Shown: positions 1-64,000 of the stretch, piece by piece | How positions within the stretch are numbered: the first letter of the stretch is position 1 | Layout: each line of letters starts with the position of its first letter | Origin: Sipunculus nudus | Taxonomy: Eukaryota; Annelida; Sipuncula; Golfingiida; Sipunculidae | Assembly: GCA_026874595.1 (NCBI GenBank) | Contig: CM049311.1 | Location: forward strand, 70,226,453 to 70,290,452 | Direction of reading: 5' to 3' | DNA: 64,000 nt | Translations under genes and position numbers: made by a program | The notes under the pieces: model-generated | Databases searched by the model: none | What the model was told of the DNA's origin: nothing | What the model saw: only the letters and a program-made list of their open reading frames with translations

Positions 1-3000
1 CAGAACACTTAAAATGGCAATCCAGATTATCTAAAAAAATAATTCCCACCAGATACAACATATGGTAAATGTCACAGCACAAAATGGGACTTGATATATA
101 AGACACGATGTGACAGGACTTGTACAGGAAAGTTACTGTGACACCAGCAAAAAATATATGGTGTTCATCCCCTGAGTAAACACAATGTCTGATCAAGTCA
201 AAACCTGTCTTTTTCATTAAGGTGGCATGTTGCTATCTGATAAAGTTACCCTCGGCTGCTCTCAAGAGCTATTAGGCATTAAAGAAGGCCCATATCAAAC
301 AAAAGCTTATTCAAGTTCCTGTAACACATTTAAACAAGGGTATTTAGGCATTCAAGTAGTCCTAGATCAAACAAAGTCTCGTTCAAGTCCCCATAACCAG
401 TTTGAAGAAATTCACACTACCGGTAAGTAAAATTCATGGTAAAATCATCCTGATCGCATGTATATCTTGGTGAAGAATGTAAACTGATAATGCATGGACA
501 GTAAGGTGCAAAACTACCATTTTAACAGCACCTTTCTTCTCAATTCAAAAACTGAACAATTTTCACCTAGGACTGATAACAGTATAGTACCTATTTCTGA
601 ATTATCAGGCAAAGTTTGATTAAATTGAAATTTACACACATTTGCCCAATGTATGACAATATAAACTTTTTATGAGTAATCTTCTGAAATGAATTTAAAC
701 AAGATCAATGGAATCTTAGTAACAGACACCATATATGCTGGGCCAATGAAACAAATGTTTCCATTAAACTGAGTTTTGGATACAGACTGCCATGTAATAT
801 AAGAAATTCAGGTTGAATATGCATTTTCTAAATAAATTTAACTGATATTACTCAATACTGACCTTATTTCTGGAAATACACAGAATTATCCTTGTAAAAT
901 GAATATAACATCCATGAAATATGGGAGACTACATCCTTAATATTCTATAATAACTCCAGTTCTGGGCAAGGTGTTTGTTGGCAGCCTTAGAGTACCATGA
1001 AAGCCGTAGACTGTATCATGTAACGTACTCCAGTAGTCGGCAAAAGCTGTATTAATGTTGACTGTACAGTTACTAAGGGTTGACAAGAATCACTCAGGCA
1101 CAGCTACACAATACCTGTACTATACCTGCTTACATGTGTAACAGTACTACCCACTCTGAATACTGTTCATGCTGATGTCACCTGTCACAACCTTACAGGG
1201 CAGATTTGCATCTAACACCACTGTTAAGTTAGTGTGTCTTCTTTGTCATGGTGTTCTTATTTTAAGCAATGTCGCTATGACTATGAGTCACAATTAGACA
1301 CTTTCTGCATATACCACATGTGCCAAGGAGGTCATGTTTTCATATGTGTTTGTTGATTTGTTTGCTCAGAGGGATTTCAACAAACATGCCAGATGACTGA
1401 TCTTTCCATTATTACAACTTCACAATCACCCTGTATTACTAAGTAGCACTGCCACTCATTAAATCTTATAAAATCCAACAATAAAAAGTACCAAACTGTC
1501 TGAGTAAAACATGTCAAGAACATGAATCAATGCAAAATTACAAATATAAAAGATTTTATAGAAGCTTCCGGTAGAGGATTGCAGGTTATGAGGTTATTTA
1601 TAGCACAGGAGTCCTCAATGTTTCATATCTCTTGTGATTTTGTTGAACACTGGCAAGGTCACAACAAATATTTGCTAGTTGAAATGCAACTATTATAAAA
1701 TACTGATAGAATGCATCTGTTGCTCTCACTAAGATATGCTGTAGGTATTTTAGCCTAAAATCATCAACATGGAAATTTGCAAAACAAAAAAGTAGAAAAT
1801 GTTCAACACCAGAAAAAAAGCTAAAAACACAATAAGTAAGCTTTCCAAAAAAAAAAATAACTTTAATATAGAGGCATCACCTTTAGTCCAAGATATGTTT
1901 CCTTTGTGCAGCTGGCTGGTACAGTGAGCAACATGCATGCATCTGCTGTAACAGCAACTGTCCATAGTTCAAAATTTGACTTTACTGGCAGATATGGCTA
2001 CTAAATTATTTATTAAGGACTTGCATTGGTATATTTTAGTTCATAGTTCAGCTTTTTCAATGAAACCTCACCTAACAACCATCTCAGTTTAGCAACCCCC
2101 TAAAAATTACAACCATTTTTTTCAGTCCCCAATTCTTTTTTATCTTTATATCAGACCTTACTTGGACACCCACCTCTAAAATGTGACTGCTTTATCCATG
2201 TCCCATTGGTAGTCGTAACTTCGAGGTTTCTTTGTAGCTAAGCTATTGTCTTAGGAATAATATTATACTGTTTAGAAGTTTTGATGATGTTTATGATGAC
2301 AGTCTGGACACCTCAGGAGATGCATCCAACATACTTATGTCCTCATCAGCTGGCAAGGATGTCGCCTGTCTGGTCACATGACCATCCACAGATCATGTGA
2401 CCAGCACTTTGTGAACAGAACCTAGAATCTTCAAACCCCTGTTTTTCTATATATGACTAAAATTAAGGCAGATCATCTGATCTACCATTTTCTTTGTTAA
2501 AATCCTTGCCAAATCCAAGAATACCTACCTCTACCAGTACAGTATGTATATATCTGATTCACCTGCTTCATTTCTTTGTTCACATCCTTGCAAACCTCTT
2601 ATATATCTTTGTATATTTGGTCAGTGACATATAAATAATAAGATTTATTTGCCTCTGGTATATGACTGCCAGACAGATTTATAACTACTGAATGCCTAAT
2701 TACGACATTTATAGGATCAACCATGTTGACCTTTACAGGAATGTTGTCTCCCAAGGTTTACCACAGCTGACCCTGGCTGTCCCCTGGGACACGTTGCCAG
2801 ACACCTTTAATTACTGGGATTACCAGTATGAGGAGACCGTAAACAATCCTTGTGGTACTGTGTCATGTACAGTGTCGCTGTGACACTGCTGTCTTTCTCC
2901 CAGCACCTGATGTCCCCTTACGACCCTTGATGGTATCCTGGCAGTGGCCCCCAAGGAGGATTTAGTGAAACCCCTATGCAAACTAATTTGACATAATCTT

Positions 3001-5744
3001 TATGCTTTGCACTTATTGACTGTGTTTACAAAAGACGTCCCATGAAATGTACTTTATCTAAGCACCTAGGTCTTGGTACAAATCATATAGATTGATGCAG
3101 CAAAAAACTACATGCTTTACTTTTACTTGGGGGGGGGGGGGGGGTATTTTGCAGTAGGTTTTGTGCAAATGATCCAAGATATGTGAGCCCTTTTATTATG
3201 TATTCAAGGTGTTAATAGTATTGATAAACTATTTTCTTACTATAATTTCAGTTTCAGGTGAATTTCTTGAACAATGTTGTAAACCCCTACTTCCACTATA
3301 GTTTGGTGAATAAATATTTGTGCAGGAGTAGTGTTTCAAATGATGATGTATAGTAAAAACTTACGAATCATATTATGTTATACAGGATTTCTATCCTGCA
3401 GTAAAATGACACTTTGTGATCTTGCAGAACTTATCATATATCAATGGAAGAACTTAGGCCAATTAAGCATAACAGCAGGTGGCCAGGATTATGTCCAAAG
3501 GGAAAAGGGAACAGTGTTACTTTGAACTGTATGAATTGGAACTTGTTTTGTTTGTCACCAAGAATTTGGGAAAGGGGTGGTGGGGGGTTGAGTTAGGTGA
3601 CTAGTTAACTATACATGTCAGTGGGCCCTAATACCTCAGTAATATGCCATTCTGGAACTCTTTAATCTAAGTTACCATGAAGTCTTGAATTCATAGAAAG
3701 AAAATGACAATGAAACCAGGTTCATGCCTGCTGGGGGAATCAATAGTACAAACGGCTTGGAGAATGTGTTCACCCTATAATCCAGTTCCAGGTATTACCA
3801 CAATGGAAGCATATGCCTCAAAAACAGACCTGAACCCCTGCATGCCACAAAGGGCACATTGATTTATCAAATAGTGAATTATCTACATATAACTTAGTCA
3901 AAGACCAAATTATTAACAGACGCCTACTCACATATCAAACACACAAAGCAACAAGATTTATTACAATGATGCTGGAGCTCAGTAAAGGACCCAGCCACAC
4001 TGAATGGCTGTCTGGCTGCTATATCAAAGCTTTCAAGGTCTTTGTTGTATATTCACCACTATAAGTCCTTTTACTTTGTGCTTGTGTTGTAGGACTGAGA
4101 GCGTTCTCACTTGAGTAAGCCTGGTAAAGCTGTTGTTGTGTTGATTTGAGTCCCATGACAGCTCATAAAGATAGTCGGGAAAAAAAACAGCCAGATGGCA
4201 GCAATGTGCCTCCAGTCAGGTCTGGAAAACTGCATCCCACATAAGGCAACAGGACAATGAAAAACAGTGCCACCTATCCTCATTAGTGAAACTAACATTG
4301 TTTCCACTAGTATCACTTGATTTATGCATCAACACAGGGTCACCTCCTTTATGTAGTAATCAACCTAGCAACAGTATACCTCCTTTTACTGTCATTTGGC
4401 ATAGTTTATGATTTTTATTCTGCAATTTTTTTCCTTGCAAATATCAGTAATTCTCCCTCTACTCTGTTCAGATGTATTGATATGAAACTCCCTTGATTCA
4501 GTGACACCTATGAAGGTTCAATGTTGTTTTTAACATTTTATCAGTGCTAATCATGATTAAGAACAGTCAAGAATGATGCTTATCACAAAGAGTACCACAT
4601 AAGGTGCCCCTCCAGGTATTATAATTTATCATGATATATCACATGATATATCTTACTGCTATTGATATCTCTGTCTGGTTAATTATGAAATGATTGACAC
4701 TCATGAACAGACAGTGTGATACCTACACATACCACCTGATGGTCAATGATACTGACTAGCTGTGAACAATAACATGATTATCTTCAAGTCACTATCAGTA
4801 ACAATACTTTACAAGACACAATGCCAAAGGATAGAGCATACCAAGTGAAAATATCATACAGTTATAGTCATAGGACAGAATGCATCTGGATGTAACATTT
4901 GAGTGAGAATGTCAAACTGAGTTCTGTCACAGAACATAATGCAAAGTTGATATCACATACTCATCAAGAAATGCATCCATACTCATCAAGAAATGCACAG
5001 AAAGTCTTGAACTTATGAGCATAATCCTAATCAAACTGTAATATAACAAACTGTCCAAGGAGAACATGCCAGAGAATATAACAGCCAAAATGAAAAAAAT
5101 TAAAGTGACACAGTAACAAGGTTTTGTTTAGGTACATAATTGTTAATTTGTTGCAATTTTTTTCAAGAGAGATTTTTGGAAATATTATTTTAGGTTAGTA
5201 CTTTGCAACAATTTAAAATCAAAAGCTTTTTAGTCTTGTTAATTAAACTAAGATAGAGTTGGTAAAAAAGTTACAATTTGTAATAGATGATCTATTTTTC
5301 ATTTCATAAAGTATCCTTATAGGTCTGCTATGACAGTGCAACACTGCTGAAACAATATATAGCCATGACTTGCATTTAACCACTGATGGAACCACAACTA
5401 CCTAAACAACCTGGAGGCTGTAACCAATTAACCTTGTACATCAATATACAACAGTAGGTGAATCAACACACTGAGATCAATCAGTCTGGGCAACGACCCA
5501 GGGGCCAGCTGGATGATAGGTTACATAGCACTGGATGAACTTGTCAGATGTTAAAGTTAGAACCCTGGCCATGAGTAATGTACAGTTGATGTAAATGTGA
5601 AATTGCCTGACTCTGAATGCCTTGTGGAGTATAAAACCACATGTATGTAGTCACAGTTCTATGCTGACCAATACATCACTCAAGCATTCCAAGGATAGCT
5701 TGCCAGCCTGCTAGTATGCCTGCCAGGTAGATCTGGCAGTTTAC
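1..5744. other. Unassigned AT-rich sequence left of the last candidate exon
   Basis: Probably an intron or distal part of CEP97. No convincing exon was found on either strand. Two slightly GC-richer islands (2270-2400 and 2690-2960) contain short open frames on one or both strands without matching splice sites or recognisable products. A run of 16 G lies at 3129-3144. The CEP97 IQ/coiled-coil region is not visible here. Confidence 0.5.
2061..2231. mobile_element. Possible degenerate MITE with GAAACCTC ends
   Basis: GAAACCTC near 2063 faces GAGGTTTC near 2224 as an inverted pair, about 160 bp apart. The ends resemble those of the CAGTGAAACC elements elsewhere in the window but lack the TA-CAG tip. 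Weak. Confidence 0.25.
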
Positions 5745-5789
5745 CTGTGGGCTGAGTACAGCACCATCCATCCTCAGTATTGATTACTG
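5745..5789 (-). CDS. Candidate CEP97 exon 12 (45 nt), weak
   Basis: A 45-nt segment between the pyrimidine-rich acceptor TGTCCTTCCCCAG and the donor CACAG|GTAAAC. It starts and ends in phase 1, so it would fit after exon 11 and read VINTEDGWCCTQPT. The surrounding sequence is also open for longer on the same strand (about 5680-5940). No family similarity is recognised. A chance match is quite possible. Confidence 0.25.
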
Positions 5790-6815
5790 CTGGGGAAGGA
5801 CAATCCATGTTTAAATAGTCTCTCCAACCAGACACCAGGCGCCGCCACATCTGTAATCCAGCGTGCCTGTTATTGGATGCCATTTTGTTTTTTGAAAATT
5901 TGAAAATGACTCTGCTTCGGCATGCACAAGGGGCCCCCAAATCATGCCAGGAATCCCCCTAAAATGATCTCTCTTTGTATTTGTTAAAATAGTTAACAAC
6001 TAGCTTAAGCAAGAGAAGGAATGCAAAGACCATGTGTGATTTTTCTATCAGATCTGAATCATTTGAAGAGTTCACAAGCTTTTGCCAATATGAACAAAAT
6101 CACCATAAATGTGCATAATACACCCGTCTTATGTCTTGTGACCTCAAGAATGGAAGAGCAGATACTTTACTAATTATTTTTTATATTTTTATATGTTTTG
6201 GTGGAAGTAATTGCCACCATATTTTATGCTGTTGTATCTTATTCTTGATCTAAGTATATACATCTGATCCATTTCTGATTTGTGACAGCCCCACCGGGTG
6301 GTAACACTCAATATCAGGTTATTCTGTATTCTGGTGTCACCAAGACCTGGCAACTACAGCACCTGTGGATCCTGGTCGTGTAATCATTCCCACTGCTGGT
6401 TCATAACACCAAGGAACTCCCCAAAGGTGCACTCCTTTATGAGTGATATATTTCATCACTCATTGTTTAAGATGTGAATTCACGACCTCCTTGCTTCGAA
6501 TCTTGTGTTCCACCCCCAAGACCTCAAAAGCAAGTCAGGTTACTTTATAGCTGATTATGTGACTCCAAGCTTCCTTCACTGTACAGTGAACTTGACTTTC
6601 TTAACAGTGTCATTTGATGAGGCCTTGACCTTTAATACAAGGTCATTTATGTAACCTTGACCTTTGGCACCATATTGTTAGTAAATTTAAATTTTTATCA
6701 ATCTCGCTCACCATTAAAGTTTGTCACCAGCAATGTCTTCTTTTTCTGTGAATATATTTAACACAATCACAACCAGGCGTATAAACATCACTGAAGACCA
6801 AAGGTGAATACTTAC

Positions 6816-6935
6816 TTGCCCAGGGCCTGGCTGGGGACAGTCTGTAGACCGGCTGTTCCAGCACCATTGGGCTGTCCATTGGAACTTCCCTGGGACTTGC
6901 AGGATGAGGGCTCTCTCCCGGGCTTCTCAGTACTC
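6816..6935 (-). CDS. CEP97: Probable CEP97 exon 11, Pro/Ser-rich
   Basis: A 120-nt segment between acceptor TGATTGCAG and donor GCAA|GTAAGT. Entering in phase 1, which is what every donor in exon 10 would supply, it reads [20 protein letters not shown] then [20 protein letters not shown] and leaves in phase 1. Its Pro/Ser-rich, S-P-dense composition matches exon 10. A second frame is also open (beginning [11 protein letters not shown]) but would not match the phase. No similarity to vertebrate CEP97 can be claimed in this fast-evolving region, so assignment rests on splice sites, phase, strand and composition. Confidence 0.65.
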
Positions 6936-9499
6936 CTGCAATCATACAGTATCATTATTACACCATCAACTATCATAATCTGTCAGAGATTTAATGTTGT
7001 TATGGCAGGGAAGAAAAAGTTTATGATCACTGGAGAGTTTGATAAGCACATATCAAGCAGACTTCACACACTGTTAACAGCATACTTGACAGACATAATA
7101 CTGAGCAGGTTCCTTTTACTTGGGATCTTTTACTTGGAATAGACTTTGGAAGCAAATACCACAAATGAACCTTCAGCTTTTCTTTTCAATAAAATGTTGG
7201 TTTAATGCCTAATAGGCCCTCCTTTATGAATATTTATTATTTAAATATAATATAATGAGCAGGTGTAATTTGAAGAATAATGATCAGTTTTACTCCATAC
7301 AACATACAGTGAAAACTGGTCTAACAGACACATCACTTAAGCGGACGACTGACTATAACGGACATGATAGTTAAGTCCCTTCAAAATTCCCTATATGTTA
7401 TGTATAAGTGAAACCTCTGTAAGGCAGACACCTCACTACTGCGGACAACGGACAGCAGATTTCAACTAAAACCAACATTCTAAGAGTAAATGAACCTGAC
7501 AAATGCGGACACGATGTGCCAGCTTCGCCCCGGGCAACATCAAAGACCACCTGTCCTGTTGTTGTGGCTGGAACACAAAGGATTATGCAATCCCCAGTTG
7601 TTACCTTAATGTGTGTCCGTGCTCATGTCATGGCGTGATGTGCTCCTAAGTTAAACACAGCAAATATGAAGCGATAAACATCATGTGACTTTATATCACG
7701 GTTGACCATTCACACGTTGCAAAGCTGCATATTTTTGCTCGATCGTGGGGTCATTAAATTGATTAAACGGCTACTGATTACCCATGCGTCCCTGATCTCA
7801 CCATGCAGTATCTAACTGTAAAATTAGCCACTTTGTTATAGCAGGCTGTTTGATATTAATTTATCGGTTTTGCTCAGTATATCTCAAACTGATCTGCTCA
7901 GTGTCAAACATCTGCTCGCTCTGTAGCTGTTTGTACCATGCTGCCTTGCACAAGCTCCTAGGGGTTCGTTTAATCTCGGGTGCTTTCAACATTAACACAA
8001 ATCAAACCAAACAACTATCATCAAAGAAAGTTTATTTTAGGCTAAAGCTACAATCACCTATAAAAACGAATGTTCCTAGGTAAGTAGCCATTACAAACTT
8101 CTCATTATCAACGTCGTCATTATCTTTGAGATTATCGCATTTGGACAGCTGAACAAAGAGAGTTTTAGGCAATGCTGCCAGGTGGCACCACACTTACTCC
8201 TGGGCCAGAGCTTATGCTATCTGAGAAAATCAAGCTTATTCAACTGAGTGAAAAAGTGAAAAAGAGCGTACGCGAGCATATGAACATGTTTTTACGGATG
8301 TCTTCATACACTTTTCTCCTCATATTGTTCACTACTTGAGATAAGTAAAAATAATGACAGTTTGTATATGAATATTGAATGCAGGATGTGTGCATGAATA
8401 TGTATTACATATACATGAAATCTGATATATTACAATAAACTCGTCCTTGCAGCTCCTCGTTGTCTATATTTATAATCCCTCCTTTATCAACCAAGGTCAA
8501 CCTGCCTAATAAGGACACCTCACTATTAAGGACAAAATGATTGAGTCCCTTGACTGTCTGCTTTAGACAGGTTTCACTGTATACTGTAGTTGCCTTTTTA
8601 TTTCAGAGGGTTTTAATTTTGCGATATTCATAAATGTGAAATAATTGCAAATATGAAACCATCAGGAATAAGATGTCCAAACAACAAAGATGACCTCTGG
8701 AAACAACCTAATCAGTAACCTAATCTCTGCCTGGTATCAAAACTGGCCCATACATCCAAGCATTAATTTTTGTAAAACATGTCATACAGATTATTATCTA
8801 TCTGGATACAAGTCATAAGTAACAGATTGAACCAGAAATTAGTAAGGTATTGTAGGATTTATTCCAACTTTAAAATATACTGTACTAGATTTAATAGATT
8901 CTGGTTTAAAATTAAACCCTCTCAAAATTTTCAAAATGAAGAATTCGTGAAATTTCAGCTTCATGAATATGGAGCCAACCATAGTTTTCAACCTTTCATA
9001 AACAATTTATAATTATGATCTTCTAACAGGTGACCCATAGGCAATGATAATCAGCTGATCACTATGATTTGTTACAACGGACATACAGCAACTGCTAATT
9101 CCAAATTTTTTTTTTATTGAACTGAAGCAATATGATACTAATAGCATTTACATCAGTCAGAGCCTCAAACCCCTGGATCTCATTTTATGATATCAGGATC
9201 CTCTAAAATATTACCATAAGACAGCAATCTGTGACATATACTGACAGTCACTGAAAAATCCAACCAGTCCAGAATTCTAAAGATGTATTGCCTGTATATA
9301 TGTGTATGTGGTGGAGCTTGGGGTGGATGGGGGGGGTTTGGTTTCAGACCTTCTCCTTTTGAACCTTTTTTTAACATTTTATACCAATTTTTCTGGCCTT
9401 GTACCCCCCCCCCCTTTCTGGATCAGGAGACCTATTTTTATTGGTCTTCCTCAGCTGAAAAATCCCCTTTCAAAAATCCTGGATCCGCTTGTGTGTGTA

Positions 9500-9565
<66 letters not shown>

Positions 9566-9609
9566 TGTCTCTTAAAATTAAAATATTATAAAATATTAAA
9601 AATGACAAA

Positions 9610-9643
<34 letters not shown>

Positions 9644-12600
9644 TTCAATATAGATAAAACAAGCCTTTTGGTATTCTCCCTGTTCTATATTAATGACTAT
9701 GGAGTAATCATTGCTTGTACAACTCTCTGTCCTATAATATGTTAAACTAAAATATCCAGGTAAGCTTGAAAATAAATAGGTAGTATTAACAATAGTATCC
9801 AAAAGCAGCAATTTCAATGCTTTCACTTTCCCTTTGCTCATTGTTTTACACTGGAAATCCTCATAGACTTACAGAACACAAATACTTTCTACCTCCTGCA
9901 GTGATATATGAACTGTTCAGGGGTCCTGACAATGCCATACCTGTAATGCTCTCGCACTGATATCAGAGAAACCAACCACTTACCAAGAGACCCTATACAG
10001 TGCTATACTAAACTGCCACATATAACATGTGAGACTGAATCACCCATAAACCATGGTTCTTATTAAGGGGTCTTAACAATAGGGGCCTTGGCTACAGGGA
10101 ACAATAAAACTGATTAAGCTGAGAACAACAATTTCTGCCCCCACAAGCACTTAATTGCAGCATAACAGGTGACAGAAGGTTTAAGAATAATTCCACTAAA
10201 GTTTCTTATGTGAACCATAATGTAAATGACATCCTAATGATGTATATACACTGGTTAAGTCAGACTCAAGTGTGTTAATTATGGCATTTTACATCAACTG
10301 ACCCAGTTGCACTCTTTTCACATGCTCATTCAAACTCGTTTGAACCCAATCACTGTACTGAATATCAACAGCAAGATTTAATTAATCAAACTAATTCTTA
10401 CTGTAAAGATGGAAAATGTTAAGTACATGTGATTTAGTATCATTCATGAAGTTAGTTTATAGGTCTCTGGAATTTTTTGGAACACTTCAACTAATTCTGG
10501 CACTCACTGTCCTTTTGTTAAAAATCAGAATTTCAACATCAATCTGCTTCCATTCAAAAGAAACAAACAAAAGTTCAACATGGTGAACTTAATTATATCC
10601 TATGTCATTTTAAAAGGGATTTTTTTTTGGGGGGGGGGGGGTAATTTGTTTTTCATAGGCTTCATCAAGTAAGTATTTCGATTTTGGTGAAACAGAACAT
10701 TAACTTTCAAATTTTCTATGGGTCTTGCTGCATTAAAATAATCTTATAAAATGTTTCTGAAAATCAAAAACATGGCCTATGGTGTAATAAAGATACCACT
10801 TCAGTTATATCTGGATATCTTTATGCTGGAATCAACTATGGTAAAATGTGCACACTTCTCATAGTAATCTAGGAGCATATTTTTTTTTCAGAACACAGAA
10901 CATACTTATGCTTTGAAAAGTAACTGAATTCAGAGTCTGGAGGAGATTCCATATAACAAGGTAAACCAAAAAACCCTCATATCTGAGATATGAAAATTAA
11001 AAGGTCAACAAATCTAGCACAGTTGTGTTGCTTTTTTTTCACATGGGTCACAAAAGGGTGCGAGACGTGTTAATGACAATATTTAACAAAGAGTACAGGT
11101 GCCACAGCTGACCAATTTAGGAACGGAAATTATAACAGATTGTGAGCATGCATACATGTTTGTGTGTGTGCACATACATGTATTGAATAAATACTTGTTT
11201 TGGTATTGAGGCATAAGCACACATATGCATCAACAAGTATATTCACTTATATACAGTTAACCATACATTAATTCGTCAGAAACCAGCAATATGGTTCATA
11301 TATGTGCATATACATTGGTACATATACCTGATTACGACTATATATTTGACTACTCGTATACACTCACCTGTCTGTATCCACTAGAGAGATCACTGAATTA
11401 ACCATACTAAGTGTTGACATATATCACCAATATATCCAAAGTATTCAAAGTGTTCACATTCTGTTAGCCATAACACCTCCCCTGCTTCTGAATCTCTCAC
11501 ATCTGACACCAATGCAACGTTAAGACAAGTAAACTGAGTCAGCATAAGAACCAAAACAACGCCTTTCAAAGGCAATAAACCAGGTAAGTTCAAGCACGTA
11601 AACATAAACGAGCTGAGATTAGTGGCCCTGAATGGTTATATACTGGAAGCCTGCCAAGGTTGGTCAACCATGGACACAGATTTCACCCATAGCCTTGGGG
11701 TGGACTTGTGATCAAGCAAGGTGGTGTCAGACAGCTTATGTACAAGGTGTATACCAACAGCTGAGCTCCCACCTGAACACCCAACAAAGAACCGTTAGAG
11801 AATCAATGATCTGGCATGCTGCCAATTTCACTGGATCCTGACTGATATATGTGCCATATCACCATAAGAGCTGGGTCCCATAAGTTAATGCCCTACTATT
11901 AACATTAAAAATCTCACCAGCTTGCCCCCTTTTATATATTGCCTGGCCTCCCTGGAGCCTCATTATGTGTCATGTATCACATTACAGACCTGTTATAAAT
12001 TGGTAACTTTAAAACTTAACTATATGTACTGACTATTGGCAAGCAGCCAATATTTAATTAAACAATCAGTGCACTGGAATTTGATCCTCTGACAGGGTCC
12101 AAACTAAAAAGATTACAATGTTTTTAGTTTTTTTTTTTTTAATTAGGACCATGCCCAGCAGGAGTCACTCCCATCCAAATGAGGATGAAGAGCAATGCAT
12201 GACAAAGAGAGGATGTGTTTCTATGTATCAATAATTCTGGTGCTTGACAAAAATTCGGCTTAAAGGCTGGGAATAAGACATCTATTATCATTAGGTGTTC
12301 AGACATTCTCTACAACATCCAGGAATATTCCTGATTATTTGTTTCTACTGTGGAATATAGCAAATACTGATATTTCTGACTGAAAGAATGACATGCTTAA
12401 TATGTACAATCACCTTCAAAAAAACACTCTGTATAAATAATACAGTAGGCCAACACAGACACCTTTATTTAAAATGAATTATATGTACAATATATATTAC
12501 ATGAATTATCATAAATAAATGAAATACAGAAGGACCCAAAATTGCCTGGCTACCTTTAAAGGGGAAAAAATAATAATTGGCTACATCACAAAGGAAAAAA

Positions 12601-15600
12601 GTATTATTTGGATTAAAAGAGCTAATTCAGTGTGAATATGCTCCTGCATTTGCCAAACATGAGAGTTCTATATGACTGATGACTTAGAAAGTTGGAACTC
12701 AGGCAAAAGAAAGGCAAGATTTTACAGAGAGCAGTTACCAGTGCTTGTCATGAGGTGAGTTGATGAGCCTTATAATATGAACAACAATGACATGAAAAAT
12801 ATGATAGAGATAGCTTTTGAACTAAAACTCCAAACCCTGTGTCATAATAAATGGCATATATTTTGCATATTTGAAGGTGAGTATTTCTACACATGTCCCT
12901 TTTTTCCCTGACTATACTACATGCACTCAGATCTGGAGAACTTCCATTTGGCAACCACACAAATCTCCCGTGCCAGGATTAATCAAAGAAATCTAAACAC
13001 TAATGAAATGTAAAAAAAATACAAACAGCTGGCTGCTTTATTCTGCTTAACAATCTCTTATACCCAATCAGTGGAATGTGAACTACATTACTGAACACCT
13101 GTGCCCTATATATCCTGTATAAATCTTGATTATTTCACTCAATGCACTCTGCCATTTCTGAACAATTACTACCAGTGAAAAGATAATTACTGTGATCAGA
13201 AGTATTTATGTAATTTAAAATGCACAATTAATACAAATATTTACATCCAGGCTACATAGATTGCAACATGATATACATGGATTGTACCAATATATGCATT
13301 GACTAAAGCATAATAATAATGCAAGGAGTTCACACACTATTAAATGACATTAAAAAGTGGCTCCTGGGTCAGGACGCTGGGCTGCACAAGTTTATATTAT
13401 GCTTTATCTCACCAACCTATAAATACTGAAATACTCAACATAGAAAGGTAGGATCAAGAATTAAAGATGCAATTTACAATGACAGCTTAAAGTATCCTAC
13501 TCTGTGCTATACATGTATATTCATATATCTAATTTTGCATGAATATGTTGAAAGGCAAAAACCACAAAATTATCAACCAAACTAAAGTGTTTGAAAACAC
13601 AGTATGGGCAAATGACATAAGGTAAGTAAAACTCATACATTTATAATAATGAGTTCCGAATATGTCAAAACAAGTTCAGAACCAACCATACATGAATGGT
13701 TATCTTGGCAGCCACTTCATAGTTACAACAGTTATTAGAGCAAATTTTGGTTAGCATTCCAGGAAACCTGTACATTTAAGGTTAAGCTTTCACATATATC
13801 ACACAACATGCTGAGCATATATTATTGTAGCAAAACAAGTTTATATCCAAGACAACACATCTTTATGTGGCTTGCAGCTACAACCTTGGTAAGTTTGTCT
13901 AAACGGTATATCAGTTCACCAGGGTGAGGGAGTGCCATAAAAGTGGACCTTTGTATAAGTGCTGTCTTCCTTGCATAATGAATGTAAATATTATTGATAT
14001 CAACAGTCAACATGATACACCTCTCTGTCAGCTACCTGCAGGCATTTAATGGCACAAGGTTCATAATGTTTGTACTTCTTTCCTTCAAACAATGATGAAA
14101 TGTACTCATACATAAAACTGAAGATCATTTATCATTACCTGACCATGCAACAAGTGTTACCAGTGTCTCCTGTTAAAAAAAACCTGTTATAGATACTAGT
14201 GGTATACCCTTAATTATGACATGCAACTCATGACATCCAGATTTTGGTGGTAGATCCATGAGCATGTTTTATATTTTTGTAAGGTCAGGGTTTGATCAGA
14301 CCATGGAAATATAAAAGAAAAGTACTCAAAAAGACTGATGTGGGAGTCTGTCCAGGGAGAGTGTCTGGAGCCGTATCTTAGAAGTAGAAGCCAGAGGATC
14401 GCTCTGGGTGTGACAAGACATTCTCCTGTCACTGCGGACCAAACTAATGTCATGCATTTATATTAAAGCTGTGTGTCGACCTGTGTGGATATTGATGCAG
14501 AGGCAGCTAAAATTGCGCACAAGGAAATAGGAAAGACTGTGTTCATCTATGCAGTGCAAAGTGGGGTGCTGCTGATGATACTGGACCATGTAGGTGGGGT
14601 AAAGAAACACATGAGCAAATGTGACATTTTGAAGAGGTGAAAGACCTAAAACTTCACTGACAAACATATATAATGGACACAAATACAAATGTATCCGCAT
14701 ACATATCCATATATGTATCCGAACCGCACTGCATCAGTACATATGGAGACACAGCTTTACTCAAAGACTGCATTGTCCCAAGTTTTGCAAATGACAAGTC
14801 CCAAAGAGAAAACTTGAAGAATTAAACATTTAATCATTCAAATACAAGTGTCCTAGGTTTTGCAGTAAACAGCTCTGAAGAAATAAAAGTCTGGTCTTTT
14901 TCTGAATAATAAGATGACACAGAAGTTATATAGGCAGAATATCCTTCCCAAAATAAATGGATCATGTATTCTGACATGCTGGCTGTATTATATTGGACCA
15001 TGATATATTTTAACAATTAATACCTTACAGTTGTACTAGCAATACTGCTGTCTCCTACTTACTCTGCTGCAACAATAGTATATCAAGCAAAATATCCCAA
15101 ACGTAATCTTATTTCAGTCCACTTCAACTGACATCAAATATCTGCATTATAGACAAGCACCAAGTCCTTGTGGACAGATGAGCGTGTGGCATCACTGCTG
15201 TGTAATCACCCTCTATACAGAGAGCTTTCATTTCCTGATTCCAGCATTCAAGGAGATGATCGGTACACAGCTACACTGATCAATAGCCATGCCTCAGATA
15301 TTGCTAACCAGTCACTAATATGACAATGATGAAGTGGTGATAGCTATATGCTAACAAACACTCATGACTTCAACGGAAGCTGACAAAGACTGGTGGGGGG
15401 GGGGGGGGGGAGTTGACATGTGACACATCATTCATACATTAACACCTCGTGGGAGTATTTGACATTCTGCTCTGTGAATGAGATACTGAGACCCCCCTCA
15501 AGGATATATGACCCAGAAACACACATTTGCGGCATAAATTAATGTACAGCATGTTATTTCTATTTCCTTCATACTGTTTATAATCAATTTCCATTATGGC

Positions 15601-18600
15601 CTACAGATGCTACTTTCTAAACAGAGAGGATAAATATATCAAATAATAATCACTGTTTATTATTGTAATATTTGTATATCCCAAATGACATATTTCAAAT
15701 CTTGTGAAAGTGAATGATACATCAAAGAGGGTTCATTTTCTGTCACATTTTATTAGGAAAAAAGAGCAAATTGCTCATTGACTTAACATAATTAACTGTT
15801 TGTTTACAGTTTAATATAGCTCAATTTTAACAGCTTTATAGTATTAAAAGCATGGACACAAATTACAACAGTTTGTTTCTATCAATCCTATTACTAACTG
15901 ATATCACAACTGTCTTATAAGATATTATTACACTCAAGGAATGATATATCACAGTAAAGGGCTCAAAGCCTGGAGATCACGAGTTCAGATCTCAATGAAG
16001 AGTGGAGACGTGAGTGCTATGCAGCCTTAATGGAAGACTGTGCCCCACAGTCATGTTTCAATCACATGGGTTTTCTGGGTTTGGTAACTCACCAGTGGGG
16101 ATGGCAATACACCCATGACCTGCAGGAACAGTACACTGAGCCTGGTTGAAACTAAAGGCTATCTTTCTTACCAATGTCTGTCCTTCTGCACACCTGTGTG
16201 TTTTGGCAGTTTGTTTGAAAGACATATCAACAATCTGATAATGACAATCTTGAGGTACAGCATACCTATAGATTTTACAACTGGTTTGGTACTAAATGTG
16301 TGCACATAATTTGTCTGTTTGAACATCTTCCCTGTAATGATTGCCACCACTGCTGACACCTGGTAAAGACATTGGTACTATGAGCCAGGTGAGCTTAAGA
16401 GTCCAGGAATAAACAGCTGATTAAATCTCTCAGGTGAACGGGATGAAAATCTGTGCTCCACAGAAGTTCTTTTTTCACATAAAAACAGAGGAACATTCTG
16501 ATAATGTACTCTCTTGAGATGGAGCACTTCAGTTTTAGGCAGCTGGGCTTGTTATATACCAGTGTAGTGATATATATCACATTATAATAGGGTTGGCACT
16601 ATATCCATTTTTGATATCATGATGTTAAATGAATCTTGGTATATTGTGACATCTTAATATAAGTATCTGGCTTGGGTTCTCTGGTACTCCTCATCATATA
16701 ATCCATGTTGACACTTTATGCCATGTTTCCTTGACTACCAATAAATCAGAGAATCAACAGAGAGTTTTCAGAGAACCCGATTCTAGCAATTTGTCAAATA
16801 CTCTTATTTTGAACATACTTAGACCAATATTTTTTCATATTACAATGATTTGCTCTTTTTTTAAATTTCATACAATTCACCCTTACTTATGTTATACTTG
16901 AAACTTCATGATTTTCTGAACACAGAAAGACACTAGTAACCCCATTATCTTTAGCAAACTAGAATACGGGTAGTCGACAAGCAACTACGTGTATCCCCCA
17001 AAATCAGAGTAGGACGGGTGAAGTGAGGCATGGATTGAGTGGCAAGGGGAAATAGGGTTAGATGTGTTACATATTAGCATGGATATCTGCCATGTAAAAA
17101 TAATTGTAGGTGGTGCCACCTGTTATTTAAATGAGAAACTATCCAATATATACAAATGCAAAATTTCAGGTGGAAAAGTCAAACCACTGCTGAGATATGA
17201 GTGATTTTATCCCACAGTGGACAAACAGATGGACTCTGTGCAAAAATGGTTGCAGGAGGCCCCACCAGTTTCTTGTATGATAAAGAGGTATGTGAGATCT
17301 AAACACATGCATCTTTTCAGGTAGGTACGTCAAACCAGTCCAGAGATATTAGCATTGATATCTGCAGCATGAACATGAATGTAGGTGGCACCACCTGTCA
17401 TAAAATCAAGAAAGCTGTCCAGGATGTATACGCATGCCACATTTCAGGTGAATAAGTCGAACCACTGCTGAGATATGAGTGATTTTAACCCAAGGCAGAC
17501 GAACAGATGGACGCTGTGCAAAAATGGCTGCAGGTGGCGCCACCATTTTAGTGTATCTTATAAAGCTATCCAAGGGCTTCATTTGTACAAAATAGTTTTC
17601 CTGATTGGTCAAAAGAGTCCGAAGATATGTGGGTTAATGTGTCAAAACAGACGCACAGATGGACACACTGAAGAGAGGAAAAGTCAGAGATCAACGCGGA
17701 ATGGCGAAGCACCTGTTCACATGTGACCCAATAATTGGTGTAAGTTTCGGAAAAAACGGTCCAGTAGTTTCAGAGGAGTTCTCCCAAAAAGAATACGGCA
17801 GCTGCAGAACCCAGTCAAAAACATAGTATCTGCAAAACTTTGTTTTGGCGGATACAATAATCATAAAAGACTGTGGACAAAACAGCATATGATTATGTTA
17901 ACAGTACCGTTATCACAGCTCTCTGATACTGTGATAATCCTAGATACCAGTTATCATCCAACCCCTATACCTAGACAGCCCTGCATCAACACACTAATGA
18001 AATCTGAATATCAAATAGAAAGAGGCTTTAAACATTTAAGAAAAAACATCTTCTTAGCACAATATAAGGCATGCAGAGTGGAAGGTTATTGTTCAGACTC
18101 AAGGTGAAAGGCAATTGACTGGTTATTCACAAAAAATGAAACCACCAATAGGAGGTGCTTCAACAGCATAATAGATTATCCCCGCACACATATGATATCA
18201 CCAAAGGCACAGAAAAAACAAAATTTTATTTTTAAGAAAACATAAATTTTATGAGGAGAGGCAATTTATTCTTCAATGAACAAGGCCACACCAACTTCAG
18301 TATACCTTATATATACAGTGAAATCTTGCTCACATGGCCACCTGCAGGACCAGCCAAATTGGTCTTGTCAGTGGTCATGTCAGTGGGATGGTGGTGTTAG
18401 CAGGAGGTTTTTATGATGATTTACATTTGTCCAGGACCAAAAAATGAGGTCTTCTTAGCTGGGTTGGTTGTCATAGTGTGGTGGTCGTCAGGCGAGATTT
18501 CACTGTACAAAACATTGTGAGTAAAGTTCAATGAAACATCTGTCATGAGATGATGTATCCACAGTAACCAGACTGTTCACAATGTCATACAGTACATAAT

Positions 18601-21600
18601 GATGGATAGAGCTTTTTTCATCAGCAGCCTGAGCTTGATAAATTATGAATATAACTTAACATGTCCAGATACATTAAATTATTAAACAAAAGTGGACTTT
18701 TGCATGCTGCAATAAGACCACAGGCATGAAACTGTTGTATAAAGAGAAAATGCAGTAATTGTGAAAGACATTATTGAATTTTAACTATAATCAGAAAGCA
18801 ACAGTCTGAAATAGTTAACAAATTATTTATCTCAGCAAAGAGACAGGTCAAATCAGCAGGTACTTTAAATTTAGAAGTAAACATTTCAATCAACAGACTT
18901 TGGTCATACATCTGAGTTATATATTAATTAAATAAAAACTTTTACATTTTTTCTTTTATAAGTTCTAAGTTCTTACTGGTCATACTGAAGGCTTTCAGTT
19001 TGAAAAAGATCATGTCTAACCTGTGTGTATGTGTATTTAGGGGTGAAAGAACAGTAATCATAAACCTGAAAAAATGCACCACTGGATTATGTTTACCCAA
19101 CTTGATTACATTTAAAACAAAGGAACAGTATCCATTGAAAGAAAGTGAATTGTAGCGGAAGAATATGTGCTAAATTACCCAGAAATTAACTGATATAATT
19201 TTGGTCCAATTTATCGTTGGTTGTAAGGGGAGGGGGCATAGGGGTCCTTTTTCACATTTACTCTTAAGTGAAAAAGAGATAAAGAAACTGACCGAAAAAG
19301 AGAGATAGACAGATTGAGAGATAGGTGACCAATGAAATACTAATCATTTAAAAAACTGAAAGCAGCACATTCATAACTAGAATACAGGTAGTCCACAAAC
19401 AACTGTGTGTATCCGCCAAAATCAGAGTAGAGCAGGTGAAGTGAGGCATGGATTGAGTGGCAAGGGGAAGCTGAGTAAGATGTGTTATATTAGCATGGAA
19501 ATCTGCCATGTAAACATGACTGTAGGTGGCGCCACCTGTTATTTGAATGAGAAACTAGCCAAGATGTATACACATGCAAAATATCAGGTGGAAAAGTAAA
19601 ACCTCTGCCGAGATACGAGTGATTTTATCCCACATCAGACAAACAGATACACGCTGTGCAAAAATGGTTGCAGGTGGCGCCACAAGTTTTGTGTATGAAA
19701 GAGCTATGTGAGATCCAAACACACGCAAAACTTCAGGAAGATATGTCAAACCAGTCCGGAGATATTAGCATGGATATCTACAGTATAAACTGACTGTAGG
19801 TGGCGCAATCTGTCATAAAATCAAGAAAGCTGTCAAGGATGTATACGCATGCCAAATTTCAGGTGAACACGTCAAAACACTGCTGAGATTGAGTGATTTT
19901 AACCCAAGTCAAATGAACAGATGGATGCTGTTAAAAAATGGTTGCAGGTGGCGCCACCAGTTTCTTGTATGATAAAGAGCTATGTGAGTTGTAAACACAT
20001 GCAAATTTCCAGGAAGATACGTCTTGAAAACAAGTCCAGAGATATAAGTATGGATGTCTGCAGCTTGAACGTAAATGTAGGAGGCGCCACCTGTCATAAA
20101 AGCAAGAAAGCTATCCAGAATGTATACGCATGCCAAATTTCAAGTGAATTAGTCCAACCACTGCAGAGATGAATGGTTTTAACCCAAGGCAGACAAACAG
20201 ATAGACACTGCAAAAATGGTTGCAGGTGGCACCACCATTTTTGTGTATGTTATAAAGCTATCCAAGGGCTTCATTTGTACAAAATAGTTTTCCTGATTGG
20301 TCAAAAGAGTCTGAAGATATGTGGGTTAATGTGTCAAAACAGACGCACAGAAGGACGCACTGGAGAGACGAAAGGTCAGAGGTCAACACCGAATGGTTAG
20401 GCACCAGTTCACATGTGACCCGATAATTGGTGTAAGTTTCGGAAAAATTGGTCCAGTAGTCTCAGAGGAGTTCTCGGTAAACGAATATAGCGTCTGCGGA
20501 ACCAGGTCAAAAACAAAGTATCTGCGAAACTTTGTTTTGGCCGATACAATTATATTTCTAAGTTTTTTCCACACTAGTTGGCCAGACACCCACAGATAGA
20601 GTTATCAAATATTCATTCAGTCACTGCATAAAAGGTACAAGTTATGCCACATTGTTGGTGATATATATAGTGTTATGTACAAGAAAAATACTTTTAGGAC
20701 TCATAAATAGTTGAAAGAACATTTAAATTTACGTGAACTAGGATCCTGTAACTATAATTTTAAAATTTGTGATGATGACCTCACCAGGCTAATACTAATT
20801 GTATGTAACACATGAAACACATGGTGCATACTACCATGGTCTAATCATGCCATTTACAACCTGTAGGTAACCCAAGGATGTATGTATTTGATAAAAAAGT
20901 CATATAGGTTGACCTCAAAATTGCAAATGTCATGGGTATTAATGCATATCTCTCCCACAATAAACAAATGTATACACAGAGTTTACAGCTAATAACTGGT
21001 CCCCTGACACTAGTTGGCCACACACACACAGATAGTGTTATCAAATATTCATTCAGTCAATGCATAATAGGTACAAGTTATGCCACATTGTTGGCAAAAT
21101 TTATGGTCTTATGTACAAGTGGTAAAAACTGAGATAATCACAAACCAAACACCCAACAGTAATCAGAGAGCAAATACCTCATCCAATGCCACATCATTAT
21201 CAGGCTCCTATTCCTGCTGAATTTATTAAACTAATAACTCCTTTCTTTTTCACCAGGTTTAAGGCTGATCCTGGAGACTGGTTATTAGTACAGTACATAC
21301 CTGGGCCTGGGATAGGTGTTCTGGGAGATGTGACTGATGACTGTGACTGGAGGGTAGATCCTGGAGACTGGTTATTAGTTAAGTACATACATGGGCCTGG
21401 GATAGGTGTTCTGGAAGGAGTGACTGATGACTGTGACTGGAGGGTAGATCCTGGAGACTGGTTATTAGTACAGTACAAACCTGGGCCTGGGATAGGTGTA
21501 TCTCCCTGGTTATTAGTACAGTACAAACCTGGGCCTGGGATAGGTGTTCTGGGAGATGTGGCTGGTGAACAAGACTGGAAGGTAGATCCTGGAGACTGGT

Positions 21601-24600
21601 TATTAGTACAGTACATACCTGGGCCTGGGATAGGTGTTCTGGGAGATGTGACTGGTGACTGGAGGGTAGATCGAGGAGACTGGTGGGACTCAGTTATACT
21701 CTGCTGTATACTCTGCTGATCTTCCAGCTGTAGGCGATGGACTCTCTGCTGCTGTAGGATCCGAGACAAATGAGCATCTTCTTGAGATACCTGAGAATAC
21801 AGCAACAAGATACAGCACTAATAAGATGACTGAACAAAGATTAACACATTCATGACTATTAGACTCTATACGTTTCAACTGTTTTTATCAAATCATTGAC
21901 ATCTCTGCCTGGACTAATGATGACAGAAGGCTACATTGTAAAGCAAAACTTCATAAAGCTCTCATTCTAAAGCTTGGTTCTCTGAGACAATTCCATTTCC
22001 ACTATTTTGGTACTGATCAAAAAAGATACATGAAAGGGTGAAATGTACAATTTAATTTCCCTCTACAGAAATACAACTGAATCTGTTAACATACACTATA
22101 AAATTAATTCAAACAGGAAATACAAGCACAGCCACTGTGAAAATAACTGAACAAAATTTTATTTGAACATGGTTACATCACCCCTACAAATAATAGCTGG
22201 GAGACACCAAATTTACATTACAGGAAGAAATATATGCCCCTTCACAAAATTGAAAAATATGATATAAGTTAGACAAAATTGAGATATCTGTAAGTTACTT
22301 TTTTCAATGTGTAAACAAGTAATAAAATTCAATACTAAGACATGCTTCACCCCCTTCCCTGTCAACTGTATTGATAGATAATAAAACTTTGGGTACCTCC
22401 CCATCTCCTGCAGGTGGACACACCCCGGCCAGGTACTGGACCAGCTGGACGTGCTGACCAGGACGGAACATCCTGCCCTTTCCCTGACTGTACAACCACT
22501 CTGCTTTCAAACTGTGAAACAATCAAAATGTGGAACATCAAATTTTAGTGTAGGTTTTTACAGAGTGACCTCGCCAAGAAATACAGTAAAATATAGCTTT
22601 ACAAGGGCCTAGAGACACAAATAGTCAACCGCCATATGTTTTCCCAGGAAAGTGTTGCATCATTGATACCAAAATTTTCTGAAACCTTGACAAAAGCCCT
22701 TTTTTAAAGAACAAGGGACCCATGGGTCAAGGCCCTCAGCTGAAGTTTGAAATTTTTTCAAATGCAAAATATGCAAAATATTCTTTTGTAATGATTTTCA
22801 TATATATAAGCATATGAGAAGCTAAGAAGACAGGGGCCCTTTTACTTGGTTTTGGTAAAGTTCTAAATATATGATTGCAAAACTAATACCCTGACAAGAC
22901 TGTCAAGAAGAAAAACAGTAAAAGTTTTGAGATCCTTTGATGCATATGAAAAATTTACAGATGGACAGGCAAGTGGACAGAAGGGACTAATACATTTATT
23001 TCACTTTCAAGGGAAAAATGCATTTAAGTTTATATTAAAGCCTATTTTTTTAGCATGTTCTTTTTTTCCATTAATAGTTTTATCAGATCCATTTTTCTTT
23101 ATTTTCAAGTTTTATAAATTTGTAACAGAAAAAAATCTGAAAATATAAGATAAAATATCGGAATTCTAAGTAACAATCATTATTTGTCTAGCGTGTACCT
23201 CATATCGATTATATAATGCATACACATATATTTTATTATTTTTAAATCTTAAACTGAATTTAAAAGAAAATAATGCTATAACATGGCATCTTCAAGATTA
23301 TTCCTTGAATCACTATTAAAAAGTTATGCACTTTGGAGTTTTCAGTACATGCTTAATTTATTCGCCTAAATAAAAGAATCAGTAAATTTGATAAAATAAA
23401 AACATCTTTTTCAAATAAAGTATACACACTGTTGGTTGTATGAGGGACAAACAAAATCATTGTGGTAATAACTATCTCAGCTATAATTTATTACTTGAAT
23501 TAATTGTCAATTTCACACCTGGTGAAGTTTATATCCTTCTGAAGTAAGGAATTACTTATCTGATGAACATCCACACTGTCATATAGCAATAAACCACTTT
23601 GTGAACACAATTAAATGTGCACTTTAATCATTGTTACCCTGGTGGTACAACACAAAATCTGAAATGTAGCACCTCCTAGATAAGAATGAATCAAATACAG
23701 AAAATTATAACATTCATCTAGTTTATGCACCAGCTAGTGGGGGGGGGGGGGGGGGGGGTGGAGTGCAGGCAGAGGGGAAGTCTGCTAGTAGTGGCCAAGC
23801 TGAGCCAAGGCAAGCTGCCTGGATGTGCCGTTGACAAAGTTGGACAAAATTTAAGGTATTGATTTTTTTTATTTCTGCTAATAACTTGAAAAATTTGCAA
23901 AGTTCAGATCTAATTTTGAGTAAACAATTGAATCTTGATTAAATAAAGTTATATACCTGAAAAAAGGTCTCTAGCTTCAGCAATTCTCATGTTAAGTGAG
24001 CAAATATATTACCTGATTTTTTAAAAATTGCATTATATTTGGGCCCATAACAAAAAAAATATGCAATACTGACCTACATTTTGGTATATTCATAGAAAAT
24101 GTATGGAAGCATATGAATACAAAATATGATCAAAAACAGATCAATGGTTTTGATATTAGGCAGCCTTGGAGTGTAACAATGGCATTTTTATGGAAAACTG
24201 AGGATTTTCCTTAATATCTTGATGGAATGAAGTTCTAGTGACCATATTTTTGGTAAGGAAGGGGATTTTGGGGACATTATCTGTATGCAAAATTTTGGAT
24301 TTGTAGGTCCAAAGTTTTCAAAACATGCCTTTTTAACAGAAGGCTGGATGGATGACGGACAAAGGACTACAACTATAGCTCAGATGACATAGTCAACTGA
24401 GTTAAATGAACCTTGCAAAATACAAAAAGAAACTTGATTTAAAAAAAAAGAAAATGCATGATTAGCTTTTTAGTTATCCAGAGCACTATGTTTTAACTGG
24501 GGGGATAGGGATTTAATTTGTAAACTTTTACCAATAGATATCTGTCATGGCCAAGACATATGGCTGTAATATTATATTCAGATAGTAGTTAAAAAGAGGT

Positions 24601-25795
24601 GACAACACATGCCAGTCATGTGATCAATATGCCTAAAAAATTTGGAAATGACTGATGATATTTTTCATGAAATAAAAGGTAAAAAATTTGTACCATATAT
24701 GGATACATGTAAAATCAGAAAATTTTTTTATCAGCTAATTTTAAACTATGGTGGAAACAGTCTGAAAGTAGTTCTATTAAAAAAAGTGTTCACTGAATTT
24801 CCCTAGCTCTAAGGAATCCTTGCATTTGATATGAAGGCTAAAGCTTTCTTATTTATTGACTAACTAGAAAAAAAGTGAAAAAAAACATTTTGGAGCACAG
24901 AGAGTCATTTAACAGAGGTGGATCGTGGGGCCACCTGCATGCTATAATCACATGTTAGTCATGTGCTGAATAAGTCTGTAAAATTTCAAATTTACATGAC
25001 TTCAAAATTTATAAGAGAGTAAAAGAAAAGATAGTGATGAAAAATACAATGGTAATCCATGTTGCTTGTCTTACATCTGGGTGCCACCTGTGCAGTTACT
25101 AGTTACTGTTGAGATTTAGATTCTTAAACTGAAGGCGTCACAAATTCAGAGATTGTAATTAATGTTGACATCAGGTCGTTTGCCTGTGTGCTTGGAAGTG
25201 TTACAAGTGTGACACAGAATCCATGTACAAACCAGGGATCCAAGGATGACACTTTTATTCAGTAAGATTTGTTTACCATTTGCTAACCAGTGGGCATTAA
25301 AGGGCATACAGTGTATTCCCTTATAAAAATAGTCATTTCTATAAAGTACAAGTTGTCAAATTACTGGGCATAGTGATATCACATAATAAAAGCTGGCTGG
25401 TGGAATTGTGGGGATCAATCAGTTGAGATTCTGATACAGGTTAAAAGTGTATCATTATATCAAGTTACAGCTGCCTGGAATCAATATGAGGTTTGGCACT
25501 TGGGGAGATATACACACAATGACCATGAAAAATTTCAATGACCAAAGTAGACTGTAATGCTTACCTTTCCTTCTCAGTGATAAGTTGATTATCTAGAACC
25601 CGCAAGTTCAAGCACCAGTTTACGACAAATGGACGGTAATCAAGAGCACTGTATACAGCTAAGGACTAAGGTACAATCTCATTTCATTATAAAGAGTAAC
25701 AACATATCTGTTTACTGAAAATTATTAATATCCATCCCTTATCAATGTTATTTTGATAATTCTTATAATTACCATATATAAATATATATATATAC

Positions 25796-25865
<70 letters not shown>

Positions 25866-28800
25866 GGATTTATCAAATGATACTGATAAGGCATGGGTAA
25901 AGTTGAACAAATGGTGAAATAAAAACTGTAAAACAAAAGTTGAACGATTAAACAAATATAAATATGAATACACATGCTGAGAATTAACAGTTAATTTTCT
26001 TGAGAGGGCACTCAATTCAAAGGCTTTTTACTTATCTTAAACGGATTTAAAAATTTAGTACTTCAGTATATCCAAATGATATACAGTCATGACTTGACAT
26101 TCCAACCCTTAACAATCGGAGAAACTTGCAATCCGAAGATTTTTATATGAAAACAAATGGAACCCATAGAAATTGGCCTTGGAAAATAAATAGCTTTGAA
26201 TTCGGATTAAAGGATATCAAAATATTTTCTGACTTGACAAGCTAACTGGTTCTTTTTCCTTTGAAGTCATCCTATAGGCCAGTGTGCTGATCAGGTAGGC
26301 GTGAAATCTAGCGTTGGGTATTGTTCTAAGCATACGCTGGACCCACTGATTGAGTCAGTTTGTTTCACTAATTAAGTAAGTTTCTATCATTAGTTAGCAA
26401 ACACCTCTGGATGTTGGGAGTACAATAGGGATAGGTGCGGTTCTTTGAAGCTCTCCGAGGAATCAATGCGACATGTTATGATACATGAGGGATTTCAAAG
26501 CTATGTGCCCATGAATTTTGCACAATTATGCAAATAATGCCATCTACTTAATCAGGGACACATGTAAGGATATGAAACAATCAACCATAGCACACTGCAG
26601 GCAGTATTCACGGATATTATTACCAGTCTATCCGGAAGAACTTGCCAAATACACATCTGACAACAGTGAGGTGGAGAATCAGGTCAGGGACCTTATCAAG
26701 GCACTGTCCAGCACTGACCCCCTTGACAGCGGTAGAATACCCAATATGCAACAACACAAGAGTCCATGGAAGCATTGGAATTATCACTGACATCATATCA
26801 CTGGTGAATGCGACAGTGAAAATTAGTGTGAGGGAGGAGATGATCTTCCCAAACAGTATACTGTCAGAGAATCTCTCAGGTGAATGAAAACAGGGCTGTG
26901 GTGTATGGAGGGACAAGGTTGGCTGCAGGGGATATCAATTCCATCTGAACGAACACTGTATATATATGGATATATGAAATAAACAATACTCATTTAAATC
27001 AGAGAAATTTCAAATATGTACATTAATTATAACAGAAAAAATTAATAAATATTAACAAGTTCTCTTTCAAACATCCAATCCACATTGTATTGTGAACCTC
27101 CCTCACCTTCAGTGACTTGACAGTCTGACAGCCTTGCTATCCGACATAAATAGGGGTAGAACATTAAGTGTCGGATTATCAAGTCACGACTGTATATATA
27201 TTTATATATATTTTTAAAAGGATACAGATTGGAAGATGCAGAGACACAGGGGTTGCTAATCACAGAAAGCTGTTCAAGTGAAGTCAGCTGGACCAGATAT
27301 GACACCTGCAACAAACAATGACATTGTTGTAATGTTATAATTACCGGTCAAATACTGCACAAGAAATTAGGGCTGGCACAATGTATCTATATTCATCCAC
27401 TAATAGCATCATATAAATACAAAAAAATATTTATCTGGATGTATTATTATAACTCAGCGATGTGGGTGTGGTCACCCCAGTGTTATTTTTGGTTCTTCTC
27501 AGTGGATACAGGTCAATTCACCACCAAACTCTCTATCGAGATATATATGGCTCTTGAGACTGTCCCTAGAGTTCCTTGAAGTCATATTTCCCCGCCCTGA
27601 TTCATCCTTGCATGCATTTAAAAGAAAAGAAAATGTCTGCCATCTTTCGTACAGACTAAAACCTGGATGTTGCAAGGCGCATACTGGAATAAGCATGTGC
27701 CCAATGTAAAAACTAATGCAAGAGTTCCTAAATTATTAACAATGGCTCTGGTAGGAATCAAAACAATAATATCAGTACCAACTTCATGAACTTGTATCCT
27801 ACAGAGACTAATTCACAGAAATAGTGAAATACAACAGCTCTTGCAGCAAACTGTAATGTGAGGTCACTGCATTCCCTGAATACATCAAAGCACCCTGTCT
27901 GTTTTAGGACATGGCAATAAGAAACCAGAACTCGGCTGCTCTTCACATGACTTGATGTACATCACAGTTTCAGGTTACTGAATTTAGACTGCAGTGACAT
28001 CCGCTGGGTTACAGCTGGGTATGTCACAAGAATGTCAATGATGTAGTGCTCCTCTGGAACCCCCAGTAATTTAAATTATGCAATTTCCACAAAGTGCATG
28101 TAAAGAACTTTTCATCATAGAAAGTCAGTATTTCCAGGTGGCCCTAAATGCATGTTCAAAATTATGCTTAGGAATTTAGAAGTGAAAACTAGCCCTATCT
28201 GATAAAACAAACAACAAAATAATAACAAGGCCTACAGGCCTAATGCGAACCTGTGCAAAGTTTAGGGGTATGAATGGAGGTTTTAATTTTTAAAATTTAA
28301 TATTGATCCTCTTAACTCCTGCATATCTACCTTAGTCATTATGATTTCAGCAAAATGGATGTTTCAGACCTGCAAGTTTCAGACTTTGACATTTTAAAAC
28401 TAGAATATGGGTAGTCGACAAGCGACTATGTGTATCCGCAGAAATCAGAGTGGCACAGGTGAAGTGAGCCATGGATTAAGTGGCAAGGGGAATAGAGTGA
28501 GGTGTGTTGAATATTAGCATTGATGTCTGCAGCGTAAACGTGAATGCAGGTGGTGCCACCTGTCATAAAATCAAGAAAATTGTCCAGGATGTATAAACCT
28601 GCAAAATTTCAGGTGAATAAGTCAAACCACTGCTGAGATATGAGTGATTTTATTCCAAGGCAGATGAACAGATGGGCGCAGTGCAAAAATGGTTGCAGGT
28701 GGCGCCACCATTTTTAGTGTATGTTTGAAAGCTTTCCAAGGGCTACATTTGTGCAAAATCTTTAGCCTTATTGGTCAAACGGTTGCCGAGATATGTGGGT

Positions 28801-31800
28801 TTATGCGTGGAAACAGACGCACAAATGGACGCTGGGCAGAGAAGAAAGGTCAGAGGTCAACCAAAAATGAGGGCTACCCGATATGTATAAACATGCCCAA
28901 TTTTAGGCTGATGTATCAAATTCCTCTGTAGAATGTGCAGGCGCACACACTGCAAAAGTCAATGTAGATGGCACCACCTGTCTTGTAAATGAGAATACCA
29001 TCAAAGATGCATAGGCAGGTCAAAATATCAGTCCAATACATCAAACTTCCCCTGAGTCTGATGCACTGGGCTGACAAGGCTCAGGTGAGTAAGGCAGTTG
29101 CTCCCGAGTGACCTGTGACAAATTGCTGCCTCAAGCTACTGCAATGAGTGAACTCTTGACCTGCACCTGGCTAAAATGAGTGAACTTTTGACCTGTACCT
29201 GGCTGCACTGAGTGAACTCTTGACACATTGCATAATCTGACACAGCTGGCAGTCTGCCAAAGCTATAAATAGATTCAGGCTGAACTTTGGTGCCAAATAT
29301 GATGCAGTCAGCAGTCTGCCAAAGCTATAAATAGAATGCAGCTACTGCACTGATTGAACTCTTGACCTATACCTTGCTGCACTTCTTCCAATCCTGGCAC
29401 TGTGCCAAAACTATTTATAGATCTGACATCATCTTGGCTAATGGCCAACATCAAGGCACTGGCAATCTGCCAATGGTAAACCAAATGCTGCCATCTGTAC
29501 ATTAAAGTGGTCCCTACTTGAAATAACTTTAAAATTTATTTTCCCAATACAAAATGCTTTTCAGCTGACTTTTTATAAAAAAAGAAATCAGGAATATATG
29601 TAAAATTATTACAGATGCATACTGAATGCAAAATTGAAATACAGATATATCTAATTGATGGCAAATTCTTGAATTAAGATGAGTGTGGGATACCAAAAAT
29701 TTATAATCAACGTACAGTTGTCTTTATATAGCCACAGAGAGCTGAATATACATGATTGTAACATTGTCTGGTATGATAAATAACTTTAATCATAAATCTA
29801 AATTTTTAAAAGCTTTTAAAAAACTTTCTTGTCAATATTAACCAAAGATAACCTGAAATCTAAATGTCTTGTGGCATGATGTAATAGATGCTTATAAACT
29901 GGTGCTAGGCTTGATGTAACAGCATCACACAACTAACATGTATGGTAAAATGACTCAATTCAATCTCCATAATTCAGCCAAAAATCATTCATGTGGAACC
30001 ATTAATGACAATTATTATAAGAATTATTGTAGGGATTATTCTTGTAAAATATTTAACAAACTGGCTTCAGTGGCATCAGTTGAAAAACGTTTCGCAGGAT
30101 TATAACTTGTATAGGAAGATACAGAAAATTGGCTAAGTTCAGCTTCCCATAAATCAGCCAAAAAGCACTGAACCAAAACCATTTGAATAAACTTGAATTA
30201 TCAACATCTGTGGATAATTAATGTGTGAGATTTAAGAATTTGCCCCAGTGGTTTTTGAGAAGAAGATTTTTGTATCCACTGAGCTAAAATGGGCTGTTAT
30301 GGCATATGACTATATTCAGCTTCCCATAACTTAGCCAAAAGTCACTGAAAAGAGACCATTTGAACAAACTTCAGAAAGCACTACTCTAGGATCATTTCTG
30401 TGCAATATTAAACATTTTGGGCATTTGGTTTCAGAGAGGAAGTTTTTTGTAGCCCTCAGTGTGATACAGGCACTGATGACCCCGTACAAAAAAGGCCAAT
30501 GCAGGTGGCGCCACCAATACCTCAATTTCAGATATGACCTATGTGACCAACATTGGCATAATATTTGGTGATGATAGCTACAGCAGTTTTTGAGATATAA
30601 ATTTTAATATGCTTTTTTGCATAGTTAACAAAGTTCAACCTCCTGTAACTCGGCCAAAAATCTCCGGACTGGAACCATTCGAACAAATTTGAGAAAGATT
30701 GTTCCATGGATCATTTCTGTAAAATATTAGATAATTTGGCTGGGCAGTTTCAGAGAAGAAGATTTTTAAAGCTTTTTTAGCTTTTTCCCTATAAAATCTA
30801 AGAAAATGCAGTTAGAATAAAAATAAACAAAATCCGATATTATTTTTTGAATAACTGATTATTTGCAAAAATTTGGTGATGCTAGCTCCTGCCGTTTTCG
30901 AGATAGCTATGGTTAACGTACAGATGACGCACGACGCACGACACACGACGCACGACGACGCACCATTGCATAAGCTCACAGGTTCGCTAAAAATTGGATA
31001 ACTGCCCCATCACTAGACTCAAACCCTTCAATAAACAAAGCTTGTGATATATAATGTGGATGGCCATACCTCATTGAGATCTGTGAGCTCGTTTTCCGCC
31101 AGGGAGAGGATCTGGATTGACTTGGGCAGGTGGTTTGGTGCTGTGCGTAGTGTAGTGATTATGTTACCTTGTAACAATAGTGTCTGAAATAAAATACAAT
31201 AATGATGATAAACTTCATTTATATTATAGAGGTTCACTACATGCATGATAAAAAGAAGAGCCCCTGTATATCAAGAGATATGGCAAAACTAAAGGACTGC
31301 CATCAGCTAGCCTTTTTTAGTGTATGATAAGTATAGTCAAATACCAGCAAATGTATACAAAAGACCCTGCATTCTAATGTTCAATCAGCACAATATTGTG
31401 CATGGTAATGAGTAACAATGGAATAAAATGGTGAAACTTATTTATAATAATTTCAGGTGTAGTCCAATAGAGACTGTGCCACCTTAAGTTTACAAACACT
31501 GAACATTCACAAGATATACATGCCTCTAAAGTCGGGCGACTTTGCTTACTCACTGGATATGTATTAAACTGCAAACATACAAAAACATTTTTTTAACAGC
31601 AAAAATGAAAATTTCTGCGGAGATGCCATTTTGAAAATAATTCACACTTGTTTCATTCAACTTGCTCTAAGGAACAGTAAACCAATAATAAATAAATGGG
31701 AAATGTTTTCTGACATATCTATGAAAAACAGGAAAATAAAATTTTGCTCAAAGAAACTAAGTCAACTTTAGTAGGTCATCACAGGCTAATTATCAAATCT

Positions 31801-34800
31801 CCTGATAGAAGCCGCAGCTGTTTTTCAGACACCTGGCAACCTGGTGGCGGCATAAGGCATTCTCAGAGTACACAGCTAATGAGCTCAACTCCCAAAGTGT
31901 CAACCAATCATAGACATGTATGTGTGTGCTGAGTGAAACATTTTACCTGTAGGTTCCTGAGGTGTGAGATATCTGACAGAGATGAGATGTTATTGTCAGA
32001 AAGATCCAGATACTGTAGGGCAGCATTGTTGTTCAGGTTGTCTATAACCTGCGAGTGAAAAGAAATATCATCACATTGTGAAGATAACTCTACTTAATGT
32101 GTTAATCATCATCTGAATCCCATGTTTCCATGACAACAGTTTTATAATGAGGATCCTTATAACCATACATGTCAGTTTTAAGATCCTAATATTATCACAA
32201 ACTGTATGGTTTCTATGATCCTTGTTGTGACTAAAACATATTTATTGTAATTGGAATCAAGATTTTCAAAACCATAAAGTCCAATAATTTCATGGTTAGT
32301 GTTTGCTGTTTTCATTCTTCATATTATGAAGACCAGTGTAAGATAGATATTGTGCATGTTAAATACAAGATCCTATACAAAATATCATAATACCTGAAAA
32401 TATCTTATTTAGCTCTGTATTTTTAAGATTAAACTTAAATGTTATTCTTACTAAGTTGTCATTGCATCTTAGTCAAATTGTCAAGATGGAAATACTTATA
32501 TTACTTAAAATGTTTTGAAATGAAAACAATGAGCAACATGTTTGACCTAACATATAGCAAGCCAAAAAAGAGAAGTTTTCTGACTGTAAACAGCAGGAGT
32601 TTTGAGTTTAAGAAGTTTAAGAAACTATCCTGAATAATAACAGTAAAGCTCTGTGCATGACACTACAGTGGGAACTGTCAGAAAGACCATCTATTTTATA
32701 AGACCACCTGTCTACTAAGAAAACGCTTGGTTGAACAAAAAGCATTCATACTGGTTATAACTGACCTGTCCCATAAGAACACTTTTGGCCAGTCCCATAG
32801 GTGGTCTCATGAAACAGGCTTCACTGTAATACAAACCTGATAAATGACTTAAAGCTATATCAACAAACGCTTGGGCATGTTTTTGAGTCTGCATAGTAGT
32901 ATTATATTTTATGAAGACAGGTAAATACTATGTACAACTAGCAAATCCAGCCTTTCTAATTAATATGAGCCCATCAACACAACCTGACAGCACCAGGGGA
33001 TGCATGACAACTACAATGGTCCTTATAGTCTTTCACAGGTTACAGACAGATCTATACATGCCAACCAGCTGGTCACCATAACATTAGGTGTGAGGGTCAG
33101 ACACAACAACCTCTTATGTTACTGGTTTATTGATCCAATAAACATGAAGGAAATAATCTCTGAAATAATGACTGAGTGGGTGTATATATAACCTAGACAT
33201 GGCTTCCCTTTGGCACTGCTTTGCACAAATCAGACAAGTAATTTATCATGATGCATGTAAAAAGCTTCCTGACAGGACACTATGCAGCTTTTTTTTTAAC
33301 ATATAATCTGATAACCAAGAGAAAAAGTATCTTGTATATTTTACAAGATAATTTTGCACATATGTTGCATAAATGAAGTTTCTCTGAAAATTCTACCATC
33401 AAACAAACAGTATAACTCAATTATCTCAACAAGTTTGTCATGATAAAAAAAATGTCAAAGTTTAATCTTATAAAAAATTAAATGTTACTTTTTGGGTAAA
33501 CGAGTCTGGCCTTTTAGACAGATAATTCATGTAATTTGTATTATTATGCAAAAAAAAAATCCAACAATATGGAATAACAAAAGTGTTAGGGGTAATGTGC
33601 ATGTTCCAACAGGCTGGACGGCATGGGTTTACAAGTCTTCATGTGGCATTCTAAAACTCTTCATGTGGCATATAACACACCTTTTGCTGCATGAATCCTA
33701 CTGTGTGTATACTACATCAGAGAGAGATGGTTACATTTTATCCTTAGCTTATATACAGAGGACAAACAAACTCAACCTTCTTCTTAACAAATGTAGCAGT
33801 CCAATGAACATTTTTCTGTCTTTGTGCAGCAGTCCAATCTACTTTATTCTTAATAAATGTAGAAGTCCAATTTTCCTTTTTGCTTAAATAATGTAGCAAT
33901 CCCATGAACATTTTTCTGTATTTGTGCAGCAGTCCAATCTACTTTATTCTTAATAAATGTAGAAGTCCAATTAACTTTTTCTTAACTAATACAGCAGTCC
34001 AATGAACATTTTTCTGTATTTGTGCAGCAGTCCAATTTACTTTATTCTTACTAAATGAAGAAGTCCAATTAACTATTTTCTTAACTAATGCAGCAGTCCA
34101 ATGAACATTTTCTTAACTAATGCAGCAGTCCAATGAACATTTTTTCTGTCTTGGTGTAGAAGTCCAATTTACTTTATTCTTACTGAATGAAGAAGTCCAA
34201 TTAACTATTTTCCTAACTAATGCAGCAGTCCAATGAACATTTTCTTAACTTATGCAGCAGCTTAATGAACATCTCAATCCATGAAGCAGTCCAATTATCA
34301 TTTTTCTTAAATCATGTTGGTATCAAAGGGTTTATAATAGAACTTATATAATCAATATTCTTGGCTTAATCATTAAATAGGATTCACAGTCAAAAATTAG
34401 AGGGGTCAATATGATGGAATAAATACTGAACATGCTGAAGCCGCATGGGGACTTACAAGACAGTCTGACCTACCTTAATACTGTTTCCTGAGAGATTGAG
34501 CCAAGTGAGCTTTGTTAGACTTCTCAATCCTGCAACAACAAAACCAGAAAATATCAAAATGATTCACAGTCCAGAACATGGTCACAACCACTATGATCCT
34601 ACATGACTTTATTTGTCAATGATCAGGTTTGCTTTGGTACAGAACATGTTTCCCTGGTGGTCAAGTGGTAAGATAGTTACTGACATCACCGAGCTGCTAC
34701 AGTGAACAGACCCAGTTTATATCTGAAAACAGCAGATTTTTGCCTTTCCAGACTTTATTCTAGCCCAAATTCTTAAACCAAACAGAGAGATTGAAGAGAA

Positions 34801-37800
34801 CATTTTTCTGGTGGTGGGTTTTCCCAAGCTTTATCTTTAGCTTCAGGATATCTATAGGTAGTTATATCAGTGAGGAGCAGAAATGACATTTTGTGTGATA
34901 TATATCAGGCCTGTCAGCAATGTGCCAACCTGGCACACTATGCAAGGAGCCCTGCAAAAATACTGTATAGCTTTGGAGGAGCTAATTAAGTTGCCTTATA
35001 AACAATGAGCCTAAAATCTCAACAAATGAGTATAAACAAGGGACCTATGGGTCACTGTGCTCAGCTGAAGTTAACCTTGAAGGTAAAAATCTAAAATAAT
35101 ATCAAATGGAGATAAAGTGTAAGAGGAAGAGGTAATAAAGGCCATGGTTGGTTTATATGATTGGTTTGTATTGATGAGCAAGAAATTGTTGCAAATAATA
35201 TTTTGTGACCTGACCATGTGTTTCCTAATGTTGAAACTGAAGCATGTGAGCAGTTTGTGAACAAATGATCTGTACAATTACCATGATCATTAGTTGGCTT
35301 TTCGATTAACTGTTGACATTTCAGTAGTTTACACATTTGTTCAATCAAATCTTTTTTTTTGTATAATATATATTATTAAATATATGGTTTTTTTTTATGA
35401 AATGTATACAGTTGAAATATAAAGTTAACAACATTAAACATGGCAAACACAGCCTGATCTCAAATTCTGCTGATGCAGGAAAATAATAAACAAATGTTTG
35501 TAATAAATCCTAATTTTTTTATCACATTAATTTTTTTTTTAATTTAAGTTTATATTTCTATACATTTTCAATATAACATATATATCTGAATATAAAAGTT
35601 GATTCATTTTTCTCAATTGCATCATCATAAATCTCAATCTTGTCAGATAACACCACATCATGTATACAAATGTTTATTTATTTTTTACCACAAAAATATA
35701 TCTTTTAAATCTGCAAAACAATAAATATCTAAAAAAATACTTGATTTAGATTTTACAATTTTTAATTGTGTCTTTATTTATCCATAAAGTGCTTCATATT
35801 TTATCATAATTTAAGCATACTGATGGGTTCCATTATTGGTAAAATCATTTAAAAGAAAAATGATTTCTTTAAAAATGCTACATTACACAACATTGCATCT
35901 TCTGGATTACACCTTGAATTACTTTTTCAAGGAAAGTTTTTGCATATCAGAGTGGAAGCAGCATTACAATTAAGGAGATACAGTGAAAACAATAACAATA
36001 CTGCATAACACTTGGTGGGTTGTGTTTGCGGGGGGGGGGGGGGGGGGGGGTCATTGGGGTGGTGATATGAGAATAACTGTACACCTGTCACAGCAGGGGA
36101 TCTCCCCCAGTGACTGTAACAAATATGAAACCCTGGCATAGCTGACTTCCAGTGACCTGGAGTGGGACCCTGCATCTGTAATCTGTAAACAAAGCAAATT
36201 ACTACAATAGAGCCTCAAGAAAAAAATCAATAACTAGCTTAATTTTCAAGCTTTTACTTCCAAATTTCAGATTTAAACAAATTAAATATTTATGTTTACA
36301 TGCTGTGAAAATTAAATCAATGGTACTTACAGGAAAAAAACGTGCCATGGTCAAAGTTGGGCAAAATTTAAGGTACTGATTTTATTTTTATGCTAATTAC
36401 TTAAAAAATTTACAAAATTCAGATCTAATTTTGGGTAAACAATTGAATCTTAATTAAACATAGTTATATACTTGGGAAAACAGACTCTAGTTTCAAAATT
36501 TTTCATGTTAAGTGAGTAAATATTTTTTCTGATTTTTTACAAAGTCCATTATGTTTGGGCCCATAACTTAAAGAATTTATACTTAACAGACTTAATTTCT
36601 GGCATGTACATAGGAACTATATAGAAGAATATTTATGGTAAATATGAGGAAAAACACATGAGTGGTTTTGATATTAGGCAGTCCTGAAGTGTGAAAATAG
36701 GATTTAAATAAAAAATTGAGGTTTTTCTTAATTTCTCAAAGGAACGAAGTCGCAAAGACCCAGTTTTCAGCCTGGTAGGAGATCTTGGGGACATCTAACA
36801 TTATGCTGAATTTTGGATTCCTAGGTCTTATGGTTTCAAAACGTGCCACATCTACGGACGGACAGACGGACGGACAGACGGACGGACGACGGACAATGGA
36901 CCACGACTATAGCTCAGATGACTTATAGTCAGCTGAGCTAAAAAAGATGATTCTGCAGTCACATGACTACCATCAGGGGTCATGTGATCTAGAGGAATTT
37001 GAGTATTTGCCTGATAACCAAAATTTTGCCAAGATTATTGTGCATGGCTTTCACATAGACAATGGAATAGAAGAGGTGTATTTTGCATACACAGGGGGAT
37101 ATAGGTTTCTTTTTATTGAATGGGAAAATATTTGGCAGGCTGATAAAATGATTATCCTTAAGGCAAAAATGTGAAACATTGAGGTAACACCTCCAAATTC
37201 TTATGAGGGCATGCCATACAGAGTACTGATCTTATAGGACAGATTTTCAAACTTTGAAACATAACTAGCGACTACTATGAAACTTAGCCAACAGACTGAA
37301 TAGAGGATGATGAGCACTGTACAGACACTATGCTACAGCAAAGGCAGACCTTAAATGGACATTAAGCTCAATAACAACAAAGCAGGTATGCTTTAACTAC
37401 ATAAGAGTTGTACATCCCTAAGATTTTTTTTAAGGATAGGTCCCTGGCATGTCCGTGGCACCGTCTATTGAATGACGATGAAGGTACCTACCAGTATACA
37501 ATAAGAATGAAACTGTGGTTGCCTTTATATCGGAGGGGCTCTATGTCAATCATCATTCGGCGCGTCATGATATCGGTAGTGACAGAATTAGTCCTATATA
37601 CAGTTACAAGGTGGCGCTACCCTAGCGGCTACGTTCAATACTTTTGTGGAAAGTTTTATTCATTAAAAATAACTAAATACGGCACAATGTGAAAGAGTAC
37701 CTTCTATTCAATATTCATTTTAAGCAGCACCGGATGTCATCTGGCTCAGCACACATACACTTAATTTTTAAGCATTACTGTCCAGTGAACATTGACACTT

Positions 37801-40800
37801 TCCAGACTCCAGTCATGAGCCGGGGGGCAGGAAAAACTGCCATGCACGCCAACCGGGTCATCACATCCCTGCAAAAGGTCACAGTTTTTACATCTAACCC
37901 AACCGATATTATTTTAAGTGGACCCTGTTATTCTCCCTGAGTCACAAAAAGTATATGCACGAGGCTCGATGGACATCACTCCGTAGCTGAAGACTAATCT
38001 CAACAGTCACCAACTATCGACAGCTTATGAAATAAACAATAATGGCCTGATATATATGCATTTGAAAATGCCTGGTTTCAATTTCAGTCAGAGAACGACT
38101 GTGAATATTGCAAATTTGAAACCACCTCAAAGAAGAAGACAACCACAGTATTTATCATAAAGCCTTCTGAATTTTAGGTATTATATGCACAGTATTAGGA
38201 CTAATCCAGTAGTCATAACCTGTTGCTAAAACATTAGAGCGAATCTCTGAGGTTCTAGTGAGAATTCACCATTATGCCACTGAGGCACTGGTGGGGTTTG
38301 GACAGGGACCTTCCGCTTAAAAAGTCCAACACCTTGACCACTAGGCTACATCCTACCCCACTCCTTAAAATTTAGTGACCTGTTCGGGTTGGGGTGTATG
38401 GTGTGATGTCCTCTGCTGACCTACCTTCTATATTCATAATACTGTTACTGTGTAGGTTAAGTACAGTCAGGTTGTACAGGCGAGCCACCCCATTCATACG
38501 CACCAGGCGGTTCTCAGCTACGGATAACTGAAATCAAATGGAGAGCAGTAATAACCACATATGCATAACCAGATTTTCAGCTATTTTCATGTGCAAATAT
38601 TAAATTTTTTATATTAGCCCAAAGGTTAAATATTATATCTACATAATTCAATATTACTGTGGCTAAAGGTATTTATATATCAGAGACTTTAATTTTGAAA
38701 TAAGATATTAAATCTGTAATGCTCATAAGTAAAATGTATTCATTATTCACTTTTTAAGAAATCCTTGAGCATTTAGTAACCACATATATTTCTGTTTGTC
38801 AGCCCATACAGGGATTACTTAACCTTTATCAAAATTATATTCCTAGAATTTCAAATATTTCTAGGAAACATGAAATTTCTTAATATATACACTTACATGT
38901 TGCAGCTGCTTGCATTGTTCGAGGCATTCTATTTTTGAGATGGAGTTTCTATCATAGACTAAGGTTAATGGTGAGACTCCCTGGATGAGCTCAATGCGAG
39001 CCAGGCCTCGCCCACTATAATCTAGCATGCTGCCTCCCTCACCTATAAAACAAGAAAATAAAGAAAGTTTCAAAACACAAGCACTGCACACAGTGATGAA
39101 CCCTCTGCAGGTAAATTAATATGTGGACACTAATGAAAACCCAGGATAAGGCTTTGAGATTCCCACATCAGCTGGTACAGTACAGACAAGTGATGGGCTG
39201 ACTATGTTTCATATTTCTTATTCTTAATAAGATCTTGACATGAACAGTTAACCACTTGTCTTGAGCCAGTAAACATTAAAATAAACAAGGCCTACAGCCT
39301 GTGCAATGGGATATACCACAGCTGTAATGCTTCCATGCTGGACCATTACTTTTCAAGTACATGTGTGACATGTAAATGTACAATGCAAGTACCAAAAATT
39401 TTGTACCCGAGTGCATGCTCCAATTACAGAAATGTCACTGCTGAAATACTTGCATGGGTGCCCAGTGCACACAACACTAAAATGATTGTAGGTAGTGCCA
39501 CCAGTCTTGTGTATGAGAAAGACATCAAAGATGTATAGACATTTCAGGCAGATGCTTCAAACCACTCTTGGGCTAAGAGCACAGATGTATTAAAACAATT
39601 GTAGGTGGCACCACAAGTCTTGTATACAACAAAACTATCTGAGATGTATTCACATGTGTAATTTCAGGCTGATTTGTCAAATCAGTCCTGAGGAACAAGC
39701 ATGAGCATACACTGCAAAAATGTTTGTAGGTGGCCCCCAAGTCTTGTATATGACGAAGATATCTGAGATGTATATGTCAAGGCCCAGATTAGAATCTGGC
39801 CCAATTGAAAACTGGGCCAGCGGCAGCCCAGATCAAAATTTTGATTTGGACCGGCCCAGATCAAAATTCTTATCTTGGCCAGACCAGTTTTAAACTTGGC
39901 CAGCCCAGATTAAAATTTTGATCTGGGCCAGTCCAGATTACAATCCTGTGGTGATGACTTCAGCATTTAAATCTGGTCTGGACTGATTTGAAACTGGGCT
40001 GGCCCAGATTAGAATTATGATCTGGGCTAGTCAAGATTACAATCCTGTAATGGACTGATTTAAACTGGGCCTAACCAGATCAGAATCCTAATCTAATCTT
40101 AGGCTAGCTTGATTTTTATCATCTTAAATCAGATAATACAGTTAACATTTATTCAAGATACACCATTTTGAAGGGCACCAAACACATAATGAACAAGATC
40201 ATTTAAAATATTTTAGTGAGGAAAAAGCTAACAAGCAAATGTAATGTGCTTCTTTGGTTTCATCTATTCTTCAAGCATGCAAGTTCACATCACTTACACC
40301 TTAACTTACTACCATAATTAATCACAGTTTAGAATATGTGCCAGTTCTGAGACATCTACTTGAATTACTTGATCAAAATTTTCAACTTAACTGAGATAAT
40401 TATATGTTCTGAATATCAAAATTACATGTGTAATATTAAATATATACATGCATAATTAAATATCAATTTTACTCATTTATAAGTAACAAAAGTAATTTTT
40501 CAGTCTTGATGCTCATTTGGGTGACCTAACATGGGGCTAGGAAGAGGTTTGAGATACCATTACTGTAATTTTCATTAGCCGAAAATCCACAGCTGAGAAA
40601 ATGATATGATTACTGACATTTGGCAGTCTCAAAAAAAGAGGTGAACATGCGTGAAAACTGAATTTAGAATTTTATTTCAGAGGGTGACAAACATGATGGA
40701 GGTTTCTCTTTAGAGTTAATAATGTAAACAAAGCTAATCTTATAACTGATAACTAATCTAAATTGAAGATAGTTAAATGCTGCAATACAAATATTCTCTA

Positions 40801-43800
40801 CCTTCAATAGTTAAAATACTGAGTTGGTGAATATTGTTCCCACTGTTCTATCTAAATCCATTATGGTCTTGTTAATAATTCACACATATTAGCTAATTTC
40901 AGCCTAATTTATGTTCACTAGATAGCAGATACACATTTTGCTATTTGCTAAATTTCAGTCACCTAATTGCAGTGACTTAAGTTCAGGTATCTTAACAGAT
41001 GTTTCAGGGCCTTCTTTCCTTAATAAAAATATGAAGTATGTTATAAGTTCTAGATCCAATGTTACAATATGTGCACATTTTTTAAGGGGTGACATGGGGG
41101 GGGGATCAATGACCAAAAGCCCCAACTTATGATAAAAAAACCTTAAATAACAAATAAAATTTTGAATTCACAAGTCAACACTGAGAAACATGTATATTAA
41201 TAATTATTTATTAATTTTGTTTAAGTTTGTTGAATTAATGTATATGTTCAGCAAGCTATATTTGTAGTTTTCAGCTGTAAAATACCAATGTTTAACATGA
41301 ATATTTTATTATTATATTTAAGACATTCACATAAGATGTAAAATTACAAAATTAATATGACAGGAGTCCAACCAATGATATTTTTATAGAATATGAAATA
41401 AATTCATAAAATATTAATTATTATGGACTTACAATGTTTTACAAATTGATTAAAGGCCAGCTGGGTAAATACAGTGTAAATGAACTTAGCCTAGGAGTAG
41501 ATTAGGATTCTGATCTAGGCTGGTCTAGTTTAAAATCAGTCCACCACAGGATTGTAAACTTGACCAGCTCACATAAAAATTCTAATCTTGGCTGGCCCAG
41601 TTTAAAATCAGGCCAGACTAGATTTAAATCCTGAAGTTTTCACCACAGGATTGTAATCTGGACCGGCCCAGATCAAAATTTTAATCTGGGCAGGCCCAGT
41701 TTAAAACTGGTCTGGCCCAGGTTAGAATTTTGATCTTGGCCGTTCCAAATCAAAATTTTGATCTGGGCTGGCCCAGTTTTAAATTGGGCCAGATTCTAAT
41801 CTGGGCCTCAACATGTACATAATGATATGCCTAATTTCAGGCTGATATATCAAATCCCTCCTGAGAAATAAGCAGGGACATACACTGTGCAAAAATTATT
41901 GTAGGTGGCCCCACCAGTCTTGTATACAACAAAGCTATCTGATATGTAAAAATATGTACATTTTCAGGCTGATATATTAAATCCCTCCTGAGAAATAAGC
42001 ATGTATTTACACTGAGCAAAAGTCATTGTAGAAGGCAACACCAACTTTGTATACCAGAAATCCATCAAATGCATGGACAAGTCAAAATGTCAGCAGTGTG
42101 CAAAATTAACGCCTGACCCCTGGAAATGGCAAGTAGTTTCTCAGGGGAACTGTAAATGTCATCCAGGCACCAGACCCCTTTTTTGGCATATATTTTTTTA
42201 CCAACAATGTTACTCTGACAAAAACAAGCGACTGTTTCCCACCAGAGGTCTGCTGACAGTTGTTACGTTACCCAAGTGACACCTAACGGAGAATACGCCT
42301 CCCTTTAGATTTCTTGCTCCGTAATATTTCCATATATGGAAATAATAGTGGTAAAATATGATGACGAAAAGTTGTTGCATACAGTGTCTTAGACTGTTAG
42401 CACACTCCCACTCCTCCAGGCCAATCATTTTTTTTTCTGCCTGAGACATGTAGATTAATAACAACTTGGAACAAACAATCATACGGGGTCAGTTGGTATT
42501 AGCCATATTGACACTAGAAAAATGTGGCACGCGCTAGACCAGTCCAGAAAAATGTGAAGCGGGCTACATTTTAACTTGCGTTCTTACTGTGCTGGACCAA
42601 GTGACAATGTAGAGCGCACTACCCTGTCAAGTTAGGCCCCATTGCACTTGGCCCAGCCTAGAATCTGCACTGCGTTTACAATCAGATAAATACTGCAACC
42701 TAGCGCTGTCTAGATTGGATTCCCCCTTGTGCGCATGGGTAAATCCCAGTCTCAGACCCCATCTGGCACACACTGTAGAACCAACTCAACTGGTGGTCAA
42801 ATGTAGCTCGCTCCAGACAGAAAATCCTTGGATCTGGCTCGTTTGGGGGACTTGGCGCACACTAAACGATGTAGAGCCCTCCAGGAAAACCTGGGTAAAT
42901 GGGGCCATTCTGTGGGGTCAAGCAATTTTTTTTGGGTGCCTGACCATGTTTCAGGTGGATAAAAAAATTAACTGTGCCCTGGTCAGGCCAATTCATCACA
43001 CTTCTCTTGGGTCAGTTGCAGAGGGCTGACCAAGCGCAAGAAAGGAAGGCAGTTGTCCCCAGTGAACTGGAACAAAATACTGGCTCCAGCTACTGCCCTG
43101 AGTAAACTCTTGACCTGCACCTGGGTGCACCTAGTGAACTCTTGACCTGCACCTGGGTGCACCTAGTGAACTCTTGACCTGTACCTGGGGGCACTGTGTG
43201 AACTCTTGACCAGTTGCATAATCTGACACAGTTGGCAGTCTACCAAAGCTATAAATATGTCAAAACTGACCTTTGGCTAGTTGCCAAATCTGAAATAGTT
43301 GTCAGTCTGCCAAGCTATTTATAGTGTTACAAAGACAAATTGCTCAGGGGAAAAATCTGGGCCGATCCGGGATTCGAACCCATGTGGGTGGTGCACAAGT
43401 CAGGCGTACCAACCGCTTCGCTAGAAAAGCAAGCATCACTAGCGAGACAGTTCAGTCCGCTTTTATGTCACCCCGTAACACACCCCCTCTTCTGCTATCA
43501 GAACAAGACTAATTATCCCAGGAGTCACACTTTGGTGAGCTTATACCCTGGGCCACAAAGTTTTCTGTCATCCCGGATGAGCCCCCATTTCGTTACAAAG
43601 ACAAATTGCTCAGGGGAAAACACTGGGCCGAAATGGGTGGCGCACAAGTCCGGCGTACCAACCGCTTCGCTAGAAAAGCAAGCTTCACTAGCGAGACAGT
43701 TCGGTCTGCTTTTATGTCATCCAGTAACACACCCCCTCTTAAGAGCGTTCTACTATCAGAACAAGACTAATTATCCCAGGAGTCACACTTTGGTGAGCTT

Positions 43801-46800
43801 ATTCCCTGGGCCACAAAGTTTACTGTCATCCCGGACGAGCCCCCATTTTGTTTCAAAGACAAATTGCTCAGGGGAAAAATCTGCGCCGATCTGGGATTCA
43901 AACCCATGTGGGTGGCGCACAAGTCCGGTGTACCAACCGCTTCACTAGCAAAGCAAGCTTCACTAGCAAGACAGTTCAGTCCGCTTTTATGTCACCCCGT
44001 AACAATAGATACAGACACAATCTTGGCCTGTTGGTAAATCTGTTTACACATACTGAAAGACTTTTGCTACAGTGCTTATTCTCAAGCTGACATATTCATA
44101 AGATTTTTTTTATCAAAATGTTTAGAATAATAAAGATGCAGTCCTTTCATTGTTAAAGGGCCAATAATTCTGCCCAAAAATCATTTAAGTAAACTTGAAC
44201 AAAGGTCTCATAAGGATCATTTTTGTGCAGTGTTACAAAAGTTGAAAACAGTTTTGCAGAAGAAGACTATTGTAGCCCTCAGTTTGAAATAGGCTTACTA
44301 ATGGCCACATGACTTACATGAGCTTTCTATTTCCATACCAAAAATCAAAGAACCCCATCTATTCTTATACAATTGAAAGAACCCTACCCTTGGATTATTC
44401 TTGTGAAAAATTAAATAATTCAGCTTGACAGTTTCATCATTTTTCATTTTTATACTGAAAGAGGTTAAAATTATGAGGTTTTTGCTCGTAAAAAAAACAG
44501 GTTGATGTAGGTGGTGCCACAATAACTGCAATTTCAAATACAATTCATGTGACCAACATTTGAACAAAACCTGGTGATGCTAGCTCCAGTTGTTTTGTAG
44601 ATTGTTATGTTAGTATGTTTACTTGGCCAAATTACGTAATTTAAATTCCTGTAACTCAGTAAAAATTCATCAAACCAAAACCATTTGAACAAACTTGAGT
44701 GTCTCTTGGATCATTTTTTTGTGATATATTGAACAATTTGGCTGAATGATTTCAGAGAAGAAGATTTTCAAAGGTTTTTTAGCTTTTCCCTCTGTTAATG
44801 TAAGTTAATGTAGATGACACCACAAAGATCTAAATCCCAAAACATTTGATATTTGACAGGTTTTGGATAAAATTTGGGAATGCTAACCTCCACTATTCCT
44901 GAGATAATGTACTGATGACCCTTGTACAAAAAAGGTTAACCTAGGTGACGCCACCAATACCTCAAATTCATATACAAGTCATGTGACCAACATTTGCATA
45001 AAATTTGATAATGATAGCTCCAGCCGTTCCTGATATTGTAATTTTAGTAATAAGTATCCTTTTTTTACCAAATGACTAAGTTCAGCTTCCTGTATCTCAC
45101 CAAACCTGAACCATTTGAACCAACCTGCGAGAGCTTGTTTAAGATATTATTTCTGTGAAATATTGAACGATTCGGCTGGACAATTTCAGAGAAGAAGATT
45201 TTAAAAGGTTTTTTTAGCTTTTCCCTATAAAATCTAAGTAAACGCAGATATAAAAAAAATAAGAAAATCCAATAGTTTTTTAGGCGACTGATTTTTTGCA
45301 TAATATTTGATGATGCTAGCTCCTGCTGTTTTGAGATAGTATGGGTTCACGTATGGAGGATGGTATGACAGATGTAGAAGATGCTACACCATCACATAGG
45401 CTCACAGGTTCTCTAAGTACATTGGCAGGAAAATCAAAGTCGTCTCATACATCTCATACTCATACGTCTCATATGAGCAAGTGGATTCAACATTAACCTT
45501 TACCTTTATAATCTTTTACGTTGATCGAAATTCCCCAAATGTTTGTCCATTGTAAACAGGATTTATTTCAACTGACTTCAAATCCTGTTTTTTTTTAACT
45601 CTGTCACCTGAGAGCACCAATACAATGAATCTTCATGAATATTCATTTGCATTCAGCCAATGGTGCCCTAATGACCTCCAATGATTCTCATTTACTTTAA
45701 TAAATATACTTACACTACTTTTCTCAGCACTAAAAGTTAAGACACTTTGTGAAGGAGAATGATTTTGTCAGGCATATGAAAATACTGATGTATGGCAAGA
45801 AAAAGCTAGATGCTTCTTGCCTAACCTGGCAAGTACTTGGCAACTGTTGAGCCCCATGTTAATAGATATACTGTCCCCAGCATGTTTTTTTTCACACTCA
45901 GCACACAAAACTTGATTTTACATAATTATGTTTGTGGGTCATTTTTTTGGAAGCCAAATTAGCAACAGCAATTTTTCTTTTCATAATGACCAATAAGTAA
46001 AATCTCAATAAATTTATATTAGAGGTCATGAACTCTGATACTGAGTCAATCCAAGAAATATATTAGAAAAACAATTAGCTGCAATATGCTGTTCATTATT
46101 TTATGGGGGAGAATGTTACACAGATTAGTGTATATTTAGGCTTAAACTTGACCTGATATCAAATAGTATTTAAAGTTGATACACTTTGGCCATGTCATTC
46201 AGACCCCACCCTCCCCCCCCCCCCACACACACACACAAATATAAAAAAAAAATAATTATAAAGTATACTTCATATTTTTTTTTTATCTGAAAATTCAGAG
46301 AGCAAAAATGTAAATAAAAGTGTAAACAAGGTCCACAGTGTTTTCTTAACATATACACTGAAAACATACAGCTGTGTCTCATAACACACAGAACTCCCCC
46401 TTCATGTAACTGTACCTAATTTATTATCATGTACATGTATATAATCTCAGCTTTCTTCCTCATAAAGGTTATACCGATCTCACAGAGTGATCAAAGCAAA
46501 ATTTCTTTGAAGTGGGTACTCTTTTAAGGTTGATAGTTGTAAACTATGTACAGTGCTGTCCTATGTTATTATGCACCCGTCTTCTTTGTTGAATGTTCAC
46601 ACCAAAGCACCAAATCTTATTTTCCATATTGCACACATTGTAACCGTTATTTTTTATGAATAACTGTATAAATACTGCACATGTATTGCTCACACCAGCA
46701 TAATTCGATGGACTGCAAGTGCCACAGGGTGTGTTGCAATAAGGTGACTTAAGTCATGTAGGTGACTTAAGCCCAGGGGCATCTGTGTGTCACCATGGTA

Positions 46801-49800
46801 ACCATTATGACGTCACAATTGTAACCATGGTATCTAGGCCCCCAACAGGGCTTAGATGTTCAAAGTATACCTTGGTTACTGGGATCATGCCATCCATAAT
46901 ATATAAAATTTCTCTATTGATCAAATAACAGCAGAATTGTATGGGCTGTAAGTTTCTTTAGATCATATATTTATACACTGGTATAAATCCATCACCCACT
47001 GAACTGTACAGTATTTTAGTAATTAAATGAACTACATGTGGTAGTTTGCAGTTCTGTACCAATCACTGTTGGCTCATTTGATTTAATTGCAAAATATGTT
47101 CATGACTCAGAAATGAGACTTACCTTAAATTCAGTCAACCAATCATATCCAATCAGTCCAAATTAAGCCCTGAATGCCAATCACCCCTCCCCCCCAAAAA
47201 AACTAAATTTATCATTTCACTGGACTGAAATGTTCAACACATGATTATATTATCAATCATACTCATTTTGCAACTCAGTAAATTGATGAGGTTTAATAGA
47301 CATTTTAATAGACTTTCTTAAGACAATTATTAATAAGTATTATATTCTGTTAATTTTACCTTTAAAAAAATACTGTCAACATACATGTGCATTGTGGGCA
47401 ATGATGCTGACAATTAGAATAGTTCATATTGTTGGAAACCATTGAGAAATTAAAAAAAAAATGTATATTTGTTGACCAGTTCCATGATGCAGTTTTTTGG
47501 TATTTTATATGTATAACATATCCTAGTGCTAACAAAAAACTGATAATACAGCTTTGATAAAAGCCACCATGCCCTCTTTGACAGGTATACCTCTCTGCCT
47601 GTTATGGGCATGTATCATTTAGCAGATTAAAAAAAAATACATCAGTGTGGAAATTTGAATTTAAAAACACCCCACTCTGAATAGTTTGGAAAAAGAAATT
47701 ACTAACTGTAAGAGAGAGCCATCACATTTATTGTTCCATCACTGTTGTGTAAGATGAATATTTAATCTGATTGATGGCCCTTAGAGCTATATCAGATATA
47801 TGCATTAACTGACACATACCTTTCCATTTGACACCAGGGAACACGTATTCCCAATGTGATCGAGAGACCATTTTGATAACAAGTGTTTTACAGTATACTA
47901 CAGCAACCAGCAAATACTGTTATGTTACCTTGTATGAGCCACTGGCTCTATGCCAAAAAAAGTCAGCTGATTGGACCTGAGCCAATCTTGGTATGTGTCA
48001 ACCCAAACAATAGGGTTTACTGTGGCTCAATGCCACATGTTCACAGCCAATGTGGATCAGCCCTTTTAAGTACTTCATCTCAAAAATCCCAGCTGGATTT
48101 AAGAAGCTAAAATTAGTAATATGCCTCAATGTATGAGTTCATGTTTTCATCCTCCATGCTGTAAGCCTACAGGTGTGATACACAGATCACTGGTGAAATG
48201 ACACCTCTGTGCTGACAGATCAAGTCATTTAAGCCAATCAATGATATCCCTGGTGTGCTGAAGTCAATGTGAATAAACAGTTAAGGGCTATGCCACCAGA
48301 GAAAAACATTATTATTAGCATCATGGACTTTTCATTCTGTACTACAGCTCTAAATTTAGCCTGGTCAATAGGCTTGTGAATTGCTCGGAGTACTGCAGTT
48401 GATTTTATCACTGATTATTGCCTTCCAATTCAATTCTCAAATCATTTACTGAAAATAATCATTTTCTGTCAGGGAGGCATTTCGAGTGACAGATTTCTTC
48501 TTACATGATACTAATATGAACATTGTAATGTAATCCAGTATTACTGAAGACCAAGTTACAATGAAATATCCTCATGATGCACATGTACGATTTTTTGTAA
48601 AACAATATAGTAAGTACTGCTTCATTATATATTGTGTATTTGTAATTACCTCTGACCTGGAGATCATTAAGTAGGAAAATGCAGTAATATAAATTGACAA
48701 TTTCAACTCTGATTTGACTTTTGATAAATAACTGGCTTTGACAAAATGGATTGTTTTATTACTACGCACGTCTATCGGCTTGTAAATTATGAAGTTCAAC
48801 AGAATACTACTGTAATAACAGAAAATAAATCTGATGACCTGCTTCAATTAATGAGAATAAAAAAGCTTTAAAACTAGTTACATAATAAATAATTTAAAAT
48901 AAACTGTTACTAATGATAAGATTACAACCTTTTTTCAAGAAATTTTGCCTATCCCCCCCCCCAAAAAAAATCTCTTTTTTCAAAGAAATAATAATATTTA
49001 GCTATTAAGTGTTAATACCACCCCAACAGATATCCCTCTTTACTGACATTTCATGCCCATGCATGAGGCTGTAACTACAATATGGGTGACCCTTTATTAT
49101 GAATGTTGAGGACACAGGTCTGCATGTTGTTAAGCATGGATTAAATATCAGATTCAGCGTTATAAACAACTCAAGAAAGCACATGAAAGCATGTCTATAC
49201 ATGCACCAGTCTGATGCAAACATCACAGCATGTCAAAGCTAGCAGTGAATTCCTTCTGCATGCAAGGGCACTGTGAGTAAACATACTTTGAACATATGCA
49301 GAGCTGTATACATGTGCAATCTTGTAGCCTACCTGTAACTTTCATTGAGTAATACTGTGTATAGTTACAATTATATATCTGGGCCCCTAACACTTAATTA
49401 TGCCCAACCTCACACTCCAGGCCATGTGTACACAATATAATACATATTTACAAATAATATATATACAATTTATTATTTTTTTATTATTATTTCTATTATT
49501 TTAGTCCACTATGCAGGCCTCAGAAATATCTGTTTCAGGTCTTGAACTGCAGGAAACAATGCAAAGTGTGTAATGGGGGACATTTCCATTATTTTCCATT
49601 AATCTTGAGAAATTAGGCTTTAATTTTTTCGCATGGCCTTATGCAGCCTTATCAATCAGAAACTTTATGTATACCTTGTATCAAGCAGGTATCACGGGAC
49701 TGAGGTAATAAGACGTTAAGAGGGGATAACAGGTTCTACTGACATTTCACAACTTTGTCACTGATGTACTGGTGGGGACCAGGATGGACACTTTAACACC

Positions 49801-52800
49801 TGAAGTCCAAAACCTTAACCATAAGGTGACATTCTACCCCAGCAGGTTAATACTGATGTCATGTCCAATCACAGGTGCTTGAACTGCTATTAATTATAGT
49901 ATTAGTATATATTTCAGTTTAATTTGTTCCTTTTCTGGTTCATTTACTTATAACTATTACTTATCTAGCATTTTCCCCGTGTTTTTTTTTTTCACTATAT
50001 GGTCGATCTCTTTATTATTTACTTAATATCTGAGATAGGCTGGCAAGAAGCCCCATTGTCAGATCCGACAGCTCCGATAAAGTTTAGGTAAAGACTTTGT
50101 CCCTAAGACACTGGGATTGACAGAAAACTGCTATCTGGTGGTCGACATGAGTGGGTAATACTACCATACTTAAACTGACTAAAATTCAGGGCCTTCGAAT
50201 TAAAGTGATCAGTTGATCACAAGCCCAGTATATAAACAACATTTTACTGAAGGTGGAATTGATCCATCTACCTCTTGCTACTTACAATCTTAAAACATAT
50301 AACCTACACTTAACATTTGAAGAACTCAACACACGACTTACCATGTGGTCAACAATCATAAATATTGACTTAAGGACATCAAAGCTCTTTGAGTTTGATA
50401 AGACAATATTAAAACATGGGTAGTGATGAACTTTTACACTATAATTAATTAATTGATGAGCAAAAACCAATCTTTGACTGATGGACTTCCTGGTCTTGGG
50501 TCCATCATATTCTTTGTGATAACATATATCTGACTTGCTTTATAAAAACTGCCCCGGCATCATTTCATTAATAAAACACCGTCAGTATATATCTAATCTG
50601 ACCTAATAAAAGAATTTATCATCTGGTTCAAAGATAAACACCGGCCAAATTGTGCAAGGTCTACCTGCTAAAAAAGCAAGCCATGCCGTGAAGTGGTTGG
50701 TTCTAACAAAAAAGATGTTTTTTTTTCAAATATCTAAATGTAAAGGTAGGGTTACTGGTCTGACTCCAGAAAATGTTATTACACTTTGCATTCCTGGTGT
50801 TTCAGGCCTGCTCATACTTGTAGCTTTTCTTGGCCTCCAGTAGAGCATATAATATGCAGTAGAGGGTTATCAGTGTAACATATGGTCAGGAGTCTTAGTG
50901 CAGGAAAAGTGGTCTAAGGTGAACACTTACCCATCACCTGTCAGTCTAAACTCCTTTGTACTTAAAATTACAAATTATAACTCCACGTGCAAAATAATCT
51001 AGAGAAAGCAACTTCACTTGTGCCTGATTATTATTCCAACCACTTATTTAATCTAATCACATTTTCCTTGCCTTTTAAGTGTCACAAAAATTGTTGAACC
51101 CAACCTTTTCCCTTTGTAGATATCATGTGTTAAAACACTGTTAATATAATCAGAATGACAGGCATGTACACTTTCCAATTTATCTGGCCGAGGTAAAATT
51201 TTTTTTATATATTATTCATTCATTCTCTATTACATATGTTTATATACACATTAAAATTTTATGGAAAATGTTAAAAAAATTTCCTTAACTTCCTTTTCTT
51301 CCGAGAAACTTCCCAGAAATTTCCCTAACTTCCCTAGGAAGGAAAGAAATACCTAACTTCCTGAAAGAATGCCAACCCTGCCAGTGAGCCTCTAAACTAT
51401 ATCTTGAGCACAATAGATTGTCTCAACATTGCAGTATGCCCTGTCAAAGTTGACAGCTCACTGAGGGTTTTAGGGTGGCACATGCATAAAATATTAATCA
51501 AAAGTTTGAAACAAATCAATTTGCAGGTTATGAAATTTGAACAGATTACAATTGATCTGAGGGATGGCAATCCAATGCATTGACTTTATGATTGACTGTC
51601 ACACCCCAAATGGGCAGTACCGTAGATCCGCGTTTTGCTGCCACATGTCGTCTAATGACCGCACCCCATGTTCGTAAAATATCTGGAAGGCTCCTTCACT
51701 AGAGTAAAAAATTCCCTAAACCTTACTTAATGGCCGCACCACATTCTCACAACGTTCCATTGCCGAGTGGTGTGCTGATATGCGGTCAGGCATAACAGTT
51801 TTGGGAAACAGTTGCAACTGTGTATTTTGCTTGGCTTTGCTAATTAATTAATTTAATTAATTGGTTAAACAGCCTGATCTACCCAATTAGAATAGATGAC
51901 TCATCCAAGACGAATCCTAGTAGGGCCACGAAATTAATTTGACACATCACTGAATGTCAGAGAATCTTGCGCCTTTAACTAATTAGCTAATTAAAGTTCA
52001 ATGGGACATCAAAGCATTGTATGGCACGACGGTTATTTAAATATTATTCAGACATTATACATCGTTGGTCATTTAACAACAAAACATTTAAATAAACTTC
52101 ACCCACGTCGGTGATGATATTGCCAGAAGACCTCGGGTTGTGCTGATCATAATATATGCAAAATGGTGTCCGAACCGTCCGACGGCAAAACATACCACAT
52201 AAAATGATTACGGAACTACCGGGCCTTGGGGTACCTTGCGCCTTTACCCTGGCTAATTAAACTTCAATGGGACATCAAAGCCAACGGTACTCTTTGTGAT
52301 GACTTTTATTTACACTCAAAACAACGTCAGTCAACCTTGACAAAAATTTTGAATAAACGAATCCCGCGTCGATGTTCAGACAGCCTGTACGCATACTCCC
52401 AGGGTCCTGCTGATCATAATATATATGCACACAGGTGCCCGAACCGTCTGCTAGCAATACGTGCCTTATTAAAGGATTATGGAACTAGCTGGTGAGGATA
52501 TGACTTTTGAGCGCCATCTATTGACAATGTGATGAACGAAGAAGTATCTGAACGTGAACGCAGGTTAAATTGCCGAAGAACGTATGGCCTTTGATTATCT
52601 TTTGTTTTACAGTTTATTTTAAAAGAAATGATATGTTCAAGAAATATCTTAAAATAATGTTATACCGGTATTGCTGCCATACTCAAATATAGGTACAACC
52701 GTTAGTCTGGTTAGAGTGCATAATTTGGCGAGTGAATATCGATCTTTTATCAATCATTGCGTGAAAATGGCCGGTGTTTATAACTGACTCAGAAAAGTTT

Positions 52801-53305
52801 TATAATACATATGAGCCTGATTAAAATATTAATTTTACATTTAATAAAATTAACAATGAATAAAATTAATATACAAATATGCAGTATCATAAAATATATA
52901 CGTTCTTAGTATTCACTTCCTCCTTCCTCAGCCTATTATCGCCCATTGCGTCTCGGCGGGCCGTCGAGTCTCTTTTACATGTTTGAATTTAGCCTAACCT
53001 GCGTTTAATAGCCGCATCCCTTGTCGAGAAATATTAGTCACGTTTTTAGCTGCAAGTCTTATTTTATTGCCGCGGCGGCAAAATGCGGATCTACGGTATG
53101 CGAGCTGTTACACCATAGCAAAACAGGCCATTTGCTCATACTGTAAGTTTTAACACATTAAGATTCAAAGAAATATAAATAAAATAAGGTGAAACATAGT
53201 TAATTGTATAACATCATGTTATAATGATTTTTTTCAGGAATATAATAACTATTTGATTGTCACACAACTTAAATTCCTCATTTTCCTGTCGCATTTATTC
53301 TAAAC

Positions 53306-53350
<45 letters not shown>

Positions 53351-56300
53351 TATATATATATATATCACAAAACATGACATATAATATTACAACAGCCTGA
53401 CACCCTAAATTTATCTGGGACGCAATGTCACCCAGGGGCCCATAGTAAATCAATGTGTCAACATGCAACCTAAGATCCATGTTAATTCATCCAATATCTG
53501 AAAACAAGGAACCATGGTTGGTTCCCATGCTGCAACATACAGCAGTTATCCTTGGTTCTAATTATAGGTTACAGAGGCTAGATTTCCCACACACCACCTA
53601 AAACAGCATAACCACATTGTCCCTGAAATGTTTACCAGTTGCTATGGCAATAGGGCTAGAAAAATAAAAAAATGGCATCTGGCAGAACAAAGAATGCTTA
53701 GATACCTGGAAAATTGACCATCCCTAATCTGGGGCAGAGCCTTGACAGCTAAACCAACAACAGTCAAGATGACACACTTGCTAAAAGAGCTGTTCTACAA
53801 GCAAGGAATTTATAGAACCTGAACTTTATGTACCAGTGGAAAAAAAATTAACATAAGAAGAGTCCTGACCATCACTGTGAAATCTGTATAATAGTATACC
53901 AACTGGTAAATGACAGAACTGCCTTAATATTATGTGCCAAGAAACAATTTGGAACTTTTGTTGCATATTTAACAAAACTTCTTTATGATGCTGTGAAACA
54001 AATATAAGGCTTGTTTCGATTTATTGTTACTTTTTTTTACTCAATCAATCCTTTTTAGATGTTACTTGTACTTTGCTAACTGGCCTCTATTTATGTTTGT
54101 CAACAAAATTCTGAGGAAATATATCTGGGGTTTTGGAAGATCTCAGTAGTTGTTTGCTGGTTAAATTATGAATTAATCCATAAGAATAACATGGACTGAA
54201 ATAATTTAGACAGAAAGAGAGACAGAGTGGATGTAAACATTTGTCTGAAATCTGGCATTTAACCACTGATCCAGCCCATGATTTAAACTCAGGAATCCAA
54301 TGACTGACATTTTAGCGAAGGTAAAATTCCTAAAATATTGATGTAACATGTATAGAACCAGTAAAGCATAAACAAGATTGATGATGCTGAAACACTACAA
54401 GCCTGAAGAGTGGCTACCTAATATTGACTGACTCCTTCAGTGTGTAATTGCTGTGTACATATAAATAGCTACCTGAATTAATTTATATTTTTTCTTACAA
54501 CAAGAGGTTGGTTTCACCTGTTTGTAATAGCAAAAGAGTGTTAAGACTGGGCAAATCCTACAAATAATTAAATAATTTATAGTCCCCAAGTCACAGGTTT
54601 ATTGGCAGTAGCCTCAATGCAGTTTTCATATGATAATTTCCAAATAGGCCAAGCAGCAAAGTTGAATCTTGCATATTTAAAATATGAGAGATTTAATTAA
54701 CTAATTAGGTATAACTTTAGAAATGCAAGATACAATCAAACCATAAAAAAAAAATTTGTACAGACCTTACATCCCTGTCATTTTTACCTGAACCTGACAG
54801 AGCATATGACAGATTCCATAGTCATTACTGAGCAAGTAAAGCTGCTAACAGACAAATAACACATCAGTCATGCCATTACAAAATACAATAAATCAGAGGG
54901 AGCTAGAGAAAATGTGTCACCAGACCTTAGTTATATCTGTGGCAGAGGCACATTAAAAACTAGAACACGGACAGGTTAGGAAGAGAACCACACAAAGCCT
55001 GTCACCTTCCAGGGCAGGCCTTTATTTTAAGGCTTCCAGCCCAGGATAAAAAATGCTTGACCAGATTACAAGTGCTAATAGACAGGGGGAACTGACTCCA
55101 AACAGTATTTAAATAAATGAACAAAGATTTTAATGTTTGAATCACTGACAGTCAGACATGAAGTTGTAGGCACTGAAAAGTGGAGCATCCCTAGAAACTG
55201 GGGCATAATTACATGAGATGTATTTAACTGTAAGCCTGGTCAGCATGTGAATCAGTAGGTTGGTCCAGTGACCTTGACTTTTCACCCTATGATGTCAAAA
55301 TCAAAGGGTACTTCCCCTATTTGTAGGTGAGCCATAATATGAAAGATGGAAGGTTTGGGAAGATAACTTAGCTTAAAATGTGTCTACACACTATTTTTCA
55401 AGGAGTGGGTTGTGTGACCTTGACCTCATTTGCTCAGATTTAAAGGTGGTGCTCCCCTATTGAAAGAAAAGCCATATGTGAAAGACAGAAGGTTTGGGAT
55501 GAAAATTTTGGCTTAAAATGTGTCAACAAGTTTTGTAGAGAAGTTGGTGCAGTGACCCTGGCCTTTGACCTTGAGACCTCAAAACCAACTGGCTTCTTAC
55601 TTTAAATTTTTGTTACCAATCGGTTGATCCAAACTGGAGTTACCATCCAAAAATGAATCTGTGCACAGCTAGACATTGTGACCTTGTCCTTTGGACCTTT
55701 GGATAAAAATTTAGCTTAAGATGAACCCATAATCTTTTTTAAAGAAATGGGTCCTGTGACCTTAACAGTATCACCTTCTGCCCCCATCCCCACCCCCCCT
55801 CAGACCCCTGACGTTGTACGCCTGTGTTAAACACTACCATAAAGGACTGATACAACTTACAAGTAACTTTATTCTGATGACTCGTAACACATGCACAGTA
55901 AACATTCATAAAAGGGTTTCTGCGTGTGCTTTATGAGCAATTTCTTTGACTGGGTGAACTGAATATACATCACTCTACATGCCAGATCACAATAATTACC
56001 TAATTAACACACTTAGCAAGAAACTGACATGTTGTGCCTTAACACATTATGCAGTAACTGAGTTCAGGGAGCCTGTGGGTAAAATAATTATGAAGCAACA
56101 TAAACTACTTATTTCCACTGGGATTAATGGGTATGGCTATGATATTTTACCATTAGAATTGTGCCTTTTAAAATTTTAAGGGCCCTGACATTGCAAATTA
56201 AGATATCTATATTAAGGAATTAAATTATGAGCTTTTAAAAACTGCACAAAACTGAAGCAATTTTACGTAAAAACTAACAGCTAGTAATGAGATTTGGCAG

Positions 56301-59300
56301 AATTATGCAGCAAGGCCAGCATATTTCAATTCAACAACGAAGTACTAAATCCATACACTTGTAACAGTAATATCATGTCAATTTGTCAAGTCCGAAATTA
56401 AAAATAAAAATTGCTTTTCAAGTGTAACAGACAGTGATAATTATATAAGCTTTTCTTGAGGATGCTGAACAGTTTGGCAAAATGAAAGCAAATACTCATA
56501 AAATCCATGCCAGTAGTAAATGCCACTTTTTGTTGGCAAATACTGGCAAACTGAATTTTATCACACCAGGTTAATGTACGGACAATGCCACACCATCGCA
56601 AAAGCTCATGCAAGTTGACTAAAAATAGCTAACAAGGTTGTGATTGTGACAAAGTGTATGTTTTACACTTTCATTAGCTTAAAAGTACTGTACCTATGTA
56701 ACAGCCTACCCACATCAATCAGTTCCACATATATGTATACAAATTAATATCATGACATTAATTCATTGAAATCCTTCAAATATCTACTGTGGGGGAAAAA
56801 GAAGACACTAATCCATTTAAATGATGATCATAGTTCATCATGAAGAGGGGTTACTGTGTATAACATCTCCAGGGGCCGTTAGAAAATATAAAAACTCACA
56901 TTGATCAATGGATCCAATGTGCCTGTCAATTGTGAGGAGTCTTTAAATCAAATCACTTAATAGAATCTAAATTTTCTTTTGGTTTGCGATATTGAGCATT
57001 TAGCCAGGACAAGCCTTCCAGTTTGACTGTATGGCCAGAAAAACTAAATGGGCAGTGGGTAAACCAGGACCCCACAGAATCCAGATCCCAGACCCCAAGC
57101 AAAATCTGTAATTCTGAAACTCTCATGGTAATTTGTCCAAATATTTTAGCGGAAACATATCTTAAGAAATATTTTATATTATGTTTGGTTAAAAACATAA
57201 ACAATTAGTCTGTTTTGCAACAAAATTTCACAATTAACACTTATAGACCCTGATGTACGGACCTCACGGATTACACTGACCCCTTTTACTTGTTTACCAT
57301 TTCTTTAAACATATTTTCACATCACATTTGGCCATAGCACCTATGTGATTGATTATTTTATTTTGTTTTTATCTGTATTTTTACATTTTTGTCTCAGTTT
57401 TAAATCATAATTTTATAATTGCTATTTATTTTATTTGTGTGTCGTTTTAAAAAGTATAATAATTAAAAACATTTACAAAATCATTATTTTTCAAACTGTT
57501 TTTGCTTGAAATGCAAGTACTCAACTATTCCTTTTGGTAATTATATTACTGCCAACTTAAAATAGCATGATTGTTATAAATGGAACACAAAACCTGTTGT
57601 TATTTGGAAGAGCTCTGATATATGTCTAAGGTCCCAACAACAGGTAGTGCACTTCAAATAAATCTCCCCCAGTGTGCCAGCGCTATCACACTTTCATTTA
57701 AATTAATAAATAATTATATTTAATGTGTGACATGAGTGCTGATTTTTTTTCCTCTGAGTCAAAAATGAAAATATGAGTAACCAGTGGTTACTGGGGTCCG
57801 TCAAAATGGAACAATCATCAAAGTCAAGTAAATGAGGTCCGTCTTCATCGAAATATTTTTGTAAACTAAAATATTTTAGTGAATCAGTCATTTACAAAGT
57901 TGCAACATTTCGGAACTTTGCTCTGTTCTTACATCAGCAATTTTTTTATTGGTATAAATAATGGAAAATGAGGAAATTGGTTTTTGGGGTCCGGGGTCTG
58001 TGGGGTCCTGGTTTTACACACTGCCAATCGAATCTATCATTTTCATGCTAGACGCACATGTGCCCGAGGGGGGGGGGGCATGACCCGTCAGCATCCAGTT
58101 CTGGACTTTTTAAATATATATATATTTATATATAATTATAGATTGCAGTTAAGCCAACCAAAGAGTTGAACATGACTCATGAGTTATGACAGGCACTTCA
58201 ACACAGGATTTATATTCATATTACATATGACATAATATATTGCTAAGACTTCATCTGTGTGGCAAGTCATGTCACGTGATATGTCGCTGCATCCCTGTAT
58301 CTTGTTATTGACCAGGGCTGGGGTCAAATACAGTGTGCCAAATACAGGTATAAATATGATAGCTGGTCCCCTCCATATACAAATAAGAGTGACTGAAGAT
58401 AAATACAAATACAAATACAGAACATCAAATACAAATACAACTAGACATTTCTTGGCACCGCTGGTGCCATAGTATCGCCAGACAAATGAGGTTTTGTCGT
58501 CCAAAGGTCAAGACCACTCTCAAAGGAAAATGATCAAATTGTGACTCTGTGGTACACCCAGTGCACTAATTCATTTATCACTGACCATCATATCTATTTA
58601 TAGAATCTGACCATGGCCCAGAACTGCTGATGTTTGGGCAAAACATGATGCAACACCATGTGCAGACCACTAGCTGAAGCAATCCCCCAGGTTCACTGGA
58701 TATTTTCATGATTGTTGGTGATTTTTACCATATATGGCAATATTTAAAGTCAAGTCCACTCTCATATGCAAGGTCAGGACCCAAATTTAAATATATCTCA
58801 TCCCATAATCCAAATCAATGTATATGCATAATATAAAAGAAATCTGTCCATTAGTTTTTGACTTATAATGCTTACAGTGCTGTCAAGTGGCCCTTTTTAA
58901 GATATTCATGATTTTATGTTTTTCACCAAATATGGGAATATTCAAGGTCAAGGTCACTCTCATAGTCACAGTCATGACCCCAAATCAATAAACTACATTC
59001 CAAAATATTCAACATTTGAAAAAAAAAATTAAATTAAAAAAAAATAATTTAAATTAAATTAAATTTTAAAATTAAATTTAAAATTAAATATACCTCATTC
59101 CATAAACCATATCTATATACATGCATAACATGAAAGAAATCTGTCCATTACTGTTTGACTTATAATGCTCACAGTATATACTGTCAAGTGGCAATGATGG
59201 GGTATTCAAAGGCGCAAAAAACAAGAAAAGGACAACAGGTGGCGCCACCTATCTTCTGCAAAAGACAAAACTATCCAAGATCTTCCGTCAACTTGATTTT

Positions 59301-60787
59301 TGGACCAATCCATGCATCCCTTTTTAAGATATTCATGATTTTATGTGATTTTCACCATATATGGTAATATTCAAGGTCAAAGCCACTCTCAAAGGAAAGG
59401 TCATGACCCTAATTTTAATATACATCATCCCATAACCCATACCTATGTACATGCATAATATTAAAGAAATCTGTCAATCAGTTTTTGACTTGTGATGCTA
59501 AAAGTACTGTCAAGTGGCAATGATGGGGGTATTAAACGGCACAAAAACAAGAAAAGGATACTAGGTGGCACCACCAGTTTCCAGTACATGACATCACTAT
59601 CCAAGATCTTTGTCCAACTTGATTTTTGGATAATTCCATGAAAGATTTCTTGAGATATTTAAGAATTTGTGTGATTTTCCCAAAATATGGATCTATTCAA
59701 GGTCAAGGTCACTCTCCTAGTTGAGGTCATGACCCCATTTTAGATAGGCTTCGTCCTCTCACCTATATCTATAAATGTGTCAAGTTTGAAAAAGATCCTT
59801 GAAATATTTTTTGAGTTATTGTGTCCAAAAGAAATCTCTGCGGCGGCGGCGGCGGCGGCGCAACCGTGCCTAAACCATAGACTGGCATAGTATCTCCAGA
59901 CTATGTCTGGCGATACAATTACAAATAGGCAAATGTATTGGTAATACAGATAATTTATTAATTTTCAGCAGCATATATTATAATGTCTCAGGGAGAAGTG
60001 AAACACTTGACTTGGTGCTCTCTTTGGTTGTTCTGAAGTTAGGTAGTAGTTAATTTTAAATTATGGCAGATATGAATATGTATTAATATAAATGTATTTG
60101 TACAGTATTTTGATCAAATACATCAAACATTGAGATCAAATACAAATATTGAAATATTACCATTTTACACAAAAAATACATACTTTGTCTGTATTTAAAT
60201 ATAAAATTATAATATAAATACAAATACGTATTCGACCCAACCCTGTTATTGACATGCAAATAATACTGTTGTAATTCTCACTAATATTCTATATTAATTA
60301 AATAATGTTAATAAATTAATGTGTAATATCAATTATTATATTATTACCCTAATTATCAGATTATGGCCTTAAATTAATTATGCCAAATCATTTGGCATTA
60401 GAAAAATTAATATGAATATATTATACTGATAAGTGTCATTGTCTGCGTCTTTGTGCAATCTCCATATTTGCCAAACTTAACTGTAATGTGAACGATCTAT
60501 CAGTGTTTCACATTGTTTCTGGCCTGTTTACCTGACCACTGACAGCTCCCAGATAACAGTGTCACAGTTGTTGACAAAGTGACGAGTCTCCAGAAAGAGA
60601 GACGAAACCAACTTTAACCTTCAGATAGACATTGATATATATCCTGGCAGGAGCCGATGTTTAGTAACACCAACCTATTTACCTCTCGACTGTCTCTCTA
60701 ACAATTACACTGAGTTTACAATTTAAATTTAATTATTTAAAATGTATCGGAACGCTAAACATGTTCGAACTCACCCGCAGCCGCCAT
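6816..60787 (-). CDS. CEP97: CEP97 orthologue (centrosomal protein of 97 kDa), split gene, 3' end not found
   Basis: Gene-level entry. CEP97 binds CP110 at the distal end of the centriole, caps it and holds back cilium assembly; in vertebrates it has N-terminal leucine-rich repeats, an LRR C-terminal cap and a later IQ (calmodulin) motif. Seen here: eleven minus-strand exons with GT-AG borders. Coding lengths of exons 1-9 are 13, 146, 103, 56, 102, 114, 80, 84 and 115 nt, which add to exactly 271 codons with no stop. LRRs occupy about residues 32-190 and the cap about 190-232. The segment [12 protein letters not shown] followed by RPGQH and QLVQYLA is nearly identical to vertebrate CEP97. Exon 10 adds a Pro/Ser repeat and exon 11 a Pro-rich segment, bringing the assigned protein to about 474 residues. 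The IQ and coiled-coil regions are missing and probably lie left of the window. Introns run from 369 bp to 21.7 kb. Identity is strong; gene structure after exon 9 is less certain. Confidence 0.94.
7305..8581 (+). mobile_element. pogo/Tigger-like DNA transposon remnant with TA target duplication
   Basis: The left end is TA-CAGTGAAAACTGGTCTAA and the right end, reversed, is TA-CAGTGAAACCTGTCTAA. This gives CAG...CTG terminal inverted repeats flanked by TA, as in pogo/Tigger elements of the Tc1/mariner superfamily. Subterminal matches continue (ACCTCACTA.T near both ends). The interior has a short transposase N-terminus remnant (8172-8339). The element is about 1.28 kb, well short of an autonomous element, so it is internally deleted. 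Confidence 0.7.
8172..8339 (+). pseudogene. Transposase N-terminus remnant (CENP-B/pogo HTH-like)
   Basis: A 55-codon frame begins [20 protein letters not shown] and continues [20 protein letters not shown] before decaying. L(S/T)..EKIKLI...EK..KS.RE is the opening helix pattern of pogo/Tigger-type CENP-B helix-turn-helix domains, which agrees with the CAG/CTG, TA-flanked element it lies in. The rest of the helix-turn-helix and the DDE domain are absent. Assignment is by pattern, not by search. Confidence 0.5.
9490..9561. repeat. (TG)n-(TA)n microsatellite
   Basis: A TG-rich run passes directly into about 25 TA units. Confidence 0.95.
9612..9642. repeat. (TC)n microsatellite
   Basis: About 15 TC units, 50 bp after the TA array. 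Confidence 0.95.
16960..17870. mobile_element. GGTGGCGCCACC tandem element, copy 1
   Basis: It opens with CTAGAATACGGGTAGTCGAC and has a GTATCC.CCAAAA end facing TTTTGGCGGATAC near 17867, a short inverted repeat. The interior is a degenerate tandem array of about 140-bp units, each with the palindromic core GGTGGCGCCACC or a variant (near 17113, 17385 and 17533). The 3' part, about 17640-17870, is unique to the family. No coding capacity. The whole element is repeated at 19375-20552. Confidence 0.65.
18314..18507. mobile_element. Short MITE with TACAGTGAAATCT ends
   Basis: TACAGTGAAATCTTGC faces GCGAGATTTCACTGTA across 194 bp. The tips are TA-CAGTGAAA, like the pogo-like element at 7305-8581, so it is probably a non-autonomous relative. 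Confidence 0.7.
19375..20552. mobile_element. GGTGGCGCCACC tandem element, copy 2
   Basis: It matches copy 1 from the CTAGAATACAGGTAGTCCAC start to the TTTTGGCCGATAC end. GTATCCGCCAAAA near 19411 is the facing inverted end. GGTGGCGCCACC or variants occur near 19524, 19672, 19797, 19945, 20079 and 20222, at 125-150 bp spacing with alternating flanks, so the array is built from dimers of about 280 bp. Short open frames across it are by-products of the repeat. Confidence 0.7.
20569..20690 (+). repeat. Direct repeat, left copy
   Basis: About 110 bp (CACTAGTTGGCCAGACAC through ATGTACAAG) recur at 21005-21120 with few differences. The left copy sits immediately beside the tandem element ending near 20552. 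Confidence 0.8.
21005..21120 (+). repeat. Direct repeat, right copy
   Basis: Second copy of the repeat at 20569-20690, about 435 bp away, same orientation. Confidence 0.8.
21220..21690 (-). repeat. 90-bp coding tandem repeat inside CEP97 exon 10
   Basis: The unit is 90 bp, with one 48-bp unit. Shared landmarks are spaced 90, 90, 48 and 90 bp. Every unit carries (C)CAG|GTATGT or GTTTGT followed within 20 bp by TACTAATAACC. In one unit the base before GT is T and the later motif is AACTAATAACC. The repeat continues a little past the assumed exon end, so the array spans an exon-intron border. Confidence 0.9.
21301..21790 (-). CDS. CEP97: CEP97 exon 10 with tandem 30-residue Pro/Ser repeat
   Basis: The acceptor is GTATTCTCAG. 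The first 26 residues, [20 protein letters not shown] then QLEDQQ, align with the vertebrate segment 'AEDAKLEKIL.KQR.H..QL'. A tandem repeat follows, with unit [20 protein letters not shown] plus [10 protein letters not shown] (30 residues, 90 nt); one unit is cut to 16 residues. The end given uses the last repeat donor CCAG|GTATGT, and four earlier in-phase donors exist at 21390, 21480, 21528 and 21618. If unspliced, the frame stays open to a stop at 21200-21202. The repeat looks disordered and is rich in S/T-P sites. Which donor is used cannot be told from sequence. Confidence 0.85.
21791..22396 (-). other. CEP97 intron 9
   Basis: A 606-bp AT-rich intron. No element recognised. Confidence 0.85.
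22397..22511 (-). CDS. CEP97: CEP97 exon 9, helix after the LRR cap
   Basis: The acceptor is GTTTCACAG and the donor is GAG|GTACCC. It encodes [20 protein letters not shown] followed by [19 protein letters not shown], to residue 271. [30 protein letters not shown] is almost unchanged from vertebrate CEP97. The donor is weaker than average but keeps phase 0 into exon 10. Confidence 0.95.
22709..24406. mobile_element. GCTCAGCTGA-type element, copy 1 (CEP97 intron 8)
   Basis: It begins ACAAGGGACCCATGGGTCA with CTCAGCTGAAG close by, and ends in AGTCAACTGAGTTAAA. Copy 2 (35035-36943) has the same start and ends in AGTCAGCTGAGCTAAA, so the termini are short inverted repeats around GCTCAGCTGA. The last 600 bp or so (GACAAAGTTGGACAAAATT onward) are clearly homologous between copies. 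A 20-G run is at 23739-23758. No coding capacity is seen. Confidence 0.65.
25565..25648 (-). CDS. CEP97: CEP97 exon 8, LRR C-terminal cap
   Basis: The acceptor is CTGTATACAG and the donor is GAAAG|GTAAGC. It encodes [20 protein letters not shown] followed by QLITEKE. The motif [14 protein letters not shown] is highly conserved in CEP97 and forms the cap of the LRR domain. It begins and ends in phase 2, consistent with both neighbours. Confidence 0.95.
25784..25861. repeat. (TA)n microsatellite with interruptions
   Basis: About 78 bp of near-pure TA in CEP97 intron 7. Confidence 0.95.
26084..27192 (+). mobile_element. pogo/Tigger-like DNA transposon remnant in CEP97 intron 7
   Basis: The left tip TA-CAGTCATGACTTGACATTCC and the right tip read on the other strand, TA-CAGTCGTGACTTGATAATCC, form CAG...CTG inverted repeats with TA flanks. 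Ends of the type CAGT..ACTT/CGA.AATCCGA are typical of pogo/Tigger elements. The interior has a decayed transposase C-terminal segment on the plus strand. The right tip is 33 bp from the donor of CEP97 exon 7. Confidence 0.72.
26518..26887 (+). pseudogene. Degenerate pogo/Tigger-type transposase C-terminal segment
   Basis: An open stretch reads [20 protein letters not shown] then [20 protein letters not shown] and [20 protein letters not shown], ending after 90 codons. The core '..KQSTI.HC.....ILP' resembles the 'V...TI.NCWR..GIL' segment near the C-terminus of Tigger/jerky DDE transposases, which fits the surrounding inverted repeats. An in-frame TGA lies just upstream, and a second frame stays open to about 26887, suggesting a frameshift. 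There is no ATG start and no DDE core. Identification is by pattern only. Confidence 0.45.
27226..27305 (-). CDS. CEP97: CEP97 exon 7, last LRR and start of LRR cap
   Basis: The acceptor is TTTGTTGCAG and the donor is AATCT|GTATCC. It encodes [20 protein letters not shown] then VSASSN (residues 179-204 plus two bases). The donor is not a strong consensus. It was chosen because it alone restores the frame into exon 8, giving SNLALDYRPF where vertebrates have a short linker before DYRP. A pogo-type transposon ends only 33 bp downstream of this donor. Confidence 0.9.
28224..30990. mobile_element. Composite element with GCGAACCTGTG ends, copy A (CEP97 intron 6)
   Basis: It starts AACAAGGCCTACAGG..GCGAACCTGTG and ends CACAGGTTCGCT, so the termini are inverted. 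Modules in order: a GGTGGCGCCACC block (28399-29050), a 'GAGTGAACTCTTGACCTG' minisatellite (about 29090-29235), a TATAAATAG-containing part with CTGCCAAAGC repeats (to about 29520), an AT-rich middle, then a block of 'cttcccataac..agccaaaa' units (30100-30900) and a GACGCAC run (30925-30964). The same order recurs at 39284-45418. No coding capacity. Confidence 0.65.
30925..30964 (+). repeat. GACGCAC simple repeat
   Basis: Short ACGACGCACGAC-type tandem near the right end of composite element copy A. Confidence 0.85.
31070..31183 (-). CDS. CEP97: CEP97 exon 6, LRR
   Basis: Exactly 38 codons between acceptor TTTATTTCAG and donor GAG|GTATGG, residues 141-178. It encodes [20 protein letters not shown], then [42 protein letters not shown] is a hallmark stretch of CEP97 and the strongest single identity anchor in the window. 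Confidence 0.97.
31947..32048 (-). CDS. CEP97: CEP97 exon 5, LRR
   Basis: Exactly 34 codons (phase 0 to 0) between acceptor CACTCGCAG and donor CAG|GTAAAA. It encodes [20 protein letters not shown] followed by [14 protein letters not shown], residues 107-140. The core [13 protein letters not shown]...L..L is shared with vertebrate CEP97. Confidence 0.95.
32664..32828. mobile_element. Short MITE with TACAGTG ends (CEP97 intron 4)
   Basis: TACAGTGGGAACTGTC faces ACAGGCTTCACTGTA across 165 bp with TA at both tips. It belongs with the CAGTGAAA elements at 7305-8581 and 18314-18507. Confidence 0.65.
33772..34310 (+). repeat. Minisatellite with CAGCAGTCCAAT units (CEP97 intron 4)
   Basis: About 15 imperfect units of roughly 33-36 bp centred on GCAGCAGTCCAATGAACATT or GTAGAAGTCCAATTAACT. 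They are arranged as higher-order triplets near 105 bp, most visible between 33880 and 34200. One open frame across the left part is a repeat artefact. Confidence 0.85.
34474..34529 (-). CDS. CEP97: CEP97 exon 4, LRR
   Basis: A short exon of 56 nt with acceptor TTGTTGCAG and donor AAG|GTAGGT. It encodes [19 protein letters not shown], which corresponds to the vertebrate GLKELVHLEWLNLAGN segment. It begins in phase 1 and ends in phase 0. Confidence 0.94.
34648..34740 (+). mobile_element. Possible tRNA-derived SINE fragment
   Basis: TCCCTGGTGGTCAAGTGGTAA resembles a tRNA A-box region, but no clear B box follows. Weak. Confidence 0.25.
35035..36943. mobile_element. GCTCAGCTGA-type element, copy 2 (CEP97 intron 3)
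   Basis: Same family and orientation as 22709-24406, with GTGCTCAGCTGAAG near the left end and GTCAGCTGAGCTAAA at the right. It carries a 21-G run (36030-36050) at the corresponding place and a short ACGGACGG run near 36856-36893. No coding capacity. Confidence 0.68.
37400..37720 (+). other. Unrecognised GC-richer stretch with a 94-codon open frame
   Basis: The open frame (37408-37692) does not begin in a convincing ATG context and has no flanking splice sites. It contains GGTGGCGCTACC near 37610, a variant of the palindromic core found in several elements of this window, so it is more likely part of a repeat than a gene. Confidence 0.35.
38275..38360 (-). mobile_element. tRNA-derived SINE fragment (CEP97 intron 2 side of exon 3)
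   Basis: Read on the minus strand, GGGGTAGGATGTAGCCTAGT followed by GGTCAAGGTGTTGGAC looks like a tRNA A-box region, and a decayed B box (GGTCC.TGTCCAAACCCC) follows. A second copy is at 49748-49840. It lies about 65 bp past the exon 3 donor, inside intron 3. Confidence 0.55.
38425..38527 (-). CDS. CEP97: CEP97 exon 3, LRR
   Basis: The acceptor is GATTTCAG and the donor is GAAG|GTAGGT. It encodes residues 54-87 plus one base: [20 protein letters not shown], then the next LRR start [14 protein letters not shown]. The pattern LxxLxLxxN is clear, and the order matches vertebrate CEP97, where NNRLVRM and LNLPHNSI occupy the same place. The intron on its 5' side is only 369 bp, the shortest in the gene. 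Confidence 0.94.
38897..39042 (-). CDS. CEP97: CEP97 exon 2, start of the LRR domain
   Basis: The acceptor is TTTTATAG and the donor is CAT|GTAAGT. It encodes residues 5-53, including [18 protein letters not shown], then [18 protein letters not shown]. This aligns with the vertebrate CEP97 opening (short Gly/Ser stretch, N/D-Y/W-SG-GL, then the first LRR with 'K.E.LE.CK.L'). It starts in phase 1 and ends in phase 0. Confidence 0.93.
39778..41812. mobile_element. Foldback-type DNA element with long composite inverted repeats
   Basis: The left arm (about 39778-40115) and right arm (about 41470-41812) are inverted copies, each made of repeated palindromic units such as GGCCCAGATCAAAATTTTGA with CTGGGCC. 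The outer tips are AGGCCCAGATTAGAATCTGG on both ends. ATGT flanks both sides (39774-39777 and 41813-41816), a likely target duplication. Removing the element rejoins the interrupted GGTGGCGCCACC-type repeat. The middle, 40120-41460, is AT-rich with no coding capacity. Confidence 0.8.
43325..44004 (-). mobile_element. Three tRNA-derived SINE units separated by two near-identical spacers
   Basis: The three cores (43325-43471, 43592-about 43730, 43850-44004) start GTTACAAAGACAAATTGC and end CCCGTAAC. Read on the minus strand, each contains a tRNA-like A box (TAGCGAAGCGGTTGGTACGC) and B box (GGGTTCGAATCCC). About 120-bp spacers (ACACCCCCTCTT... to ...CCCCATTT) lie between cores. It is inserted in composite element copy B, with ATAG on both sides. 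Open frames through the array are artefacts. Confidence 0.75.
46742..46771. repeat. Direct repeat AGGTGACTTAAG beside the X-box cluster
   Basis: AGGTGACTTAAG occurs twice, at 46742-46753 and 46760-46771, with a 6-bp spacer, about 20 bp before the X-box cluster. Direct repeats of this kind often mark binding sites. The factor is unknown. Confidence 0.45.
46789..46834. promoter_or_regulatory. X-box / CRE / X-box cluster in CEP97 intron 1
   Basis: GTCACCATGGTAAC (46789-46802) fits the RFX X-box pattern GTNRCC-N2-RGYAAC on both half-sites. TGACGTCA (46808-46815), a perfect palindromic cAMP response element, follows after five bases. GTAACCATGGTATC (46821-46834) is a second X-box with one mismatch. 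RFX factors control centriole and cilium genes, and CEP97 is such a gene. The cluster lies about 14 kb downstream of the start codon, so it would act as an intronic enhancer or alternative promoter rather than a core promoter element. Confidence 0.45.
49748..49840 (-). mobile_element. tRNA-derived SINE fragment, second copy
   Basis: On the minus strand GGGGTAGAATGTCACCTTAT then GGTTAAGGTTTTGGACTT parallels the fragment at 38275-38360, with similar downstream CCCCACCAGT. Confidence 0.5.
51618..53098. mobile_element. DNA element with CCGTAGATCCGCRTTTTGC terminal inverted repeats
   Basis: TA-CCGTAGATCCGCGTTTTGC at the left faces GCAAAATGCGGATCTACGG-TA at the right, one mismatch in 19 bp. The interior contains an internal tandem duplication (about 51980-52230 and 52258-52500, each with TTCAATGGGACATCAAAG and TGCTGATCATAATATAT). 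No transposase is visible, so it is non-autonomous. The TA at both tips would fit a TA target. Confidence 0.75.
53308..53365. repeat. (TA)n microsatellite
   Basis: About 57 bp of TA with one interruption. Confidence 0.95.
55240..55770 (+). repeat. TGACCTTGACC-rich tandem repeat
   Basis: At least three imperfect units of about 150-190 bp share GTGACCTTGACCT, TTGGGA.GA.AACTTAGCTTAA and GGTGCTCCCCTATT. TGACCT half-sites occur as direct repeats, for example near 55560-55575. Confidence 0.7.
57050..58028. mobile_element. Inverted-repeat element with ACCAGGACCCCACAGA ends
   Basis: About 50 bp at the left (GGCAGTGGGTAAACCAGGAC then CCCACAGA) recur inverted at the right (TGGGGTCCTGGTTTTACACA then CTGCCAA). 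Extra GGTCCGT and CGGACCT motifs occur inside. No coding capacity. Confidence 0.6.
58441..59920. mobile_element. AGGTCAAGGTCA tandem element with GTATCGCCAGAC ends
   Basis: AGTATCGCCAGACA near 58471 faces TGTCTGGCGATAC near 59908. Five imperfect units carry CAAGGTCAAGGTCACTCTC and GTCATGACCC (near 58505, 58750, 58940, 59370 and 59695). GGTGGCGCCACC variants lie near 59240 and 59563. A (GCG)n run (59841-59860) is close to the right end. It is inserted into a TACAAA-rich simple repeat. No coding capacity. Confidence 0.65.
59841..59860. repeat. (CGG)n run
   Basis: About six to seven CGG units in an otherwise AT-rich region. Confidence 0.95.
60775..60787 (-). CDS. CEP97: CEP97 exon 1, coding part (MAAA + 1 nt)
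   Basis: Four codons plus one base, followed by the donor GTGAGT. The phase-1 end joins exon 2 to give MAAAGEGG, which matches the short N-terminal lead of vertebrate CEP97 before its GEGS segment. The ATG lies inside AAAATGGCGGC, which is both a good translation-start context and a YY1-type motif. A strong donor so soon after the ATG and exact phase closure support this start, although the intron it implies is 21.7 kb. Confidence 0.82.
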
Positions 60788-60900
60788 TTTGAAACATTCG
60801 CGCTTGCTATAGCCACATGAAACGAAGGATTTGATTGGTCCATTTTAGCCTTAGACTGGTATATGTTTACAAACGTGGAACGTTCGTGCTGCCACATCAT
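60775..60900 (-). promoter_or_regulatory. CEP97 promoter/5'UTR region with CCAAT box and YY1-type start
   Basis: On the minus strand there is a CCAAT (60838-60834), about 50 nt before the ATG, and the motif AAAATGGCGGC (60790-60780) containing the ATG. YY1 motifs overlapping the start codon together with TATA-less, CCAAT-bearing promoters are common for broadly expressed genes. Local CpG density (around 60777-60812) is above that of the neighbouring introns. No TATA box is seen. The transcription start is not determined. Confidence 0.55.
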
Positions 60901-60959
60901 TTGATATAGGTACATATCTTGTGAACCCACATTTTTATTTTTATGAAATCCCACATTTC

Positions 60960-61460
60960 TCCATTTGAATCCACATTTATTTTGTGCAAAGCAAATCCAC
61001 TTTTGCAGTTTTGGTATTATTGTCAATAACGTCGCGTAAAAGTCAAGAAAAATAAGTCAAGAAGTGATGCTTATTTTTTACTGCATATTTGTTACTTAAC
61101 TATACTATAATATTATATTAGTATATAGTAGCAGCCTATTAGGCGTTGAACCCACATTTTTAAAACAAAAATGTGGGTTCACTTGATGTTTTAGCTGATC
61201 TATTTATGTTTATGATGAACCCACATATGGAATATTTGTCAATGACGTATGTCGCGTAGGGCCTACACGTATATGCATAGTATCACGTCTAGAAAAATAA
61301 GTCAAGGAATTATGCTTTTTTTTTTCTTATATATAATTTATACAAATAAGGTATTAATATATTATTCATACTAGGATATATTAGAAGTCTATTAAGCAAT
61401 GAACTCAGATTTTTCAAACGAAAATGTGGGTTCAGTTACTATTTTTGCTTTCTTTATTTC
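60960..61460. repeat. Imperfect tandem duplication with hairpin upstream of CEP97
   Basis: Two units of about 240 bp share TTGTCAATAACGTCGCGTA (with a small insertion in copy 2), AAAAATAAGTCAAG, an AT-rich middle, and TATTA.GC..TGAACYCA. Each ends in an inverted pair of the type GAACCCACATTTTT / AAAAATGTGGGTTC. In unit 1 (61148-61180) this is a perfect 14-bp stem with a 5-nt loop. Confidence 0.7.
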
Positions 61461-62019
61461 AGCCCCGTATAATGCACCTATGTATACATTATGTTATTTA
61501 CAGTTGTCAACTAGAATTGACAAGGATATTTCAGGACTCTACTGTTTCTTATAATTCCCTGATAAGGTATTTTTATATGCGTTAATATAAATGGAAAATA
61601 TTGGGATCTATACATTCTGAAAATTCAAAATTACTACCTTAAGACACATTTTTAGAACATTTTCAATAGGTTGCACAGATTTTTCAACAAAACATTTCCC
61701 CAAAACCTCTTTGAAACATTTCCAAAACATTTCATAGATATATAAATATTATAACAAAAGCTTTGAAAAAATATAACATATTTTCTTTGATGTTACTATG
61801 ATTCTGAAAAGCATTGATATGAAGTATCTTTAACTTTTATAGCTCTGTCTGTCAAAATAACGTCTGTGTGTATTTCAATTGATACATTCTTAGAATGTTA
61901 AGTAAAAATCTTTTCATTACTAAAATGTAACACTTATACAGCATTTAAAAACATAATATATGTTCTGACATATTTAAACAGGATAACAATTTTATAAAAC
62001 ATTCTGTAGAACATAAGTG

Positions 62020-62155
62020 CGTATAATCCGCAAAAATCGCTTTGCAGATATTTTAACTATATATGTCATTACCATTTATATGCATAGTCCGCATGCTTAG
62101 TCCGTCAGCGTGTAGTTCATATCTGCACACCGCCTGCATGAAGCGATTTTTAGGC
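62020..62155. repeat. Inverted repeat AAAAATCGCTT
   Basis: CCGCAAAAATCGCTTTGCAG (62029-62048) faces CTGCATGAAGCGATTTTTAG (about 62134-62153). It belongs with the TCCGCAAAAAT cluster further right. Confidence 0.55.
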
Positions 62156-62577
62156 CTATACTAATCACCTTATAATGTTTCAGATTTATACAAATTTAGT
62201 TTTAACATGGATTTTCCTTTTCATGGCGTTTAAAATTAAAATTCTCTATTTCCAACTGGTATGTAAATGACTTTGCTGACACAAGTCTTTCGGAAACTGA
62301 AAATATTGGCAATGCATTAATTTGCACTGTCGCTTTAAATTATCATACACAAAGTATATTTTCTAAATGTTTGAAGCATAAACACCATTATCGAGTGAGA
62401 ATTAGTAATTTTTTAATATCATTATAATTGATTTAAACCAGCTTTTGTTGATAATATACAAACATGCACAATTACTTTATTGTGAAAAAGAAAAATTCTA
62501 AAGTTATCGAGCACTTATCAACAGGGAATTCGAAATATATATATAGCTTACTTATACTTATGCATGGAAAAGGAAGT

Positions 62578-62995
62578 TTGCGTATACGGACATAAGCTGT
62601 GTATCCATGTATCCGTAAATCTCGTTCGCAAAAAATCGCATCCCTCTTTTTAAGATGAACTGTTTTCATGTGTACCCGCGAAAACGGACCGCATCGAAAA
62701 GGATCGGTGAGCGGTTCATCCGTTATGCGGATGGCAAAAATGTCTACTTTTCCCAACAGTGCCCCGGCGCCAGGTGAGATGAGACATATCGACCTTCTTC
62801 CTGGTTGTCGTCCTTGCAGTTTCAAAGGAGGCACGCGAAAGGGTATCCGCAAGAAAACCGTATATATACGTACTTAACAGTTTTTGCGGACTGCACACTA
62901 TGCATGGAGCGTGCGTACGTCTTTTGCGGATACGATTTTTGCGGATAACTTAAGCGTATACAATTTATACGGATACGTATACAACGCACTTAAGG
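62578..62995. mobile_element. GCGGATA-rich inverted-repeat element
   Basis: The left arm (GTATACGGACATAAGC ... TTCGCAAAAAATCGCATCC) and right arm read inverted (GTATACGTATCCGTAT ... CCGCAAAAATCGTATCC) pair imperfectly over about 55 bp. Between them GCGGAT/ATCCGC recurs several times. Open frames on both strands (62472-62852 minus and 62668-62877 plus) lie largely inside it and look like by-products. Confidence 0.5.
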
Positions 62996-63479
62996 AAAAC
63001 CACTTTCTTCTTGAGTCTTTTAAATTCTAACCGTCTAATGCGTGGTTTTAAACTGGAATCATCTCAGTGGGTATAAAATGTGTGCGCTGTGTGTGCATGT
63101 ATGCACTGTGTACGTGTGTCATGGAAAAGCAAAGGCCTTTGGGCGGACTTTCTGTAGTATATAGTATATCTTTCGCACAATATTACCAAACACTCACTCT
63201 TTTCCTTCATGTAACATCCCTGTCAAAATCCATAGATTTAAACCCAATCCAAACGTTTCAAATTCACATTAGACCATGTGAAAAATACATAATTTTAAAC
63301 CTGGTACAGAGCTCTTTCTAATGGAATTTGTGTTTTTGAAATTTGCATACATTTGAAATTTTAAAGAGGCCCAAATTACTTATAAAGCATGTTGATATAA
63401 CACGAAAAATAGCTTCTTCCCTATTTAAATAAATTTGTACCTGCCAAAATATTGCCCTGAAACTTACTCCTGTATTAAC

Positions 63480-63578
63480 AAGTGTTAAAACAGTGGATCT
63501 GGCGCGATCACAGTTGTCAACATAAACACAGCGCGTGTATCGCCCAGCCATAACACATGGGTCAATCAGGAATTGCAA
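63480..63578 (-). other. Possible first coding exon of an unknown gene or upstream transcript
   Basis: Minus-strand ATG at 63552-63550 opens MAGRYTRCVYVDNCDRARST then VLTLVNTG and meets the strong donor GGA|GTAAGT near 63468. Several CpGs (GCGCG sites near 63503 and 63532) are in the first part. No following exon can be shown, and the product is not recognised. It could equally be chance. Confidence 0.2.
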
Positions 63579-64000
63579 TGACTGATTTGGCTCAAAAATG
63601 TAATTTATGTTCCCGCTGGCTGAAACATCGCGTGTTGCGGCTCAAAATCGGAAATACGGTCAGGGGGCCTTGTTCTGGTAAAAAGACGCACGTGACTGCG
63701 TTTGCCAACACTCACAGCCTGGATGTTAGTGCATGGATGGTTTTGCCGGAAAACTTTTGTATAAAATAAAACTTAACTTATAGTATGAAAGAAAAGGCAT
63801 AATACTGCTCCTAATTATGTCCCTTTAACATTTTGAAAGTTAATTTTTTTAAATTGTACACGATTTTTAGCAACAAGTAACAGCAATCCGTTTTTAATTG
63901 GCTAATATCAAACTACATGGCAATAATTATATCATAAAACCAATTTTCTCAATCATGTTTCTTTCTAACTTAAAATTTATTAAATAAAAAAGTCATATTT

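Follow-up and report, generated by a model that had tools for sequence, protein, structure and literature searches.

Which copy of a 5' splice site closes an exon when the exon-intron border carries the site five times, always in the same phase? This question is raised by a tandem array on the minus strand of a 64,000-nucleotide stretch of the Sipunculus nudus genome (assembly GCA_026874595.1, contig CM049311.1, positions 70,226,453 to 70,290,452; hereafter the window, from whose first letter all coordinates are counted). The array lies where exon 10 of a gene which we take to be CEP97 passes into intron 10. This name comes from the preliminary description of the locus and from similarity to the human protein; it is a predicted assignment and not a statement of orthology. 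The finding of the array was selected for being in phase.

Structure of the repeat array

The array has a period of 90 bp, and its components, in the direction of transcription, are as follows (a slash marks the exon-intron border).

21682-21257, minus strand: tandem array with units of 84, 90, 48, 90 and 90 bases and a 24-base terminal segment
21618-21613, minus strand: donor U1, CAG/GTATGT, phase 1, score 4.45 (37th percentile of 73 calibration donors)
21528-21523, minus strand: donor-like site U2, CAG/GTTTGT, phase 1, score 0.10 (under all 73)
21480-21475, minus strand: donor-like site U3, CAG/GTTTGT, phase 1, score 0.10, within the 48-bp unit
21390-21385, minus strand: donor-like site U4, CAT/GTATGT, phase 1, score -1.51, giving TGA when joined to exon 11
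21300-21295, minus strand: donor U5, CAG/GTATGT, phase 1, score 4.45, with an exon 10 of 490 nt if used

The preliminary description had reported 90-bp units, and this length is exact, measured from CAG to CAG, for three of the five; the other two have 84 and 48 bases. The terminal segment, translated as QSPGSALN, matches the repeat in about two thirds of its length. All five sites of that description were recovered at 21618, 21528, 21480, 21390 and 21300, together with their spacings (90, 48, 90 and 90 from U1 to U5 in minus-strand order) and their common phase, each splitting a codon after its first base in the frame read from the predicted exon-10 acceptor (21790). U1 and U5 are identical over the nine donor bases.

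The exon-side parts of the units (302 nt in total) have a GC content of 0.563, against 0.290 for the parts from donor to unit end (100 nt); the corresponding values are 0.481 for exon 10 before the array, 0.608 for exon 11 and 0.349 for the sequence after the array. Each unit is thus composed of an exon tail, a donor and an AT-rich intron head, with an exon-to-intron step of its own, which argues for tandem copying of a single exon-intron border and against five donors of independent origin. The common phase follows from unit lengths that are divisible by three. We therefore rejected the five shared phases as independent evidence: the sites are copies of one donor, and with the period and the deletion both multiples of three, five sites in the same phase amount to about one event.

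When one unit was used as a DNA query against the 1.43-Gb assembly, five matches were obtained, all of them in the array, in a search that skips very common words and does not prove the array to be unique. We also counted triple occurrences of donor motifs at 58-88 bp, a range that excludes the array's own 90-bp period. The pattern AGGTATGT gave 848 forward and 4771 reverse matches in the genome (reversed control: 842 and 409), and GTAAGT gave 483 and 453 (reversed control: 213 and 416), overlapping satellite copies predominating among the matches listed. The idea that donor-bearing repeats are something special in this genome was rejected, as these counts say only that such repeats are common.

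Host gene and phase of the downstream exons

The exons of the CEP97-like gene that flank the array are the following.

22511-22397, minus strand: exon 9, encoding 38 protein letters and ending in phase 0; donor GAG/GTACCC at 22396, weak (score 0.82)
21790-21619, minus strand: exon 10, short form of 172 nt, ending at U1; acceptor TTCTCAG/GTATC, phase 0
6935-6816, minus strand: exon 11, 120 nt, phase 1 at both ends; acceptor ATTGCAG/GA, donor CAA/GTAAGT

Exon 11 was the sole candidate with phase 1 at both ends in the approximately 31.5 kb from the array to exon 12, the thresholds being its own splice-site scores. As the preliminary description had proposed, it takes up the single leftover base, its first bases being GA followed by the codon GTA. 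Three further exons on the same strand (111 nt, 822 nt and a 154-nt exon with an IQ motif) were predicted in 20 kb read past the window. The four downstream exons found (11, 12, 13 and 14) all start in phase 1, which is also the end phase of the first three. Intron 10 must therefore begin at a phase-1 donor. Outside the array sites, a single phase-1 GT between 21790 and 21200 scores above -4 (AGA/GTATAC at 21711, score -2.41), and the exon-10 donor very probably lies within the array.

A peptide assembled from three exons that precede exon 9 matched the Pfam family LRR_9 (7.3e-11), and the exon 14 peptide matched the IQ motif (1.4e-06); the other three of the five peptides searched from this gene gave no Pfam family match. 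The gene thus has leucine-rich repeats upstream and an IQ motif downstream, the combination required of CEP97, and strand, order and phase suggest that the leucine-rich exons, the array exon and the IQ exon form one transcript. Comparison of the leucine-rich part with solved structures retrieved 235 sequences at 0.01, and the best 60 of these 235 included generic leucine-rich repeat proteins and named no CEP97, so that the comparison did not aid the naming of the gene. In a protein search of the genome (25 candidates scored) all six matches fell in the CEP97-like locus; a retrocopy or paralog displaying the spliced form was looked for among them and none was seen, in a search that may miss copies.

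Strength of the repeated donors

Donor strength was scored with a weight matrix calibrated on 73 donors of EGF exons of the same genome. These were drawn from 89 candidate exons, 16 of which were excluded (7 that scored low on a generic matrix, and 9 with a frame of more than 300 nt or no GT in range). By this matrix U1 and U5 (4.45) fall inside the range of the 73 donors, whereas U2, U3 (0.10 each) and U4 (-1.51) score below all of them, a boundary that is somewhat too strict because the calibration filter trims the weak end. Many of the 73 donors stem from a few EGF genes; the 54 distinct 9-mers among them keep the same order, with percentiles of 0.61 for CAG/GTATGT, 0.02 for CAG/GTTTGT and 0.00 for CAT/GTATGT.

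A simple count of matches to CAG/GTAAGT gives 8, 7, 7, 7 and 8 of nine for U1 to U5. These values are within the range of the 73 donors, 43 of which match at only 5 or 6 positions, and U1-U5 equal or exceed most of the calibration set. The number of array sites inside the calibration range is accordingly two of five by weight matrix and five of five by consensus count.

For comparison, the nine other predicted donors of the gene score from 0.82 to 6.56. One probable donor among the sites of this gene, CAT/GTAAGT after the exon end at 38897, has a T at position -1, and T at this position alone need therefore not kill a site. In the window, 29 of the 3907 minus-strand GTs score at least as high as 21618 (both array sites counted), and 320 of the 3907 reach the score of the GTTTGT sites. 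The middle three sites are weak rather than dead.

Junctions with exon 11

The reading frame is kept with exon 11 whichever donor of the array is chosen, and in this respect the earlier claim of donor choice without frameshift holds for all five. At 21390 the T of CAT/GTATGT and the GA of exon 11 together form TGA, an in-frame stop. Among the five assembled versions one stop was found for 21390 and none for the other four donors; with exon 11 skipped and exon 12 joined directly, none of the five versions contained a stop. A protein with four repeats is thus impossible by the junction of 21390 with exon 11, and at most four full protein forms (with 1, 2, 3 or 5 repeats) can arise by joining to this exon. 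The further claim that donor choice alone yields one to five repeats fails at this stop, and the three sites that score under all 73 donors also speak against it.

Coding potential of the array

The entire array is open in the frame of the exon, and its length differences (6 and 42) as well as its period (90) are multiples of three; of 1982 overlapping segments of 318 nt taken from intron 10, none was open in the frame tried. Openness and frame-keeping lengths of this kind would be expected of an array that is coding throughout. Random substitution leaves the copies of one open unit open with a probability of 0.37, and the unit has a second open sense frame, both of which weaken openness as evidence for coding.

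The changes between units number 10, 5 and 7 at codon positions 1, 2 and 3, respectively, or 8, 3 and 5 once two codons of the 48-bp unit whose alignment is uncertain are set aside. With these two codons left out, the pairwise codon differences comprise 9 synonymous and 35 non-synonymous ones (expected synonymous share under neutrality, 0.263), and non-synonymous differences outnumber synonymous ones in nine of the ten unit pairs. Such a lack of third-position excess would be expected of an array that is for the most part free of constraint as protein.

Choice among the donor copies

We favour, with a probability of about one half, a minisatellite lying across the border of exon 10 and intron 10 in the CEP97-like gene, with 21618 as the default donor and 21300 as the one serious alternative. 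The segment copied consists of an SP-rich exon tail (ending in a stretch of 11 protein letters), the 5' splice site and an AT-rich intron head of some 20 bases, and its tandem duplication has put the native donor at five places. By default the spliceosome may take the most upstream strong copy, 21618, which would give the 172-nt exon 10 and make the remainder of the array the first part of intron 10; with 21300 instead, the protein would gain 106 residues in frame. The three sites in between, presumably weakened by substitutions, would be minor or silent, and probably only the first or the last copy works. We place the default at 21618 because of the precedent of the human F7 gene, described below, and because of the 172-nt exon that results. 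The intron-proximal donor is frequently the winner in classical constructs with duplicated donors, and this would speak for 21300.

Were 21300 the constitutive donor, the array would be ordinary coding sequence specifying a disordered 30-residue repeat, and the earlier donors would be decoys. Such an array is expected to be open in the exon frame and to have indels in multiples of three, as is seen here; 21300 is as strong as 21618, the weakened middle sites fit decoys inside an exon, and long exons do occur in this gene (exon 13 has 822 nt). We nevertheless consider this reading unlikely, although it deserves to be kept in mind, since the changes between units show no third-position excess, every unit has an AT-rich, intron-like head, and the 490-nt exon would leave a full-strength donor intact at 172 nt; the F7 precedent described in a review (PMC6627357) also points the other way. 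Regulated or stochastic choice over all five donors, leading to proteins with one to five repeats, could draw on five GT sites that share one phase and cause no frameshift with exon 11, each within the range of the consensus count (7 or 8 of nine), but the TGA formed by 21390 with exon 11 and the three scores below all calibration donors make it improbable. Equally doubtful is a narrower form of competition, in which 21618 and 21300, and weakly 21528 and 21480, would contend for one distant acceptor and so set the repeat number at 1, 2, 3 or 5, with 21390 acting as a built-in nonsense exit. If this were true, the repeat number and the protein level of a centriole-cap protein would depend on allele length and on splicing factors, and no frameshift would be involved.

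Introns might also have been gained inside the array, in the manner of the AGGT model described below, the donor of one unit pairing with an acceptor in a later unit and a small new exon ending at 21300. The units are bounded by CAG/GT (CAT/GT at U4), all five carry ACTAATAAC, and the phase-1 acceptor-like sequence TCTCCAG/GATC is found at four places (exon starts at 21588, 21450, 21360 and 21270), so that introns from 21618 to 21450 (168 nt) or from 21618 to 21360 (258 nt), for example, would both keep the frame; in fission yeast, two genes acquired introns within coding arrays of 24-nt repeats, according to two reports (PMC3629103, PMC4974935). The acceptors are the difficulty: those in phase 1 that keep the frame reach only the 11th percentile of 73, the best one in the array (21410, 38th percentile) breaks the frame, and the AG/GT sites score -5.15 or -4.69 as acceptors. 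Introns of one unit, moreover, would have at most 90 nt, against 111 bp for the smallest gap between neighbouring EGF matches in the one gene of this genome compared by eye (C8, about 24.24-24.26 Mb). Splicing inside the array is possible but weak, and we regard this origin of the exon end as very unlikely. The least probable course is that some transcripts ignore all five donors and end after the following segment by means of its AATAAA, giving a short protein without the IQ part.

21299-21200, minus strand: read-through after U5, open in the same frame to TGA at 21202-21200; AATAAA at 21227-21222

The frame open to 21203 and the nearby hexamer would suit such a terminal exon, but AATAAA is common by chance in AT-rich DNA and here precedes the stop codon, and further exons, including the one with the IQ motif, follow downstream, so that the full gene does not end with exon 10.

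Comparison with known systems

The array is a minisatellite that copies a 5' splice site, and thus of a known kind; its twist is that the units keep the frame. How the spliceosome chooses between 5' splice sites that hardly differ can be tested cleanly on natural tandem copies of a donor; should a single copy be in use, the array is an ordinary repeat at a splice border. A coding repeat in which every unit provides an alternative donor was not found in a literature search with narrow terms among open-access papers. Coding minisatellites of the MUC1 type (VNTR exons) resemble the array in having in-frame tandem units in a low-complexity region, but their units normally lack a strong donor each, and they vary by allele length and not by splicing.

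In the AGGT model of intron gain by tandem duplication, exemplified by fission-yeast SPOG_01682 and SOCG_00815 with their 24-nt repeats, a segment containing AG/GT is likewise copied in tandem, as set out in two papers (PMC4974935, PMC3629103). According to the same sources, the EST in one of the fission-yeast cases removes more than the annotated intron, for which the authors call for further study, and in the potato RdRp gene both the splice signals and the contrast in GC content of intron and exon derive from the parent border. The model as described there differs from the present case in that the copies supply both ends of the new intron; in the CEP97-like array the acceptor-like sites are weak, and the acceptor of the right phase lies 14 kb downstream.

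The closest precedent is intron 7 of human F7 (coagulation factor VII). According to a review (PMC6627357), its 37-bp repeats vary in number and all contain a 5' splice site, the authentic donor being in the first; oriented scanning is said there to lead to the sole use of the most upstream donor. In both genes a minisatellite at an exon-intron border, as far as this source describes F7, repeats the donor; here the array starts within the exon, each unit repeats the donor and three of the five copies are weakened. As 37 bp, the length of the F7 unit, cannot be divided by three, use of a downstream copy breaks the frame there, whereas the units of the CEP97-like array (84, 90 or 48 bp) carry an exon tail and a downstream copy keeps the frame, except for the stop at U4. 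Unlike in F7, use of a downstream copy could here be tolerated and become coding, and the array illustrates a route by which a minisatellite can turn an intron head into protein sequence.

Genome-wide pattern and other tandem repeats

The genome-wide search for AGGTATGT occurring three times at 58-88 bp revealed a strong strand bias, with 4771 matches on the reverse strand vs. 848 on the forward strand. The control (the reversed pattern) gave 842 forward and 409 reverse matches, both far below 4771. This strand bias perhaps originates from a few large satellites. Within the window, TRF distinguished the following other tandem repeats:

33774-34310, a 33-bp array of approximately 16 diverged copies, located in an intron of the CEP97-like gene
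43326-44004, a 258-bp repeat, approximately 2.6 copies
59087-59742, a tandem duplication of 326 bp with 78% matches

Sequence motifs within and after the exon 10 array

The stop codon of the read-through frame, which continues exon 10 of the CEP97-like gene past the array, is preceded approximately 20 bases earlier by AATAAA (hexamer at 21227-21222, stop at 21202-21200); this motif could be a marker of an intronic polyadenylation form or could occur by chance. Each of the five array units contains ACTAATAAC (21607-21599 and the equivalent place in the other four), placed in all five approximately 11 bases downstream of the donor-like site and closely resembling a consensus branch-point sequence.
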